From Snodgrassella alvi wkB2 (lineage in GTDB: Bacteria > Pseudomonadota > Gammaproteobacteria > Burkholderiales > Neisseriaceae): DNA of 64,000 nt. The notes beneath the pieces are model-generated. The model worked only from the letters and a program-made list of their open reading frames with translations, made no database searches and was not told where the DNA came from. Positions 1 through 64,000 of the stretch are shown here, one piece after another (position 1 is the first letter of the stretch; every line of letters begins with the position of its first letter). A program made the translations under genes and the position numbers. The stretch is from NCBI RefSeq assembly GCF_000600005.1, contig NZ_CP007446.1, positions 1,452,894 to 1,516,893 of the forward strand, given 5' to 3'.

Positions 1-986
1 AGCAGGATTTACAACGACGCGATTTAACTATTAATGCTATGGCCGAAGATGCATCGGGTAATCTGATTGATCCGTATAACGGGCTGGCTGATTTACGCTG
101 CGGTATATTACGTCATGTCAGCCCTGCTTTTGCAGAAGACCCGGTACGTATCTTGCGCATTGCCCGTTTTGCCGCGCGTTATGGATTTAAAGTAGCCGAT
201 GAAACTATGGCACTGATGTGCCAGATGGTAAATAATGGTGAAGTAAATGCTCTGGTTGCCGAACGGGTATGGCAGGAACTGGCTAAAGGGCTGATGGAAA
301 AGAATCCGCGGCTGATGATAGACGTTTTACGTGCCTGCGGTGCGCTGAAAGTAATTTTACCAGAGGTTGATGCGTTATTCGGCGTACCGCAACGCGCTGA
401 TTTCCACCCTGAAATAGATACCGGTGAGCATACTTTACTGTGTCTGCAGTATGCTGCTGAAAATGATTATTCACTGGAAGAACGTTATGCTGCTCTCACT
501 CATGATCTGGGCAAAGCACTGACTCCGGCAAATAAATTACCACGCCACCCCGGACATGATTATGCCGGAATAGAACCTGTAGAAGCGGTAAACCGGCGCT
601 GGCAGGTACCCAAAGCCTGTGCGCAATTGGCATTACTGGTATGTGAATATCATATCAGGTTACATAGTGTCAGTCAGCTTAAACCCAAAACGACACTGGA
701 TATTCTGAAAAAAACCGATGCATTGCGCCGTCCGGATCGATTTAGGCAGATTTTGCGTGTATGCCTCGCTGATATACGCGGACGCCTCAGATTTGAACAT
801 CAGCCATATCCTCAGCAACAGCACTGGCTAAATTTACAGTCTGCGGCAATGGCAATTGATGCAGCATCAATTGCCCGGACAGTGGCTGAACCGCAGCAGA
901 TAGCTCAGGCAATCGATCAGGCAAGGCTGAATCAGATTCGCCCGATACAAAATGCATATTGTCAATCTCAACTACACGGCTATTAA
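1..986 (+). CDS. cca: CCA-adding tRNA nucleotidyltransferase, 3' part (5' end outside window)
   Basis: Adds or repairs the 3'-terminal CCA of tRNAs; in this family a C-terminal HD domain adds phosphohydrolase activity. The reading frame is open from base 3, reading RRDLTINAMAED, which is the conserved RRDxTINA motif of the class II nucleotidyltransferase head, so the start codon and the catalytic GGxVRD motif lie upstream of the window. Next come IDPYNGLADL, the EDPVRILRIARFAARYGF segment and an HD motif (THDLGK) near base 500. The C-terminus aligns with the bacterial Cca type carrying the HD domain. It ends in TAA two bases before the likely glnD ATG, so the two genes are probably cotranscribed. 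Identification is secure; only the N-terminus is missing. Confidence 0.93.
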   Translation, partial: QDLQRRDLTINAMAEDASGNLIDPYNGLADLRCGILRHVSPAFAEDPVRILRIARFAARYGFKVADETMALMCQMVNNGEVNALVAERVWQELAKGLMEKNPRLMIDVLRACGALKVILPEVDALFGVPQRADFHPEIDTGEHTLLCLQYAAENDYSLEERYAALTHDLGKALTPANKLPRHPGHDYAGIEPVEAVNRRWQVPKACAQLALLVCEYHIRLHSVSQLKPKTTLDILKKTDALRRPDRFRQILRVCLADIRGRLRFEHQPYPQQQHWLNLQSAAMAIDAASIARTVAEPQQIAQAIDQARLNQIRPIQNAYCQSQLHGY

Positions 987-988
987 TT

Positions 989-3553
989 ATGTCATCTTCA
1001 GCACTTATTACTCAGTTGTCGGACAAGCTACACAAGCACAAACAACAAGCGGCAGAAATATACCGGCAACGCAGGCATCCGTTTGTCTATTTTCGCCAGC
1101 ATACCGGAGTAATTGCTGATGTGCTGTCTACACTGTGGCAGGAGTTGTTTGCCGAAGAAGAAATGTGTCTGCTGGCAATAGGTGGATTCGGACGCGGCGA
1201 AATGTATCCGTATTCGGATATGGATATTGCTATTGTCAGCAGAAATCCGATTGATGACGATATTCAGCAGAAAATTGGTGCTTTTGTTCAAATATTATGG
1301 GATATCCATTTACAGCCCGCCCCTAAGGTGGGAACAATTAATGAGTTATGTGAAAGTGCCCGGGTTGATTTAACGGGTGATTCAGCCTTACTGGAAAGCC
1401 GGTATTTATGCGGCCGGCAGGATCTGGCTGCTGAATTGATTCATCAGCTTGATTTACAGCGGGATGTGGCTGCTTTTATCGAAGGTAAAATACTGGAACA
1501 GCGGCAACGTTATACCAAAGCGGCCGGTGAAGCCAGTCTGCTGGAAGCCAATGTAAAAACTACTCAGGGCGGTTTACGCGATATTCATACTTTATTGTGG
1601 CTGGCAAAAGTTCAGGGATTACCTCCTCAGATTCATCAGCTGATGAAAAATGCTATTCTGAACCGAACTGAAGCCAGGCTGTTACTGAGCTGCCAGAAAC
1701 AGCTGGCCAGAATCCGTATTGAGCTGCATCTGACTGCCAGACGGGCTGAAGACAGATTGATTTTTGATTTACAAACTCAGGTAGCACAGAATCTTGGTTA
1801 TCGCAATGATGCAAATTCCCGGGCCAGTGAAAAACTAATGCATGATTTTTATCGTGCACTAAAAGGCGTGAAACAACTCAGTGGTATTCTGGTACCTATG
1901 CTGCGCGACCGTGTTTACGCTTCTCTGCCGCGTGTGGTGGTTAATCTGGATCAGCATTATTATCAGGTAGGTAATATGCTGGCGGTGCATAATCTTGAAC
2001 TTTTCTCGCAACAGCCTGAGCATATATTTACCATTTTACGTGTTGCTCAGGAACACAATGACATAATTGGTCTGGCACCAAAAACCCTGCGAGTATGGTG
2101 GGCGGCTGCACACCAGCTAGTGAATGAAGAGTTTTATCAGAATCCGGCAAATCGCGAATGCTTTGCCGGATTCTTCAAACACGGAGAGGGTCTGACTCAT
2201 TTATTGCGCTTTATTAATCTGTATGGTGTGCTCGGCCGGTATTTGCCGGCATGGGGAAAAATAGTCGGTCTGCTGCAACATGATTTATTTCATATTTATC
2301 CGGTAGATGATCATATTTTAATGGTTGTACGCAATATGCGGCGTCTGGCCATGGAACAGCATAGCCATGAACTGCCTTTTGCCGCAACATTAATGCATAC
2401 TTTTGCACGCAAACATATTTTGTATATGGCTGCACTGTTTCATGATATTGCTAAAGGCCGTGGTGGTGACCATGCACAAAAAGGCGTGGCCGATGCCCGC
2501 TCCTTTGCCGAAGATCATTTTCTGGATAGTGAAGAAAGCGATTTACTGGCGTGGCTGGTAGAACAGCATCTGCTGATGTCTATGACAGCGCAGAAAGAAG
2601 ATATTCAGGACCCTGAAGTGATTACCCGATTCAGCAAACAGGTTAAAACTGTTGAACGGCTCACTGCTTTATATCTGCTGACCGTAGCAGATATCCGGGG
2701 CACCAATCCGAAAATCTGGAATTCATGGAAAGCCAGTTTGCTGGAAAATTTATATAAAGCCACGCTGCATCAGCTCAATGGTAAACAAAGCAACCGGCAC
2801 ACGACTATTCTTGACCGCCGGCAGCAGGCAATGCATGAATTAAATCAATATCACATCAGCGAATCACAGCAGCGCCAATTGTGGCATATTCTCGGTCAGG
2901 CTTATTTTGCCCGCCATGAGTGGCAGGATATTTTATGGCATTTATCAAAAATTATTAATTACGAACAGCAGGCTCAGGCGCACAGCCAGATGCTACCAGA
3001 TAATGATACCCTGAAGGTGATGGTTTATATGCCTAACCGCCCGAAACTCTTCACTGAGCTGGCTTCGGTTTTCAGTGAAGCAGGGATGAACATTCTGACT
3101 GCCCGTGCCTATATCACCGAACACAACTTTATTCTGGATACTTTTATTCTGCAATTTCCGCCGAATCTCAACCCGAATGATTATCTCACCATTCAGAATA
3201 AAACCGAGCTGGCGCTTAATCAGTTTGTAAATGGTAAATTGCCGATGTCTGCGAGTAATCCGGCCAGTCTGAGCCGGCGTAGCCGTCATATTCCGATTGC
3301 ACCGCGAATCAGTATTGATGAAGAAGATAATCCCGGCTGGTACAGCCTGCACATTATTACAGCAAACCGGCGTTTTTTACTTGCCAACATTGCTGCTGTT
3401 TTATCCGATTTAAATATCAGTATTCGCTTTGCCAAAATCACTACTCTGGATGAACGGGTAGAAGACAGTTTTCTGGTATATGCGCCTCAACTGGCCGATA
3501 CTCAACAGCAATTGCAGCTTAAAAATGCCCTTCTGGATCAATTACTGCGCTAA
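989..3553 (+). CDS. glnD: Bifunctional PII uridylyltransferase / uridylyl-removing enzyme
   Basis: Senses glutamine and uridylylates or deuridylylates the PII signal proteins that control nitrogen assimilation. Visible features of the 854-residue product: nucleotidyltransferase motif GGFGRGE near residue 65 followed by YSDMDI, an HD domain (FHDIAKGRGGDH) near residue 483 for uridylyl removal, and two C-terminal ACT domains near residues 676 and 784 (MPNRPKLFTELASVFSEAGM and ANRRFLLANIAAVLSDLNIS). The frame also runs back to a TTG at 959, inside cca, but the ATG at 989 directly after the cca stop gives the usual N-terminus (MSSSALITQL). No strong ribosome-binding site is visible, consistent with translational coupling to cca. 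Confidence 0.95.
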   Translation: MSSSALITQLSDKLHKHKQQAAEIYRQRRHPFVYFRQHTGVIADVLSTLWQELFAEEEMCLLAIGGFGRGEMYPYSDMDIAIVSRNPIDDDIQQKIGAFVQILWDIHLQPAPKVGTINELCESARVDLTGDSALLESRYLCGRQDLAAELIHQLDLQRDVAAFIEGKILEQRQRYTKAAGEASLLEANVKTTQGGLRDIHTLLWLAKVQGLPPQIHQLMKNAILNRTEARLLLSCQKQLARIRIELHLTARRAEDRLIFDLQTQVAQNLGYRNDANSRASEKLMHDFYRALKGVKQLSGILVPMLRDRVYASLPRVVVNLDQHYYQVGNMLAVHNLELFSQQPEHIFTILRVAQEHNDIIGLAPKTLRVWWAAAHQLVNEEFYQNPANRECFAGFFKHGEGLTHLLRFINLYGVLGRYLPAWGKIVGLLQHDLFHIYPVDDHILMVVRNMRRLAMEQHSHELPFAATLMHTFARKHILYMAALFHDIAKGRGGDHAQKGVADARSFAEDHFLDSEESDLLAWLVEQHLLMSMTAQKEDIQDPEVITRFSKQVKTVERLTALYLLTVADIRGTNPKIWNSWKASLLENLYKATLHQLNGKQSNRHTTILDRRQQAMHELNQYHISESQQRQLWHILGQAYFARHEWQDILWHLSKIINYEQQAQAHSQMLPDNDTLKVMVYMPNRPKLFTELASVFSEAGMNILTARAYITEHNFILDTFILQFPPNLNPNDYLTIQNKTELALNQFVNGKLPMSASNPASLSRRSRHIPIAPRISIDEEDNPGWYSLHIITANRRFLLANIAAVLSDLNISIRFAKITTLDERVEDSFLVYAPQLADTQQQLQLKNALLDQLLR

Positions 3554-3576
3554 GCAGTGATAACGGGAAACAGATA

Positions 3577-4461
3577 ATGAACAGTTTTCAGATTGATAAA
3601 AATATTCTCAGCCAGTGGCAACGGCAGGCAAACAGACAGTTTCCTGCATTGTGTCAGCAGCGTCCATCTCAGAGCCATAAGGGTACGTTTGGCACGCTGG
3701 GTATTCTGGGTGGTTCAGAAGGCATGGCCGGTTCGATTATTCTGGCCGGAATAGCTGCACTGCATTGTGGCTGCGGTAAAGTATGGCTTGGTTTTCAGCA
3801 ACCGGCATTACCAATGCCAATACTAAGCCAGCAGCCAGAAATTATGTTAAATACCGCCGAGCGACTTTTACACCGTTCCGATATTACCGCATGGGTGATT
3901 GGCTGTGGTCTGAGTACCTCAACTACGGCACTGGCAACACTGACTGAATGTCTGCAACAGAAGCATATGATGGTAGTCGATGCCGATGCACTGAATTTAC
4001 TTGCTCAGCAGCCTGCTTTACTGACTGGCAGGCAAAATAATCAAAATGTTGTTTTAACGCCGCATCCGGGAGAAGCTGCACGCTTACTGCAATGCAGTAT
4101 TAATGAAATTCAGAATAACCGTTATCAGGCCGCACGCCAGCTGGCGCAAAAATATTCAACATGGATAGTTTTAAAAGGTCATCAGAGTCTGGTTGTTTCA
4201 CCTCACGGCCAGATACAGCAAAATGAAACCGGCAATCCGGGACTGGCAACAGCAGGTAGCGGTGATGTCTTAGCTGGCATAATCGGCAGTTTGCTGGCTC
4301 AGCAAATCCCACCGGAGCAGGCAGTATCAGCCGGAGTATGGTTACATGGTGCTGCGGCAGATATTCTTGCTGCCAATGATACCGGCCCTATAGGTTTATG
4401 TGCCGGTGAAATAGCTACAGCTGCACGCTGGCTGCGCAACCGTTTAACTGAATCTGTCTGA
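3577..4461 (+). CDS. nnrD: ADP-dependent NAD(P)H-hydrate dehydratase (YjeF C-terminal type)
   Basis: Repairs hydrated NAD(P)H (NADHX/NADPHX) by ADP-dependent dehydration. The 294-residue product has the ribokinase-like carbohydrate kinase fold of the YjeF C-terminal domain: GTLGILGGSEGMAGS near residues 39-53, VLTPHPGEAARLL near the middle, and the signature GNPGLATAGSGDVLAGI near residues 220-235. The N-terminal epimerase domain found in fused YjeF/Nnr proteins is absent, so the epimerase should be encoded elsewhere. It lies 23 bases after glnD on the same strand and may be the end of the cca-glnD transcript, which appears to stop at the hairpin just downstream. Confidence 0.9.
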   Translation: MNSFQIDKNILSQWQRQANRQFPALCQQRPSQSHKGTFGTLGILGGSEGMAGSIILAGIAALHCGCGKVWLGFQQPALPMPILSQQPEIMLNTAERLLHRSDITAWVIGCGLSTSTTALATLTECLQQKHMMVVDADALNLLAQQPALLTGRQNNQNVVLTPHPGEAARLLQCSINEIQNNRYQAARQLAQKYSTWIVLKGHQSLVVSPHGQIQQNETGNPGLATAGSGDVLAGIIGSLLAQQIPPEQAVSAGVWLHGAAADILAANDTGPIGLCAGEIATAARWLRNRLTESV

Positions 4462-4466
4462 AAAAC

Positions 4467-4496
4467 AAAACAGATGGTTAGATAGCCATCTGTTTT
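4467..4496. terminator. Bidirectional hairpin between nnrD and the racemase gene
   Basis: Perfect 11-base arms (AAAACAGATGG and its complement) around an 8-base loop. A-rich and T-rich tails on the two sides suit termination of both convergent genes. Confidence 0.8.
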
Positions 4497-4531
4497 ATCA
4501 GCTTATCCGCTTTTATATTTCGGAAACTGCA

Positions 4532-5230
4532 TTATTTATCTGTTAAAGCCCAGTCTACTGCTGCAGTAGCATGAATTGCCGTAGTATCAAATACCGGTAC
4601 CGGACTGTCATCCTGCGAAACCAGTAACATAATTTCGGTACAGCCAAGAATGATGGCTTGAGCACCCTTATCAGCCAGACGCCGGATAATCTGCCGGTAC
4701 TGCTGGCGTGATTCTTCACGTATGATACCTGATACCAGCTCTTCATAAATAATTTTATGTACTGTCTGACAATCTTTATCGTCAGGAATCAATACCTCTA
4801 AACCGAATTTTTCTGTAAGCCGGCCTTTATAAAAATCCTGCTTCATGGTGAATTCGGTACCCAGTAAGCCAACTTTTTGCAGTTTCTGGCTACAAATTTG
4901 CTTAGCCGTTGCATCAGCGATATGCAGCAAAGGTATTGTTATACTATTCTGTACCTGTTCAGCCATACGATGCATGGTATTGGTACAAATTACAATACAC
5001 TGTGCTCCGCCCTGCTCCAGCTGACGTGCTGCTGTACACATATTTTCAGCCAGTTCATCCCATCGTCCCTGATGCTGCAAAGCTTCGATTTCAGCAAAAT
5101 CAACAGATAACATGATGCTGCGGGCTGAATGCGTACCACCAAGACGCTCACGTACTTGTTCATTAATCATGCGGTAATATTCAGCAGAACTTTCCCAGCT
5201 CATGCCACCGAGCAAACCAATGGTTTTCAT
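4532..5230 (-). CDS. Aspartate/glutamate racemase family protein (RacX/YgeA-like)
   Basis: Predicted cofactor-independent amino-acid racemase, likely producing D-amino acids for the cell wall or signalling. The 232-residue product begins KTIGLLGGMSWESS and carries the two catalytic cysteines expected of the family: Cys82 in CTNTMH and Cys197 in ILGCTEI. This pattern matches the broad-specificity YgeA/RacX branch better than MurI glutamate racemase, but the substrate cannot be read from sequence. The start is supported by an upstream GGGGAAAA ribosome-binding site. The gene lies 25 bases downstream of the HAD phosphatase gene on the same strand and probably shares its transcript. Confidence 0.87.
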   Translation of the reverse strand: MKTIGLLGGMSWESSAEYYRMINEQVRERLGGTHSARSIMLSVDFAEIEALQHQGRWDELAENMCTAARQLEQGGAQCIVICTNTMHRMAEQVQNSITIPLLHIADATAKQICSQKLQKVGLLGTEFTMKQDFYKGRLTEKFGLEVLIPDDKDCQTVHKIIYEELVSGIIREESRQQYRQIIRRLADKGAQAIILGCTEIMLLVSQDDSPVPVFDTTAIHATAAVDWALTDK

Positions 5231-5255
5231 GTTTTCCCCTTATTCGTTTAAAAAA

Positions 5256-5909
5256 TTATTTATTTAATAGTTGAAGAATTTCTTTTGGCTGCTCAACAAT
5301 ATAATCGGCTGGCCATTGCGATATGTTATCTTCTGCACCGATATATCCCCAGTTCGCCAGCACTGTAATCATGCCGGCATTGCGTCCTGCCTGCATATCA
5401 CGCTCTGCATCACCGATATACAGGCAATTTTCGGGAGCTACGCCAATGTGACGGCAGGCATAGAACATGGGTTCGGTACTGGGTTTCGGCGCACTGGTGG
5501 TATCTCCGCTTACGATTACAGCCGGTTCAATACTGCATCCGAGCTTTGGTACCAGACGGTCAGTAAAAACATGCGGCTTATTGGTAATAATCCCCCAGAT
5601 TATATTCTGTTCAGCCAGTTTTTCTAATAACTCATTGATGCCGCCAAATAAAACGGTCTGATCAGTAAAATGCAGTTCATACTCAGCCATAAAATCCTGC
5701 CTCAAAGCTGCAAACGCAGGATTATCAGGCTGCATACCTGTACCGAGTTTAATCAGTCCTGCTGCGCCATGGCTGGCAACCGGACGAATCTCTGCCATAG
5801 TTTTAGGCGGTAAATTCTGCTTTTGCAGCACATTATTAAGGGCTATCCCTAAGTCCGGCGCCGTATCGGCCAGGGTACCGTCCAGATCAAATAACACAGC
5901 TTTAATCAT
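5256..5909 (-). CDS. HAD-family phosphatase, Gph- or MupP-like
   Basis: A 217-residue HAD subfamily IA phosphatase. Asp8 and Asp10 in FDLDGTLADTAPD are the nucleophile and acid/base, ITNKP near residue 110 is motif II, and GDAERDMQAGRNAGM near residue 165 is the motif IV region. Automated annotation would usually call it phosphoglycolate phosphatase. The segments IIWGIITNKP and YIVEQPKEI and the overall cap length resemble MupP, the MurNAc-6-phosphate phosphatase of the peptidoglycan recycling route that also uses AnmK, which is encoded in this window. The two functions cannot be separated by eye, so no symbol is assigned. Confidence 0.82.
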   Translation of the reverse strand: MIKAVLFDLDGTLADTAPDLGIALNNVLQKQNLPPKTMAEIRPVASHGAAGLIKLGTGMQPDNPAFAALRQDFMAEYELHFTDQTVLFGGINELLEKLAEQNIIWGIITNKPHVFTDRLVPKLGCSIEPAVIVSGDTTSAPKPSTEPMFYACRHIGVAPENCLYIGDAERDMQAGRNAGMITVLANWGYIGAEDNISQWPADYIVEQPKEILQLLNK

Positions 5910-5953
5910 GATTTTCTACCTGAAATATGGTCTGATAATCTGATTATATTGTA

Positions 5954-6949
5954 TTAATGAACATGCTGACCGGCAACAGAAGGGATACAGCATAAAAGAT
6001 TATTGCTGTGTTTATGGGCTGCGCTTTCTGTCTGTACCGTAACATGATGTATATCATGTCTGAGCAATACTTCTGCCAGTTCATTAACCAGTTTCTCTGC
6101 TTCCGTTATCGTTAATGTACCATCAACAACAATATGGCAGGACAAAGCATTCATATTGCTGGTAATGGTCCAGGCATGTAAATCATGTACAGCTTTAATT
6201 CCCGGCATATCCTGAATCACTCTGCCCAGCTGTTCCAGCTCAATTGCATCCGGTGTGCCTTCCATCAGAATACGCAAAGTGGTTTTCAGGATTCCGATTC
6301 CACTGTAAGCAATCAGGCAGGCTACCACTATACTTGCTACCGGGTCAGCCCAGCGCCAGCCAAACAGCATCATCAGTACAGCTGCGGCAATAGCACCCAC
6401 AGAACCGAGTAAATCACCCAGTACGTGTAGAAACGCTCCGCGCATGTTTACATTATGTTCTGTCTCACTACTGCTGTGCATATACCAGGCAATAATAATA
6501 TTTACCAGCAAACCAATCGTACTGATAACCAGCATGCCCCGGGTAGCGATATCCGGCGGATTAACAAAACGACCTATGGCTTCATAAACAATCATAACTG
6601 CAATTACCATTAGCGCCAGACCATTTACTGCCGCCGCAATAATTTCAAAGCGTTTATAACCAAAGGTCTGCCGACCGTTTACCGGCCGCTCACTCAGGTG
6701 AAATGCGATTAACGACAATGCCAGCGCCAGTGCATCCGAAAACATATGACCAGCATCCGACAGCAGTGCCAGACTATTGGTTAACCAACCACCAATAATC
6801 TCTACCACCATATATGCACCGATAATCAGCAGTGAAATACTTAAAACTTTTTTATCTGCACTGTGTGCACCAAGATGATGATGGTGATGGTGATGATGAG
6901 CTTCATCATGTTCATGTTCATGCTCATGTGTATGGTTATGTTCGTGCAT
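5954..6949 (-). CDS. Cation diffusion facilitator, zinc/divalent metal exporter with His-rich N-terminus
   Basis: Inner-membrane metal/proton antiporter of the CDF family (ZitB/CzcD branch), 331 residues. The first 30 residues are a metal-binding His-rich tail including a run of eight histidines. Six transmembrane segments follow, with the HxxxD metal-site pairs in TM2 (DAGHMFSDA) and TM5 (HVLGDLLGS), then a cytoplasmic ferredoxin-like domain (HDLHAWTI). The HxxxD pattern is the one associated with zinc transport. An AAAGGA ribosome-binding site precedes the ATG. The gene has its own promoter region in the 0.7 kb gap upstream; no metal-responsive operator was recognised. Confidence 0.92.
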   Translation of the reverse strand: MHEHNHTHEHEHEHDEAHHHHHHHHLGAHSADKKVLSISLLIIGAYMVVEIIGGWLTNSLALLSDAGHMFSDALALALSLIAFHLSERPVNGRQTFGYKRFEIIAAAVNGLALMVIAVMIVYEAIGRFVNPPDIATRGMLVISTIGLLVNIIIAWYMHSSSETEHNVNMRGAFLHVLGDLLGSVGAIAAAVLMMLFGWRWADPVASIVVACLIAYSGIGILKTTLRILMEGTPDAIELEQLGRVIQDMPGIKAVHDLHAWTITSNMNALSCHIVVDGTLTITEAEKLVNELAEVLLRHDIHHVTVQTESAAHKHSNNLLCCIPSVAGQHVH

Positions 6950-7646
6950 AGTATTCCTTTAAATATTGTCTGATACCATTAATACGTTAAACCCTGACAT
7001 ATGGTAAAAGTCAAATGTGAATATCAGCAGATTTCAGCTCAGAACATTCTGGAATCCATAGTTAATATTTATACATACCGGCAATAAATTTTTACGTAAG
7101 TTGATAATAGCAGAAAACACAGAAATTTTGCCGGTGTTTACTCAGGCTTTGTGCTGACAAATATCGATATCAGCAAAAGCAGTAAATATTTTTAATATGT
7201 TTATTATTTAAATAATAAATTTTTATTTATTAATTTCCTTACATTGTTTCACATATCAAGGTAAAATACTTGTTTGTACAAGTCATGTTCAGTGAGCTAC
7301 TGAATCATTAATAGACTTGAGAATTGACAGCCAATTCAGATTAAGCGAAAAGAATACATATTCCGGTTTGAAGTGTTTATATTTTATGAATATGTAGTTT
7401 TCATTCACACTGAGAATACTTGTTTATTCTGGTAATGTGAGATTTTTTGCAAGCTTATTCATAATACCGGATCATTGATTGATTATATGCTTTTACAAAA
7501 CGAATATTGTATGCATATATTAGCTGCCGGAAATAATCCGGATTTAAGCAAAAACATGAATTAACTGATTCTCAACTGTTGCTTTTCTTATTATTTATGT
7601 TTGGCATGGTTTAACAATCACTACTTTCTGACTGTTTATCTGTTTC
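6950..7646. other. Long divergent intergenic region between the CDF exporter and pacA
   Basis: About 700 AT-rich bases without a convincing gene. It must hold the promoters of the CDF gene (minus) and the pacA-pacB-ape1 cluster (plus). A TTGACA hexamer at 7324-7329 is a possible -35 element, but no good -10 lies 17 bases downstream. A 16-base inverted repeat at 7268-7283 is listed separately. No tRNA or recognisable RNA gene was seen. Confidence 0.6.
7268..7283. repeat. Short inverted repeat, possible operator
   Basis: ACTTGT and ACAAGT form perfect 6-base arms around TTGT. The core TACTTGTTT recurs at about 7408-7416, also in an inverted setting. It may be a regulator-binding site for one of the divergent promoters; the regulator is unknown. 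Confidence 0.3.
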
Positions 7647-9152
7647 ATGTTTAGTTTTATATCTATTGAATTCGGCCTTTCATTTATTGCCTTTTTCTGT
7701 CTTTACTGGCTATTGGGCAGCAAACCGAAACTGCAAAATCTGCTTTTACTGTGCACCAGTTATCTGATTGTTTATTTGTGCGGAAAAATACAGGCACTAA
7801 TTGCATTACTGCTATTCACGGTATTTATTTATGCCACATCTGTACGAATAGTTCATGCCGCTAAACCCAGAATATGGCTGATAACTGCAATCATATGCAC
7901 TATTCTGAATCTGGCATTATGGAAATATTTTGATTTTTTCCGTACGTCTGTCAGCTATGGCCTGGATAGTTTGAAACTGAGTTCCGACTGGCTGTCGGGT
8001 ATCATATTACCGCTTGGACTGTCCTACTACTCATTTCAGGCCATCAGCTATCTGGTTTCGCTTTATCAGGAGCGATGCCACAATCAGCCTGCCGGTAAAG
8101 TTTTTACATTACCGGGTCTGGCTCTGCATCTGGCTTTTTTCCCTACTATTACTGCAGGCCCGATTGCACGCGCCTACGATGCACGCGGGTTAACGGATAT
8201 ATATAAACAGCCCTGCGGCATGGCAACACAAATCTATACTCCGCAACCCCGCAGAATTCTGGCACCTACTCTGGCATTGTGTCTGATTGTAATGGCTTTA
8301 ATGAAAAACTGGTGGCTGTCCGGCTGGATTGCCGACAACTGGGTAGATCCGGTATTTGCTAATCCCATGCAATATCATAGTCTGGAAATACTGGCTGCCA
8401 TATATGGCTATACTGTTCAGCTGTTTTTTAATTTTTCCGGTTACAGTGACCTGATGATAGCGATTGGGCTGCTACTGGGATTTCGCCTTCCGGTAAATTT
8501 CCGCGCACCATTACTGGCACATAATATCCGCGAATTCTGGCTGCGCTGGCACATCAGCTTATCAACCTGGATACGGGATTATATTTATATCCCGTTGGGC
8601 GGCGGTCGACATGGAATGGCGCGCACCCAGCTTAACCTGCTGATAGCCATGGCATTATCCGGAATCTGGCACGGGACAGGCTGGCATTTTTTAATCTGGG
8701 GCTTATTGCATGCAGCCGGGATGATCTTGCTTAATCTGGGCGACTGGCTGTACAGTCGTCTGCGTCATTGTGAATTCAATAAAGCTCGCGACGGTTTGAG
8801 TAAAAGCAGCCGGCCAGCTAAAATTATCAGCATAGTTGTGACTGTACATTTTGTATGTTTTTGTTTTATTTTTTTCCGCGCACCTACACTTAATGATGCT
8901 CTGCTTTTGTTACACGCACTGTTTTACAACAATATCAATGTACCTCTGAGTACCAATCCGTTTTATTTTTTTAGTTTGTTATTGCTGGCATGGATACTGT
9001 ATCCATTTCTGGCAAAATTTACCAATATGTTATACAAGCGCGCGGATTCTCTGCCACGATACCGTCTGATTCTTCCTTTATTACTGTTAGTGGTTCTGGT
9101 ATTAATTTGCGCGCCAACAGGTATTCCGGGATTCATTTATGCCAACTTCTAA
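7647..9152 (+). CDS. pacA: Peptidoglycan O-acetyltransferase, membrane MBOAT component
   Basis: Integral membrane protein of 501 residues thought to move acetyl groups across the inner membrane for O-acetylation of MurNAc in peptidoglycan. It has the AlgI-type MBOAT signatures LRWHISLSTWIRDYIYIPLG and SGIWHGTGWHFLIWG, the latter with the conserved catalytic histidine near residue 341, and about ten hydrophobic segments. The MBOAT family also includes alginate acetylases. Assignment to PacA/PatA rests on the next two genes, an SGNH transferase-like protein and a clear Ape1 esterase, which together make an O-acetylpeptidoglycan cluster. It overlaps the next gene by 14 bases. The ribosome-binding site at the chosen ATG is weak. 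Confidence 0.85.
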   Translation: MFSFISIEFGLSFIAFFCLYWLLGSKPKLQNLLLLCTSYLIVYLCGKIQALIALLLFTVFIYATSVRIVHAAKPRIWLITAIICTILNLALWKYFDFFRTSVSYGLDSLKLSSDWLSGIILPLGLSYYSFQAISYLVSLYQERCHNQPAGKVFTLPGLALHLAFFPTITAGPIARAYDARGLTDIYKQPCGMATQIYTPQPRRILAPTLALCLIVMALMKNWWLSGWIADNWVDPVFANPMQYHSLEILAAIYGYTVQLFFNFSGYSDLMIAIGLLLGFRLPVNFRAPLLAHNIREFWLRWHISLSTWIRDYIYIPLGGGRHGMARTQLNLLIAMALSGIWHGTGWHFLIWGLLHAAGMILLNLGDWLYSRLRHCEFNKARDGLSKSSRPAKIISIVVTVHFVCFCFIFFRAPTLNDALLLLHALFYNNINVPLSTNPFYFFSLLLLAWILYPFLAKFTNMLYKRADSLPRYRLILPLLLLVVLVLICAPTGIPGFIYANF

Positions 9153-10347
9153 ATACCGCCGCGTGCCTTCTTACCACAATAAACAGAAAAAAAAGTATCC
9201 TCATGTTGAGGAAGTACCTGTAGTTAGTGTAAAAACCATTACAACAATGCCTATTGTTGTTGAGAGTGAAGAAACAGAAACCAAAGAGCAGCCGAAGAAA
9301 AGCAATAAACAGCAATTTCGTTTTGTACTGCTTGTTTTCATCATTACTGCCGGTATTGCATTATGGCTGATGCAAAACTCAATCATCGCCTATTATCAGC
9401 AAACTTACCATAGCAACAGTATTTTAACGAAACTAAAACAGTATGCATGGTGGCAAACAGGCAGCCATGCTGGTGAAGCACTTAATAACGGTGTCAGCCA
9501 GCTTAATCAGTCTATCAAGTCTGCTAACCTCAGCACCATCACTGCTTTTAATGATAATTACGCCTATACGGACAGCTATAAAGCCAAATTGCAGCAACAA
9601 CTAAAACTTGCACAGGAACAGCATCGGTTAGCCCAGAAAAAAGCAGCAATAGAAAATGATATGAAGGCAGCCTTTACGCTTACAGCTACTGATGAAGTGT
9701 TTTTTGCCGGTGATTCATTAATGCAGGGGGTGGCACCGCATGTGCAAAAATGGCTCAGTGATGTTTATGGTATTAAAAGTATCAACCTGAGCAAACAGAG
9801 TACCGGATTAACCTATCCGGGCTTCTTTAACTGGCCGCAGACTATTGCAAATACGCTGGATAATAATCCGCATATCAAAATATTGGTTATGTTTCTCGGA
9901 CCGAATGATCCATGGGATATTCCTGATCCGCATAACGGCAGCAGATTTGTCAGCTTCGCATCTCCTCAATGGGAAAGTATTTACCGCAGCCACATCAAAA
10001 CCATTATGGATAGCGCCCGACAGCATCAGGTCACCGTTTTGTGGCTGACTCCGCCGGATATGAGAAAGCAAAAACTGAATGAACAAATGATTTATCTGCG
10101 TCAGATTACTGCCGATGAAGTAAGCAAAAATCATGGATATGTCGTAGATACCCGTGCAATGCTGGGTAGTAATGGTGATCAATTTTATGATACGGTAACA
10201 CAAGCTGATGGAAAGAAAATTAAAACCCGAAGTTCAGACGGGATTCATTTCACACTTTCTGGGCAAAAAATTATTGCCAGAAATATTTTTAACCGCTTCA
10301 ATCTGCCAGCACAAATTACGGATAACGATACAACAAATGTACAGTAA
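9139..10347 (+). CDS. pacB: Peptidoglycan O-acetyltransferase, periplasmic SGNH component
   Basis: A 402-residue membrane-anchored SGNH/DUF459-type protein. A Lys/Gln-rich cytoplasmic N-terminus is followed by a single transmembrane segment (VLLVFIITAGIALWLM) near residues 58-76 and a periplasmic catalytic domain. Block I is FFAGDSLMQG near residue 188, with the nucleophilic Ser. Block III is probably FLGPNDPW, and block V is SSDGIHFT near residue 366, with the Asp-His pair. By position it should be the PatB/PacB partner that transfers acetyl from the MBOAT protein to MurNAc. Its start overlaps pacA and its end overlaps ape1 by 11 bases, so the three genes are translationally coupled. Confidence 0.85.
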   Translation: MPTSKYRRVPSYHNKQKKKYPHVEEVPVVSVKTITTMPIVVESEETETKEQPKKSNKQQFRFVLLVFIITAGIALWLMQNSIIAYYQQTYHSNSILTKLKQYAWWQTGSHAGEALNNGVSQLNQSIKSANLSTITAFNDNYAYTDSYKAKLQQQLKLAQEQHRLAQKKAAIENDMKAAFTLTATDEVFFAGDSLMQGVAPHVQKWLSDVYGIKSINLSKQSTGLTYPGFFNWPQTIANTLDNNPHIKILVMFLGPNDPWDIPDPHNGSRFVSFASPQWESIYRSHIKTIMDSARQHQVTVLWLTPPDMRKQKLNEQMIYLRQITADEVSKNHGYVVDTRAMLGSNGDQFYDTVTQADGKKIKTRSSDGIHFTLSGQKIIARNIFNRFNLPAQITDNDTTNVQ

Positions 10348-11500
10348 AAAGCATCTTGCCATTCTGGGCTGCTGCCTTTTCATTATGGCCTGCTCAGCGG
10401 ATCCGGCTCCGGCACAATCTGCCCGCAAACAGGTATCAGCATCTTCGCAGAATAATCATGCCGCACAGATTGCCCAGGCATTACAGAAAAAAAGTATCAA
10501 TATAGTGCAAATCGGTGATTCACATACAGCAGCGGATTACCTTACTGACGCTGCCCGTGTGTACTTACAGCAGCAATTAGGCAATGGCGGTCCCGGCTGG
10601 GCTATGCCGACTCAGTTTCCGGGTTTACGTCTGGCGCGTTTTACCTACCAGAATCAGGGCTGGCAGGCTATTTCCAGCCGTACCGATACCAGCCAGAATT
10701 ATGCACTTGGCGGTTTGGTAGCTGTTCCTTCCGTGGGGTCAGTAATGACCATCAGAACACGCGGAGAGCCCGAAGCCGAACAAACAGTTACCGTCACTAT
10801 CCGTCAGGGACCAAATGATGAAGATTTAACGATTACCGACAGTAACGGTAAACAGATTGTTCTTGGCGCACAACCCAAAGATAATCAATGGCATTTCAGT
10901 CAGTTTAACGCACGTTTTCCGATTACCGTTACCGCAGGTATGAATTTTCAGACAGCCATAGGAGGCTGGTGGGTACGTAATCAAAACCGTCAGGGTGTGG
11001 TATTTTCTGCTCTGGGGATTAATGGTGCGCAGCTTACTCAGTGGCAACGCTGGAATACTCAGGCATGGCAGCAGGAGTTGAATGTTATTGCTCCCGACCT
11101 GATTATTCTTGCCTACGGTACCAACGAAGCCTATAACGGAGTTGAGATTGAAACCGTTAAACAAAATCTGATTGAAACTATTAACCGCATTCGTGCAGCC
11201 TCTCCCAACAGCGCCATTATGATTCTTGGCGCACCGGAAAGTCTGAAAAGTACAGCCGGCTCATGCGGCGTACGACCGGAAAAACTCACTGAATTACAGG
11301 AAATGCAAAAAGAAGTGGCACAAAGCCAGCAGGTATTTTTCTGGGACTGGCAAGCAGTAATGGGTGGTGAATGCAGTATGAAACCATGGATTAATCAGGG
11401 ACTGGCCCGCAATGATGGTGTTCACTTTACCTCAAAAGGTTATCAGCGCCTTGGTCAGGCACTGGGTGAAAGTATTTTATCCATGCGTCAGCAGCAGTAA
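10337..11500 (+). CDS. ape1: Peptidoglycan O-acetylesterase, lipoprotein
   Basis: Removes O-acetyl groups from MurNAc so that lytic transglycosylases and lysozyme can act. The 387-residue product starts MYSKKHLAILG and has a lipoprotein signal ending in LFIMAC. SGNH blocks are visible: VQIGDSHTA near residue 57 (Ser nucleophile), a Gly block in SALGINGAQLTQW, AYGTNEAYNG near 261 (Asn), and NDGVHFTSKGY near 358 (Asp-His). Segments such as GAPESLKSTAGSCG and GGECSMK match what I recall of neisserial Ape1. The frame extends upstream to 10208, but the ATG at 10337 creates the signal peptide and overlaps pacB in the normal coupled manner. Confidence 0.92.
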   Translation: MYSKKHLAILGCCLFIMACSADPAPAQSARKQVSASSQNNHAAQIAQALQKKSINIVQIGDSHTAADYLTDAARVYLQQQLGNGGPGWAMPTQFPGLRLARFTYQNQGWQAISSRTDTSQNYALGGLVAVPSVGSVMTIRTRGEPEAEQTVTVTIRQGPNDEDLTITDSNGKQIVLGAQPKDNQWHFSQFNARFPITVTAGMNFQTAIGGWWVRNQNRQGVVFSALGINGAQLTQWQRWNTQAWQQELNVIAPDLIILAYGTNEAYNGVEIETVKQNLIETINRIRAASPNSAIMILGAPESLKSTAGSCGVRPEKLTELQEMQKEVAQSQQVFFWDWQAVMGGECSMKPWINQGLARNDGVHFTSKGYQRLGQALGESILSMRQQQ

Positions 11501-11514
11501 TTCTACATTTAAAT

Positions 11515-11560
11515 AAAAAACCGGTTCTGCGGGTAATTATCCTGCAAAACCGGTTATTTT
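11515..11560. terminator. Bidirectional terminator between ape1 and nfsA
   Basis: Inverted repeat with AACCGGTT-type outer arms and GCAGG/CCTGC inner pairs around a TAATTA loop. Poly-A lies on the left and poly-T on the right, so it can stop both convergent transcripts. Confidence 0.85.
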
Positions 11561-11573
11561 TTATTCAGTCTGT

Positions 11574-12314
11574 TTAACGTTTCGCCAGCCCCTGCTGATG
11601 CAAAAATGGCAGAATCTGCGGACGTAAAGGCTGAGAAAAATTGTTAGTCACAGCCTTACTCCAGTTCAGATCCAGACCACTGCGCTCTTTATAATAAGCA
11701 GTGAGCTGTTCATCATAAGCAGCCAGTTTGGCTGCATCAAGTGCCTTATAGCGGTTTTCACTCACCAGTGTTTCCAGAGGGAGACGGGGACGATACATCG
11801 GATCCTGAGCCGGATGCCCGATACACATGCCGAACAGCGGAAAAGTTAATGGCGGCAACGCCAGTATTTCTGCCGCACGGGCGACATCATTACGCAGAGA
11901 ACCAATATACACACCGCCCAAGCCCATTGATTCAGCTGCCAGAAGACAGTTTTGTGCCATGATACCGGCATCCACAGCACCGAGAATTAATCCTTCAGTC
12001 CAGTCCAGCTGGGCTTCAGGAAAAGCCTGCCTGTGTTTTGTGTAATCAATACAAAATACCCAGAATTCTGCAGCAGTACGTACGTATTTCTGATTGGCTG
12101 CAACTTCACATAAAGCCGCACGTTTTTCTGCATCTGTGACGCGAATAATCTGGGTACTCTGCATAAAACTGGATGAAGAAGCAGCACGACCGGCTTCCCA
12201 GATCGCTTCACGCTGCTCATCCGTTAAAGCTTCTTCAGTAAATTTACGGATGGAGCGATGACGGTAAATAGTCGGTAAAGTAGCTTCACTCTTTAGATTG
12301 GTGTGGTAACTCAT
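11574..12314 (-). CDS. nfsA: Oxygen-insensitive NADPH nitroreductase (NfsA-like)
   Basis: FMN-dependent reductase of nitroaromatics and quinones, 246 residues. The HRSIRKFTEEALTDEQ motif near the N-terminus and EAGRAASSSSFMQSTQIIRV are FMN-phosphate and dimer contacts. GLGGVYIGSLRND and LFGMCIGHPAQ followed by KPRLPLE-like RPRLPLETLVSENRY are typical of the NfsA/FRP branch. The start is backed by AGGAATAATC upstream. The gene lies 20 bases after wrbA on the same strand, so both are probably one quinone/nitro-reductant detoxification operon. Confidence 0.9.
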   Translation of the reverse strand: MSYHTNLKSEATLPTIYRHRSIRKFTEEALTDEQREAIWEAGRAASSSSFMQSTQIIRVTDAEKRAALCEVAANQKYVRTAAEFWVFCIDYTKHRQAFPEAQLDWTEGLILGAVDAGIMAQNCLLAAESMGLGGVYIGSLRNDVARAAEILALPPLTFPLFGMCIGHPAQDPMYRPRLPLETLVSENRYKALDAAKLAAYDEQLTAYYKERSGLDLNWSKAVTNNFSQPLRPQILPFLHQQGLAKR

Positions 12315-12334
12315 GATTATTCCTGATATTAATT

Positions 12335-12982
<648 letters not shown>

Positions 12983-13060
12983 TCATAAATTGACCAGCCT
13001 GCACGGAAAGTCTGCGCCGTCTGCTCTTTTTGGTTACAATCAGCCATGTGAGGAGTCGCC

Positions 13061-14287
13061 ATGAATATACAATTATTTAAAAGCAAATATTTACAGCAGC
13101 GCCTGCCACAGTTTTTATTGTTTGTTGCGCATAACTATCAGCGCTGCAAGCTGCCGCTTATTGCCGCCAGCCTGACATTTACTACGCTGCTGGCACTGGT
13201 ACCTTTTTTTACTATTACTGTTATTGTCATTAATGCGTTTCCCATGTTTGCAGATATGGCCACACGCTTTAATCAGTTTCTGACCCATATTATTGTACCA
13301 GCTGCCGGTGCCGATTCTGTCAGTGACTATCTGTATGACTTCCGGGATAAAGCCAGCGGATTAACTGCTGTCGGTATCAGTTTTATGATTATTACCTCAC
13401 TGATGCTGATACAGACAATCGAGCATGCATTTAATCAAATCTGGCAAGCACGCGATCAGCGACCACTATGGATTCGTATTCTGATTTACTGGGCACTGCT
13501 AACCCTGGGACCGGTCGTGCTGGGGATGAGCCTGTCTTTTATTAATTTATTATCTAATCCGGCCAATATGGCCAATCAGATACCGTTTTACAGCACACTT
13601 TTTAAAATTATCACCAATCTGGCACTATTCACCATTTTATTGTTTTTATTATATAAACTGGTACCATTTTGTTTTGTTCGATGGCAGCATGCTCTGCTGG
13701 GTGCTTTCATCACAGCAGTGGGGCTGGATTTATTGCGGCGCGGCTTTGCTATTTTTGTTACCTATTTCGGCAATTATCAGAAAGTATATGGTGCATTTGC
13801 AGCAATACCGGTATTTTTAATCTGGCTGAATTTATTATGGCTGCTGTTACTTGCCGGTGCTGTACTTACCTCTTCTCTGCCCTACTGGCATCAGGACAGA
13901 TTCCGCCATCTACGTCAGTATCAGCCATTTGAAAATGCACTTGATCTGTTGTATCAGCTGGTAACAGCTCAGCAACAAGGACAGGCTGTCAAATCCTGTC
14001 TGTTGCAGCAAAAGTTCGGAATCAGTGATAAACATTTAGACCAGATACTTTCTAAACTCGAAAAGCAGCATTATATTGCTTACTGTAGTGACGGCTGGAT
14101 ATTGCAAAAAGATCCGGATAAAATCATGCTGTCAGATTTGTATCAACTATTTATTTATCAGCCTAATCACAATTCAGCCGTAGCAACTTCCGTAAACACC
14201 CTGCTACAGCCATGTTTACAGCAACTGAATATCAGTCTGTCCCGATGGGCAAGACAACTACAACAGCAAACACAAAATCAATCATAA
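13061..14287 (+). CDS. YihY/BrkB family inner-membrane protein
   Basis: A polytopic membrane protein of 408 residues from the YihY/virulence factor BrkB family (formerly annotated as RNase BN). The N-terminal AASLTFTTLLALVPFFTITV segment with its Leu-Val-Pro motif is conserved in the family. About six transmembrane helices extend to residue 290, including AIPVFLIWLNLLWLLLLAGA. A soluble C-terminal domain of some 120 residues resembles a winged helix (KFGISDKHLDQILSKLEKQ). The biochemical function of the family is unclear. A strong GAGGAG ribosome-binding site sets the start. Confidence 0.88.
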   Translation: MNIQLFKSKYLQQRLPQFLLFVAHNYQRCKLPLIAASLTFTTLLALVPFFTITVIVINAFPMFADMATRFNQFLTHIIVPAAGADSVSDYLYDFRDKASGLTAVGISFMIITSLMLIQTIEHAFNQIWQARDQRPLWIRILIYWALLTLGPVVLGMSLSFINLLSNPANMANQIPFYSTLFKIITNLALFTILLFLLYKLVPFCFVRWQHALLGAFITAVGLDLLRRGFAIFVTYFGNYQKVYGAFAAIPVFLIWLNLLWLLLLAGAVLTSSLPYWHQDRFRHLRQYQPFENALDLLYQLVTAQQQGQAVKSCLLQQKFGISDKHLDQILSKLEKQHYIAYCSDGWILQKDPDKIMLSDLYQLFIYQPNHNSAVATSVNTLLQPCLQQLNISLSRWARQLQQQTQNQS

Positions 14288-14366
14288 AAATTATTCTGAC
14301 ACTGGTAATTTCAGATAAATAGTTTTACATTTACCTGTTTTAGGATGGATTGCCCGATACACAACC

Positions 14367-15698
14367 ATGTCCCTGTTAACTCAATCATCAGCCTTGTTTA
14401 AGCAGTTAAAACAGAAAATAGCCGCCAAACCAAAACTCTTGTGTGGTATTGCCGGGGCAATCGTATTGCTTCTGATTATACTGGTTGTACTCATATCCGG
14501 CCGTAAACACAATTCAGATCGTTATCAGCCGAAGCATATAACTCTCAAACTGGCTCCGGTTAACATTAAAACCCAGGCACCTGTACAGAATTTCTGGCGG
14601 GACGAAATCGTCCAGCCCGGTGATACGATTAACATGGTACTAAGCCGCTTTGGTATCAGTGCTGCTGAAATTCAGCGCATTACCAGTCTTAACATCATCA
14701 AAAATAAGGTACAGCATTTACAGGTCAATCAGGTTTTCAGTATCCGCACGGATAACAATGGCCTCCTCACCGACATTCAATTTTTTAATGATGATGATAA
14801 TGGCGAAAAAAATCTGGTGGCACTGAAAAAAACCGGTAATAACTGGAATGCCGATATCAGCGCAGTGGATACTGAAACCCTGCCGACATTTAAAGCTGTT
14901 GTCGTTAAGACCTCTGCACGCGGAGCACTGGCACAAGCAGGTATTCCGGTAGAAATCAGAGAATCACTGCGTGAAATTTTCAAAGACAAAATTGATATTA
15001 ACTCGCTGCAAAGTGGCGATACTATCCGCCTGATTTACGACAGCCTGTATTATCGCGGTCAGGAACTGGCAACAGGTGATATACGCGCAGCAGAATTCAG
15101 CCACAATGGCAATATTTATCATGCCTATTATTACGATACTGGTAATGATGGTAACGGTCAGTACTATGATGTAAATGGTAAACCTTTGCGCAAAGGATTT
15201 TCCAGTGTACCAGTCGATGGTGCACGAATTTCTTCCCCCTTTGGTACACGTTTTCATCCGATACTGCAAACTCTGCGCATGCACAGCGGTATCGATTATG
15301 CTGTTGCCAGCGGAACACCCATACATGCTCCATCGGATGGTACTGTTGAAAGCTTTGGTATCAAAGGGGGCTATGGCAATGCAGTTGTGCTTCGGCACAA
15401 TGACAGCATGCAAACCCTGTACGGACACATGAGTGCTTTTGCCAATCTAAGTGTTGGTCAGCATGTACAGGCTGGAGATATTATCGGATACGTAGGCAGT
15501 ACCGGCGTTTCTACCGGCCCGCATCTGCATTACGAAGTCCGGATTAACGGACAGCCGGTAAATCCGACCAGCGTTGCCTTGCCGACCCGCACCCTGAATG
15601 CACGTGAACTGGCTGACTTCAAAAAGAAACAGCATCACTGGGATAAGCAGTTATCCGGCTTTCGTAATCTGAATGTTACCATTGCCCAGCTGGATTAA
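14367..15698 (+). CDS. M23 family peptidoglycan DD-endopeptidase (MepM-like)
   Basis: Zinc metallopeptidase predicted to cleave peptidoglycan cross-links in the periplasm. The 443-residue product has one N-terminal transmembrane anchor (residues about 24-46), a LysM/OapA-like region (IVQPGDTINMVLSRFGIS near 78), a linker domain, and a C-terminal LytM domain. In the LytM domain, RFHPILQTLRMHSGIDYAV supplies the H-x-D zinc ligands and GPHLHYEV the HxH motif; all are intact, so it should be catalytic. The layout matches E. coli MepM and the neisserial NMB0315-type protein. It stands alone between yihY and xth. Confidence 0.92.
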   Translation: MSLLTQSSALFKQLKQKIAAKPKLLCGIAGAIVLLLIILVVLISGRKHNSDRYQPKHITLKLAPVNIKTQAPVQNFWRDEIVQPGDTINMVLSRFGISAAEIQRITSLNIIKNKVQHLQVNQVFSIRTDNNGLLTDIQFFNDDDNGEKNLVALKKTGNNWNADISAVDTETLPTFKAVVVKTSARGALAQAGIPVEIRESLREIFKDKIDINSLQSGDTIRLIYDSLYYRGQELATGDIRAAEFSHNGNIYHAYYYDTGNDGNGQYYDVNGKPLRKGFSSVPVDGARISSPFGTRFHPILQTLRMHSGIDYAVASGTPIHAPSDGTVESFGIKGGYGNAVVLRHNDSMQTLYGHMSAFANLSVGQHVQAGDIIGYVGSTGVSTGPHLHYEVRINGQPVNPTSVALPTRTLNARELADFKKKQHHWDKQLSGFRNLNVTIAQLD

Positions 15699-15773
15699 CT
15701 GATAGCGGTATCTGCTCTGGAACTCACCAAACTTTACGCATACAATACCCGTTTTGCTGAAACAGAATCCATC

Positions 15774-16538
15774 ATGAAAATTGCCACCTGGAATGTGAAC
15801 TCCCTCAATGTGCGTCTGCCGCATACGCTGCGCTGGCTCGAAGAAAACCAGCCGGATATTCTGGCTTTGCAGGAACTGAAACTTGAGCAGGATAAATTCC
15901 CGGAAACTGAATTTACTCAAATCGGCTATCATGCAGCATGGAACGGACAGAAAACCTATAATGGCGTTGCCATACTCAGCAGACAGCCTCTTGAGGACGT
16001 AACAGTTGATATTCCCGAATTGAATGAACCGCAAAAACGTATTATTGCGGCAACGGTTAATGATGTCAGAATTATCTGTGCTTATTGCGTCAATGGTGAG
16101 GCTGTAGGCAGCGAAAAATTTGCCTATAAAGAGTGTTGGTTTGCGGCACTGAATAACTATATCAACACTGAGCTGGCACAACATCCCAAAACCATATTGC
16201 TGGGCGATTTTAATATCGCACCACACGATACAGATGTTTATGACCCGGTAAAATGGCAGGACAAAGTATTGTGTTCAGCACAGGAGCGCAGCTGGTTTCA
16301 GCAGTTGCTGAATCTGGGATTAACAGACAGTCTGTATTATCTTTATCCGGACAGCACAAACTATACCTGGTGGGATTATCGTATGAATATGTTTAAACGC
16401 AAACTTGGTTTACGCATAGATCATATACTGATCAGCAATGCGTTATTGCCGGCTTTGCGTGAAGTACAGATAGACAGCGAAGCCCGCGGCTGGGAACGCC
16501 CCAGTGATCATGCACCGGTAATGGCTACTTTCGCCTGA
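15774..16538 (+). CDS. xth: Exodeoxyribonuclease III (AP endonuclease)
   Basis: DNA base-excision-repair enzyme of the ExoIII branch, 254 residues. Motifs run in the usual order: ATWNVNSLNVR with the Asn, LALQELKLEQDKFP with the metal-binding Glu, the Tyr of ICAYCVNGE, LLGDFNIAPHDTDVYDP with the Asp/Asn pair, DYR..LRIDHILIS, and the final SDHAPV with catalytic Asp-His. Its TGA overlaps the ATG of anmK (TGATG), which indicates translational coupling. Confidence 0.94.
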   Translation: MKIATWNVNSLNVRLPHTLRWLEENQPDILALQELKLEQDKFPETEFTQIGYHAAWNGQKTYNGVAILSRQPLEDVTVDIPELNEPQKRIIAATVNDVRIICAYCVNGEAVGSEKFAYKECWFAALNNYINTELAQHPKTILLGDFNIAPHDTDVYDPVKWQDKVLCSAQERSWFQQLLNLGLTDSLYYLYPDSTNYTWWDYRMNMFKRKLGLRIDHILISNALLPALREVQIDSEARGWERPSDHAPVMATFA

Positions 16539-17653
16539 TGAACAGCACACCTTCTTTTCAATACTATATCGGCCTGATGTCAGGTACCAGCATGGATGGT
16601 ATTGATGCCGTACTGGCCAAGCTTTCCGGTACTCAATGGCTGGGTGTCTGTGCACATGCATTTGTCGCCTACCCGGAAACACTCAGGCAGCAGCTATTAT
16701 CATTACAAATACCACAGCAGAACGAACTGGCACAGGCAGCCGTACTGGCACAGCAGCTAGCACGCCTGAATGCTCAGGCTGTCAGTACAGTGCTCAGTAC
16801 AGCACAAACCGAAGCACGAGCCGTAACAGCACTGGGCTGTCACGGTCAGACCATACGTCATGTACCGGAACAGCATTACAGTATTCAGCTAATGGACTGG
16901 GCACTACTGGCCGAACTTACCGGTATTACCACAGTAGGTGATTTTCGCAGTCGCGATCTGGCTGCCGGTGGTCAGGGTGCGCCATTGGTACCGGCCTTCC
17001 ATCAGGCAGTTTTTGCTGATGAAAAGCAATGCCGTGTGGTTCTGAATCTAGGCGGCATTGCCAATATCAGTGTTCTGCAACCACACCAGCCGGCATTCGG
17101 CTTCGATACAGGTCCGGCCAATATGCTGATGGATTCATGGGTACAGCAAAACTGGCAGCAAGAATTTGATTTTAACGGCACACTGGCCGCACAAGGCCGG
17201 ACAATTGAGCCATTGCTGCAAGCCATGCTCAGCCATGCCTATTTCAGCCAGCCTTATCCCAAAAGCACCGGCCGTGATTTATTCAGTTTCGATTGGCTCA
17301 GCCAGTATCTTAACGGACAGGAAAATCCCGCAGATGTATTACGCACTCTGCTTGAACTAACCGCACACAGTGCAGTAAACGCCATTATAAATGCCGCACC
17401 TGATGCCGGCAGCGTATATGCATGTGGCGGCGGGGCTCAAAATCTGCTTCTGATGCAAACACTGGCACAGCAGCTTGAATTACACCGGATATCTCTATAC
17501 AGCACCGATACTTTACAACTTCCGGCACAACTGGTTGAGGCTTCTGCCTTTGCCTGGCTGGCTGCATGCTGGTATCAGCGTCAGCCTGTAGCCACTCATT
17601 ATGCTACGGGTGCTCATGGCGCACGTATTCCCGGCTGCGGTTACTGGGTTTGA
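16538..17653 (+). CDS. anmK: Anhydro-N-acetylmuramic acid kinase
   Basis: Phosphorylates 1,6-anhydroMurNAc released by lytic transglycosylases to MurNAc-6-phosphate in peptidoglycan recycling. The 371-residue product has the ASKHA-fold ATP motif GLMSGTSMDGIDAVL at the N-terminus, LGCHGQTIRH, VGDFRSRDLAAGGQGAPLVP, LNLGGIANIS and the C-terminal YACGGGAQNLLLM. Start and coupling are set by the four-base TGATG overlap with xth. Its product would feed a MurNAc-6P phosphatase such as the MupP-like protein at 5256-5909. Confidence 0.95.
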   Translation: MNSTPSFQYYIGLMSGTSMDGIDAVLAKLSGTQWLGVCAHAFVAYPETLRQQLLSLQIPQQNELAQAAVLAQQLARLNAQAVSTVLSTAQTEARAVTALGCHGQTIRHVPEQHYSIQLMDWALLAELTGITTVGDFRSRDLAAGGQGAPLVPAFHQAVFADEKQCRVVLNLGGIANISVLQPHQPAFGFDTGPANMLMDSWVQQNWQQEFDFNGTLAAQGRTIEPLLQAMLSHAYFSQPYPKSTGRDLFSFDWLSQYLNGQENPADVLRTLLELTAHSAVNAIINAAPDAGSVYACGGGAQNLLLMQTLAQQLELHRISLYSTDTLQLPAQLVEASAFAWLAACWYQRQPVATHYATGAHGARIPGCGYWV

Positions 17654-17765
17654 TACTCCGCAAAAAACCGTTAAATCCTGTTACTAATATCAGATACAGA
17701 GCCTAACAGAACGTATAATAACCAGTTAATTTCTGATAAAAATACCAAATTAAGCTGCAACATTT

Positions 17766-20126
17766 ATGGCCACAACACGAAAAAAAACTGCTCCGAGCAA
17801 GCAGTTACCGAAAAAACTCAAACCACAGGAAATCAGCAAACCCAGACAGCCATGGTTAATGAACCTCATTAATGATATTTTCTGGCTGCTGGCGCTTATG
17901 ATTACCCTGTTTGTCATACTGTCATTAGCCAGCTTTGATATGGCTGATCCGGCATGGTCACGCGGTATTGCACAAATTAATAAAACTCATAATCTGGCCG
18001 GTCTTACCGGAGCATGGCTGTCTGATATCGGCTACTACATTTTCGGTTTATCTGTCTGGTGGTTAATTATTGCTGCCATTATCGCCCTGTATAAAAGCTT
18101 TCGTCCGCTCAATGCACGCTCTCTTAACACCAGCGTTGACAGTAAACCCTACAGCAGCTGGCTGGCTCTGAGTGGTTTAGCTGTACTTCTGGTATTCAGC
18201 CCTACTCTAGAAAATCTGGTATTTACCAGTATGCTTGAGAATACTCTGCCTATTGGTGCAGGAGGTTTAACCGGGCAGAGTTTCGGAAAACTGTTACATC
18301 AGTTTTTCGGTATGACCGGTGGTCTGATTATTAGTATATTTATGATGCTGATCGGGCTGTCAATGTTATTGCAGGTATCGTGGTTAACCGTAATCGAAAA
18401 ACTCGGTGCACAGTTTGAATGGTTCTGGTGCAAATTACTGCGCCGGCCGCAGCGGTTAATTACCGAATTTCCTAACAACAAAACCGTCCGGCGTGTAGTC
18501 AGACAGGCCAAAAATATTACAGCAAAAAATATCGAACCGCCCGAACTTACCACCAGCAACCGTAAAACCGTGGCTGTACGTACAGAAGTACCCGTCGCAC
18601 AGGACTTAACAGAACCGGCACCGGTATCTGAACCTATAGTAAAAAGTGATAATGGTCTGATTCACTTACCGGATACAGAATTACTCAGCAAACCCTCCGG
18701 TCAGCCTGCTGTGGTTAACAGCGAGCTTTTGCAGCAAATGGCTGCACACATCGAATCCCGATTGAAAGAATTCGGCGTCGAAGTAGAAGTGACCAGTGCC
18801 ACTACCGGCCCGGTTATTACCCGCTATGAAATCGAGCCAGCACAAGGAGTAAAAGGCAGCCAGATAGTCAATCTTAATAAAGATCTGGCCCGCTCCCTTT
18901 CAGTACAAAGCGTGCGTGTTGTAGAAACCATCGCCGGTAAAACCACAATGGGCATTGAGCTGCCTAATGAAGAACGCCAAAACGTTCTGCTGTCAGAAAT
19001 TCTGGGCGCAAAAATCTTTCATGAAGCCGCTGATAAATTAACCATGGCTATGGGGAAAGATATTGCCGGTGCACCCGTGATTGCCAGCCTGGCGAAAATG
19101 CCGCATTTACTGGTTGCCGGTACTACCGGCTCTGGTAAATCTGTCGGTGTTAACTGCATGATTCTGTCGATTTTATACAAAGCACAGCCGGACGAAGTAC
19201 GCTTTATCATGGTAGACCCGAAAATGCTGGAATTAAGCGTATACGACGGCATTCCGCATCTGCTTGCTCCGGTAGTTACCGATATGAAAGAAGCAGCTCA
19301 GGCACTCAACTGGTGTGTTACCGAAATGGAAAAACGTTACCGGCTGTTAGCGCATGTCGGAGTACGCAACATTACCGGCTTTAATGACAAAGTAGCAGCT
19401 GCCAAAGTAGCATCAACGCCACTGGTTAACCCATTCAGTACCAATCCGGACGATCCGGAACCATTGGATAAACTGCCTTATATCGTGGTTGTTATTGATG
19501 AGCTGGCTGACCTGATGATGGTAGAAGGCAAAAAAGTAGAACAGCAGATTGCCCGGCTGGCACAAAAAGCCCGTGCTGCCGGTATCCACCTGATACTGGC
19601 AACACAGCGCCCGAGCGTTGATGTGATTACCGGACTGATTAAAGCCAATATTCCCACCCGGCTTTCATTTCAGGTATCCAGCAAAATTGACAGCCGTACC
19701 ATTCTGGATCAGATGGGTGCTGAAAACCTGCTGGGTAAAGGTGATATGTTGTTTTTACCGCCCGGACAGGCTGAACCAACCCGTCTGCATGGTGCATTTG
19801 TCTCCGATGATGAAGTTCATGCCATCGTTAACTTCATTAAACAGCAAGCTCCTGCCCAATACGTAGAAGGCCTATTATCGGGAGAGGCTGCTCAGACCAA
19901 TGTTAATCAGGTTAATCCGAACGCCAACAGTGACGAATTATTCGATCAGGCGGTAGCCTTTGTACTGGAAACCCGTAAAACATCTATTTCATCTTTACAA
20001 CGCCACCTGCGCATAGGTTACAACCGTGCTGCAAATCTGATGGAAGCACTCGAAGCCGCAGGCATCGTTTCACCTGCCGAGCTGGGCGGCAGCCGGCGGA
20101 TTCTGGCACATAAAGACAGTCTGTAA
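17766..20126 (+). CDS. ftsK: DNA translocase FtsK
   Basis: Septum-anchored hexameric motor that pumps DNA and activates XerCD at dif during chromosome segregation. The 786 residues comprise an N-terminal domain with about four or five transmembrane helices (to residue ~210), a short Pro/Thr-rich linker, and the motor. The motor has Walker [11 protein letters not shown] near residue 450, Walker [12 protein letters not shown], and the [20 protein letters not shown] segment. A winged-helix gamma domain closes the protein ([20 protein letters not shown]) and reads KOPS. The linker is far shorter than in E. coli FtsK, giving a SpoIIIE-like length. Its partner xerD is also in this window. Confidence 0.95.
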
Positions 20127-20158
20127 AGATTAATACCCTTCTCTGTCTGCCAATAATT

Positions 20159-20191
20159 AAAGCCGCAATAAATATATTTTATTGCGGCTTT
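20159..20191. terminator. Terminator between ftsK and lgt
   Basis: AAAGCCGCAATAAA and its perfect complement around TATATT-type loop bases give a strong symmetric hairpin between convergent genes. Confidence 0.85.
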
Positions 20192-20211
20192 AACAGCTTT
20201 ATAAATTCAGT

Positions 20212-21063
20212 TTAAGCTGCTTTTTTATAAGTATAAGCGAATCCGACTGCGCCAATCACAATCATCGGCAGACTGAGCCATTGCCCCATAGACATATGCA
20301 TCGCCAGCAAACCCAGATAGTCATCAGGTTCACGCGCAAACTCAACAATAAACCTAAATACACCGTAGCCTAGTAAAAACAGCATAGATGCCTGCCCCAG
20401 CGGACGAGGTTTTTTGGTAAACAGCCACATAATCACAAACAGCACAATTCCTTCAAGCATAAATTCATACAGCTGTGAAGGATGGCGCGGTAGCATCTGA
20501 AATTTTTCCCATACCGGCAGCCATTTTTGCGGATCCTGCATCACCAGCGCAACATCATCATCATGCGCGTGCGGAAAACCCATTGCCCAGAAAGCATCAG
20601 CACTGGTAACACGCCCCCACAGCTCGCCGTTAATAAAATTACCGATACGGCCGCATGCCAGTCCGAGTGGTATCAGCGGCGCCACAAAATCGGCTACCGC
20701 CCAGAATTTAACCTTGTGTTTGCGGGAAAACAGCCACATGGCGACCAGCACTCCGATAAAGCCGCCATGAAACGACATACCACCCTGCCAGATTTTCAGA
20801 ATATCCAGCGGATGATTAAAATAGTACGCAGACTGATAAAACAACACATAGCCCAGACGCCCGCCCAGTATCACGCCGAATACACCCCAGGTAAATAAAT
20901 CTTCCAGCAATTCATTGGTAAATATGGTCTGCCCGCTTTTAATCCGTCTGCTTCCCAGCCAGATAAACAAACAAAAACCAACAATATAACTTAATGCGTA
21001 CCAGCGAATGGCCAGAGGACCCAGATGTATCAATACTGGATCAAAATTCGGATGGATCATCAT
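20212..21063 (-). CDS. lgt: Prolipoprotein diacylglyceryl transferase
   Basis: Attaches diacylglycerol from phosphatidylglycerol to the lipobox cysteine of prolipoproteins, the first step in lipoprotein maturation. The 283-residue, seven-helix membrane protein carries YALSYIVGF near the N-terminus (with the key Tyr), [22 protein letters not shown], and the signature [21 protein letters not shown]. Two ATG codons occur in tandem at the start; either is possible. Several of its likely substrates are encoded nearby (Ape1, LdcA, the NlpC/P60 protein and the paired lipoproteins). Confidence 0.95.
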
Positions 21064-21370
21064 AAATTTAGCATTCCTCAGATATCCTGCTTATTTCATC
21101 AGTCACAACAGCCTGTCACCCTATTCTGAATAACAACCGGAATGACCAGAAATACCACAACCAAAATAACAGACAGTTTAACTCATATTAGCCAATCTAT
21201 GCGCCACTTTCCGCATTTCATCCCTTGATAGCAATACCGAACAGATTGAAATAGAAAAATTATTCATTTAATTGATTCAGTATTTATTGACAGCTGTTAT
21301 TAAGCAGCCTAATATAAAATATGTATTTTATATACATATTAAATTATACAAAATTTTCGGGAGAACAATC
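21064..21370. other. Divergent lgt/hmp intergenic region
   Basis: A 307-base gap. The half nearest hmp contains the NsrR-like operator described separately, so the hmp promoter must lie here. The half nearest lgt shows no motif I can name. No RNA gene was seen. Confidence 0.55.
21318..21340. promoter_or_regulatory. Probable NsrR operator upstream of hmp
   Basis: A 23-base inverted repeat with perfect 9-base arms AATATGTAT and ATACATATT around five central bases. Its length and 11-1-11 symmetry match the established NsrR box (AAGATGYATTT-n-AAATRCATCTT). It sits 30 bases before the hmp ATG, and nsrR itself is the next gene after hmp. Confidence 0.75.
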
Positions 21371-22588
21371 ATGCAACTTACTACCAGACAAATCGAACTG
21401 GTTCAGTCTACTATTCCAACCCTAAAGGAACACGGTGTTGAACTAACCCGCTACTTTTACAACAGGATGCTCACTAATAACCCCGACCTAAAAGAAATAT
21501 TTAACCTTGGCAACCAGCGCAATGATGCGCAACCACATGCACTGGCCAGTGCAGTATTGGCTTATGCTCAAAACATTACCAAATTACAGAACCTCGGCGA
21601 TGCAGTTAGTCAGATCGCTCACCGGCATGTCAGTCTGGATATTCAGCCGGATCAGTATCCAATTGTTGGTACCAATCTGCTGCACTCCATCAGTGAGGTA
21701 TTGAACGTCCCCATGGAAAGCGAACTGATAGAAGCATGGACTGCCGCTTATCAGCAACTGGCCGACATTCTTATTACCACAGAAGCAAATCTATATAAGA
21801 AACAAGATCAAACTGAAGGCGGCTGGAATGGCTGGAAAAAATTTAAAATAGTTGATAAGCAGATTGAAAGCAGCGAGATTACCTCTTTTTATCTGCAACC
21901 GGCAGACAACAGCCCGCTGCCGGAGTATAAGCCCGGTCAGTATATTTCCGTTCGGGTTATGGTACCTCAGCTAGGCATCCGGCAACCGCGTCAGTACTCA
22001 CTTTCCGACAGCAATCACCCGAACTATTTCCGCATCAGCGTCAAAAAAGAAATTGGTGACAAACAACATGCTGAAGGTTATGTGTCTACAACTCTGCATG
22101 AGCATTACCAAATCGGTGATGAACTGGAAGTAACCAACCCAACAGGTACTTTTATACTCCACCATCCGCATAAAAATACTGTTCTAATTAGCGCAGGTGT
22201 TGGTATCACACCCATGATTGCTATTCTGAATACCCTTGCCGCAGAAGAAAATCCGCATCAGCAAATCAGTTTTATTCATGCCTGCCGCAACAGTAATGTA
22301 CTGGCAATGCACCAGCATATCACCGAATTGCAGCAAAGCATGCCTAACCTGCGCAGCTATCTGGCCTGTGAAAACCCGGGTAAAGAATTAGCGGCTGATA
22401 AAATTGGTCGTCTGAATTTATCCGAGCTGGACAGCTCACTACTGCCTGCTGATGCAGACTATTATATTTGCGGCCCGATAGAATTTATGCATGCACAATA
22501 TCAGGCTCTGCGTGATTTACAAATACCACAAAACCAGATTTTCATGGAATTGTTCGGTACAGGCGGATTCAGCCAGCTGGCAGCATAA
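21371..22588 (+). CDS. hmp: Flavohemoprotein, nitric oxide dioxygenase
   Basis: Oxidises NO to nitrate with O2 and NAD(P)H, the main aerobic defence against NO. The 405 residues contain an N-terminal globin domain with IAHRHVSLDIQPDQYP (proximal His near 84), an FAD domain with RQYSLSDSNHPNYFRISVK near 206, and an NAD domain with SAGVGITPM near 275 and a C-terminal MELFGTGGF. The frame extends upstream to 21272, but the ATG at 21371 follows GGGAG and gives the standard N-terminus (QLTTRQIELVQSTIPTL). Expression is probably repressed by NsrR through the box at 21318-21340 and relieved by NO. Confidence 0.95.
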   Translation: MQLTTRQIELVQSTIPTLKEHGVELTRYFYNRMLTNNPDLKEIFNLGNQRNDAQPHALASAVLAYAQNITKLQNLGDAVSQIAHRHVSLDIQPDQYPIVGTNLLHSISEVLNVPMESELIEAWTAAYQQLADILITTEANLYKKQDQTEGGWNGWKKFKIVDKQIESSEITSFYLQPADNSPLPEYKPGQYISVRVMVPQLGIRQPRQYSLSDSNHPNYFRISVKKEIGDKQHAEGYVSTTLHEHYQIGDELEVTNPTGTFILHHPHKNTVLISAGVGITPMIAILNTLAAEENPHQQISFIHACRNSNVLAMHQHITELQQSMPNLRSYLACENPGKELAADKIGRLNLSELDSSLLPADADYYICGPIEFMHAQYQALRDLQIPQNQIFMELFGTGGFSQLAA

Positions 22589-22675
22589 TAACCATTTTGA
22601 AATTATTTAAACGAAATCTTTTCATGGCAGCTGAAAACAGGCAAAATTGACCTTCCATTAGTCTGACAGTCTGCC

Positions 22676-23125
22676 ATGCAATTAAACCGTTTTACCGATT
22701 TAGGCCTACGCGTATTATTAGCTTTACAATACCTGCCTGAGAACAGACTTTCTACCGTAGAAAGTCTGGCCAGACAGCTCAGCGTATCTAAAAATCATCT
22801 GGTAAAAATTGTATATTTCATGGCACAGAGCGGCTGGATTGATTCCTTTAAGGGCAGAAAAGGCGGTATAAAACTGGCTGAATCCAGCTATCAGCTCAAA
22901 CTGGGTGATATTGTTCAGGCACTGGAGCTGGCCTCATCAGAGACTCCTCATTTAATCAACTGCCGGCAACCCCCATGCTCAATGGCAGAGTTTTGCTATC
23001 TTCCCCAACTATTCAGCGAAGCGCAGCAAGCCTTTTATCATTCCCTGAACCGCTATACCCTCAGTCAGCTCAATGCTCCGGCTGATAATCAGGCAATTAT
23101 CAAATGGCTGGAGCAGCCAGAATAA
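22676..23125 (+). CDS. nsrR: NO-sensing Rrf2-family repressor NsrR
   Basis: Iron-sulfur transcriptional repressor that loses DNA binding when NO attacks its cluster. The 149-residue product has an N-terminal winged helix with MQLNRFTDLGLRVLLAL, VSKNHLVKIV (recognition helix) and GRKGGIKLAES (wing). The three cluster cysteines are Cys96, Cys101 and Cys107, with the same C-x4-C-x5-C spacing as in E. coli NsrR. It follows hmp by 87 bases on the same strand. The match of its N-terminus and cysteine spacing, together with the NsrR-type box before hmp, favours NsrR over IscR, which has a different cysteine arrangement. Confidence 0.93.
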   Translation: MQLNRFTDLGLRVLLALQYLPENRLSTVESLARQLSVSKNHLVKIVYFMAQSGWIDSFKGRKGGIKLAESSYQLKLGDIVQALELASSETPHLINCRQPPCSMAEFCYLPQLFSEAQQAFYHSLNRYTLSQLNAPADNQAIIKWLEQPE

Positions 23126-23166
23126 ATCAGCTGAAAATTCAAGCTAACAAATTACTCCCTGAATAA

Positions 23167-24354
23167 TCACATTGTATCTTCGGTTTCAGATGTAGAATCA
23201 TTAGCAGGCGCAGCAGATCCGTTAAGTAAACCCTCAACGGCAGGCGGTTGCGGAAGCAGCGTATTTAAAGCCAGTACAGAAGGATTCAAAACCGGATAAT
23301 CACTGAAATCAATCTGATAACCACCATTACTGGTAGAATACAAACTTGCTTTGGCGCCCAGAGGAAAGGTAACCTTATCAGTAATATGCCCAAAAGGAAA
23401 TCCGGTTAGTACCGGAACCTTTGTCAGCCTTGCCATCGTCTGAATCACAGAATTCAAAGTATAACTACTATCATAGACATCACGAATCGAGCCCATACGG
23501 AAATTACCCAGAATAATTGCCTGCTGTCGTGCAAGTACTCCGCTCAGATACAACGTCTGAAGCATGCGTTCTATCCGGTATGGCTGTTCACCCACATCTT
23601 CAATAAACAAAATACCGCCATTCACCTGTGGCATAAATTGAGAGCCGGCGAGCGCAGATAACACACTCAGATTGCCTCCCCACAAAATACCCTCAGCCCG
23701 TATCTGATAATTCTGCATATCGGCAACTGTAACCGACATTTTCGGATTACAGCTGTTCTCAATAAAAGAACGGGTGGTAAATAAACTCATCTGTGGTTTG
23801 CCAAACTCGCTATACAGCATTGGTCCGGCAAAGCTGCACATTTTCCCCTGAGCCAGCAATGCCAGTTGCACAGCGGTAACATCACTGTAGCCATACAGTA
23901 AAGTGCCCTGCTCACGCATTCTTGCACCCAGAGAAGACCAGTTAACCAGAGGCAGAATACGCATCGCCCCGTATCCACCACGCAGCCCCATCAGCACCTT
24001 CGGTACAGGTACCCGGCCGATAGCAACATCCTGCAAATCTGCAGCGCGCTCAGCATCACTGCCGGAAAAACGCTGATAGCGACGCATAAACGCCTGCTGA
24101 TTACTCACGGCAAAACCGGCTATAGCCAGACGCTGGGCTGCCAGCTCACTCCGGCTGACACTTTCACCAAATCCGGAACAGGCAAAAATACGCATAGTAT
24201 TAAGATTATTATTGGTTTGCACAGGTACTTTAGGTGTTGATGCTGTTTTGACGTCAGGCTTCGGATTGCTGCGACAAGCCTGCAACAGACCGGCACCTGC
24301 AAAAGCAGCGCCGGCACGCAGAAAATTACGACGGCTATTTTGTTGAGTATCCAT
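23167..24354 (-). CDS. ldcA: LD-carboxypeptidase (S66 family), Tat-exported lipoprotein
   Basis: Predicted to remove the terminal D-Ala from muramoyl tetrapeptides during peptidoglycan recycling or remodelling. The 395-residue form starts MDTQQNSRRNFLRAG, a twin-arginine signal followed by the lipobox LLQAC, which implies export and lipidation rather than the cytoplasmic location of E. coli LdcA. Family motifs are LRGGYGAMRIL, YGYSDVTAVQLAL (nucleophilic Ser), WGGNLSVLSALAG, LFIEDVGEQPYRIERML and FPFGHITDKVTFPLG (Glu and His of the triad region). A longer frame reaches 24447, but AGGAAGT before the ATG at 24354 and the signal sequence set this start. Confidence 0.88.
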   Translation of the reverse strand: MDTQQNSRRNFLRAGAAFAGAGLLQACRSNPKPDVKTASTPKVPVQTNNNLNTMRIFACSGFGESVSRSELAAQRLAIAGFAVSNQQAFMRRYQRFSGSDAERAADLQDVAIGRVPVPKVLMGLRGGYGAMRILPLVNWSSLGARMREQGTLLYGYSDVTAVQLALLAQGKMCSFAGPMLYSEFGKPQMSLFTTRSFIENSCNPKMSVTVADMQNYQIRAEGILWGGNLSVLSALAGSQFMPQVNGGILFIEDVGEQPYRIERMLQTLYLSGVLARQQAIILGNFRMGSIRDVYDSSYTLNSVIQTMARLTKVPVLTGFPFGHITDKVTFPLGAKASLYSTSNGGYQIDFSDYPVLNPSVLALNTLLPQPPAVEGLLNGSAAPANDSTSETEDTM

Positions 24355-24523
24355 AAAACTCACTTCCTGATCCGGCAGATTGTCCGGACAAAAATATATG
24401 GGCCATTGTAAAAGTAATTCATTCTGATTAACAATAGTCAGAACCAAAATTATTTATGCCGGTACAAACCGGCTAAGGCTTACTATATCCCTGTTTACAA
24501 AGAATAGCAGCAAAAAAATAGCA

Positions 24524-24550
24524 AAAAGGCATGTCACTGCCATGCCTTTT
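24524..24550 (-). terminator. Terminator downstream of pepD
   Basis: AAAAGGCATG and CATGCCTTTT arms around a seven-base loop, followed by T residues on the minus strand, directly after the pepD stop. Confidence 0.85.
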
Positions 24551-24571
24551 CAGTACCAACCGACAACCTGA

Positions 24572-26014
24572 TTACTGCCGTGGCGGTATAGATTTGAGTA
24601 AATCCAGCAAAACAGACCAGCATTCAGCCACAGCTTTAATTTCTACCCGCTCTTTAGGAGAATGTGCTGCACGTATTGTCGGTCCGAATGACACCATATC
24701 CAGATGAGGTGCTTTACCACTGAGAATCCCGCATTCCAGTCCGGCATGAATAATCTGCAACGGTGGCTGTTTACCATAGTGACGGGCAAAAATAGTGCTG
24801 GTTAGTTTCAGTAAAGGAGAGTCTGCATTCGGTGCCCAGCCCGGATAATCTGCTGTTAACTCCAGATTTGCCCCGGCCATTCGCGCTAATGCAGCCAGAC
24901 GCAAACTGAATTCATCTTTAGGTGTTTCCAGAAGCGAACGCATCAGACAATGTATCAGTAAACCATCGGTTCCGGTTTTCACTTCCCCCATATTAGAAGA
25001 AGTTTCCACAATCCCCTTAAACTGCTCACTCATGCGCATTACACCATTGGGCACAGCCAGCAGCAAATCAAGCGCTTTCTGAGTGCTTTCCAAAGTAGCG
25101 GCCTGAGTCAGATCCTCTGCCGGTAAAACTTCAATATCCAACTGTGTTTCTTCTGCCCATTCTGCAGCAATAAAAGCAGCAATTGGTGCAACAGCTGTAC
25201 GTGCTGTATCAGCGTCCAGGCCAATCACAGCCTGAGCCTCACGCGTGATTACATTGCGCAGCTCGCCACCCTGCCATGAACCCAGAGCAAAAGGTATCTG
25301 TGCATACAAACCGGACAGCACCCGTGCCAGCAATACATTAGCATTGGCATGATTTTTATCAATATCCACGCCTGAATGACCACCGCGCAAACCGGACACC
25401 CGAACAGTACATGCAGACAGCTTACCGGCTTGCCAGTTCAGAGGTAAGGTCATACTGGCATCACGACCACCTGCACAACCAATAAAAATCTCACCCGCTT
25501 CTTCGGTATCCAGATTAATCAGATAGGGCATCTGCAACCAATCCGCACTTAGCGCTTCTGCTCCGCCCATACCGATTTCTTCTTCAACCGTAACAATCAG
25601 CGTTAATTCAGGATGCGCAATATCTTCACTGAATATTACTGCCAGCCCCATAGCCAGACCGATACCATTATCAGCACCGAGGGTCGTGTCATTAGCCCAA
25701 ACCCAGCCTTCTTTAATCTGGGTCTGCACCGGATCACGCTGAAAATCATGCTGCGAATCAGCACCTTTTTGTGCCACCATATCCATATGCGCCTGAATGG
25801 CTACCGGCACACAATTTTCCATACCCGCAGTGGCAGGTTTGCAAATACGCAAATTTCCCTTAGCATCAATATCTGTTTTCAGAGCATGTTCTTGTGCTGC
25901 CTTAACCAGCATTTCCCGCACAGCCTGTTCATGAAATGTCGGACGCGGTACCGCACACAAACGCGCAAACCACTGCCATACCGGCTGCGGCTGTAATTGT
26001 TCAATTTCACTCAT
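24572..26014 (-). CDS. pepD: Aminoacyl-histidine dipeptidase (peptidase D, M20 family)
   Basis: Cytosolic dinuclear-zinc dipeptidase (carnosinase/PepD type), 480 residues. The catalytic N-terminus and metal ligands are in order: VAIQAHMDMVAQKG (His and Asp), TTLGADNGIGLAMG (bridging Asp), VTVEEEIGMGGAEAL (general-base Glu and ligand), LINLDTEEAGEIFIGCAGG, and the C-terminal GPTIRAAHSPKERV (last His). GLRGGHSGVDI belongs to the dimerisation lid domain. The length is typical. It is followed by its own terminator and preceded by a 72-base gap carrying a GGCAGCCTGAA element. Confidence 0.93.
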   Translation of the reverse strand: MSEIEQLQPQPVWQWFARLCAVPRPTFHEQAVREMLVKAAQEHALKTDIDAKGNLRICKPATAGMENCVPVAIQAHMDMVAQKGADSQHDFQRDPVQTQIKEGWVWANDTTLGADNGIGLAMGLAVIFSEDIAHPELTLIVTVEEEIGMGGAEALSADWLQMPYLINLDTEEAGEIFIGCAGGRDASMTLPLNWQAGKLSACTVRVSGLRGGHSGVDIDKNHANANVLLARVLSGLYAQIPFALGSWQGGELRNVITREAQAVIGLDADTARTAVAPIAAFIAAEWAEETQLDIEVLPAEDLTQAATLESTQKALDLLLAVPNGVMRMSEQFKGIVETSSNMGEVKTGTDGLLIHCLMRSLLETPKDEFSLRLAALARMAGANLELTADYPGWAPNADSPLLKLTSTIFARHYGKQPPLQIIHAGLECGILSGKAPHLDMVSFGPTIRAAHSPKERVEIKAVAECWSVLLDLLKSIPPRQ

Positions 26015-26055
26015 AACATTATCCAGTCACATATAAAACAAATCAGGCCACCATA

Positions 26056-26067
26056 TGGCAGCCTGAA
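26056..26067 (+). repeat. DUS-like 12-mer
   Basis: TGGCAGCCTGAA, one base different from the Kingella-type uptake-sequence dialect AGGCAGCCTGAA. It lies in the 72-base gap between ubiE and pepD, inside an imperfect palindrome centred on CCATATGG. Confidence 0.5.
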
Positions 26068-26086
26068 CACAGTGTCAACTGACAAA

Positions 26087-26824
26087 CTAAAACTTAACCC
26101 CTTTATGCAAAGCCACCACGCCAGCGGTTAAATTATGATAATTCACACTATCAAATCCTACATCCAGCATCATTTTTCTTAACGTTTCCTGATCAGGATG
26201 CATACGGATTGATTCTGCCAGATACTGATAGCTGTCTGCATCTTTGGCAATCAGCTTACCCATCAGCGGCAGCATCTTAAATGAATATAAATCATAAACC
26301 GGCTTGAGCGGCTTGAATACATGAGAAAATTCCAGTACCAGCAAAGTACCGCCGGGTTGTAAAACGCGATACATTTCCGCCAGTGCCACTTCTTTATGCG
26401 TCATATTACGCAAACCAAACGATACCGACACCAGATTAAAATAATTATCCGGAAAAGGCAGTTTTTCTGCATCACACAGAGCCACCGGCAATGCCAGCCC
26501 TTCATTAAGCAAACGATCCCTACCCACTGTCAGCATAGAAGAATTAATATCAGTAAGCCAGACTTCACCGCTGCGTCCTACCCGTCTAGCCCAGCCGCGC
26601 GACAAATCACCTGAACCGCCGGCAATATCCAGTACCTTATCGCCTTTACGTACCGGAGCTGTGGTAATGGTAAAGTGCTTCCAGATCCGGTGTAAACCGC
26701 CGGACATCACATCATTCATCACATCATAGTTTTTGGCCACCGAATGGAATACACCGGCAACACGACCCGCTTTTTCATCTTCATCAACAGTTTGATAACC
26801 AAAATGAGTTTTGTGATCGCTCAT
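26087..26824 (-). CDS. ubiE: Ubiquinone/menaquinone biosynthesis C-methyltransferase
   Basis: SAM-dependent C-methylation of the quinone ring. The 245-residue product has [15 protein letters not shown] at the N-terminus, [16 protein letters not shown] motif [21 protein letters not shown], the [11 protein letters not shown] segment and the signature [16 protein letters not shown]. The C-terminal [22 protein letters not shown] and [16 protein letters not shown] are standard. It follows the DUF971 gene on the minus strand; that pairing is common in beta-proteobacteria. Confidence 0.96.
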
Positions 26825-26893
26825 ACCACACTTTCAGAATTAAATATTGCCCAAATAAACTTATCCGGCTGCCTGCATCCGAATAACCGCAAA

Positions 26894-27253
26894 TCAGTCG
26901 GGGTCACGGCTGGCACCGGCAAGAAGTAACTGCTTTTCATAACCTGCCCAGAGTTCTGCCTGACTAACAGCCAGATCATACAAATAATCCCAGTCATACA
27001 ACCCTGTATCATGTCCGTCTGAAAATGCAATACGCAAAGCATAATTACCAACCTGAGACAAAGCAGTAATCGTTACATCACGCTTACCTGTCTGTAATAC
27101 TTCCTGCCCCGCCGCGTGACCGCGCACTTCAGCACTGGGTGAAAATACCCGCAGAAACTCAGCCTCAAGCTCATATGTTTTTGCTCCGTAAACCAGCCGT
27201 AATCTCTGCCGGTTCTGACTTAAGCGGATTTCAGCTGGTACCATATCCTGCAT
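26894..27253 (-). CDS. DUF971 / gamma-butyrobetaine-hydroxylase-like N-terminal domain protein
   Basis: A small protein of 119 residues made of one DUF971 domain. The conserved core is RLVYGAKTYELEAEFLRVFSPSAEVRGH, followed by VTITALSQVGNYALRIAFSDGHDTGLYDWDYLYDL. The domain is a zinc-finger-like fold found alone in many beta- and gamma-proteobacteria or fused to eukaryotic butyrobetaine hydroxylases; a role in iron-sulfur protein maturation has been proposed for family members but cannot be read here. A GTG start at 27274 is possible (seven residues longer), but the ATG at 27253 lies after GGAAAA and is preferred. It is upstream of ubiE with a 69-base gap. Confidence 0.85.
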   Translation of the reverse strand: MQDMVPAEIRLSQNRQRLRLVYGAKTYELEAEFLRVFSPSAEVRGHAAGQEVLQTGKRDVTITALSQVGNYALRIAFSDGHDTGLYDWDYLYDLAVSQAELWAGYEKQLLLAGASRDPD

Positions 27254-27434
27254 ATAACTATTTTTTTCCGTCACAAGACATTAACAAACTATACCTATTC
27301 TAACCTAATATACCACTTACTGCCCAATCAGATTAAATACATAAGCCGGCAGCAACAGCCGCAACAGACCCTTTGCAAGGCAAAGCTTAAAGAAGTATAT
27401 TAATCCTGCTCAATAATCAGCGAAAGAATACACC

Positions 27435-28226
27435 ATGCAAACAGCAGCCATCATTGAATATATTGTTAACTGGTTACGTGATTATGCCACTCAGGCAAAA
27501 TGCAAAGGTTTTGTTGTAGGCGTTTCCGGCGGTATCGATTCTGCCGTAGTCTCAACTCTTGCTGCCAGAACAGGCTTGCCCACATTAGTACTGGAACTGC
27601 CTATTCATCAGAAAGTTAATCAGATAGCACGGGCACAGGAGCATATTCGTCAGCTGAAAAGCCGTTATAACAACATAGAAGAACACTGGGTAGACCTTAC
27701 CCGCACCTTTGACTCATTTACCATGGCGGTAGACATTGGTGACAATAAAGATGAACAAACCCAGCTGGCACTGGCCAATGCACGCAGCCGCCTGCGCATG
27801 ATTGCACTATATTACTACGCTCAGGAACGCGGCCTGCTTGTGGTCGGAACCGGTAATAAAGTAGAAGATTTCGGCGTCGGGTTCTTTACCAAATACGGCG
27901 ATGGCGGCGTAGATCTCAGCCCGATTGCCGATCTGCTTAAAAGTCAGGTATATACACTGGCTGAAGAACTGAACATAGATCAGAATATCATTGATGCTCC
28001 GCCTACGGATGGATTATGGGATGCCGATAAAACCGATGAAGAGCAAATTGGTGCAACCTATCCTGAGCTCGAATGGGCTATGAGTGTCTACGATACTCAT
28101 AAAATAGACGATTTTACCGGCCGCGAGCGCGAAGTATTTGCTATTTATGAACGTTATCATCGTGCCATGCAGCATAAAATCAACCCGATTCCGGTATGCA
28201 AGATTCCGGACGAATTACTTAAATAA
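27435..28226 (+). CDS. nadE: NH3-dependent NAD+ synthetase
   Basis: Amidates nicotinic acid adenine dinucleotide to NAD+. The 263-residue protein contains only the synthetase domain: the PP-loop SGGIDSAVVS at residues 31-40, ANARSRLRMIALYYYAQ, VVGTGNKVEDFGVGFFTKYGDGG and DLSPIADLLKSQVYTLAEEL, and the C-terminal PPTDGLWDADKTDEEQIGATY. No glutaminase domain is fused, so free ammonia should be the donor. It is divergent from the DUF971/ubiE pair and ends at a strong terminator. Confidence 0.94.
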   Translation: MQTAAIIEYIVNWLRDYATQAKCKGFVVGVSGGIDSAVVSTLAARTGLPTLVLELPIHQKVNQIARAQEHIRQLKSRYNNIEEHWVDLTRTFDSFTMAVDIGDNKDEQTQLALANARSRLRMIALYYYAQERGLLVVGTGNKVEDFGVGFFTKYGDGGVDLSPIADLLKSQVYTLAEELNIDQNIIDAPPTDGLWDADKTDEEQIGATYPELEWAMSVYDTHKIDDFTGREREVFAIYERYHRAMQHKINPIPVCKIPDELLK

Positions 28227-28228
28227 TA

Positions 28229-28260
28229 GAAAAAACCAGATTGCAAAATCTGGTTTTTTA
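28229..28260 (+). terminator. Terminator after nadE
   Basis: AAAAAACCAGATT and its complement around GCAA, followed by TTTTTT. It starts three bases after the stop codon. Confidence 0.9.
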
Positions 28261-28374
28261 TTTAGTAATCTTCAAATTGCAACCATAATTACATTATCAA
28301 ATCAGATTATTATTTTTTAATAATAATCAGCCAAAACCAGACGCACAACATCCGGTCTGTACACATGTAAAATA

Positions 28375-30093
28375 TTAATTACGGCTGAATAAAGCACAAA
28401 TATGCGGCACTACTGCATCAACGGCCAGCTCAGTAGCTTCAGTATCCCTGCGTGCCTGATACTCTACCTTACCCGCTTTCAGACCACGGTCACCAATCAC
28501 AATCCGGTGCGGAATACCAATCAGCTCAGAATCATGCAGTAATACACCGGAACGTTCATCACGATCGTCCAGCAGCACATCTATTCCGGCCTGCTGCAAT
28601 TGCGCATACAAATTATCTGCGGCAGCTTTTACATCAGCTGACTTTTTATAATTCATCGGCACAATCACCACCGTAAACGGTGCCATAGCTTCTGTCCAGA
28701 TAATACCGCGTTCATCATTATTCTGTTCAATTGCCGCAGCAATCACACGCGTAATCCCGATACCATAACACCCCATTTCCAGCACAACATTTTTACCGTT
28801 CTGATCCAGAACAGTAGCCTGCATAGCTTCAGAATACTTAGTCCGTAACTGGAACACATGGCCAACCTCAATTCCGCGGGCCAGCTTCAGACTTCCGGTT
28901 CCACATGGACTAGGATCACCGGCGATTACTTCGCGTAAATCAGCAAATTCCGGTTCTGCTGCATCACGGCCAAAATTAAAGCCTGTGTAATGATGATCGT
29001 CTTCATTAGCACCAATTACCCAGTCTGCAGATTTTGCAGTAGCAAAATCGGCGTATACCTTACCCTTAAAGCCCACAGGACCAAGCGAACCACCATGTGC
29101 GCCATTGAAAGCTGCTTCAATAGCTGCCACAGAAGCCATAGTTAACGGTACTTTTACTCCTGCCAGCTTCTCAGCCTTGATTTCATTCAGATGATGATCT
29201 CCGCGAACCAGCAGCAATACTACCGTTCCCTCTTCTTCACCCTCAACAACCAGCGATTTCAGAGTTTGCTCAACCGGAATGTTTAAAAATGCCACTAAAT
29301 CTTCAATACTGCGTACATTCGGCGTATGAACTTTGCTTAAAGCCTGCCCTGCACTCCGGCGTTCTCCTGATAATGGCAAAGTAGCAGCCAACTCAACATT
29401 AGCTGCATAGTCAGATGTATCACTATAGGCAATAACATCCTCACCACTTTCCGCCAGAACCTGAAACTCATGCGACCCCGTTCCGCCAATACTGCCGGTA
29501 TCTGCTGCCACAGGACGATAATCCAGTCCCAGCCGGTCAAAAACGCGGCAATAGGCATCAAACATATCCCGATAAGTCTGTTGCAATGATTCAAATGAGG
29601 TATGGAATGAATAAGCATCTTTCATAACAAACTCACGGGCACGCATTACCCCGAACCGTGGCCGTACCTCATCCCTGAATTTAGTCTGAATATGATAAAA
29701 ATTCAGTGGCAGCTGCTTGTAGCTGCGAATTTCACTGCGCACAATATCCGTAATTACTTCCTCACAAGTCGGCCCCATACAGAACTCACGTTCGTGACGA
29801 TCAGTAATACGCAATAATTCCTTACCATAAAATGCCCAGCGGCCGCTTTCCTGCCACAATTCAGCAGGCTGAACTACCGGCATCAGCAATTCAATCGACC
29901 CGGCACGATTCATCTCTTCCCGCACAATATGTTCAACCTTGCGCAGTACCCGCAACCCCATCGGCATCCATGTATACAATCCGCTGGCCAGACGCCGGAT
30001 CATTCCGGTACGCAGCATAAGCTTATGGCTGGCCAACTCCGCTTCGGCCGGAGCCTCTTTTAACGTTGAAATATAAAACTGACTGGCTTTCAT
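28375..30093 (-). CDS. proS: Prolyl-tRNA synthetase
   Basis: Class II aminoacyl-tRNA synthetase charging tRNA-Pro, 572 residues of the bacterial type. The catalytic core carries motif 1 ([24 protein letters not shown]), motif 2 ([27 protein letters not shown] region) and motif 3 near [17 protein letters not shown]. The INS editing domain lies between motifs 2 and 3 ([33 protein letters not shown]). The C-terminal anticodon-binding domain includes [31 protein letters not shown] extension four residues upstream exists, but GGAG directly before the ATG at 30093 fixes the start ([13 protein letters not shown]). Confidence 0.96.
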
Positions 30094-30250
30094 ATATATC
30101 TCCAAAAACAGCCGCCATTGTACCAGTCTCCGCGCAGTAAAAAAGCCAATATCTTATACCTGAATAAACAAAATCAGCTTTAAATAATTACCCTGAGTAA
30201 AAGCCCGCAGACGTGATATGATAAACCTTATTTATCTGAATCTGTGCACC

Positions 30251-30775
30251 ATGAAATATCTGCTTGTATACAGCAGCCGTTTTGGCTATACCCTTAAAAT
30301 TGCCCAGACACTTGAAGCGCAATGGACTACTGCCGGCATCACAGTTGATATGATTAATCTAGCAGATGATCCGTTTATTCAGCAGGGGGAATATGATAAA
30401 ATCATCATTGGTGCCTCTATCCGCTACGGACACTACGCTTCTCAGCTGGCACCCTGGATAGAACGCCATCAGCAAATCCTCAACAACACCCCAAGTGCCT
30501 TTTTCAGCGTCAGCATACTGGCTAACAAACCTCATCGCAGTACACCGCAAACACACACCTACACACGTAAATTTTTTACCAAAAGCCCATGGCGCCCTCA
30601 GTTAATTGGAATTTTTGCCGGAGAGCTGCACTATGCCAAATATAACCTGCTCGACCGCTACATGATGCGTCTGGTTATGAAACTGAATAAAGGCGAAACC
30701 CGTCTGGATGCCCATATTGAATATACCGACTGGCAAAAGGTGCGGGATTTTGGCGAACAAATACTCAAATTATAA
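30251..30775 (+). CDS. hemG: Quinone-dependent protoporphyrinogen IX dehydrogenase (flavodoxin type)
   Basis: Oxidises protoporphyrinogen IX to protoporphyrin IX in heme synthesis, passing electrons to membrane quinones. The 174-residue product has the flavodoxin FMN loop YSSRFGYTLKIAQTL near residue 7, IIIGASIRYGHYASQL, and the HemG-specific long insert KPHRSTPQTHTYTRKFFTKSPWRPQLIGIFAGEL. The C-terminal YTDWQKVRDFGEQI is also conserved. A longer frame begins at 30218, but the ATG at 30251 gives the normal flavodoxin N-terminus. The next pathway enzyme, ferrochelatase, is at the right edge of the window. Confidence 0.94.
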   Translation: MKYLLVYSSRFGYTLKIAQTLEAQWTTAGITVDMINLADDPFIQQGEYDKIIIGASIRYGHYASQLAPWIERHQQILNNTPSAFFSVSILANKPHRSTPQTHTYTRKFFTKSPWRPQLIGIFAGELHYAKYNLLDRYMMRLVMKLNKGETRLDAHIEYTDWQKVRDFGEQILKL

Positions 30776-31552
30776 AATATTATAATAGCATTATTCACAA
30801 AAATTGATATCCGTTTCGATCAGCTTAACACCCATATTCTTATAGCATTTTTATAAATACTTATATTTGCTTTATCTAAATCTAATCTTTTAATTAAAAA
30901 ACCTTAAATAATAGATTATAAAAACTCAGTATTATGAAATTTAAATTTAATATTGATTACTAATTCACTATTTTTAATAATAAATGAAAATATTTTTAAT
31001 AAAATCATTTTTATATATAAAATTTAATTTTAAATTATTTTCATGTAAAAAATCTCAAATAAATATTTTTTAGAACTTAATATTTAATCGGTATTATTTA
31101 GACAATTGAATTATATTTATACGTTCTGACATTATATTGATTTTATATTCAGATATTTCTAATTTAATAAAAATATTTTACCTAAATATTTTAAAGTAAA
31201 TTTTCTTATATTTATATATAGTAACAGTAGAAAATTTAAAAATAAAATTCATAAACATATAAACTAACCTATCTTTTTATGGTTATCAATACACAATTAA
31301 ACATGAACCTGAAACAATATCAAAGTAAATAAAAATACAACAGTTTTAAACAGATACAGAAAAAATATAAACCAAAATATATAATTATAAACTAATAAAC
31401 TTTAATATATAAATATTATAGTTTATTATCTACCACGACAAATTAGCAAATTTTTAACATTTATGTTTAAAAATATATTATTTAAATTGAAAAATATTTA
31501 CTGACTATAAATAATTTTAATATTTATTTTCAAAAACTATAAGGAGCTAGAA
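30776..31552. other. Extremely AT-rich leader region upstream of the RTX gene
   Basis: About 780 bases with very few G or C residues and no open frame of note. Poly-A/T tracts occur throughout. Promoter hexamers cannot be picked out reliably against this composition. It ends in a good AAGGAG ribosome-binding site at 31541-31546 for the RTX gene. Such composition is typical of DNA bound by H-NS-like silencers; that is inference. Confidence 0.6.
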
Positions 31553-34240
31553 ATGATTAAAACTGTTAAAAAAATACAAACCGGGAGCGACTGGACAAAA
31601 GATCGCTATGTTTTCCAGCCAGGTCATGGACAGAGTATCATACAAGATAAAGGTAATGAATATGATATATCTCAATATAATGATCTTATTTTTTCGCAGG
31701 CTAAAGCAGCTAATGCTATTTTTACCCGCTCCGGTAATGATCTGGTAATCAAAGCATATGGTGCAACAGATGCTGTTATCCTGCCGGATTATTTTAATAC
31801 TGATAATGCTGATAGCCGTGCTTTCAATTTTATCTTTGCCGATAAAGTTTTATATCGCAATGATATCGCAGCGATGACATTCACACTGGATGGCACTAAT
31901 GGCGATGATGTCCTGCATGGGTGGGATAGTAACGATATTATTAATGGCGGAGCTGGTAATGATATTCTGTATGGCGGGAACGGCGACGATACTCTTAACG
32001 GTGGTACCGGTAACGACAAACTATATGGCGGCAATGGTAACGATATTCTTAATGGCGGCGATGGCGACGACTATATCGTTGGCGAACATGGTGATAATGT
32101 ACTTATAGGCGGCAACGGTAACGATATTCTGCTTGGTAGTGATGATGGCTATGATATACTGATTGGCGGGACTGGTAATGATGTTCTGGCTGGTGGTGAA
32201 GGTAAAGACCTCTATATCTTTCAGACAGGCCACGGTAATGACATTATCTACGATAAAAGCTTGTCCTCTGATAGTAATAGTTATAATGATGTTAAGTTTG
32301 AAAAAGCCTTTGCTGCAGATGCCAGATTCAGCCGTTCTGGAAACGATTTAGTCATACAGGCTTATGGCAATAATGATTCAGTTACTCTTAGCGATTTCTT
32401 TATTACTCATAACTCATATACACGTTCATTTAATTTTATCTTTGAAGATAAAACATTAACTGCAGTCGATATTGCAAAAATGACATTTATCATAAATGGT
32501 ACTGACGGTGATGATGAACTGCAGGGATGGGACAGCAACGATATTATTAATGGCGGACTGGGTAATGACAGGCTGTACGGCGGATATGGAAATGATATTC
32601 TTAACGGCGGCGATGGAAATGACTTTCTTAGCGGTGATAATGGTAATGACTATTTAGATGGCGGAGACGGTGACGATTATATCGATGGCGGCGATGGAAA
32701 TGACATTCTTATCGGAGGTAATGGTAACGATACGCTGATTGGCAATGCCGGATATGACATTCTTAACGGTGGTGCAGGTAATGATATTCTGAATGGCGGT
32801 GATTGGGCAAAAGATCGTTATATTTTTCAGTCAGGACACGGTCAGGACATTATTAATGATAAAGGTTATGAAGACAGAAATCATGAAAAGTACAATGATG
32901 TTGTATTTGAAAATGCGTTCTTCAAAGATGCCATTTTTAGCCGTTCAGGAAATAATTTAATTATCAGAGCTTATGGTAATCAGGATTCGGTTACTCTCAC
33001 AGACTTTTTTAAACCAGATAGTACAGACACACGCGCTTTTAACTTTATCTTTGCGGATATCACTCTTCCGGCGGAAGCAATTGCCCAGATGACATTAGTT
33101 CTGAATGGTACCGATGGTAATGATGTACTACATGGCTGGGATAGTAACGATATTATTAATGGCGGGCTGGGTGATGATATTCTGTATGGCGGCAACGGCG
33201 ACGATATACTCAACGGCGAAGCCGGCAATGACAAGCTATACGGCGGCAATGGTAACGATATCCTGCTGGGAGGAGACGGCTACGATGTTATGATTGGTGG
33301 TACTGGTAATGATGTTATGGCTGGCGGTGAAGGAAAAGACCTTTATATCTTTCAGACAGGTCACGGTAATGACATTATCAATGATAAAAGCTTGTCTTCC
33401 GATCACAATAACTATAATGATGTTAAATTTGAAAAAGCTTTTGCTGCTGATGCCAGATTCAGCCGTTCAGGAAACAATTTAGTCATACAGGCTTATGGCA
33501 ATAATGATTCAGTTACTCTTACTGATTTCTTCATCTCCGGTTATGCAAGTACACGAGCATTTAATTTTATCTTTGAAGATAAAACAATAACTGCAAATGA
33601 TATTGCAAAAATGACATTTGTACTGGAGGGTACTGATAATGATGATGTACTTACCGGCTGGGATAGTAATGATATTATCAATGGTAAAAAAGGGAATGAT
33701 ATTCTTTATGGCGGTAAGGGCAATGATTACATTTATGGAGGACAGGGTAACGATACCCTTTATGGTGAAGAAGGTAATGATTCACTTTTTGGAGAAGAAG
33801 GTTACGATATACTGAATGGCGGTGCCGGCGATGATTATCTTTTCGGCGGTAACTTTGAAAGAGATTTATATGTTTTCAACGCTAATCATGGCAGAGATGT
33901 TGTTGAAGATATAGCAATAAACCGACAACAAGGCGATATTCTTGCCTTTAAAGACTATAACAGCAGAGAATTATGGTTTAGTCAAAACGGAAATGATTTA
34001 ATTATCAGTCATATCGGTACTTCTGATCAGGTTATAGTAAAAAGCTGGTTTGTTTCTGAATATAACCGTCAATATAGTATAACCACTGCTGATGGTAAGG
34101 AAATTTATGCTTCACAAGTTGAACAGTTAGTAAATGCCATGTCGAGTTTTACTGCGAGTACTCATGATATTGCCACTACAGATAATCAAAAAATGCAATT
34201 TAATCAGCAGGCAATTATTTCTTCATATTGGGGGAATTAA
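31553..34240 (+). CDS. RTX-type calcium-binding repeat protein, probably secreted
   Basis: An 895-residue acidic protein with many glycine-rich nonapeptides of the GGxGxDxLx type (GNDILYGGNGDD and similar), which form calcium-bound parallel beta-rolls. Alternating with these are about five copies of an HCBP-related module, e.g. RYVFQPGHGQSIIQDKG then FSRSGNDLVIQAYG and TRAFNFIFEDKTL, starting near residues 18, 217, 418, 593 and 769. Modules 1 and 3 resemble each other and modules 2 and 4 are nearly identical. The last module is divergent. There is no N-terminal signal peptide, so type I export through a C-terminal signal is likely, but no ABC exporter or membrane-fusion gene is nearby. No enzymatic or pore-forming domain was recognised. 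Confidence 0.88.
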   Translation: MIKTVKKIQTGSDWTKDRYVFQPGHGQSIIQDKGNEYDISQYNDLIFSQAKAANAIFTRSGNDLVIKAYGATDAVILPDYFNTDNADSRAFNFIFADKVLYRNDIAAMTFTLDGTNGDDVLHGWDSNDIINGGAGNDILYGGNGDDTLNGGTGNDKLYGGNGNDILNGGDGDDYIVGEHGDNVLIGGNGNDILLGSDDGYDILIGGTGNDVLAGGEGKDLYIFQTGHGNDIIYDKSLSSDSNSYNDVKFEKAFAADARFSRSGNDLVIQAYGNNDSVTLSDFFITHNSYTRSFNFIFEDKTLTAVDIAKMTFIINGTDGDDELQGWDSNDIINGGLGNDRLYGGYGNDILNGGDGNDFLSGDNGNDYLDGGDGDDYIDGGDGNDILIGGNGNDTLIGNAGYDILNGGAGNDILNGGDWAKDRYIFQSGHGQDIINDKGYEDRNHEKYNDVVFENAFFKDAIFSRSGNNLIIRAYGNQDSVTLTDFFKPDSTDTRAFNFIFADITLPAEAIAQMTLVLNGTDGNDVLHGWDSNDIINGGLGDDILYGGNGDDILNGEAGNDKLYGGNGNDILLGGDGYDVMIGGTGNDVMAGGEGKDLYIFQTGHGNDIINDKSLSSDHNNYNDVKFEKAFAADARFSRSGNNLVIQAYGNNDSVTLTDFFISGYASTRAFNFIFEDKTITANDIAKMTFVLEGTDNDDVLTGWDSNDIINGKKGNDILYGGKGNDYIYGGQGNDTLYGEEGNDSLFGEEGYDILNGGAGDDYLFGGNFERDLYVFNANHGRDVVEDIAINRQQGDILAFKDYNSRELWFSQNGNDLIISHIGTSDQVIVKSWFVSEYNRQYSITTADGKEIYASQVEQLVNAMSSFTASTHDIATTDNQKMQFNQQAIISSYWGN

Positions 34241-34277
34241 ATTATAAATAGTTATTTATTTATAATATCTGCTTCTC

Positions 34278-34305
34278 AAGGAATCCATTTTATGGATTCC
34301 TTTTT
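34278..34305 (+). terminator. Terminator after the RTX gene
   Basis: AAGGAATCCAT and ATGGATTCCTT around TTT, followed by a T-run. Confidence 0.88.
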
Positions 34306-34382
34306 CATTATTAGTTGATATCTGATTTAATATTTTTCATGAAATATTAAAGTATTTATTTAAATAAATAAAATGTTATACA

Positions 34383-34416
34383 AAAACAGGCTTTGTAATC
34401 ATACAAAGCCTGTTTT
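34383..34416 (-). terminator. Terminator downstream of ackA
   Basis: AAAACAGGCTTTGT and its perfect complement around AATCAT, giving a long stem with a T-run on the minus strand. Confidence 0.85.
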
Positions 34417-34467
34417 AAAAGTCTTAAGAATATCTCACAGTTATTTCACTGTTTCGAATTCATTTCT

Positions 34468-35673
34468 TTACACATGCATCCCTGTTAAACGGGCAGTATC
34501 CTGAGCAATCATCAGCTCTTCATTAGTCGGAATAACCAAAACTGCTGCTTTACTGTCTTTTGTGCTAATCACACCCGGTGTACCAAAGCAGGCTTCCATA
34601 TTGGCATCATGATCCAGAATCATGCCAAATACATTCAGATAATTAACTACTTTTTCGCGCATTGTAGTTGAGTTTTCACCAATACCACCAGTAAATACCA
34701 ATGCATCCAGACTGCCGCAGGCAACCATCATACCGCCCACATATTTAGCCAGACGATAGGCAAATACATCCAGAGCCAGCTCGGCACCTTTGTGTCCGTT
34801 AGCAGCAGCTTCTTCCAGCATACGGCAATCGTTGGAAAGATTGGATAAACCCAGCATACCGCTTTCTTTGTTCAGCATTTCGGTAATTTCATCAATGCTC
34901 ATTTTGGCATTCGCAGCCAGGAAAGAGAAAATACTCGGATCGATATCGCCGCAACGGGTACCCATAACCAGACCTTCCAGCGGAGTCAGTCCCATGCTGG
35001 TATCCTGTGAACGACCGTTTTTAACAGCGGTAATAGAGGCGCCATTACCCAGATGAGCAATCACCATGCTCATTTCATTAATATCACGGCGCAAAAATGC
35101 TGCGGTTTCCTGAGCAACATAACGGTAGCTGGTACCATGCGCACCATAACGGCGTACACCGTAACGGGTATACAGTGTTGATGGAATAGCATAATGATAA
35201 GCATGCGGAGGCATAGTCTGATGGAATGCTGTATCAAATACTGCTACCTGCGGCAGCTCGGGAAACGCCTGCTGTGCTGCCTGAATGCCCAGAATATGAG
35301 CAGGATTATGCAATGGAGCCAGTACAATACAGGCCTCAATATCACGCATTACTTCAGGAGTAATCACTGTAGACTGAGTAAATCGTTCGCCGCCATGTAC
35401 GACACGATGGCCGATGGCTTTAACACGGTCATATAAGCCCAGATCTTTTAACTGTTCCAGCAAAGCCATTACAGCTGCAACGTGATCATGATTGCCGGTT
35501 AAGGCGTGTTTATGTTTTTCACCATTGATTTTAAAGGTGATGAAAGCATCAGTATTACCTACTTTTTCAGCCAGACAGCTCATTAAAACTTCTTTTTCGG
35601 CTAAATCCATTACTGCGGCTTTTACTGAAGAACTGCCACAGTTAAGTACCAATACTAAATCCTGCTCACTCAT
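34468..35673 (-). CDS. ackA: Acetate kinase
   Basis: Interconverts acetyl phosphate plus ADP and acetate plus ATP, a main overflow and substrate-level phosphorylation step. The 401-residue ASKHA enzyme shows VLVLNCGSSSVKAAV at the N-terminus (catalytic Asn), GHRVVHGGERF (Arg), APLHNPAHILGI, VFDTAFHQTMPPHAYHYAIP (catalytic Asp and His region), IAHLGNGASITAVKNGRSQDTSMG and VFTGGIGENS. No phosphotransacetylase gene adjoins it. It lies 55 bases after the NlpC/P60 gene on the same strand, and its start is preceded by AGGACAA. Confidence 0.96.
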   Translation of the reverse strand: MSEQDLVLVLNCGSSSVKAAVMDLAEKEVLMSCLAEKVGNTDAFITFKINGEKHKHALTGNHDHVAAVMALLEQLKDLGLYDRVKAIGHRVVHGGERFTQSTVITPEVMRDIEACIVLAPLHNPAHILGIQAAQQAFPELPQVAVFDTAFHQTMPPHAYHYAIPSTLYTRYGVRRYGAHGTSYRYVAQETAAFLRRDINEMSMVIAHLGNGASITAVKNGRSQDTSMGLTPLEGLVMGTRCGDIDPSIFSFLAANAKMSIDEITEMLNKESGMLGLSNLSNDCRMLEEAAANGHKGAELALDVFAYRLAKYVGGMMVACGSLDALVFTGGIGENSTTMREKVVNYLNVFGMILDHDANMEACFGTPGVISTKDSKAAVLVIPTNEELMIAQDTARLTGMHV

Positions 35674-35728
35674 GTTGTTGTCCTGTTATATCGTGATTAT
35701 TAAATTCAAAATGAATAATTGATTTTAT

Positions 35729-36256
35729 TCAGCGGGCAAACAGCGTGCGTGCACCTGTAAAACGCTGGCTAAAATAAGGCTGGTCCAGTCTGGCAGTGCG
35801 GATAACACCGTTGCTGGAAGGCGCATGAATAAATTCACCGTTGCCAATATACAGCCCCATATGTGAATAAGCCTGCCCCGAAGTGTTGAAAAACACCAAA
35901 TCCCCAACCTGCAAATCTTTTGTGCGGATCGGGGCGGAAACAGCTGCTATATCACGTGCGGTACGAGGCAGATTTACCTGCAATGCCTGCTGGTAAACAT
36001 ATTGCACCATACCACTGCAATCAAATCCGCTACCCCGGCTACTGCCGCCATAACGGTAGGGTGTACCTATCAGACTCATGCTATGCAACAGCAATTCCTG
36101 ACTCCCTGCCTGATGACTGACTTTAGTAATTCGAATAGGAGCCAGACGGGGTTGAGTACCAGACTGAACTATTTTTCGACTACTGCTTCTGCAGGCAGAA
36201 AGAAATAAAACAAGCGCACCTAAAACAGCACGCCGCTGTGCATTACATGTAACCAT
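35729..36256 (-). CDS. NlpC/P60 (C40) peptidoglycan endopeptidase lipoprotein
   Basis: A 175-residue lipoprotein with the signal RRAVLGALVLFLSAC (lipidated Cys22) and one NlpC/P60 domain, predicted to cut D-iGlu to meso-DAP stem-peptide bonds. The catalytic triad is complete: Cys80 in GSGFDCSGMVQYVY, His132 in YSHMGLYIGNG and His144 in FIHAPSSNG. The conserved GTPYRYGGSSRG precedes the cysteine. The layout and length match E. coli MepS/NlpC-type enzymes. It may share a transcript with ackA downstream. Confidence 0.92.
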   Translation of the reverse strand: MVTCNAQRRAVLGALVLFLSACRSSSRKIVQSGTQPRLAPIRITKVSHQAGSQELLLHSMSLIGTPYRYGGSSRGSGFDCSGMVQYVYQQALQVNLPRTARDIAAVSAPIRTKDLQVGDLVFFNTSGQAYSHMGLYIGNGEFIHAPSSNGVIRTARLDQPYFSQRFTGARTLFAR

Positions 36257-36344
36257 TAGTTATTTACCCTGTTGTGATTACCTGAATCATGCTTACTGAG
36301 TGAATATAACATGAGTTGGTAATAATTGCTCTAAGCATTAAGGC

Positions 36345-36363
36345 TTAAATGACAATCATTACA
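36345..36363. promoter_or_regulatory. Weak Fur-box-like sequence
   Basis: Matches 13 of 19 positions of the classic Fur consensus, centred on AATGACAATCATTA. In an AT-rich gap this level of match can occur by chance. Confidence 0.25.
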
Positions 36364-36441
36364 TTAACTAACCTTGTCGTACAAATCATACAAATTTTAC
36401 CATTTTGAGAAAGCCATATCGCTCTGAGAAGTTTTAATCTC

Positions 36442-36470
36442 TTGACAGTGTCCTTGTGCAAGAATAGAGT
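36442..36470 (+). promoter_or_regulatory. Sigma70-type promoter
   Basis: TTGACA (36442-36447), a 17-base spacer and TAGAGT (36465-36470). CTTG-TG-CAAG arms lie within the spacer and could be an operator. Transcription would start about 120 bases before the nitronate monooxygenase ATG. Confidence 0.6.
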
Positions 36471-36596
36471 AGAAGCACTAATTGATAAAAGCCAGCTGAA
36501 TTAAAATGCTTTCCAACGTTTTTTACTGTAATTACAGGCTTTTATTCGAAGCAATACTTTAAAGCATCGCTTACTAAACAAAATACAGGAAGCAAT

Positions 36597-37766
36597 ATGC
36601 AGGAATTTGCACCACTAGTTATTCGCAATCATCATCTCATTCCGATTGTTCAGGGCGGTATGGGCGTAGGTGTTTCCGCCTCAAGTCTGGCCAGTGCAGT
36701 AGCACGAGAAAATGGAGTAGGAACGATTGCCAGCGTGGATTTACGTCATTTGCATCCCGATTTACTTGAGCAGTCCAAAGAAAATCCTACACAGGAAAAA
36801 TACGATACCTTAAACAGGATTGCACTTGATCGTGAAATCAAATCCGCACTTGCCCAGTCTGAAGGACGCGGAATGATCGCCGTTAATGTAATGAAAGCGG
36901 TTAAAGACCATCATGCTATGGTACAGCAGGCTTGTGAATCCGGTGCACATGCAATTGTAATGGGAGCCGGTCTGCCGCTGGACTTGCCGGATATGACTGA
37001 AAATTTTCCTGATGTTGCTTTGCTGCCTATTTTGTCGGAATCACGCGGTATTGGTATTGTGCTTAAACGCTGGATGAAAAAGAACCGTCTGCCTGATGCA
37101 ATTGTAATCGAACATCCCGCCCATGCTGCCGGGCATCTTGGTGCAGCTACTGTTGCCGGTGTTAATGATGAACGTTTTGAATTTAAACGGGTACTGACTG
37201 AAACATTCGAATTATTTAAAAAACTTGATCTGGAACGGGAAAAAATTCCTTTGATCATTGCTGGCGGGATGGCTAATTTTCAGAAAATCACTGTAGCCTT
37301 ACAAGAATGGGGTGCAGCTGCTGTACAAATCGGTACAGCATTTGCTGTAACTCAGGAAGGTGATGCTCATATCAATTTCAAAAAAACTCTCGCCGGTGCC
37401 GAAGGCGAACAAATTGTAGAATTCATGTCGGTAGCCGGCTTGCCGGCACGCGGCGTTAAAACTAAATTTCTGGATAGCTATCTGAAACGTGAAAGCGTAT
37501 TACAGGCTAATGCCAAAGCAGACCCGCGGCGCTGTACGCAGGGGATTAACTGTTTGTCTGTATGCGGTTTACGTGATGGTCTGGAAAAAGTCGGACAATT
37601 CTGTATTGATCTGAAACTTGCTGCAGCCTGGCGCGGAGAAACTGACAAAGGTTTATTTTTCCGTGGTAAAGATCCGCTGCCATTCGGTTCAGCTATGCGC
37701 ACTGTTAAAGAAACCATTGAATATTTACTGACCGGCGAAATTCAGGCTGTCCAGAAATCTGCCTGA
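36597..37766 (+). CDS. Nitronate monooxygenase / 2-nitropropane dioxygenase family flavoprotein
   Basis: FMN-dependent TIM-barrel oxidoreductase of 389 residues. Family features are VQGGMGVGVSASSLASAVA near residue 18 (flavin phosphate and N-terminal loop), VMGAGLPLDLPDM, VIEHPAHAAGHLGA with the active-site His, IPLIIAGGMANFQKI and AVQIGTAFAVTQEGDA. A Cys-rich C-terminal segment (RRCTQGINCLSVCGLRDGL) is typical of the longer bacterial subgroup. The substrate is probably propionate-3-nitronate or a related nitronate; a role in fatty-acid synthesis (FabK) is less likely given this extended length. AGGAAGC precedes the ATG. Confidence 0.85.
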   Translation: MQEFAPLVIRNHHLIPIVQGGMGVGVSASSLASAVARENGVGTIASVDLRHLHPDLLEQSKENPTQEKYDTLNRIALDREIKSALAQSEGRGMIAVNVMKAVKDHHAMVQQACESGAHAIVMGAGLPLDLPDMTENFPDVALLPILSESRGIGIVLKRWMKKNRLPDAIVIEHPAHAAGHLGAATVAGVNDERFEFKRVLTETFELFKKLDLEREKIPLIIAGGMANFQKITVALQEWGAAAVQIGTAFAVTQEGDAHINFKKTLAGAEGEQIVEFMSVAGLPARGVKTKFLDSYLKRESVLQANAKADPRRCTQGINCLSVCGLRDGLEKVGQFCIDLKLAAAWRGETDKGLFFRGKDPLPFGSAMRTVKETIEYLLTGEIQAVQKSA

Positions 37767-37785
37767 AATTGCTGAACAATTTCAT

Positions 37786-37812
37786 AAGCCACATGCATGC
37801 ATGTGGCTTTTT
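37786..37812 (+). terminator. Terminator after the nitronate monooxygenase gene
   Basis: AAGCCACATGCATGCATGTG forms a self-complementary stem closing with GGCTT and a T-run. Confidence 0.88.
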
Positions 37813-37919
37813 ATTTGTCTGTAACCGGTATTTTCCGGAGCTAAAAATGAATATTTACTGCCGCAGTAATTTGAATGGTGGTAGTATCAAAGCATTTACA
37901 ATAATTTGTATTTACGATT

Positions 37920-39107
37920 ATGAATCCGAAACTGGAATTGTTACAGCCCTATCCTTTTGCCAGATTACGTAAATTAATGGATGGTCTGGAACCACCGGCT
38001 GATCTCCAGCCTATATCATTACATATTGGTGAACCCAAACACCCTACCCCGTCGGTTTTAACTGATGCACTGATTCAGCATCTGGACAGACTTGCAGCCT
38101 ATCCGGTTACTGCCGGCATTCCTGAGCTTCGTCAGGCTTGTGCTCAATGGCTTATGCGCCGCTACTCAGGAGTAAAAATTAATCCTGATACTGAAGTATT
38201 ACCCGTGTTGGGCAGCAGAGAAGCATTATTTGCATTTACTCAAACCATCATTGATAACAATACTGAATATCAGCCTGTAGTTGTCAGCCCGAACCCCTTT
38301 TATCAGATATATGAAGGTTCAGCTTTGCTGGCTGGCGCGCGGGTAGAATATGTCAATTGCCGCGCTCCACATTTTATGCCGCAATGGCAGGAAATCGATC
38401 AGAATACATGGCCAAAAGTACAATTGGTTTTCGTTTGTTCTCCGGGCAACCCCAGTGGCGCAGTAATGAATCTGGACGAATGGAAAAAACTATTTGATTT
38501 ACAGGACAAATACGGATTTGTGATTGCGTCAGATGAGTGCTATTCAGAAATTTACTTTGATGATGATAATAAGCCTCTGGGTGCATTACAGGCGGCTAGT
38601 CAATTAGGCCGGACATTCGACCGTCTGATTATGTTTACCAGCCTGTCAAAACGTTCTAATGCACCCGGTCTGCGTTCCGGTTTTGTAGCAGGTGACAGTA
38701 AACTTCTGGCTGATTTTTTGCTCTACCGCACCTATCATGGCAGTGCCATGAGTCTGCCCACACAATACGCCAGTATTGCAGCATGGAATGATGAAGAACA
38801 CGTCATTGCCAATCGTAATCTGTATCGGGAAAAATTTGATAAAGTAATTCCGATATTACAGCAAAAATTTGCTCTGCATAAACCTGATGCTTCATTCTAT
38901 CTGTGGCTGAATGTTCCCGATTGTGATGATTTAGCCTTTACACAGAAATTATGGCAAAAAGCAGCGATTCGTGTATTACCGGGACGTTATCTTGCCCGTA
39001 ATACACCATACGGTAACTCCGGAGCAGGCTTTGTGCGAATCGCACTGGTATCCAGTGTCGAAGAATGTGTTGAAGCCGCCAATCGTATGGTCAAACTGGC
39101 TTTTTAG
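37920..39107 (+). CDS. dapC: Succinyldiaminopimelate transaminase
   Basis: PLP aminotransferase of the succinylase route to meso-DAP and lysine. The 395-residue fold-type I enzyme starts MNPKLELLQPYPFARLRKLM, as beta-proteobacterial DapC does, and has LHIGEPKHPTPSVL, VCSPGNPSGAVM, VIASDECYSEIYFD with the PLP-contact Asp, and TSLSKRSNAPGLRSGFVAGD with the Schiff-base Lys near residue 243. The C-terminal GFVRIALVSSVEEC supplies the carboxylate-binding Arg. DAP would serve both lysine synthesis and peptidoglycan; lysC of the same pathway is 2 kb downstream. Confidence 0.93.
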   Translation: MNPKLELLQPYPFARLRKLMDGLEPPADLQPISLHIGEPKHPTPSVLTDALIQHLDRLAAYPVTAGIPELRQACAQWLMRRYSGVKINPDTEVLPVLGSREALFAFTQTIIDNNTEYQPVVVSPNPFYQIYEGSALLAGARVEYVNCRAPHFMPQWQEIDQNTWPKVQLVFVCSPGNPSGAVMNLDEWKKLFDLQDKYGFVIASDECYSEIYFDDDNKPLGALQAASQLGRTFDRLIMFTSLSKRSNAPGLRSGFVAGDSKLLADFLLYRTYHGSAMSLPTQYASIAAWNDEEHVIANRNLYREKFDKVIPILQQKFALHKPDASFYLWLNVPDCDDLAFTQKLWQKAAIRVLPGRYLARNTPYGNSGAGFVRIALVSSVEECVEAANRMVKLAF

Positions 39108-39138
39108 AATTGGTTTCAAACAGATACTGGAATTAAAA

Positions 39139-39185
39139 TAAAACCAGAATTGCCAGTTTCAATTTTAAAAGCAATTCTGGTTTTT
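39139..39185. terminator. Terminator between dapC and yicC
   Basis: AAAACCAGAATTGC and GCAATTCTGGTTTT arms around a 17-base loop, flanked by A and T runs for both convergent genes. Confidence 0.8.
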
Positions 39186-39211
39186 AATAGTATGGCATAA
39201 ACAGCTATTGT

Positions 39212-40084
39212 TTATTCTACGTTCTGTACCTGCTCGCGCATTTGTTCAATCAGTACTTTAAGCCCAACTGATGCCTGTGTACATTCAATGGCTATTGCTT
39301 TACTGCCAAGCGTATTGGCCTCGCGATTTAGTTCCTGCATCAGAAAATCCAGACGTTTACCCACGCTGCCGCGATGTTCTTCTATCAGACGTCGTGCTTC
39401 AGCTATGTGCGTATTTAAACGATTCAGTTCTTCATCTACATCAGCTTTTTGCATAAACAATGCGAATTCCTGTTTTAGGCGCTCTGCATCTACCTGAGCC
39501 ACTGCTTCGCGCAAACGGGCTTCAGCCTTATTCATATAGTCCTGCAATAATTGCGGGAATAACTGCTGCATAGCTGCCACGATATCTGTCATATCATTCA
39601 GACGATCCAGCAAATGCTGCTGCAGTTTTTCACCCTCACGAGCCCGCGCTGCTTTAAATTCGGTGAGGACTTGTCCCAATAAAGTCAGTACACCGTTATG
39701 TAATATTTCCTCGTCTTCCGTTGGCGCCACAAGAACACCGTGGAAATGCAAAATATCTGCAACAGTTAATTTACCTAAATCTTTATACTTGCGACGCAAC
39801 TGTTGATTAAATGATGCCAGTTGTTCTACCAGTTTGTGATTAACCGGTAAATCATCAGTACTTTCGCTGGGCAGAGTTTGAATCTGAATACGGCATTCCA
39901 GTTTACCCCGTGTCACCTGAGAACTGATTAATTCACGCATCTTACCTTCAAACGGACGTAATTCTTCTGCAATTTTAAACTGGATATCCAGATAACGATG
40001 GTTAACTGCTCTGAGCTCAACATTGATTTGGCGATTTCCACATTGTTCTGAAGCATTTGCATAGCCAGTCATACTGTATAACAT
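39212..40084 (-). CDS. yicC: YicC/YloC family endoribonuclease
   Basis: A 290-residue protein of the YicC family, members of which act as endoribonucleases on small RNAs. The N-terminus MLYSMTGYANA and the stretch ELRAVNHRYLDIQFKIAEELRPFE are family hallmarks. The C-terminal domain contains RLNTHIAEARRLIEEHRGSVGKRLDFLMQELNREANTLGSKA, the most conserved block. It is divergent from rph, the same yicC/rph arrangement as in E. coli. Confidence 0.93.
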   Translation of the reverse strand: MLYSMTGYANASEQCGNRQINVELRAVNHRYLDIQFKIAEELRPFEGKMRELISSQVTRGKLECRIQIQTLPSESTDDLPVNHKLVEQLASFNQQLRRKYKDLGKLTVADILHFHGVLVAPTEDEEILHNGVLTLLGQVLTEFKAARAREGEKLQQHLLDRLNDMTDIVAAMQQLFPQLLQDYMNKAEARLREAVAQVDAERLKQEFALFMQKADVDEELNRLNTHIAEARRLIEEHRGSVGKRLDFLMQELNREANTLGSKAIAIECTQASVGLKVLIEQMREQVQNVE

Positions 40085-40246
40085 ATATATTTTCCTTAAA
40101 CCGTTTATTCCTGCCGGGTTATATTCAAACTGGCAATTAAATCAAGTATAACGAAAACGGCTTAATCCATAAAAGGTTTAATTGATATGAATCGCAACAC
40201 ACTGGTTATATAATTCTGCATTCATCTCCCGACAAAGTCTCTAAGT

Positions 40247-40984
40247 ATGAAAAACACACCAATATCCAATCGTTCCGGACGTGCTGACGATGAGCCGCGT
40301 CATCTTAGTATCGTGCCTGATTTCCTCGCACAGGCAGACGGTTCTGTATTGATTTGCTGCGGTAATACTAAAGTAATTTGCACAGCAACTATTGATGAAA
40401 ATGTACCCGGCTTTTTAAAAGATCAGGGTCGTGGCTGGGTAACAGCAGAATATGGCATGCTGCCCGCCTCTGCCAATGGCCGTATGCGCCGCGAAGCAGT
40501 AGCTGGAAAGCAATCGGGAAGAACTCAGGAAATTCAGCGCCTGATTGGCCGTTCCTTAAGGGCAGTCGTAGATTTAGAAAAACTGGGCAGCCGCCAGATA
40601 CTGATTGACTGTGATGTTATACAGGCCGACGGAGGCACACGCACCGCCAGCATCAGCGGCGCTTATGTTGCTCTTGCTCTGGCAGTCAGAAAATTACTGG
40701 AAACAGGCTTAATCAGTGAAAATCCGATTCGTGAAGCTGTAGCTGCTATCTCTGTTGGCATGATTGACGGTAACCTCCTGCTCGATTTGGATTATCCTGA
40801 AGATTCATCCTGTGATGCGGATATTAATGTAGTGATGACCGCCTCACAGCAGCTGGTTGAAATTCAGGGTACAGCCGAAGGAGCTACTTTCAGTATCGGT
40901 CAGTTAAATGATTTAATCACCCTGGCACAAAAAGGAATTAAACAAATTCTTGCTGCTCAGCAACAAACACTGGCTGAAAATTAA
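40247..40984 (+). CDS. rph: Ribonuclease PH
   Basis: Phosphorolytic 3' to 5' exoribonuclease that trims tRNA precursors. The 245-residue product has [16 protein letters not shown] at the N-terminus, [24 protein letters not shown] with the substrate-binding Arg residues, [41 protein letters not shown] (active-site Asp and phosphate loop) and [18 protein letters not shown]. All key motifs are intact, unlike the frameshifted allele of laboratory E. coli K-12 strains. A TATAAT hexamer at 40209-40214 may be its -10 element; no matching -35 was found. Confidence 0.95.
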
Positions 40985-41030
40985 TTCACAAAAATACAAT
41001 CACCTATTTTCCGAATTTAAACACTATTTA

Positions 41031-41079
41031 AAACAAGCTGCCTGAACCTGACAAAATACTAACTCAGCAGCTTGTTTTT
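41031..41079 (+). terminator. Hairpin terminator after rph containing a DUS-like core
   Basis: Arms AAACAAGCTGC and GCAGCTTGTTT around a 25-base loop, then TTTT. The left arm and loop include AAGCTGCCTGAA (41035-41046), similar to Neisseriaceae uptake-sequence dialects. Confidence 0.75.
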
Positions 41080-41108
41080 GCATGATAAAAATGCTAAAAA
41101 GAATGTCC

Positions 41109-41154
41109 GACAGGATATTTAAGCAGGCAGGGTTAACACAACCTGTCCTTTTTT
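41109..41154 (+). promoter_or_regulatory. Possible leader hairpin with T-run before lysC
   Basis: GACAGG (41109-41114) can pair with CCTGTC (41142-41147), directly followed by a CTTTTTT run. An internal AGGGTT/AACCT pairing competes with it. TTGACA (41153-41158) overlaps the end. It could be an attenuator or a second terminator before lysC; the evidence is thin. Confidence 0.3.
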
Positions 41155-41187
41155 GACATTATAACAACCCGGAAAGCAAGCAGTATT

Positions 41188-42429
41188 ATGGCGTTAATCG
41201 TACAGAAATACGGCGGTACATCAGTAGGAACAGTTGAACGTATAAAAAATGTAGCTCGTCGTGTAGCACAAGCCAGAGCCAATGGTGATGATGTAGTAGT
41301 GGTTGTATCCGCTATGAGCGGAGAAACCAACCGTTTGGTTGCACTGGCACATGAAATTCAGGAAAAGCCCAATCCGCGTGAACTGGACGTTGTTTTATCA
41401 ACAGGTGAACAGGTCACTATCGGTCTGCTTGCCATGGCTTTGCACAGTATTGGCGTAGACGCAAAGAGCTATACTGGCTGGCAGGTAGCCGTTAAAACCG
41501 ATTGTGCTCATACCAAAGCACGCATTGATGCGATCGATGAGATACGCATCCGCACAGATCTCAATGCCGGCAAAGTTGTTATCATAGCCGGTTTTCAGGG
41601 TGTTAATGCCAACAATGATATTACCACTCTGGGTCGCGGCGGTTCGGATACCTCAGCAGTAGCACTGGCAGCAGCACTGAAAGCAGACGAATGCCAGATC
41701 TATACTGATGTGGATGGCGTATACACCACCGACCCGCGTGTCGTACCGGAAGCGCGCCGTCTCAATACCATTTCATTTGAAGAAATGCTGGAACTGGCCA
41801 GTCTGGGCAGTAAAGTATTACAAATCCGCTCAGTAGAGTTTGCCGGTAAATATAAAGTGCGGCTGCGCGTATTAAGCAGTCTGGAAAACAGCGGTAATGG
41901 CACATTAATCACATTTGAAGAGGATCAGAATATGATGGAACATGCGGCAGTATCCGGTATTGCTTTTGATAAAAATCAGGCACGAATTAATGTGCGCGGG
42001 GTACCGGATACGCCGGGAATGGCTTCACTGATACTGGGAGCTGTCGCCGATGCCAATATTGAAGTGGATATGATTATTCAGAATGTCGGCTCAGCAGGAA
42101 CCACAGACTTTTCCTTTACCGTACCACGCAGTGATTATCAGAATACGCTGGATATTCTTCATGAAGTGCAGAAAACAATAGGAGCGCGTGAAGTCTGCGG
42201 CGATGATACCGTATGTAAAGTATCAATAGTCGGTATGGGCATGCGTTCACATGTTGGCATTGCTTCTACCATGTTCCGTACTCTGGCTAAAGAAAATATC
42301 AATATCCAGATGATTTCTACTTCTGAAATCAAAGTGTCCGTGTTAATTGATGAAAAATATCTGGAGCTGGCCACCCGTGTACTGCACCAAGTGTTTGAGC
42401 TTGATAAAGAACCAGTAAAAAAAGGCTGA
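41188..42429 (+). CDS. lysC: Aspartate kinase
   Basis: First step of the aspartate pathway to lysine, threonine, methionine and DAP. The 413-residue product starts ALIVQKYGGTSVGTVERIKNVA (ATP site KYGGTS), with VVVVSAMSGETNRL, STGEQVTIGLLAMAL, TLGRGGSDTSAVALAAAL and CQIYTDVDGVYTTDPR. Two ACT domains follow from about residue 265 (VRGVPDTPGMASLILGAVAD and MGMRSHVGIASTMFRTLAKENINI). This is the beta-proteobacterial monofunctional form, usually feedback-inhibited through the ACT domains. No homoserine dehydrogenase is fused. Confidence 0.96.
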   Translation: MALIVQKYGGTSVGTVERIKNVARRVAQARANGDDVVVVVSAMSGETNRLVALAHEIQEKPNPRELDVVLSTGEQVTIGLLAMALHSIGVDAKSYTGWQVAVKTDCAHTKARIDAIDEIRIRTDLNAGKVVIIAGFQGVNANNDITTLGRGGSDTSAVALAAALKADECQIYTDVDGVYTTDPRVVPEARRLNTISFEEMLELASLGSKVLQIRSVEFAGKYKVRLRVLSSLENSGNGTLITFEEDQNMMEHAAVSGIAFDKNQARINVRGVPDTPGMASLILGAVADANIEVDMIIQNVGSAGTTDFSFTVPRSDYQNTLDILHEVQKTIGAREVCGDDTVCKVSIVGMGMRSHVGIASTMFRTLAKENINIQMISTSEIKVSVLIDEKYLELATRVLHQVFELDKEPVKKG

Positions 42430-42462
42430 AAACTTCTTTTTAATTCATGTAAAAATTAACAC

Positions 42463-42493
42463 AGGCCGGCTAAGTCACATCTGCCGGCCTTTA
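42463..42493 (+). terminator. Terminator after lysC
   Basis: AGGCCGGC and GCCGGCCT arms around a 12-base loop, followed by TT-rich sequence. Confidence 0.8.
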
Positions 42494-42538
42494 ATTATTG
42501 TACAATTGCAGGTATTTGCATAAATTAGTGCTATATCC

Positions 42539-43468
42539 ATGTCTCATACACCAAAACGCGAATACGAAAACAATAAACTGATTAAAAGACTTCGTCATCA
42601 GGTTGGCGCTGCTATTAATGATTTTCAGATGATTGAAGACGGCGACAAAATCATGGTTTGCCTTTCCGGTGGTAAAGACAGCTATGCATTATTGGACATC
42701 CTGCTCAGATTACAAAAATCTGCACCAGTACAATTTGAAATTCTTGCAGTTAATCTCGACCAGAAACAACCTGGTTTTCCTGCACATATACTGCCGGATT
42801 ATCTGCAAAGTCTTGGCGTTCCGTTTCAAATTATTGAAGAAGACACTTATAGCGTAGTCAAACGGGTAATAGATGAAGGCAAAACTACCTGTGGCCTGTG
42901 CAGCCGTTTGCGACGCGGTATTTTATACCGGGTAGCCAAAGAAAATAACTGTACCAAAATTGCTTTAGGTCACCATCGCGATGATATTCTGGAAACCCTG
43001 TTTCTGAACATGTTTTACGGAGGCAAACTTAAAGCCATGCCGCCCAAACTGCTGTCAGATAACGGTGAACATATCATCATCAGACCCTTAGCCTATGTTA
43101 AAGAAAAAGATCTGATCCGGTATGCGCAAATGCTGGAATTTCCAATTATTCCATGCAACCTGTGTGGCTCACAGCCCAATCTGCAACGGCAGGTTATCAA
43201 AGATATGCTCCAGCAATGGGACAAACAGTTTCCCGGGCGCATTGAATCCATGTTTTCGGCCATGCAAAACATCGTACCCTCGCATCTGGCTGATTATCAT
43301 TTATTCAATTTTGCCGGCTTGCAACGTGGACAACAACTGCCACATGGCGGCGATATTGCCTTTGACCGTGAACATTTTTCTCCAATTACAACACCAGCAC
43401 AGACCGGTGATATTAATCAGCCTGCCGGTGCAGGCAAAACTGTTATTAACATTTTAGATTCTCGATAG
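42539..43468 (+). CDS. ttcA: tRNA 2-thiocytidine(32) synthetase
   Basis: Iron-sulfur enzyme that thiolates cytidine 32 of certain tRNAs. The 309-residue product has the PP-loop [15 protein letters not shown] (SGGKDS at 43-48). Conserved cysteine pairs occur in [16 protein letters not shown] near residue 118 and [15 protein letters not shown] near 206, the latter typical of TtcA; together they supply cluster ligands. [27 protein letters not shown] is also conserved. It is 11 bases upstream of the MFS gene, so both are probably cotranscribed. Confidence 0.95.
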
Positions 43469-43479
43469 TAAGTCCCCTT

Positions 43480-44718
43480 ATGAAACAACCAAGAAAAAAA
43501 TTAACTCCTGCAAAAGCTATGGTTGCCGCTATCAGTGGCTATGCCATGGATGGTTTTGACCTGCTGATACTCGGTTTTATGCTCAGCGCCATCAGTGCTG
43601 ATCTCGGACTGAATCCTTCTCAGGCAGGTTCACTGGTAACATGGACATTAATCGGTTCTGTTGTCGGCGGTATCGTTTTCGGACATTTAAGTGATCGCTT
43701 CGGCCGGATACGCATGTTATCGCTAACCATTCTCATGTTTGCCGTTTTTACTGGTCTGTGTGCGGTTGCACAAGGTTATTACGATCTGCTTATTTACCGG
43801 GCTCTGGCAGGTATGGGGCTGGGCGGAGAGTTCGGTATCGGTATGGCTATGATTGCAGAAGTATGGCCTGCATCAAAACGTAATCGCGCATCAGCCTTCG
43901 TCGGTATCGGCTGGCAGCTGGGCGTACTGGCGGCTACCTTTATTACACCATTTCTGCTTCAGCATATCGGCTGGCGCGGCATGTTTGTCGTAGGATTATT
44001 TCCGGCTATCGTATCCTACTTTATTCGTCATGATACCAATGAACCGGAACAATTTACCCGCGAACATAAAGCAAATGGTGAGTTGTCATTTTCTGCGCGT
44101 CTTAAATTACTGGTTAAAGACCGTCAGACAGCTAAAACCAGTCTGGGCATATTTATCCTTTGCGCCGTACAAAATTTCGGTTATTACGGTTTAATGATCT
44201 GGATGCCCAGTTATCTTGCCAAAAAACTCGGATTCAGCCTGACAGATTCCGGCAACTGGACTGCGGTCACCGTTATTGGCATGATTATCGGTATCTGGCT
44301 GTTTGGTTTTCTGGCCGACCATTTTGCCCGCTGGAAAATCTTTCTGATTTACCAGATTGGTTCTTTTATCATGGTGGCACAATATGCACAGTTGCAGGAC
44401 CCCACTGCATTACTGATATGCGGTGCCATTATGGGCTTATTTGTCAATGGCATGATTGGCGGCTATGGAGCACTGATTTCTGATAACTTCCCCCCGCATG
44501 TGCGTGCAACTGCTCAGAATGTATTATTTAATCTGGGCCGTGGCATTGGCGGATTAGGGCCACTGGTTATCGGTTTTCTGGTCAAAGAATGGTCATTTTA
44601 TGTTGCCTTATGTTTGCTGGCATCTATTTACCTTCTGGACATCATTGCCACTTTATGGCTGCTTCCCAAACACAATAATACCCCGTCCAATGATGACAAT
44701 CTTGGCGTTATAGGCTGA
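43480..44718 (+). CDS. MFS transporter, metabolite:H+ symporter type
   Basis: A 412-residue protein with 12 predicted transmembrane helices. GYAMDGFDLLILGFMLSAI in TM1 carries the DxxD/E-like proton motif of the aromatic-acid and metabolite symporter families. GHLSDRFGRIRML is the conserved loop 2-3 motif, and RALAGMGLGGEFGIGMAMIAE fits TM4-5. The substrate is probably an organic acid (aromatic acid, short-chain carboxylate or sugar acid), but it cannot be specified. It is tightly downstream of ttcA with no functional link apparent, and the transcript ends at a strong terminator. Confidence 0.85.
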   Translation: MKQPRKKLTPAKAMVAAISGYAMDGFDLLILGFMLSAISADLGLNPSQAGSLVTWTLIGSVVGGIVFGHLSDRFGRIRMLSLTILMFAVFTGLCAVAQGYYDLLIYRALAGMGLGGEFGIGMAMIAEVWPASKRNRASAFVGIGWQLGVLAATFITPFLLQHIGWRGMFVVGLFPAIVSYFIRHDTNEPEQFTREHKANGELSFSARLKLLVKDRQTAKTSLGIFILCAVQNFGYYGLMIWMPSYLAKKLGFSLTDSGNWTAVTVIGMIIGIWLFGFLADHFARWKIFLIYQIGSFIMVAQYAQLQDPTALLICGAIMGLFVNGMIGGYGALISDNFPPHVRATAQNVLFNLGRGIGGLGPLVIGFLVKEWSFYVALCLLASIYLLDIIATLWLLPKHNNTPSNDDNLGVIG

Positions 44719-44730
44719 TTTATCATTCTT

Positions 44731-44765
44731 TCAGTGCAGATATACATCTCTGCACTGATTTTTTT
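44731..44765 (+). terminator. Strong terminator after the MFS gene
   Basis: TCAGTGCAGA and TCTGCACTGA perfect arms around eight bases, followed by seven or more T residues. Confidence 0.95.
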
Positions 44766-44789
44766 ACCATTAGGCCATGAGTAGAAATT

Positions 44790-45173
44790 ATGACAACATT
44801 CACTAAAGTAATTTTATATACCGGAAGTGATGGTTTTGCCCGCTTCAAAGAAGAAAAAATTGAATTAAACGAAGGTAATGAAAAAAGCCAGTTATCACCT
44901 TGGTTTAATGCAGAAGGGTTACAATTACGTTACAGTCCGGTGGGTTTTAAAAGTGATTTTCACTGCACTAGTAAACCACAATGGCTGATAGTATTACAAG
45001 GAGTGATGGAAATCGAACTGCGCGATGGTAGTATCCGCCGCTTTAGTGCCGGAGAACATTTTTATTCTGCCGATACTTTACCTGAAGGCATTACCTTCGA
45101 CTCAAATATTCATGGACACTGCAGTCGTCTAATTGGCGATGTTCCTCTGATTACGGCTTTTATTCGCGATTAA
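44790..45173 (+). CDS. Small cupin-like protein of unknown function
   Basis: A 127-residue protein that I do not recognise beyond fold. The central part (SDFHCTSKPQWLIVLQGVMEIELRDGSIRRFSAGEHFYSADTL, residues about 53-96) has the spacing of a single cupin barrel: a turn before the strand, a GVxEIELxDG hairpin and a GEHFYxAD segment. The usual His-x-His metal motif is weak (only FHC), so metal binding is uncertain. Later residues include HGHCSR. It is the first gene after a strong terminator and may head the transcript with bcp-ogt-xerD, 36 bases upstream of bcp. Confidence 0.65.
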   Translation: MTTFTKVILYTGSDGFARFKEEKIELNEGNEKSQLSPWFNAEGLQLRYSPVGFKSDFHCTSKPQWLIVLQGVMEIELRDGSIRRFSAGEHFYSADTLPEGITFDSNIHGHCSRLIGDVPLITAFIRD

Positions 45174-45209
45174 TCCAAGGTAATCAATATATACAAAGGA
45201 AAATAAATA

Positions 45210-45656
45210 ATGTCTCAATCTATGCTGTTTACACTTCCGGATACCGAAGGCAATAACTTTAATATTGCAGAACATTTACCAGCTGTGGTTTATTTCTATC
45301 CGAAAGACAGCACACCAGGCTGTACAACCGAAGCACAGGAATTCAGTGCTTTACTGCCCCAATTCAAACAACTGGGTTACCATGTAATTGGTATTTCCCG
45401 TGATAGTATGAAAAGCCATCATAATTTTATCTGCAAATATGAACTCAACGTTACCCTGCTTTCAGACAGTGAAGAAACAGTATGCAGACAATTTGATGTA
45501 CTTAAAGAGAAAAACATGTATGGTAAAAAGGTATTCGGTATTGAAAGAAGTACCTTTATCCTGAATCAGGACGGGCAAATTACACAGGAATGGCGTAAAG
45601 TTAAAGCGGCCGGTCACGCCCAAATTGTTTTAAATACACTGCAACAGCATGCCTAG
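45210..45656 (+). CDS. bcp: Thioredoxin-dependent peroxiredoxin, Bcp/PrxQ family
   Basis: Reduces hydroperoxides using an active-site cysteine. In the 148-residue product the peroxidatic Cys38 sits in YFYPKDSTPGCTTEAQEF, the standard PxxxTxxC loop. The resolving cysteine found five residues later in many PrxQ proteins is replaced by Gln, so it may act as a 1-Cys enzyme or use Cys75 or Cys92. IGISRDSMKSHHNFICKYEL and GKKVFGIERSTFIL are family segments. AAAGGAAAAT precedes the start, and the stop overlaps ogt by eight bases. Confidence 0.92.
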   Translation: MSQSMLFTLPDTEGNNFNIAEHLPAVVYFYPKDSTPGCTTEAQEFSALLPQFKQLGYHVIGISRDSMKSHHNFICKYELNVTLLSDSEETVCRQFDVLKEKNMYGKKVFGIERSTFILNQDGQITQEWRKVKAAGHAQIVLNTLQQHA

Positions 45657-46107
45657 TTACTCATATCAAGCGCCCTGCTGCTCATTAAAACTGGAATTCA
45701 GTCCTGAGCAAAAATTAAAGGCTATCCATTGGCAAACACCCTTTTCCGAAGCCTTACCTAACCTGACTGGATTCTGGGCAAAGCAGCTTGACTCCTATTT
45801 TAATGGCAGCCTGCAAAAATTTAACTATCCTCCTTCCACTGACGGCACTGCATTTCAGCAAAAAGTTTGGCAGGTTATTGCCGATATCCCCTATGGTCAG
45901 ATTGCCACTTACGGAGATATCGCGCGTGTGCTAAACAGTTCACCCAGAGCCGTAGGTCAGGCCTGTGGTAAAAACCCGTTACCAATTATTATTCCTTGTC
46001 ATCGGGTTGTATCAGCCAGTGGTCTGGGAGGGTTCAGCCTCAGTACTAATGCTTTTGAACTAAATATAAAGCGTTGGCTGCTTAAACACGAAGGAGCAAC
46101 ATGGTAA
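45649..46107 (+). CDS. ogt: Methylated-DNA-[protein]-cysteine S-methyltransferase
   Basis: Suicide repair protein that takes methyl groups from O6-methylguanine. The 152-residue product has the core WQVIADIPYGQIATYGDIARVLNSSPRAVGQACGKNP, with helix-turn-helix and Arg finger, and the active-site IIPCHRVVSASGLGGFS with acceptor Cys near residue 117. The short N-terminus is of the Ogt type with no Ada regulatory domain. It overlaps bcp by eight bases and xerD by seven, so the three are translationally coupled. Confidence 0.94.
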   Translation: MPSYSYQAPCCSLKLEFSPEQKLKAIHWQTPFSEALPNLTGFWAKQLDSYFNGSLQKFNYPPSTDGTAFQQKVWQVIADIPYGQIATYGDIARVLNSSPRAVGQACGKNPLPIIIPCHRVVSASGLGGFSLSTNAFELNIKRWLLKHEGATW

Positions 46108-47000
46108 ATGATACTTTACCGGCAGAACTACTTGAACCAATCGAGTCATTGCTCGAACATCTTTGGCTTAGTGAACAGCTGGCATTCAATACACTGGAAA
46201 GTTACCGGCGGGATTTGAATAAAATTGCTCGTCGCATACAAGCCGAACATCTGAACTGGCTGAATGTAGACCCTTTGTCACTTGCATCTGCTGTATTTAT
46301 TCCCAGTGAAAAACCATCTTCACAGGCACGGGCATTATCAGCCTGTAAACGTCTGTTCAGTTGGATGCATGAATATAACCGCCGTCAGGATATACCAACC
46401 GAACAGCTGCAAATGCCTAAAAAAGGGCAATACTTGCCGGATATTATTTCCGAAACACAGATAGATGCTCTATTAGCAGCCCCTGATACCAAAACCTTTC
46501 TGGGTCTGCGTGATAAAGCCTTACTGGAACTTATGTACGCTACTGGATTGAGAGTTAGCGAAGCTGTTAACTTACGAATCAATGAAATCGATTTACAAAA
46601 CGGCCTGTTAAGTACCATCGGAAAAGGAAATAAACAGCGTATGGTTCCATTAGGGGAAGAAGCAACCGACTGGCTGGAAAATTACTTTACGGATGCCCGC
46701 CCTGCTTTACTTAAAGGACGTGCCTGTGATGCAGTATTTGTCAGTCAGAAAAAAACAGCCATCACTCGGCAGCTGGCCTGGATGATTGTGACCAAATATG
46801 CTAATGCAGCCGGCATCCATCATCTTAGCCCGCATGGTTTGCGTCATGCTTTTGCTACGCATCTTGTTAATCATGGTGCAGATTTACGTGTAGTGCAATT
46901 GCTTCTGGGACACGCTGATATCGGCACAACACAAATTTACACACATGTTGCCAATGAACGCCTAAAACAGATTGTGCATCAGCATCATCCGCGTGGATAA
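46101..47000 (+). CDS. xerD: Site-specific tyrosine recombinase XerD
   Basis: Resolves chromosome dimers at dif together with XerC and FtsK. The 299-residue product has an N-terminal SAM-like DNA-binding domain (LLEHLWLSEQLAFNTLESYRRDL) and a C-terminal catalytic domain. Active-site residues are Arg151 (ATGLRVSEA), Lys175, His246 and Arg249 (SPHGLRHAFATHL), His271 (LLGHADIGTTQIYTHV) and Tyr280. The N-terminal sequence fits XerD better than XerC. GGAG six bases before the ATG gives strong initiation despite the overlap with ogt. It is a housekeeping recombinase, not a phage integrase. Confidence 0.92.
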   Translation: MVNDTLPAELLEPIESLLEHLWLSEQLAFNTLESYRRDLNKIARRIQAEHLNWLNVDPLSLASAVFIPSEKPSSQARALSACKRLFSWMHEYNRRQDIPTEQLQMPKKGQYLPDIISETQIDALLAAPDTKTFLGLRDKALLELMYATGLRVSEAVNLRINEIDLQNGLLSTIGKGNKQRMVPLGEEATDWLENYFTDARPALLKGRACDAVFVSQKKTAITRQLAWMIVTKYANAAGIHHLSPHGLRHAFATHLVNHGADLRVVQLLLGHADIGTTQIYTHVANERLKQIVHQHHPRG

Positions 47001-47323
47001 AAAATTTTTGTTTATTCTGCTTTGTATAGAGTAAGAGATTATAAATCCAGAAATTTTGTTTTTATTTATTGAAGAAGTAATAAAAAACTGTTCACAACTT
47101 GATATAAACTGCGCAAATACATAACACTTTATAAGCTTAATCAAATTAAATGACAAAGCTATTTAATTTTAAAATAAAAATATTAACCACTTAGAAAAAA
47201 GATAAACCAAGTGAAATAATAAATTAACTAATATTTATACTTAATTTAAACGATTCGAAATCATTTAAAATTTTAACTAGTTTATTTAATATTAAACTTG
47301 GATTTTCAAGTATAAAATAAATA
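47001..47323. other. AT-rich gap between xerD and the small-protein pair
   Basis: About 320 AT-rich bases between convergent genes. No clear intrinsic terminator, RNA gene or open frame with a plausible start was seen. Confidence 0.5.
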
Positions 47324-47539
47324 TTATTCTAAATAATTTTTATCTTTTAGCTTTTTATCTGAGTTCAACTGATCAAGAACCACGGCTATCGCCAACAAAG
47401 CAAAGAATAAAATTCCTAAAGATATAGATATTTTTAGAAAAATTTCAGCAGGAAAAATGTCCCACCATAATTCCAGCATCAATAAGACACACCAGAATAT
47501 GAAAATATAAAGGCATCCTAATCCGGCTTTTTTAACCAA
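47324..47539 (-). CDS. Small two-helix membrane protein, function unknown
   Basis: A 71-residue hydrophobic protein that I do not recognise. Two transmembrane segments are visible: GCLYIFIFWCVLLMLELWW (residues 8-26) and LKISISLGILFFALLAIAVV (35-54), with a charged Lys/Asp-rich C-terminal tail (DQLNSDKKLKDKNYLE). It overlaps the upstream DUF4177 gene by eight bases on the minus strand, so the two are translated together and probably act together. Confidence 0.65.
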   Translation of the reverse strand: MVKKAGLGCLYIFIFWCVLLMLELWWDIFPAEIFLKISISLGILFFALLAIAVVLDQLNSDKKLKDKNYLE

Positions 47540-47747
47540 TATCTCTCTCCATTACTAATAAATAAGCTTCTCTTCTCCACAATAAAAATAGACGACGCAT
47601 ATCTTTTTCCATTGTTACTACACGCCATCCTTCTTTAGCATTTCGATTTAGAAAGTTGGAAAATTTTACAGGATCTGCATTTGCCGCGCCCAGAAACATA
47701 GAAGCCAGAGCACCTTCCTGATAAATAACAACTTTATATTCTTTCAT
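47532..47747 (-). CDS. DUF4177-like small protein
   Basis: A 71-residue soluble protein with the pattern of DUF4177: an N-terminal YKVVIY strand, an Asn-rich LNRNAKEGWRVVTMEKD centre (the LNxxaxxGWxvv signature) and a C-terminal YLLVMERD strand. The function of the domain is unknown; it often occurs near small membrane proteins, as here. AGTTTTT lies before the start and no strong Shine-Dalgarno is visible apart from GGAG at 10-13 bases. It is first in a two-gene unit with the overlapping membrane protein. Confidence 0.7.
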   Translation of the reverse strand: MKEYKVVIYQEGALASMFLGAANADPVKFSNFLNRNAKEGWRVVTMEKDMRRLFLLWRREAYLLVMERDIG

Positions 47748-47976
47748 AAAAACTCCAAAATTTAAACCAATTTTATAAAAATTTTATGAATTATAAATTA
47801 TTTTTCTCAATAAAACAATTAATAATTTACCCTTTTTATCATATATTTAATATATTTTTGCAATTACTTTTTAAAATGATTTTAACAGATGTTCAGCTTA
47901 AAATTTTGAAATAGGCTATGTATATCATCTAAAACAATGATTAAAAGATTATAAATCTTATAAAACAAAGGTAATG

Positions 47977-48010
47977 TATATTATTCATATAGTCTAATCT
48001 GAATAATATA
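47977..48010. repeat. Perfect 11-base inverted repeat
   Basis: TATATTATTCA and TGAATAATATA around a 12-base spacer, about 125 bases before the first lipoprotein ATG. There is no T-run, so it may be a regulator site or an mRNA structure. A smaller AAGATT-ATA-AATCTT repeat lies at 47945-47959. Confidence 0.5.
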
Positions 48011-48081
48011 AGCGATAATGTTCTCTTTATAATATCTGATTAGAATTGTAATTTGTTAATTTTTTTCTGGTCATTTTGTTA

Positions 48082-48118
48082 CAATTAAAATACAATTATT
48101 AACAATATGATTTGTTTA
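48082..48118 (+). repeat. Upstream element shared by both lipoprotein genes, copy 1
   Basis: Begins CAATTAAAATACAAT and continues with high similarity to 49570-49606. It contains TACAAT, a possible -10, about 40 bases before the start codon. Confidence 0.6.
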
Positions 48119-48135
48119 TTGAACTAAGGGCTCTT

Positions 48136-49329
48136 ATGAGATTGAAATTTACAAAAATAATATTAATGCTGGCTGTTGCCGGTATGGTTTCGGCATGTGG
48201 TAATAAAACTGAAAAATCCCCTGACAAAATGGTGCGCACTGGTATTCAGCGCATTATGACAGAAGACAATCAGTTTAATTTTAGTGGTTCTTATCAGACA
48301 GAATTTATTATTCAGAATAATGAAAATAAAAGTTCTTCAGAAATAACCGAACCAATAATTGCATCAGAAGTTTCTGCATCAGAAGAATATGATGATGATG
48401 ATACTTCAGAATTAACAGAGTATCACCGCAAACAAATGGATTTGTATAACAAATCTATAGGGAAATTTTTAGGACAATTCGGTAAATCTTTTTCCGTACC
48501 TTTCACTGGTGCTGTAGATATGAAAAAAGGGGTGATGGAAGTGATTCCTGAAGTCCGTTATGAAGATAAAAACGTACTGATTTCTTTTAAATTTCCTACC
48601 TATTTAGATTTTAATAATTTGTCCTTATATCTCGATGGTTCTGCAATTACACATTTGTCAGACACTATGCCTAACAATAAAATGGTAATTGGTGACAAAT
48701 ATATGCAATTCGCTGTACCGCAGGATAAAGCACAACACATACCTGTAGCAGATTTATTAAAAAGCTTACCTAAATCTGTAGATGACGGTTATGCATCAAT
48801 TGATCCGAGCGCATTCAAAAAAGTAAATGTCGACGAATTTGGAAAAACACTGGAAGCAAAATATCAGGTTAATCTGAATACAGACTATGCTTCAAGCCTT
48901 AAATATAATACTGTACTTCTACAAAGTCTTTCTAAGGCTCTAAAAGAGACAGCAGCCAAAGCTGATAAGAATAATAAATATAAACCAGAAGATTACGCTT
49001 TACTGGGGAATATAATTGACGCTTTAGCTTCAATTTATTCCGATAGTGATAATGCTCTTGCAGATACTCCTATGGGTGCTTATTTGGAGAAGCTCAAAAA
49101 TAAATCTAATCTAATGGTAAATAATTTCTACTTTGATTCAAAAGGTCGCATTATTGGTGTACGCTTTAAGACTGACCTTCCAATGGCAATAACAGGTATG
49201 GAAGAGCCAAAAGGAACAATCAGAATAGATTATAAATTTCGGATGGATTACACCGGAAGCCCTAAATTCACCATGCAGCCTACACCACAAAACTCAATCA
49301 ATATGGGATCTCGTCTTGGTTGGTACTGA
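48136..49329 (+). CDS. Lipoprotein of unknown function, paralogue 1
   Basis: A 397-residue lipoprotein with signal KIILMLAVAGMVSAC. I do not recognise the family. After the signal come SPDKMVRTGIQRI, NFSGSYQTEF, an acidic low-complexity stretch with four Asp codons (GAT)4 near residue 87, and a long mature domain. The core VPFTGAVDMKKGVMEVIPEVRYEDK reads like a beta-strand sheet of a periplasmic binding or sensing lipoprotein (LppX/LolA-like folds are a possibility). It is about half identical to the next gene over its whole length. Base composition is more AT-rich than housekeeping neighbours. The ATG at 48136 follows AAGGG; a TTG at 48112 would spoil the signal peptide. Confidence 0.8.
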   Translation: MRLKFTKIILMLAVAGMVSACGNKTEKSPDKMVRTGIQRIMTEDNQFNFSGSYQTEFIIQNNENKSSSEITEPIIASEVSASEEYDDDDTSELTEYHRKQMDLYNKSIGKFLGQFGKSFSVPFTGAVDMKKGVMEVIPEVRYEDKNVLISFKFPTYLDFNNLSLYLDGSAITHLSDTMPNNKMVIGDKYMQFAVPQDKAQHIPVADLLKSLPKSVDDGYASIDPSAFKKVNVDEFGKTLEAKYQVNLNTDYASSLKYNTVLLQSLSKALKETAAKADKNNKYKPEDYALLGNIIDALASIYSDSDNALADTPMGAYLEKLKNKSNLMVNNFYFDSKGRIIGVRFKTDLPMAITGMEEPKGTIRIDYKFRMDYTGSPKFTMQPTPQNSINMGSRLGWY

Positions 49330-49360
49330 TTAATTTTCTTATCTGATTTATAGATTTTTT

Positions 49361-49389
49361 AGCCAGTATGTTTTACATACTGGCTTTTT
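49361..49389 (+). terminator. Terminator after lipoprotein paralogue 1
   Basis: AGCCAGTATG and CATACTGGCT perfect arms around TTTTA, then TTTT. A second, degraded copy follows paralogue 2. Confidence 0.88.
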
Positions 49390-49569
49390 CCATTAATAAG
49401 TTATTTATTACATGTTATTTCAAAACATAAATCCAGACAGAATTAATCCCAACAGATATATTCTGGCTGATTTTTTATAATTATTGTTATAACAACTATT
49501 TTATTCATTTGATATATACCAAACTGTCTGCAAATACAGATACCATTAATTTTACTATCTATATATTTG

Positions 49570-49606
49570 CAATTAAAATACAATAATTAATAATTTGATT
49601 TGTTAA
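49570..49606 (+). repeat. Upstream element shared by both lipoprotein genes, copy 2
   Basis: Starts with the same CAATTAAAATACAAT as copy 1 and stays similar through TTGATTTGTT, supporting duplication of the regulatory region with the gene. Confidence 0.6.
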
Positions 49607-49632
49607 TTTGATTTTAAAGGGACTCATGTTTT

Positions 49633-50862
49633 ATGCGGTTAAATTTTAAAAAATTAATATTAACAATGGCTGTAGCCGGGATAGTTTCAGCATGCAGCCA
49701 CATAAATGACAATTCGCCGGATAAAATGGTGCGGACTGGTGTCCAGCAAATGATTTTAAAAGATAACCGCTTGAACTTCAGTGGTTCTTTTCAAGGAGAA
49801 TATCATATTAATCCTAATACAAACAATGAAGATGAAATTTCTTCTGATACATCTGAAATAAACAAAACTAATGAAACACATAACAATCTTCTAAATACTG
49901 CATCAAAATCACTACCTCAAACAGAAGCAGATGATGATGATGATGATGATGAATCAAAACCAAAAAATTCTTTGGCACCTTTTTTTGAGCAATTCAGTCA
50001 ATCCTTTTCAGTACCCTTTACTGGCGCTATAGATATCCGAAAAGGGCAAATGGAAATAATTCCGGAAGTTCGTTATGAAAACAAAAATGTACTGGTTTCT
50101 TTTAAATTTCCTACCTATATAGACTTCAAAAATCTATCTCTATACACAGATGTTTCCGCTATTACACATTTGCTAGATAAAATACCTCATACTAGAATGG
50201 TAATTGGTGACAAATATTTACAATTAGCTGTACTAAAATCTCAAATAAAAAATATGCCTTTATCCGATCTGTTAAAAAGCTTACCAAAATCAATTGATGA
50301 TGGTTATGCAGCAATTGATCGCGATGCATTCAAAAAAGTAAACGTTGATGAGTATGGAAAAACACTGAAAGCAAAGTATCAGGTTAATCTGAATGTAGAC
50401 TACGCTCTAATGCAGAAAATTGATAATACAATGCTTGAAAGCCTTTCAAAGGCTTTAAAAGAGGCTGCAGACAAAGCTGATCAGAATAGTAAATATAAAC
50501 CTGAGGATTATGCTGCATTACAAAATATAATTGACGAATTCACTTCTACTTTTAATTCTTATTTTTTTGATGAACATGATTCTGATGACAGCGGCGTTTT
50601 TAAAAATCCCTATTTTGGAGTTATAAAGCAATTCAAAAATAATCAAAACCCCATACAATATAATTATTATTTTGATTTGAAAGGAAGAATTATAGGCATC
50701 CGTGAACAGCTAGCATTTCCTAAGGAGGTGGAAAGTATAGATGGAACAGTAAAAATAGATACCAAAATCCACCTAAAATACACAACAAACCCTAAATTTA
50801 CTATGCAGCCACCTACGCCGCAGAATTCAATTAATATAATGTCTCGACCTGAGCTCAATTAA
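49633..50862 (+). CDS. Lipoprotein of unknown function, paralogue 2
   Basis: A 409-residue lipoprotein with signal KLILTMAVAGIVSAC. It is collinear with the preceding gene: SPDKMVRTGVQQM, LNFSGSFQGEY, FSVPFTGAIDIRKGQMEIIPEVRYENK, LLKSLPKSIDDGYAAIDRDAFKKVNVDEYGKTL and KFTMQPPTPQNSIN all have close counterparts there. Its acidic linker is longer, with seven tandem GAT codons (49930-49950) against four. The most variable stretch follows the signal peptide (residues ~60-115), the usual pattern for a surface-exposed or flexible tether. AAAGGGAC lies before the ATG. Function is unknown; it is convergent with the T6SS cluster. Confidence 0.8.
   Translation: MRLNFKKLILTMAVAGIVSACSHINDNSPDKMVRTGVQQMILKDNRLNFSGSFQGEYHINPNTNNEDEISSDTSEINKTNETHNNLLNTASKSLPQTEADDDDDDDESKPKNSLAPFFEQFSQSFSVPFTGAIDIRKGQMEIIPEVRYENKNVLVSFKFPTYIDFKNLSLYTDVSAITHLLDKIPHTRMVIGDKYLQLAVLKSQIKNMPLSDLLKSLPKSIDDGYAAIDRDAFKKVNVDEYGKTLKAKYQVNLNVDYALMQKIDNTMLESLSKALKEAADKADQNSKYKPEDYAALQNIIDEFTSTFNSYFFDEHDSDDSGVFKNPYFGVIKQFKNNQNPIQYNYYFDLKGRIIGIREQLAFPKEVESIDGTVKIDTKIHLKYTTNPKFTMQPPTPQNSINIMSRPELN
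49930..49950 (+). repeat. (GAT)7 microsatellite inside lipoprotein paralogue 2
   Basis: Seven tandem GAT codons encode a poly-Asp run. Unit changes stay in frame and would alter linker length only. The equivalent tract in paralogue 1 (48391-48402) has four units. Confidence 0.85.
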
Positions 50863-50895
50863 TTAAAATTCAATTTATCAGTTTCAAGTATTTTT

Positions 50896-50925
50896 AGCCA
50901 GTATACTAAAACATACTGGCTATTT
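50896..50925 (+). terminator. Degraded copy of the lipoprotein terminator
   Basis: AGCCAGTAT and ATACTGGCT arms around ACTAAAAC. The stem matches the terminator at 49361-49389, but the T-run is interrupted, so it may be weak. Confidence 0.6.
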
Positions 50926-51255
50926 TATATTGATAATTTTTTCTGAATGTTATGTCAAAATATGGATAAAGACTGAATTAATCACGCAGGGTATACTTTA
51001 ACTGATTTTTCTATTGTTATTCATAATAAACTACTCTACACGTTTAATATATAACAAACCAACTGCAAATACTTATGCCTAAATGGCTCAGTACACATTT
51101 TGGCAAATATAAATTCGTCTATTTACAAACAAAATATAAACAAAGAATCTGGGTAATTTAATTCAAACACAATTTTTATTCGATAATAATTCAATCTGTA
51201 GCTTATTAGTTTCAAAGTATAGCCAAATTAAAAACTAATATGCTGATATATGAAT

Positions 51256-51297
51256 AGTAAAAAGGACATATACTTACTTAAATCTGCCCTTTTTACT
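51256..51297 (-). terminator. Probable terminator after clpV
   Basis: AGTAAAAAGG and CCTTTTTACT perfect 10-base arms around a 22-base loop, just past the clpV stop. Confidence 0.65.
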
Positions 51298-51315
51298 ATA
51301 TTCGGTGATTAAAAG

Positions 51316-54006
51316 TTATATTGGCTGATTTTCGCTATTTGTTTCAGCTGCCACCTCTTTTAATGGTTCATCACTCAAAGTGATGACTACGCCTTGCTCT
51401 CCCAAATCAAGCTGGATATAGGCACTATTCTGACCTTGCTGCTTTTCCAGCAATAATTGTCTGGCCAGTTCGGGGACAATTTGCTGCTGCAACATCTGTT
51501 CAAAATAGCGTACGCCCAAATCATGACCGGCTGTTGTTTGCGCCAGCGCCACTACCAGTGTATTACTATACTCACAGGTAACAGCAAACTGAGCTGCAAT
51601 TTTAGCTGCAATGCGGTCTAGTTGCTGACGGATAATAATCTGCATATCGTCAGCAGATAACGGACGAAAAGCCAGTACATTCATACGCCCGAGCAAAGCA
51701 GGAGCAAGAACTTCCCGGATGGGCTGATCGACCAGTTCCAGTCGGGTTGGTAAATCGGCATCAGGAGCATTTTGTAAAGCTTCGCTGCCCAGATTGGATG
51801 TCATCAACAGAATGGTGTTTTTGAAGTTGATGATGCGCCCTTCTCCGTCTCGCATAACACCCTGGTCAAATACCTGATAGAAAATATTAAGCACATCCGG
51901 ATGGGCTTTTTCTATTTCATCTAGCAGTACTACTGAATAAGGACGCTTACGTACTGCTTCAGTAAGGACTCCGCCTTTGCCATAGCCCACATATCCCGGA
52001 GGCGCACCTTTAAGCTGAGCTACTGTATGTGATTCCTGATATTCAGACATATTGATGGTAATCATTGTGTCTTCACTACCAAAAAGTGATCTGGCCAGTG
52101 CTTTGGCTGTTCTGGTTTTACCAACGCCGGATGTACCTGTTAACAGGAATACTCCAAGCGGCTTGTTGGGTTCGCCAAGTCCGGCTTTCTGGGTACGAAT
52201 ATGATTAACAATACTACTAACGCTGTCTTCCTGACCAATTACCTCACTGTTAAGCTGTTCAGATAAGGTCATCAGACGCTCAATTTCATCATCCAGCATG
52301 CGACCGGCAGGAATGCCTGTCCATTCACTAATTACACTGGCAATGACTTGCTGATCCACATCCAGGCTAATGTTTTGCTGCAATTGCTGAAAAGACTGAT
52401 TATGTGTATGCAGATTGCTTTTATGCTCATCTTTTGTACGCGCATCCAGTACTGCCTGAGCAGCTTCCTGTTCCTGAACAAATTTTTGTTTTTCTTCTTC
52501 TATTTCCTGATCTAATTGCTGTAGCTGCTGCCGGCACTGCTCCAATCTTTCGTTATCTATCTGGTGTCCGAGAAGAATATCCTGTTGCAGACGGTCGATT
52601 TCTTCTTGAAGTGCGCTGTGCAGGGAGATTCTTTTAATCAGATTCAGTGGTAATGTTTGCATACCAAGTCTGACTTTAGCTGCAGCGGTATCCAGTAAAT
52701 CGATGGCTTTATCAGGAAGCTGACGATCCGGTAAATACCGGCGTGACAATGTAACAGCGGCTTTAATCGCATCATCTTTAATATGCACCTGATGATGTTC
52801 TGCATAGAGTTTAGCAATACCGCGCAGCATCTGACAGGCTTTTTCATCATCCGGTTCATCTACTTTTACTGGCTGAAAACGGCGCTCAAGAGCAGCATCG
52901 GTTTCAAAATATTGTTTGTATTCAGACCAGGTGGTTGCTGCGATAGTGCGCAACTGACCACGGGCAAGTGCAGGTTTGAGTAAGTTGGCTGCATCAGACC
53001 CTCCGGCCTGATTACCGGCACCAATAATGGTATGAGCTTCATCTATAAACAGGATGGTTGGTTCAGAAGCATGCTGAATGGCTTCGATTACCGTTTTCAG
53101 ACGCTGCTCAAATTCACCTTTCAAGCCGGAACCAGCCTGTAACAGTCCCATATCAAGAGCAAGAATATGGGTATTTTTCAGATGGCTGCCCACTTCGTCA
53201 TTGGCGATTTTCAATGCCAGCCCTTCAACAAGTGCTGTTTTACCTACTCCCGGTTCGCCAACCAATATTGGATTATTTTTACGCCGTCTGCTCAAAATAT
53301 CTTCTATCTGGCTGATTTCTTCATCCCGCCCGAAAATTGCATCAATATATCCGTCTCTGGCTCTTTGAGTAAGATCGATGGTAAAGCGCGACAAGGCTTC
53401 CTGTTCTGCCGGCGATTGTTTATCCTGTAAGTTACTGGTATTGAGTATATTCTGTGTGGCTGGTGTTTCAGCAGGTTCTGCTGTTTTACTATCGGCATCT
53501 ATTCTCTTGGTGAAGATCGCATCATTTTCTGTGTTTGCTTCAACTGAGTATTTATCCAGCCATCGTCCTGCTTCAGCCAGTTGTCCTGCTCTGAATATCA
53601 GTAACTGCCATAAATCTGTAAGTGTAAAGATGCTAGGAATTTTCTGGATAGCTTCAAGCAAATGCAATGAGCGGACTTCTTCTTGTCCGTGTTCAATAGA
53701 TGCCAGCATCCATGCCTGTTCTATCCATTTAAGTAATGCGCGTGAAAGCTCAGGTTTCTGAGGTACTCGCTGCCAGGGCAGTTTATCCAGTCCGGCCAGC
53801 AAGTCATCCCACAAACGGTTGACGTTGATTTCGTTCTGGCGCAATAAGAGATTCAGGTCATTATTATCTGTTTCAAGTAATTTGACGAGAAAATGTTCAG
53901 GCAATATTTCATGATGGCCACGGCTTAAACAGAAGTTAGCAGCCTCATTCAGTGCCCGTGCACAATTTTCATTGAGTTTTCTTAATAATTGCATTGAATC
54001 TTTCAT
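51316..54006 (-). CDS. tssH: T6SS AAA+ ATPase ClpV (TssH)
   Basis: Hexameric unfoldase that disassembles contracted TssB/TssC sheaths for recycling. The 896 residues comprise an N-domain (LNENCARALNEAANFCLSRGHHEILPEHFLVKLL), AAA1 with GEPGVGKTALVEG near residue 248, a coiled-coil middle domain, and AAA2 with LTGTSGVGKTRTAKALA near 623 and the pore-loop region KGAPPGYVGYGKGGVLTEAVR. The N-domain and the absence of ClpB-specific features fit ClpV. The frame continues upstream to 54039, but the ATG at 54006 follows GGAG and gives the usual MKDSMQLLRKLN start. A terminator-like hairpin ends only about 22 bases upstream, so expression may depend on readthrough from hcp. Confidence 0.93.
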   Translation of the reverse strand: MKDSMQLLRKLNENCARALNEAANFCLSRGHHEILPEHFLVKLLETDNNDLNLLLRQNEINVNRLWDDLLAGLDKLPWQRVPQKPELSRALLKWIEQAWMLASIEHGQEEVRSLHLLEAIQKIPSIFTLTDLWQLLIFRAGQLAEAGRWLDKYSVEANTENDAIFTKRIDADSKTAEPAETPATQNILNTSNLQDKQSPAEQEALSRFTIDLTQRARDGYIDAIFGRDEEISQIEDILSRRRKNNPILVGEPGVGKTALVEGLALKIANDEVGSHLKNTHILALDMGLLQAGSGLKGEFEQRLKTVIEAIQHASEPTILFIDEAHTIIGAGNQAGGSDAANLLKPALARGQLRTIAATTWSEYKQYFETDAALERRFQPVKVDEPDDEKACQMLRGIAKLYAEHHQVHIKDDAIKAAVTLSRRYLPDRQLPDKAIDLLDTAAAKVRLGMQTLPLNLIKRISLHSALQEEIDRLQQDILLGHQIDNERLEQCRQQLQQLDQEIEEEKQKFVQEQEAAQAVLDARTKDEHKSNLHTHNQSFQQLQQNISLDVDQQVIASVISEWTGIPAGRMLDDEIERLMTLSEQLNSEVIGQEDSVSSIVNHIRTQKAGLGEPNKPLGVFLLTGTSGVGKTRTAKALARSLFGSEDTMITINMSEYQESHTVAQLKGAPPGYVGYGKGGVLTEAVRKRPYSVVLLDEIEKAHPDVLNIFYQVFDQGVMRDGEGRIINFKNTILLMTSNLGSEALQNAPDADLPTRLELVDQPIREVLAPALLGRMNVLAFRPLSADDMQIIIRQQLDRIAAKIAAQFAVTCEYSNTLVVALAQTTAGHDLGVRYFEQMLQQQIVPELARQLLLEKQQGQNSAYIQLDLGEQGVVITLSDEPLKEVAAETNSENQPI

Positions 54007-54027
54007 TACGGCTCCGGCTAAATACAT

Positions 54028-54054
54028 AAAAAGGCGCACAGATGCGTGCGCCTT
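54028..54054 (-). terminator. Intrinsic terminator between hcp and clpV
   Basis: On the minus strand AAGGCGCAC and GTGCGCCTT form a GC-rich stem around six bases, followed by TTTTT. It sits directly after hcp and 22 bases before the clpV start codon. Confidence 0.85.
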
Positions 54055-54067
54055 GAGTTAATTAAAA

Positions 54068-54553
54068 TTAACGGTTCTCAACCCAGCTGTCGGAATGAAC
54101 AATATTGCCATCCTTGTAAGCCCAGGTGATTTTTTCGTAACGCAATTCCACTTCTTCAAGATGGTTATAGCGTTCTTTACTGGTTTCTTTAATGTTGTGC
54201 ATTTTAGGACGCACAGCCACTACTTTCACATTTTCTAGCAGGGTGTTGAAATATTCTTTCTCCTGACCTGCATCGTCAATGCGATACCATTTAAATTCCA
54301 GGGATTTAAGGTTCTGACCATTAGTTACTGCTTTGTAAAGATATGGTGAAGAAGCATCATATTCTTTTACAAAGGAAATAGGTTTGTGTACACGAGTACC
54401 TGTCAGTTTACCGGTATTGCCGTCAGTAGGAATATAAACTTCGTGATCGAATGCCAATACTTCTACTGAGCCTTCACGATTCTGTACAGTTACAGAGCCT
54501 TTAACCTCTGAACCACCGTCATCCTTGATCCATAAATAAGCAGGAATTGCCAT
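54068..54553 (-). CDS. hcp: T6SS tube protein Hcp (TssD)
   Basis: Forms the hexameric inner tube that is propelled out of the cell. The 161-residue product begins AIPAYLWIKDDGGSEVKGSVT, followed by VEVLAFDHEVYIPTD, THKPISF-like VHKPISFVKEYDASSPYLYKAV and LEFKWYRIDDAGQEKEYFNTLLENVKVVAVRPKM, all standard Hcp strands. The C-terminal EEVELRYEKITWAYKDGNIVHSDSW is also conserved. AAAGGA precedes the start. The terminator immediately after its stop suggests abundant short hcp-ended transcripts. Confidence 0.95.
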   Translation of the reverse strand: MAIPAYLWIKDDGGSEVKGSVTVQNREGSVEVLAFDHEVYIPTDGNTGKLTGTRVHKPISFVKEYDASSPYLYKAVTNGQNLKSLEFKWYRIDDAGQEKEYFNTLLENVKVVAVRPKMHNIKETSKERYNHLEEVELRYEKITWAYKDGNIVHSDSWVENR

Positions 54554-54587
54554 ATGAATATCCTTTAATTAGTTAATAAATATTACA

Positions 54588-56198
54588 TTAGTCGGTATGA
54601 TTCATATCAACCAAGGTAATTTCGACACGACGATTTTTACTACGCCCTTGCGGGTCGTCGTTGGTTGCTATGGGTTTGCTATCCCCATATCCCTGTACAG
54701 TAAAATGGTCTTCCGGAAAGGTGGATGCACTCACTAGCCAGTCACGTACAGCTTCAGCTCTGTGAAATGACAGAGTTTTGTTGCTGGCAGCATTTCCGGT
54801 GTTATCGGTATGACCATCTATTAGTACTCTTTTATTCGGGTTCGCCTGTACCCAGGTTAATACCCCTTGTAAAACCAGTTTGGCATCCGCTTTAAGCTGA
54901 CTCTGACCTACGTCAAACAATGCTGTGGTATCTAAACGGATAATTTGTTTTTTCTGCTTCTCCATCTGGAAAGAATTTATGTCTTTATTGATAACTGCTA
55001 ATAATTCGGTAGCATGATATAAACCGAATCCCATTCTTCTGGGTTCACCGAATGTCTTATAGTCCTGTAATGTCTGCTGAATGATTTTTAAATTTTTAAT
55101 ACTGTCCAGACGTTCATTTTCAAGGTGCTGAGGTATCGCTATATATTGCTGATGAGCAGCAATAACTTCCTGCAGCCATTTTTTATTTTGAACAAACGAA
55201 TACCCAGTACCAATGAGAATGAACAGCAGGAAACAGTCAATTGCGTAACACAGATATTTTGCACCTTTACTTAAATAGTGCTGGCGTACAAAGCTATTCT
55301 CAATAACCGGAAAATTTTTCAGACCGTTAACTATAAAAGTATGAACCGGACTAACAAATCCTGTTTTTTCAATTTCAAATTTACGCCAGTCTGCTTGCTG
55401 ATTAGTATTGAAACTGTTTAACCAGACACATGACATCATATACAGAGAATGACGATATGATTTTTCCGGCAACAAATTTTTAATCACATATTTACTGAGC
55501 CATTGCTGATTCAGATAAAGTGTGGATGTGGTTCTATAATCCAGATGTTCCGGCTGTTGGGCATTCAAAGCTGCTCTGCTATCCAGCTGTTTTTGTAAAC
55601 AGGAAAAATACTCTTGCACATCAGTACGCTCCCTGCAAAGCTGATTACTATTGTTTTCAGGCCAGTAATCAAGATTTTCATTAAGTAGATCGGTATGGAT
55701 ACCCAATGTCAGCGGCAGGCGGCGTTTGTATGAAGCCTGAATGGTTTCGATTTCCTGCCGCCATTGTGAAATACGCTGCTCCAGTGCTGCCACATGAGGA
55801 TATTTATCTGGATTAAGTATCAAAAATATACCGTTAGCAATTTTATTCTGTTCATCCAGATTCTGATAAATACTGATTAACTGCGCACAGTCTTCGACCC
55901 TGATCCACATTGAATCACGCAACAGTCTCCAGCGTTCAGAAGATTCTATCCAATCAGATATATCATCGCCTGCTACGAGAATGATGCGCTGGGATTTAGG
56001 TATATTGTACAGACTTACTGCACTTTGCTTGCGAAACCAGAATTGATTCTGATACCACAGAAATCCGCATGCCAGTACTATGAGTATACTGAGGCATATT
56101 TTGATTACCCAGTATATATCCCAAATTTGCCAGATAAAATATAGCGACAGGCAAACAATCCAGACAAGCAGTAATGTGTAATAAATGCGTTTACTCAT
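54588..56198 (-). CDS. T6SS membrane protein with TssM-like N-terminus and OmpA-type peptidoglycan-binding C-terminus
   Basis: A 536-residue inner-membrane protein. Two N-terminal helices (residues ~9-27 and 31-49), a cytoplasmic region of about 260 residues, and a third helix (CYAIDCFLLFILIGTGYSF, ~318-336) resemble the topology of the N-terminal part of TssM/IcmF. I see no Walker motif and no large periplasmic TssM domain. Instead the C-terminus from ~420 is an OmpA/MotB domain: TTALFDVGQSQLKADAK, LIDGHTDNTGNAASN, LSFHRAEAVRDWLV and QGRSKNRRVEITLV. It lies between tssL and hcp. It is probably the peptidoglycan anchor of the T6SS membrane complex, comparable in role to TagN/TagP-type proteins or a shortened TssM. 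Confidence 0.75.
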   Translation of the reverse strand: MSKRIYYTLLLVWIVCLSLYFIWQIWDIYWVIKICLSILIVLACGFLWYQNQFWFRKQSAVSLYNIPKSQRIILVAGDDISDWIESSERWRLLRDSMWIRVEDCAQLISIYQNLDEQNKIANGIFLILNPDKYPHVAALEQRISQWRQEIETIQASYKRRLPLTLGIHTDLLNENLDYWPENNSNQLCRERTDVQEYFSCLQKQLDSRAALNAQQPEHLDYRTTSTLYLNQQWLSKYVIKNLLPEKSYRHSLYMMSCVWLNSFNTNQQADWRKFEIEKTGFVSPVHTFIVNGLKNFPVIENSFVRQHYLSKGAKYLCYAIDCFLLFILIGTGYSFVQNKKWLQEVIAAHQQYIAIPQHLENERLDSIKNLKIIQQTLQDYKTFGEPRRMGFGLYHATELLAVINKDINSFQMEKQKKQIIRLDTTALFDVGQSQLKADAKLVLQGVLTWVQANPNKRVLIDGHTDNTGNAASNKTLSFHRAEAVRDWLVSASTFPEDHFTVQGYGDSKPIATNDDPQGRSKNRRVEITLVDMNHTD

Positions 56199-56206
56199 TT
56201 GGTACC

Positions 56207-56848
56207 TTATCCAATACTGGCAACCAGATTACTGAGATATTTATTAAGCACCAGATATATAACTATAGTGAACACCAGAAAAGCTAAACACCAGCTCACT
56301 GTTGAAAAAGACCGTATAGTAATCGGGCGCAATTTTCGATCAGTCTGAAGAGAAGGAATAATTATTTCAGGCAGATGCGAATCAATTTTGGTGATGAGTT
56401 CATTACGAGCATGTGTTTCTTCGAATAAATATTTACCATTAAATCCAAGAGCAAATACCAGCTGCCAGACACTTAACAGCCAGAATGACGGATCCGGTTT
56501 ATGCAATTCAGTCTGAATATCTTCAAATAATTGTATACCAGCATCATATTCACCAAATTGGGATACCTGTAACGGGCTGCTTTCCCAAATTGATTTACTT
56601 TTGCTGTCTAAAAAGCGTAATGCAAGCTCGTCAACAAGTGCAAACAATGCATACTTTATTTGTTTTCGCACATGCTCAGGCAGGTGATTTTCACTCAGTT
56701 TCTGATCAAATTCTGAAACAAAATGAATAGCAAGCAACTGCACTTCATCCATATCCTGAATGGCATGTCCCATGCTTAAGCGCGTTACAAATAAAATATA
56801 ATTACGTAAATTTTCCCGTACGTAATCTGGAATTTCGTTATTCTTCAT
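56207..56848 (-). CDS. tssL: T6SS membrane complex protein TssL (DotU family)
   Basis: Inner-membrane component that connects the baseplate to TssM. The 213-residue product is a cytoplasmic hook domain followed by one C-terminal transmembrane helix (WCLAFLVFTIVIYLVLNKYL). KYALFALVDELALRFLDSKSKSIWESSPLQVSQFGEYDAGIQLFEDI and LSVWQLVFALGFNGKY match the DotU core. No peptidoglycan-binding domain is fused; the next gene carries one instead. The ATG at 56848 overlaps tssK by 11 bases; another ATG at 56860 is possible. Confidence 0.9.
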   Translation of the reverse strand: MKNNEIPDYVRENLRNYILFVTRLSMGHAIQDMDEVQLLAIHFVSEFDQKLSENHLPEHVRKQIKYALFALVDELALRFLDSKSKSIWESSPLQVSQFGEYDAGIQLFEDIQTELHKPDPSFWLLSVWQLVFALGFNGKYLFEETHARNELITKIDSHLPEIIIPSLQTDRKLRPITIRSFSTVSWCLAFLVFTIVIYLVLNKYLSNLVASIG

Positions 56849-58181
56849 TTGGCACCGCATATAATTCGATATTTAATCCATCAAATGAATTAGGTGAATA
56901 AATACAGCATGATCTGGCTGCTATCATGGCTTTAAAGCCCGGGTGCGACTTATCTAATGCAAAATAGGTAGCTTCTGAACGCATGGGTAACGCGCTGGGT
57001 AAACGCTGCATCATTCTTAATGGAATACCATTGGATGCTGACGGCAGAATTCGCTCAACATCATCAGGTGAACCAATCTTACATAGTTTCGGAAAGCGTT
57101 CCTGAAGTTCATATAACGGAACACTGGCACGAACGGAAATATAGTAATCTGTGTTTTCATCCAGACGTGCATCTAACAGATGACCAATCCAGCGGGTATT
57201 ACCAACTTTTTCAAGATCCACCAGTACCAGTACTGTAGGTATAACAGTATCCAGCAGCTCTATAAGCATTTCATTTAACCGGATGAATGTTGTACCTAAA
57301 TTAAACGGATCGTATTGCGGTATGTCTTTGATACTGGATTCAATTGAAAACGACAGCAGACTTCCAACCAAACGTGCTAGTAAAATGTAGTAGTTTTCTG
57401 GTGCAATATTTTTATGTGTTTGTAACAGCACCATTTCCGGTATAGACTGATTGAGTATGTTCAGCAGCCAGAATAATGAAATATCAGATACAAGAAAGTC
57501 TGCTGATTGCTGATTACGTTCTTTTCGTAATGAACCAAGACGCTGACTTTTATTAAGCAGAATTTGTATCTGTCTTGACAGCATCTCCATTAGAAAAATA
57601 TTGCTACCAATAAAGAATACTGGCGGTATGTATTGTGCATCAAGCTGCCAGATATTATTTTGATTTTTAATCAGACGAAGAATGGGTATTGCCAAAAAAT
57701 TCTGACGGTTTTCATGTGAGAATTTCAGGCTGAAATTTAATCTTTTTTCTGCAATTTCTGTTTGCTGGCTACCGTAAAGATCAGTAACCGAAACAAATTG
57801 TTTAGAAAATCGTAGTGGTGCATTACTGCTGTTTTCAAGCAGATTACTGCCTACGGTATTTAGTTCAGGTAATGTTAAATATACTGTTGTTTCGAGTATA
57901 TCATCCGGTAATTGTGACAAGTCACGGGCAGGTGGCAGAAACTGCATCTGCTGTGAATCAAACCAAGTACCATCCTGAAATGATACTGCACAATCCGATA
58001 ATTTAAGCTTTTTCAGAGTGAGACTATTAGTGTCTATTTCTATACGCATTACGCCCCATGGCATAATTCGCGTACACTGCATTATGCTAAAAGCATTTGC
58101 CTGTTGCAGTAATTCCTGTTGCTGGAAAATTTGTGGCAGCAGTAAGGTACCCTCGTACCAAATCGGATTGATGATTTTCAA
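56838..58181 (-). CDS. tssK: T6SS baseplate protein TssK
   Basis: Trimeric connector between the T6SS baseplate and the TssL/TssM membrane complex. The 447-residue product opens with INPIWYEGTLLLPQIFQQQELL, the conserved TssK N-terminus (P-x-W-x-x-G-x-x-L-x-P-Q-x-F), and continues MPWGVMRIEID, LSQLPDD and the mid-protein WLLNILNQSIPEMVLLQTHKNIAPENYYILLARLVGSL. The start codon is TTG, with AGG eight bases upstream; no ATG is available near it. It lies 27 bases after the PAAR gene. Confidence 0.93.
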   Translation of the reverse strand: MKIINPIWYEGTLLLPQIFQQQELLQQANAFSIMQCTRIMPWGVMRIEIDTNSLTLKKLKLSDCAVSFQDGTWFDSQQMQFLPPARDLSQLPDDILETTVYLTLPELNTVGSNLLENSSNAPLRFSKQFVSVTDLYGSQQTEIAEKRLNFSLKFSHENRQNFLAIPILRLIKNQNNIWQLDAQYIPPVFFIGSNIFLMEMLSRQIQILLNKSQRLGSLRKERNQQSADFLVSDISLFWLLNILNQSIPEMVLLQTHKNIAPENYYILLARLVGSLLSFSIESSIKDIPQYDPFNLGTTFIRLNEMLIELLDTVIPTVLVLVDLEKVGNTRWIGHLLDARLDENTDYYISVRASVPLYELQERFPKLCKIGSPDDVERILPSASNGIPLRMMQRLPSALPMRSEATYFALDKSHPGFKAMIAARSCCIYSPNSFDGLNIELYAVPNEE

Positions 58182-58208
58182 CTTACAACCTGTTCTAAAT
58201 TAGATAGA

Positions 58209-58472
58209 TTATTCACATTTAGCTAATGATTGTTTGGATAACAATCGAGCACCGCAGCTGGTTTTCATGTTTTCGAGAACCATAAGACGCCCCTTTACTG
58301 TTAGCTTGGGATCACCTTCTACAATGTAATGAGTACCACTGCATTTCGGACAACTAACTTTATCGCCTTTACGAGCTACCGGTCTTCCTTCAATTTTTGC
58401 GATAGGATCACCTTCAAGTACTACCCCACCATGTGTAGTGGTATCTCCCTTACAAATAATAGCGCGTGACAT
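58209..58472 (-). CDS. PAAR-domain spike-tip protein
   Basis: An 87-residue stand-alone PAAR protein predicted to sharpen the VgrG spike of the T6SS. The PAAR pattern is clear: AIICKGDTTTHGGVVLEGDP, GRPVARKGDKVSCPKCSGTHYIVEGDP and a closing SCGARLLSKQSLAKC; His and Cys residues would bind zinc at the tip. There is no C-terminal toxin domain. It lies between tssC and tssK. No vgrG or effector gene is adjacent, so cargo delivery would rely on components encoded elsewhere. Confidence 0.93.
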   Translation of the reverse strand: MSRAIICKGDTTTHGGVVLEGDPIAKIEGRPVARKGDKVSCPKCSGTHYIVEGDPKLTVKGRLMVLENMKTSCGARLLSKQSLAKCE

Positions 58473-58537
58473 TTAGCAATCCTTTATTGTTATCTACCGA
58501 TAGGGAACTATCGGTAGATTTTCTCGCTTATACCGGA

Positions 58538-60070
58538 TTATTTTTTAGCTTTTGGCATTTGAGATACTAATGAAAGATTAATATCCATACCTTCAATCTG
58601 GAAGTGCGGAATGACAAATAGTTTAATTTTGAAGAAACCCGGATTATCTTCAATATCTTCTACTACTACTTTTGCCTGGCGTAACGGATGTGAAGCCTGC
58701 AGCTCATCACTTGGATCAGTCATTTCTGTCACCAGATTCTGTATCCAGTTATTCATTTCCACTTCCAGAACACGCCGGTCTTTTGTCATACCGATATTTT
58801 CGCGCTGAATCAGTTTCAGATAATGAGCCAGACGTGACAGCAGGAAAATATAAGGAAGACGTGAATTGATACGGCTATTGGCAGTCGCCTCTTTGGTATC
58901 GTATAGGGCTGGTTTTTGTGTTGAATTTGCAGAGAAGAAACATGCAAAATCATGATTTTTGTAGAACGATAATGGCACAAAACCCAGATTGGCAAATTCA
59001 AATTCACGTGTTTCAGGAATTAATACTTCCGTCGGAATTTTCATTTGTGCGCCGGAACCCAGATCATATAAATGAATCGGCAGATTTTCAATCAGTCCGC
59101 CGGCCTGCGGACCACGAATCTGAACACACCAGCCATTCTTAATAAAGCTTCTTACCATATTGGCTGCAAATGCAAAGGTGGCATTAGCCCACAAATAACG
59201 ATTGTGATCAGGACCTTTAACTTCTTCACTGTAATTGAAACTGCGTACCGGTACTGTTTCACTGCCATAAGGCAAACGTGCCAGAAAGCGCGGTAAAGTA
59301 AGACCGATATAGCGGGCATCATCAGTATTGCGGAAGCTGTTCCATTTGATGTATTCAGCACGGTCAAAGTAGTTGCCGATATCTTTGATTGAGGCAACTT
59401 CTTCCATTGTTTCTTTACCAAAGAATTGAGGACCTACAGAACCAATAAATGGCATATGTGCAGCAGCGGAAACTTTTGAAATATTTCTGAGCAGCTCAAT
59501 GTCCTGAGGGGAGCGGTCAAATTCATAAGCCGAAATGATTGAGGCAAAAGGCTGTCCGCCCGGGGTGTCATATTCATTGATGTAAGTATGGCTATACAGA
59601 CCGCTTTGGATGACTTCCGGTGAGTCTTCAAAATCCCGAATCAGAGCATCTTTAGAAACATCAAGTACATCAATTTTTACATTCTGACGAAAATCTGTAC
59701 GGTCTACTAAGAATTTCAGACCACGCCATGTACCTTCAATTGCCTGAAATTCAGGATGGTGAAGAATATTATCTAACTGATTGCTGATTAATTTGTCCAA
59801 CTTGGCAATATGGAAATCCAGTAAGGATTTATCCAGTCTGTCTACAGTTTGGGCACTGTCCTGAATCATTTTCAGGAATACGTTGATCGCTACTGAGATA
59901 CGTTCATTGGTAGCAGATTCAGATAATGCTGTATTATTGGTGTAATGGTCAAAAGTGGGAGCTGTAGAGACGGTATTCAGATTTATTTTATCAAATAATG
60001 ATTCATAAACAGACTGTTGAACAGCATTTTCTTTTTTAACGGAACCAGCATTCTGCATATTTTTTTGCAT
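58538..60070 (-). CDS. tssC: T6SS contractile sheath large subunit TssC (VipB)
   Basis: Forms with TssB the contractile sheath around the Hcp tube. The 510-residue product has IEGTWRGLKFLVDRTDFRQNVKIDVLDVSK, GQPFASIISAYEFDRSPQDIELLRNISKVSAAAHMPFIGSV, FAANMVRSFIKNGWCVQIRGPQAGGLIENLP and PTEVLIPETREFEFANLGFVPL, all canonical TssC blocks. The C-terminal HPLRQAKVVVEDIEDNPGFFKIKLFVIPHFQIEGMDINLSLVSQMPK is also typical. AGGAAA supports the ATG. It follows tssB by 21 bases. Confidence 0.96.
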   Translation of the reverse strand: MQKNMQNAGSVKKENAVQQSVYESLFDKINLNTVSTAPTFDHYTNNTALSESATNERISVAINVFLKMIQDSAQTVDRLDKSLLDFHIAKLDKLISNQLDNILHHPEFQAIEGTWRGLKFLVDRTDFRQNVKIDVLDVSKDALIRDFEDSPEVIQSGLYSHTYINEYDTPGGQPFASIISAYEFDRSPQDIELLRNISKVSAAAHMPFIGSVGPQFFGKETMEEVASIKDIGNYFDRAEYIKWNSFRNTDDARYIGLTLPRFLARLPYGSETVPVRSFNYSEEVKGPDHNRYLWANATFAFAANMVRSFIKNGWCVQIRGPQAGGLIENLPIHLYDLGSGAQMKIPTEVLIPETREFEFANLGFVPLSFYKNHDFACFFSANSTQKPALYDTKEATANSRINSRLPYIFLLSRLAHYLKLIQRENIGMTKDRRVLEVEMNNWIQNLVTEMTDPSDELQASHPLRQAKVVVEDIEDNPGFFKIKLFVIPHFQIEGMDINLSLVSQMPKAKK

Positions 60071-60091
60071 ACTAATTTTCCTCTGCGGTAT

Positions 60092-60595
60092 TTATTCTTT
60101 AGAAATGATCGGTGAGATTGCTTCAAGTTCTTTGCGCAACTCATCAGAAAGATTTTTGTCCTGCAGAATTTTTTCCAGTTCTTTGCGTAAAACTGCATTG
60201 TCAAGAATATTGGACTTCAAATCTCTCAGCAGATTTCGCATAGCTAGCAACGATTTCAGCTCAGGTACTTGCTGAACAATCTGTTCAGGGTGAAAATCTT
60301 TCATTGATTTAAATTCAAGATTCACAGGAATTTCGGAATTATCATCAGCCAGAGCATTTGGAACAGACAGTTTTACGGCTGGATTCATTTCAGCAAGCAC
60401 TGCATCAAAGTTGTTTTTATTAATTGAAACTTTTTCACGTTCTGCCAGCGGAGTATCGCTTTCTTTGAAGCTGAAATCGCCAGCCACTAATAAACGCAAA
60501 GGTAATTCAACTTGTTTTTTAGCGCCTCCTGTATGTAAATCCAGTTTAATATTGACACGTGCTGGTGGTACTTCGTTCTGAAAACTTTCTGACAT
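60092..60595 (-). CDS. tssB: T6SS contractile sheath small subunit TssB (VipA)
   Basis: The small sheath subunit, 167 residues. PPARVNIKLDLHTGGAKKQVELPLRLLVAGDFSF near residue 10 is the conserved TssB block, followed by REKVSINKNNFDAVLAEMNP, LEFKSMKDFHPEQIVQQVPELKSLLAMRNLLRDLKSNI and a C-terminal helical tail that interacts with TssC and ClpV. AGGAG precedes the start. It is the first gene of the minus-strand T6SS operon, which should be driven from the 580-base AT-rich gap upstream. Confidence 0.95.
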   Translation of the reverse strand: MSESFQNEVPPARVNIKLDLHTGGAKKQVELPLRLLVAGDFSFKESDTPLAEREKVSINKNNFDAVLAEMNPAVKLSVPNALADDNSEIPVNLEFKSMKDFHPEQIVQQVPELKSLLAMRNLLRDLKSNILDNAVLRKELEKILQDKNLSDELRKELEAISPIISKE

Positions 60596-61175
60596 GATTA
60601 CTCCTTGTTGAAATTTGAATACTGATAATAGATCAGAGTCATTGCATTACTGCGTTTTGATACGGAATATATAGCAAAATGAAAATTTTCAATAAATTTT
60701 GTTTAAAAAATTTAATAATAATTAAGTTACAACAGCTTAAAATTAATTGAAAGTTAAATTAAATTGTATTCTGCCCATATATACATGTTTTAACTTATTT
60801 TGACTTATTTTGGTTACCAAGTAAATAATTTTATAAAATTTAATGCTATATTGATTATAAAAATCATATCACCTGTCGTTTATTAACAAATTTTTCCATA
60901 GATTTTATCTATTTTAAAATTGGTTAAATATTAGCCATAACAAATATTAGATTTCGAAAAATTATAATTATTAATTTAATTAGATATATATATAAATAAT
61001 TATTTTCTAAATGAATATAATATTTAGCTGATAATATTCTGAACATTTTTTATTCAATTCAACTAAACAAAGCACGATTATTTTATTGATCATAAAATAA
61101 AATTTTATAGAAAAAAACTATAACCTAATTGTGAATTCACTTTTTTTTTATTTTTCAAACCAGATTTCTTTATTC
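60596..61175. other. AT-rich region upstream of the T6SS operon
   Basis: About 580 bases of very AT-rich DNA between recO's 3' end and tssB. It must carry the T6SS promoter, but no hexamers stand out. An inverted repeat with 9-base arms TTATTTTAT and ATAAAATAA lies at 61078-61100, around TGATC. No gene or RNA was recognised. Confidence 0.55.
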
Positions 61176-61907
61176 CTATACGGTATATTGCTGTAATTGT
61201 TTTAATACTCGCCGGCTAAGGATACCTTCAGGCAAACGAAAATCCAGAAGCATACGTGTCAGCCGTATGGCCTCGGTATGCCATTCAGGCTGTTCAGCCA
61301 GTGAACGGTTATTTAATGCATTCAGAGTGTGTCCGTGAACAACAATACCATTTTCCTGCGCTGTCATCTGTGCCTGCATCAATAAAACAGGAGCATGTTC
61401 GGCGCGCAGCCAGTAGCGTTCATGATTAATGATCTCCTTCCCCTGACTATCCTGACTAATATCAGGAGCAATACCTAAAGCACGCAGTAATGACCACTCA
61501 AAATAACGCAATGCAGATAAGTGTTCGCCGTTTGAAATATGTTGTAGGACGGTATGTAGTGCCGCGTGAATATCAGGTAATGGATCCTCCCGGGCTGTTA
61601 GTTTTAGTACCAACTCATTTACATACATGGCACTGAATAACGCCTGATTCTGAGGCTGAGGCCAGCCGCCTATCCATTCTGCCCGGTGCAGAGTTTTCAA
61701 TTCATTATTCCCATACCAGGATAGCTGTAGCGGCACAAAAGGAACGAGTACACCTCGCAATTCACTTTGCCGGCGCCTCGCACTGCGCGCCAGCATCACT
61801 ACTCTGCCATAATCCCGGGAAAATACTTCAATTTGCAGACTGCTTTCACTCCATGGACGGGAGGTAAGCAAGAAAGCAGGTTGATGATTGATGCGATTAT
61901 TAGACAT
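61176..61907 (-). CDS. recO: DNA repair protein RecO
   Basis: Recombination mediator of the RecFOR pathway that loads RecA on SSB-coated DNA. The 243-residue product has an N-terminal OB fold (QPAFLLTSRPWSESSLQIEVFSRDYGRVVMLARSARRRQS) and a helical C-terminal domain with ALFSAMYVNELVLKLTAREDPLPDIHAAL and LRYFEWSLLRALGIAPDIS. The zinc-finger cysteines seen in some RecO proteins are absent, as is common in beta- and gamma-proteobacteria. It is divergent from trhP. Confidence 0.93.
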   Translation of the reverse strand: MSNNRINHQPAFLLTSRPWSESSLQIEVFSRDYGRVVMLARSARRRQSELRGVLVPFVPLQLSWYGNNELKTLHRAEWIGGWPQPQNQALFSAMYVNELVLKLTAREDPLPDIHAALHTVLQHISNGEHLSALRYFEWSLLRALGIAPDISQDSQGKEIINHERYWLRAEHAPVLLMQAQMTAQENGIVVHGHTLNALNNRSLAEQPEWHTEAIRLTRMLLDFRLPEGILSRRVLKQLQQYTV

Positions 61908-62015
61908 AGCCGTTTTATGTCAGATGTAGATTTTTCAATTATAGCTGGTTATGGCATGCAATTGACCATGTTCAGGAAAAAGCGGATAATTCTATTAACA
62001 ATATAGACTATATTT

Positions 62016-62052
62016 TTCAGGCAGCCGGCTATTTTAAAGCCGGCTGCCTGAA
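62016..62052. repeat. Inverted pair of DUS-like elements forming a perfect hairpin
   Basis: TTCAGGCAGCCGGCT and AGCCGGCTGCCTGAA are perfect 15-base arms around ATTTTAA. Each arm contains GGCTGCCTGAA. In Neisseriaceae, paired uptake sequences often act as terminators. This one lies between divergent genes, 35 bases before the trhP start. Confidence 0.8.
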
Positions 62053-62086
62053 TGTATTCGAAATAATCAGGAAAGTTTAAATACCC

Positions 62087-63454
62087 ATGAAAGCACCAGA
62101 ATTATTATTGCCCGCTGGTGGACTGGAGCGGATGCGCACAGCCTTTGATTATGGCGCAGATGCTGTTTATGCCGGCACACCGCGTTATTCTCTGCGCGCA
62201 CGTAATAATGAATTTGCACATCTGCCAGTACTGGAACAGGGTATTACTGAAGCACACGCACGCGGAAAGAAATTTTTTCTGGCCAGTAATATTTTGCCAC
62301 ATAACGCAAAATTGAAAACTTACCTGGCCGATATGAAACCGATTATTGCTATGCAGCCAGACGCGCTGATTATGGCTGATCCGGGTCTTATTATGAAAGT
62401 GCGTGAAAAATGGCCGGAAATACCAATTCATTTATCTGTTCAGGCTAATACCACCAATGCATGGGGGGTACAGTTCTGGCAGAGTATCGGCATAGAACGT
62501 ATTATTCTGTCGCGCGAACTCAGTATTAATGAAATTGCCGAAATCAGGCAGCAATGCCCGGATATTGAGCTGGAAGTATTCGTTCACGGAGCTTTGTGTA
62601 TTGCTTATTCAGGCCGCTGCCTGCTTTCCGGTTATTTTAATCATCGTGATCCTAATCAGGGTACTTGTACTAATGCTTGCCGCTGGGATTATAAAGTACA
62701 CAATACGGCTGATAGCGACAGCGGCGATGCTCAATTATTACCCGGTTTTGACTTTAATCAGGCGAAAAGTCTGGCTGATAATGCATTATATGGCTTAAAT
62801 GACCAGCAACGTCACCCGCTGGCAAATAAAGTCTATCTGATTGAAGAAGCAAACCGGCCTGGTGATATGATGCCCATAATGGAAGATGAGCATGGCACCT
62901 ATATCATGAATTCCAAAGACTTACGCGCGGTAGAACAAGTCGCTAAACTGGCAGAAATCGGTGTAGATTCTTTAAAAGTAGAAGGACGGACTAAATCAGT
63001 CTATTACGTAGCGCGGGCAGCACAGGTATACCGGCGTGCTATTGATGATGCAGTTGCAGGTAAACCTTTTGATTATAGCCTACTGGCAGAACTCGAAGGA
63101 TTAGCCAACCGGGGTTATACCACTGGTTTTCTGGAACGGCATCAGACACAAGAGTACCAGAATTACCTTTCTGGACATTCTTTATCAAAACAAAGTCAGT
63201 ATGTAGGCAAAGTTACGGCTGTTGATTCTGAAGGATGGGCAACCATTGAGGTAAAAAATAAATTCAGCCTTGGTGACCAGCTGGAAATTATTCATCCGGG
63301 CGGTAATCAGATTATCCGCCTTGAAGCAATGACTCGTAAGGGCTATCCGGTAGAAGTGGCTTCCGGAAACGGAATTGAAGTAAAAATTCCACAAATGCTT
63401 GGCAAAGATAATGCACTGATTGCACGCATTATTCCCCAGGCAGAAGCTAATTAA
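62087..63454 (+). CDS. trhP: tRNA 5-hydroxyuridine(34) prephenate-dependent hydroxylation protein (U32 family)
   Basis: YegQ/TrhP-type member of the U32 peptidase-like family, required for forming 5-hydroxyuridine at the tRNA wobble position. The 455-residue product starts KAPELLLPAGGLERMRTAFDYGADAVYAG, then HLSVQANTTNAWGVQFW and the U32 signature EVFVHGALCIAYSGRCLLSGYFNHRDPNQGTCTNACRWDY with clustered cysteines for an iron-sulfur centre. SLKVEGRTKSVYYVARAAQVYR and a C-terminal beta-barrel domain follow. This length and the C-terminal extension match YegQ rather than RlhA. AGGAAAG precedes the ATG. The old label collagenase-like protease should not be used. Confidence 0.88.
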   Translation: MKAPELLLPAGGLERMRTAFDYGADAVYAGTPRYSLRARNNEFAHLPVLEQGITEAHARGKKFFLASNILPHNAKLKTYLADMKPIIAMQPDALIMADPGLIMKVREKWPEIPIHLSVQANTTNAWGVQFWQSIGIERIILSRELSINEIAEIRQQCPDIELEVFVHGALCIAYSGRCLLSGYFNHRDPNQGTCTNACRWDYKVHNTADSDSGDAQLLPGFDFNQAKSLADNALYGLNDQQRHPLANKVYLIEEANRPGDMMPIMEDEHGTYIMNSKDLRAVEQVAKLAEIGVDSLKVEGRTKSVYYVARAAQVYRRAIDDAVAGKPFDYSLLAELEGLANRGYTTGFLERHQTQEYQNYLSGHSLSKQSQYVGKVTAVDSEGWATIEVKNKFSLGDQLEIIHPGGNQIIRLEAMTRKGYPVEVASGNGIEVKIPQMLGKDNALIARIIPQAEAN

Positions 63455-63465
63455 ATTAGCTGCTG

Positions 63466-63500
63466 AAAAAGCCATAGTGATATTACACTATGGCTTTTTT
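63466..63500. terminator. Terminator between trhP and hemH
   Basis: AAAAGCCATAGTG and CACTATGGCTTTT around ATATTA, with T-runs on both sides for the convergent genes. Confidence 0.9.
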
Positions 63501-63526
63501 ATTATCCGTTTCTATATTTGTGTAAT

Positions 63527-64000
63527 TTACAGCCAGCCTTGTAAATGCTGCTTCACAAGCGGAGCCAGTATTTCAACCCATTCATGCTCACTATTCATAC
63601 AGGGAATGTACTGAAACTGTTTTCCGCCATGCGCCAGAAAGTCTGCTTTACCACGAATATTGATTTCTTCAAGTGTTTCCAGACAATCGGTAACAAAACC
63701 CGGACATACGACATCAAGTCTACTGATTCCGGCCTGAGGAAGCTGGATAAGCAAATCCTGAGTACTTGGTCCGACCCAGGGTGCATAGCCAAAGCGGCTC
63801 TGAAATGCCAGCCGGTATTCATCTGCTTGCAAACCAAGTTCTTCTGTGAGTAAACGGGTCGTGGTTTTACAATGCTCAACATAACTATCGCCAGCCTGAT
63901 GCTGAGCCTCTGGTATACCATGAAAGCTTATTAATAAACATTGCCCTCTGCCATGCTTTTGCCAGTATGTCTGAATATGTCTGGCCAGTGTTTTTATATA
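63527..64000 (-). CDS. hemH: Ferrochelatase, 3' part (5' end outside window)
   Basis: Inserts Fe2+ into protoporphyrin IX, the final heme step. The minus-strand frame is open to the right edge and reads ...QTYWQKHGRGQCLLISFHGIPEAQHQAGDSYVEHC, the SFHGIP motif with the metal-site His. It continues to LAFQSRFGYAPWVGPSTQD, LDVVCPGFVTDCLETLEEI with the second conserved acidic/Cys region, and GKQFQYIPCMNSEHEWVEIL. About 157 C-terminal residues are visible; the N-terminal half lies beyond base 64000. It may cooperate with HemG encoded at 30251-30775. Confidence 0.93.
   Translation of the reverse strand, partial: YIKTLARHIQTYWQKHGRGQCLLISFHGIPEAQHQAGDSYVEHCKTTTRLLTEELGLQADEYRLAFQSRFGYAPWVGPSTQDLLIQLPQAGISRLDVVCPGFVTDCLETLEEINIRGKADFLAHGGKQFQYIPCMNSEHEWVEILAPLVKQHLQGWL

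What the first reader, a model, noticed from the sequence alone, without database searches (positions are those of the whole stretch)
54588..56198. Compact T6SS protein combining TssM-like topology with an OmpA peptidoglycan-binding domain
The protein has three helices arranged as in the N-terminal part of TssM, no visible Walker motif, and an OmpA/MotB domain in place of the large periplasmic TssM region. It lies where a membrane-complex gene is expected, while no full tssM or tssJ is in the window. It could be a shortened TssM that anchors directly to peptidoglycan and so bypasses TssJ, or an accessory anchor used alongside a normal TssM encoded elsewhere.
Basis: partly seen in the sequence, partly recalled or inferred. 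Interest (0 to 1): 0.5.

Follow-up and report, generated by a model that had tools for sequence, protein, structure and literature searches.

The report
TagL cell-wall anchor of T6SS
This gene encodes TagL, a known accessory protein that ties a bacterial contractile toxin-injection machine to the cell wall; its membrane half appears to be a worn-down relative of TssM, another part of the same machine.

Summary
Window 54588-56198 (minus strand) encodes a 536-aa protein with two N-terminal membrane helices, a cytoplasmic region without a Walker motif, a third helix and a C-terminal OmpA domain. The window belongs to a Snodgrassella genome. tssM and tssJ are not missing: a tssM-tssJ set lies with vgrG, tssA, tssG and tssE near 1.01 Mb, and Steele et al. 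2017 describe two such S. alvi loci as halves of one system, "T6SS-2/3". The TssJ-bypass reading is therefore unsupported. The protein is TagL (SciZ), the known peptidoglycan anchor: TagL topology, TagL gene order, a short TssL beside it, and all six wall-binding residues named for E. coli TagL.

With the OmpA domain removed, TagL profiles align collinearly with independently collected TssM N-termini (hhalign Prob 97.5-98.6, E 6e-12 to 8e-16; reversed and permuted controls near nil). TagL is thus most likely a degenerate TssM paralogue. TagP, a published TssM-OmpA "TssM derivative", has an apparently separate origin (not proven). I found no statement of TagL-TssM homology in the papers I could search; the primary TagL papers were not held.

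The parts
54588..56198 (-). tagL gene, 536 aa: T6SS accessory peptidoglycan-anchoring inner-membrane protein (TagL/SciZ family)
   Evidence: gene order; one group with other TagL proteins
56130..56186 (-). predicted TM1 (residues 5-23)
   Evidence: hydropathy; orientation inferred
56061..56117 (-). predicted TM2 (residues 28-46)
   Evidence: hydropathy; orientation inferred
55284..56015 (-). cytoplasmic domain (residues 62-305), homologous to the TssM NTPase-like domain but without a Walker A motif
   Evidence: hhalign of this block alone: Prob 70.9, E 3.8e-5 (independent TssM set) and Prob 93.2, E 3.1e-7 (with Sci-type TssM added); not significant against the six Sci-type TssMs alone (Prob 2.8); no Walker A
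55191..55247 (-). predicted TM3 (residues 318-336)
   Evidence: aligns with TssM TM3
54972..55190 (-). post-TM3 helical segment ending in the GxGLYxG motif shared with TssM (residues 337-409)
   Evidence: BLASTP E 2.8e-4 to Rahnella TssM; profile hits to TssM-type ORFs E 1.3e-12 to 3.7e-4; N338, G392, Y394 invariant in 22 of 22 TagL
54630..54920 (-). OmpA/Pal/MotB-like peptidoglycan-binding domain (residues 427-523)
   Evidence: PF00691 E 5.3e-21; TagL crystal structure 7BBA matched at E 2.2e-28; D465 N473 L476 S477 R480 A481 invariant in 22 of 22
56207..56860 (-). tssL, short form without an OmpA domain; TagL's expected direct partner
   Evidence: DotU E 5.8e-26; TIGR03349 over cut-off; short-form model E 1.1e-29 but below its cut-off
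56838..58181 (-). tssK, baseplate subunit
58538..60070 (-). tssC, sheath large subunit
60092..60595 (-). tssB, sheath small subunit
54068..54553 (-). hcp/tssD, tube protein
51316..54039 (-). tssH/clpV, sheath-disassembly ATPase
   Evidence: TIGR03345 over cut-off

Best explanation
The protein is TagL, the accessory inner-membrane protein that anchors the TssJLM membrane complex of Snodgrassella T6SS-2/3 to peptidoglycan. Three helices hold it in the inner membrane. Its C-terminal OmpA-like domain binds diaminopimelate of the cell wall, and it is recruited through the adjacent short TssL, which has no OmpA domain of its own. The separately encoded TssM and TssJ still form the trans-envelope channel. 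Its membrane and cytoplasmic half is most likely a degenerate paralogue of the TssM N-terminus that has lost the P-loop and the whole TssJ-binding periplasmic part and carries an OmpA domain instead; the TssM-like fold is plausibly how it docks on TssL. Shown here: gene, topology by hydropathy, conserved wall-binding residues, synteny, a separate tssM-tssJ, and sequence homology to TssM. Taken from E. coli work: TssL binding and wall binding. Inferred: docking on TssL in the manner of TssM.
For: The two-TM / cytoplasmic / TM3 / periplasmic-OmpA topology is the published topology of EAEC TagL. Gene order tssB-C-K-L-X-hcp-tssH is found in Lelliottia, Pantoea, Rahnella and E. coli; tssK-L-X-hcp-tssH in Caballeronia, Citrobacter, Cronobacter, a second Rahnella and Klebsiella (in the Pantoea record no tssH is listed). 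The Neisseria T6SS-A gene in this place is named tagL. All six residues named for wall binding by EAEC TagL are invariant in 22 of 22 aligned TagL. The E. coli member of that set (L053) matches the TagL structure 7BBA at E 1.7e-66. TagL incl. Snodgrassella is one side of a branch with 99-100 support in three trees. A separate tssM and tssJ are present. Another TssL of this genome, between TssJ and TssM of the first system, is a long form with OmpA. Homology to TssM: hhalign Prob 97.5, E 5.6e-12 over 297 columns against 15 TssM/IcmF N-termini found by TIGR03348, and Prob 98.6, E 8.1e-16 with six Sci-type TssMs added; reversed profiles Prob 2.2 or less; 60 column permutations of each set reach at most score 19.3 against 100.3 and 17.1 against 130.0; eight other families Prob 0.5 or less.
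Against: The N-terminal half of the Snodgrassella protein is only 16-20% identical to the distant TagL and sits on a long stem (1.8-2.2 changes per column). BLASTP of residues 1-415 against the E. coli TagL gives only E 0.013 over residues 325-410. The cytoplasmic block alone is not significant against the six Sci-type TssMs (Prob 2.8); with inserts kept, that set aligned only over 308-405 (Prob 96.4, 96 columns). The N-terminal hairpin (residues 1-61) is not significant against any set (Prob 10.1 or less). Pfam IcmF-related_N reaches only 1 of 22 TagL, at E 0.033, and not the window protein; DUF4131 (15 of 22, best E 0.0021) and DUF4153 (5 of 22, best E 2.8e-4) match weakly, in the window protein over the N-terminal hairpin and below cut-off. 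The AlphaFold model is poor (mean pLDDT 46.8) and its Foldseek matches are uninformative. A TagL N-terminal profile finds no solved TssM structure. No interaction was tested.
Confidence: 0.93

Rival explanations
1. A shortened TssM that anchors directly to peptidoglycan and replaces TssM and TssJ in this system.
For: N-terminal homology to TssM; no tssM or tssJ in the window.
Against: A tssM and tssJ lie with vgrG, tssA, tssG and tssE at about 1.01 Mb; the S. alvi paper describes two complementary loci as one system. Lelliottia, Pantoea and Rahnella loci with this gene also have an annotated full-size IcmF/TssM gene.
Confidence: 0.02
2. A TagP, i.e. the published 'TssM derivative carrying a peptidoglycan-binding domain', rather than TagL.
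For: Same domain logic; TagP is described as a TssM with the peptidoglycan-binding domain in place of the periplasmic part. A single origin of TagL and the TagP-like protein of G350 is not rejected (AU p 0.133 and 0.083).
Against: The window protein groups with TagL incl. the E. coli protein, while the TagP-like fusion groups with an ordinary TssM (98/92; 89/94 and 87/91). The fusion keeps Walker A and over-threshold IcmF-related Pfam domains; the window protein has neither. Gene order is that of TagL.
Confidence: 0.04
3. TagL whose N-terminus only converged on TssM topology, without common descent.
For: Aligned identity is only 10-15% in the long profile alignments; the model is too poor for a fold comparison.
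Against: Collinear profile alignment over about 300 columns with strong scores against reversed, permuted and other-family controls; shared motif around GxGLYxG after TM3.
Confidence: 0.06

Closest known systems
TagL / SciZ of enteroaggregative E. coli Sci-1 T6SS
   Same: Topology, C-terminal OmpA domain with the same wall-binding residues, position between tssL and hcp in the E. coli record examined, short TssL next to it
   Different: N-terminal half strongly diverged; lacks the proline-rich linker that follows the post-TM3 segment in most of the non-Snodgrassella TagL aligned; tssM/tssJ encoded in a second locus about 0.5 Mb away
TagL of Neisseria T6SS-A (N. subflava)
   Same: tssH-tssD-tagL-tssL-tssK block with tssM elsewhere on the chromosome; passages of PMC13375697 and PMC10210955 seen
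   Different: Its sequence was not compared here; tssB and tssC are on the other strand there
TagP of Pseudomonas putida K1-T6SS
   Same: TssM N-terminal part followed by a peptidoglycan-binding domain (passages of PMC10433429 and PMC5363822)
   Different: P. putida TagP itself was not compared; the TagP-like protein seen here (G350) keeps Walker A and recognisable IcmF domains and branches with TssM; TagL does not
Long-form ('evolved') TssL with OmpA domain, e.g. that of the first T6SS of this genome
   Same: Solves the same task, wall anchoring by an OmpA domain
   Different: OmpA domain fused to DotU/TssL instead of to a TssM-like part
TssM / IcmF
   Same: Homologous N-terminal membrane and cytoplasmic part
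   Different: No Walker A and no IcmF-related, IcmF_helical or IcmF_C domains; OmpA domain instead

Membership tests
TagL | C-terminal OmpA/Pal/MotB domain (PF00691) | tested here: met
   E 5.3e-21, residues 427-523
TagL | Two N-terminal TM helices, cytoplasmic domain, third TM, periplasmic C-terminus | tested here: met
   hydropathy only, (at the 1.4 threshold the third helix passes in the window protein but not in its five close relatives of that run); sidedness not tested
TagL | Wall-binding residues equivalent to EAEC D486, N494, L497, S498, R501, A502 | tested here: met
   D465, N473, L476, S477, R480, A481, same spacing, invariant in 22 of 22
TagL | Encoded in a T6SS cluster beside a short TssL | tested here: met
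TagL | Descent with E. coli TagL | tested here: met
   TagL rows one side of a branch, 100/99, 100/100 and 100/99 (unrooted); the E. coli row matches 7BBA
TagL | Direct interaction with TssL and peptidoglycan | not testable with these tools
   known for EAEC from the literature
TssM | Homology of N-terminal membrane and cytoplasmic region | tested here: met
   not significant for the first two helices taken alone
TssM | TIGR03348 match and IcmF-related/IcmF_helical/IcmF_C domains incl. TssJ-binding part | tested here: not met
   no match of TIGR03348 at the window's coordinates; no such Pfam domains
TssM | Walker A motif | tested here: not met
   but six of six Sci-type TssMs also lack it, so not decisive
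TagP | TssM derivative with recognisable IcmF domains plus OmpA domain | tested here: not met
   no IcmF Pfam domain
TagP | Common origin with TagP-like fusion | tested here: inconclusive
   free trees separate them; AU p 0.133 and 0.083; only one TagP-like sequence available

The most novel reading that the evidence does not exclude
TagL as a family is a degenerate TssM paralogue: an ancestral TssM N-terminus that swapped its TssJ-binding periplasmic arm for an OmpA domain. It docks on TssL through the surface TssM uses, so that TssM-like subunits with two different periplasmic arms (to TssJ and to the wall) share one membrane complex. TagP would be a second, independent invention of the same design.
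Probability: 0.4. Interest if true: 0.5.

Novelty: new member of a known kind. Interest (0 to 1): 0.33.

Why it matters
The gene itself is ordinary: a known anchor, whose partners are encoded elsewhere in the genome. It names the likely anchor of the Snodgrassella T6SS-2/3, whose publication does not use the word OmpA in its main text. The homology of TagL to TssM, if it holds, suggests how TagL recognises TssL and where it sits in the membrane complex, and it would put TagL and TagP under one design principle. That is testable with a TssL-TagL structure.

Tried and rejected
Rejected: TssJ bypass (tssM and tssJ found). Rejected: orphan or partial system (complementary locus found).

Led nowhere: AlphaFold of residues 1-415 with seven sequences gave mean pLDDT 46.8; its alternating strands and helices at residues 72-167 would fit a degenerate NTPase fold but are too uncertain to use. 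The Foldseek search with it gave no match at E 0.001 or better. A TagL profile against solved structures gave nothing better than E 0.16. A search for TssM-OmpA fusions on plasmids found 0 of 497 matching records with one place covering 80% of the query.

Weak points handled: the TssMs retrieved with the TagL profile could bias the comparison (as, Prob 99.2 and 98.1 with them), so a set found by TIGR03348 was made, leaving out two loci of genomes also hit (L076, L086). Of 26 phmmer-confirmed ORFs I used 15; the other nine I left out by eye as short or of doubtful start (L088 with 1071 aa, and L098 and L104 with a Walker A match, are among them). Several of the 15 start close to the Walker motif and lack the hairpin. 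L061 dropped out of the TssM set because my search string did not fit the Met-trimmed frame. The Walker A pattern occurs in 1 of 22 TagL (L074, residue 311, just before TM3; taken as chance). The first trees cut the OmpA domain crudely, by length; one search repeats the test with an alignment-based cut. In one search the TssM end cut fell back to 600 aa for 7 of 16 TssMs. Of 22 TagL, 19 were used and 13. All three trees flag the Snodgrassella rows as odd in letter make-up. Five of the eight other-family control profiles hold 6 or fewer sequences. Neighbours of the TagL genes in L051, L052 and L066 were not established.

Full report
What is there. The ORF at 54588-56198, minus strand, is 536 aa long. 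It lies between a short-form tssL and hcp in the block tssB-tssC-tssK-tssL-X-hcp-tssH. Hydropathy gives helices at residues 5-23, 28-46 and 318-336. No Walker A pattern is found. The only Pfam domain over its cut-off is OmpA, residues 427-523. Relatives at 77-85% identity occur in 6 loci, five from Snodgrassella records and one from a Neisseriaceae MAG, with the same neighbours in 6 of 6 (tssH cut by the contig end in L010). The window therefore comes from a Snodgrassella genome or a very near one (2.53 Mb, one contig).

TssM and TssJ are elsewhere, not absent. TIGR03348 finds TssM at 142.9 kb and 1.0148 Mb; TIGR03352 finds TssJ at 138.8 kb and 1.0212 Mb. The 1.01 Mb locus reads vgrG, a Tla1-like chaperone, a TPR-like protein, a two-helix protein, tssM, tssA, a TssF-like ORF, tssG, tssJ, tssE (TssF was not scanned and is named from position and recall; the Tla1 and TssG matches are somewhat below their cut-offs). 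The TssM match there is below the family cut-off and covers profile positions 440-1167, but Pfam finds IcmF-related, IcmF_helical and IcmF_C over cut-off. Steele et al. 2017 (PMC5727410, passages) state that the S. alvi wkB2 loci T6SS-2 and T6SS-3 hold complementary gene sets that together encode a second system. The window block and the 1.01 Mb block fit that description; that they are those two loci is my inference. The paper's main text does not contain the word OmpA.

Identity. The published EAEC TagL has two N-terminal helices, a cytoplasmic domain, a third helix and a periplasmic OmpA-type domain, and binds TssL (PMC8253398, first of four parts of the text and passages). The window protein has this layout. 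Its OmpA domain matches the TagL crystal structure 7BBA at E 2.2e-28, among many OmpA-type structures. D465, N473, L476, S477, R480 and A481 sit at the spacing of EAEC D486, N494, L497, S498, R501 and A502 and are invariant in 22 of 22 aligned TagL. Homologues annotated 'OmpA family protein' follow tssL (or a DotU-family gene) directly in Lelliottia, Pantoea, Rahnella, Caballeronia, E. coli, Citrobacter, Cronobacter and Klebsiella, with hcp next, and in Paraburkholderia and B. ambifaria, where tssB comes next. Neisseria T6SS-A has tagL in this place with tssM elsewhere (PMC13375697 and PMC10210955, passages). The TssL gene that lies between TssJ and TssM of the first system of this genome is a long form with its own OmpA domain. 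So one genome appears to use both known anchoring solutions.

Kinship with TssM. BLASTP of residues 1-415 against ORFs of the loci then held ranked TagL first; the Rahnella TssM (residues 314-403 on 374-462, E 2.8e-4) came above two of the TagL. The Pantoea TssM aligned at the same place (E 0.40) and the Lelliottia one nearby (E 4.8), in a range where chance hits also appear. A 16-row profile without the OmpA domain (A1), searched in 274 genomes of the class, hit 9 genomes: the own TagL, and in eight others nine ORFs. Eight of these look like TssM or TssM pieces (open frames 789-1337 aa, E 1.3e-12 to 3.7e-4, over TM3 and the following segment; read; those of G221 and G233 were also found by TIGR03348, those of G319, G351, G354 and G361 by similarity to the fusion, and that of L063 by Pfam; L060 was judged by eye). 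The ninth is an 864-aa ORF in G350. It holds IcmF-related_N, the start of IcmF-related, an intact Walker A and a C-terminal OmpA domain, and follows tssK, tssL, tssM and a TagF-like ORF (the tssK, tssL and TagF labels are from sight and recall). This is the TagP design: a review and the P. putida K1 paper call TagP a TssM derivative with a peptidoglycan-binding domain (PMC10433429 and PMC5363822, passages).

Profile-profile tests. TagL (22 rows, OmpA removed) against 15 TssM/IcmF N-termini found by TIGR03348: Prob 97.5, E 5.6e-12, 297 columns, 107-409 on 197-539. Against six Sci-type TssMs chosen by genome position: Prob 95.7, E 1e-8, 72-405 on 124-451. Against both: Prob 98.6, E 8.1e-16, 330 columns. 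The cytoplasmic block alone gives Prob 70.9, 2.8 and 93.2 in these three sets; the TM3-and-after block 93.6, 92.8 and 95.0; the N-terminal hairpin 7.6, 0.4 and 10.1. Reversed profiles give at most 2.2. In an earlier run that kept inserts, the six Sci-type TssMs aligned only over 308-405 (Prob 96.4). Sixty column permutations reach at most 19.3 against 100.3 for the first set and 17.1 against 130.0 for the third; TssL, TssK, TssC, TssH, a two-helix T6SS protein, usher, MCP and MFS profiles (2 to 13 sequences each) give at most Prob 0.5. E-values are for single comparisons. I take common descent of the cytoplasmic-to-post-TM3 region as well supported; for the first two helices it rests on position alone. 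Pfam's own IcmF-related_N model sees only 1 of 22 TagL, at E 0.033.

Phylogeny. TagL is one side of a branch in trees of 41, 30 and 30 rows (100/99, 100/100, 100/99), and the G350 fusion branches with its neighbouring TssM (98/92, 89/94, 87/91). Forcing TagL plus the fusion together is not rejected (AU p 0.133, 0.083). The trees are unrooted and the Snodgrassella rows have a long stem and unusual letter make-up. Two origins are favoured, not shown.

How it works, most likely. TagL is held to TssL in the inner membrane and grips diaminopimelate of the wall with its OmpA domain, so that the complex stays put when the sheath contracts; wall and TssL binding are known for E. coli and inferred here. 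The TssM-like half suggests that TagL meets TssL as TssM does; this is inference.

What is known. TagL, its topology and role are known. I found no statement that TagL is homologous to TssM in the listings of searches or in what I read. Aschtgen et al. 2010 (both papers) and Santin et al. 2019 were not held, so it may be in print.

Limits. The structure model was too poor for a fold test. Only one TagP-like sequence was available; other short open frames (373 to 935 aa) matching the fusion's TssM part were not examined for an OmpA domain. In the order, 148 of 149 other genomes had some match to the window protein, mostly to the OmpA domain; in the listed rows only two (G074, G099) begin before residue 395 (list truncated).

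Noticed in passing
L064:13056-15542 (G350), with TssM at L064:8094-12092: An 828-aa TssM-OmpA fusion (TagP-like) with intact Walker A, second gene after an ordinary tssM. No record in the plasmid collection covers 80% of it in one place; it was the only such ORF I recognised among matches from 274 class genomes, where other short frames were not examined.
   Followed up: yes
L014:342-3741 and 3765-8168: Four tandem 250-251-aa lipoprotein-like ORFs, very similar by eye, beside a 1467-aa ORF and a Tla1-like chaperone by vgrG of T6SS-2/3; Pantoea and Rahnella have 4 and 5 DUF3304 genes near vgrG, next to a DUF2235 gene. Looks like a multiplied effector-immunity array.
   Followed up: no
L014:12551-13672: A 373-aa protein with two predicted N-terminal helices (by eye) directly upstream of tssM, with similar-sized genes in the same place in Pantoea (L048), Rahnella (L050) and Lelliottia (L047); no Pfam hit over cut-off in the two tested, and not related to TagL by profile.
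   Followed up: partly
window 48112-49329 and 49633-50862; L015:13695-14429: Adjacent, by eye paralogous, lipoprotein-like ORFs of about 405 aa, with a shorter relative elsewhere in the genome; no Pfam or NCBIfam match for the one scanned (49633-50862).
   Followed up: no
L014:13694-16936: The T6SS-2/3 TssM matches TIGR03348 only from position 440 on and lacks Walker A, as do the five other Sci-type TssMs examined; in these systems both TssM and TagL seem to have a degenerate cytoplasmic domain.
   Followed up: partly
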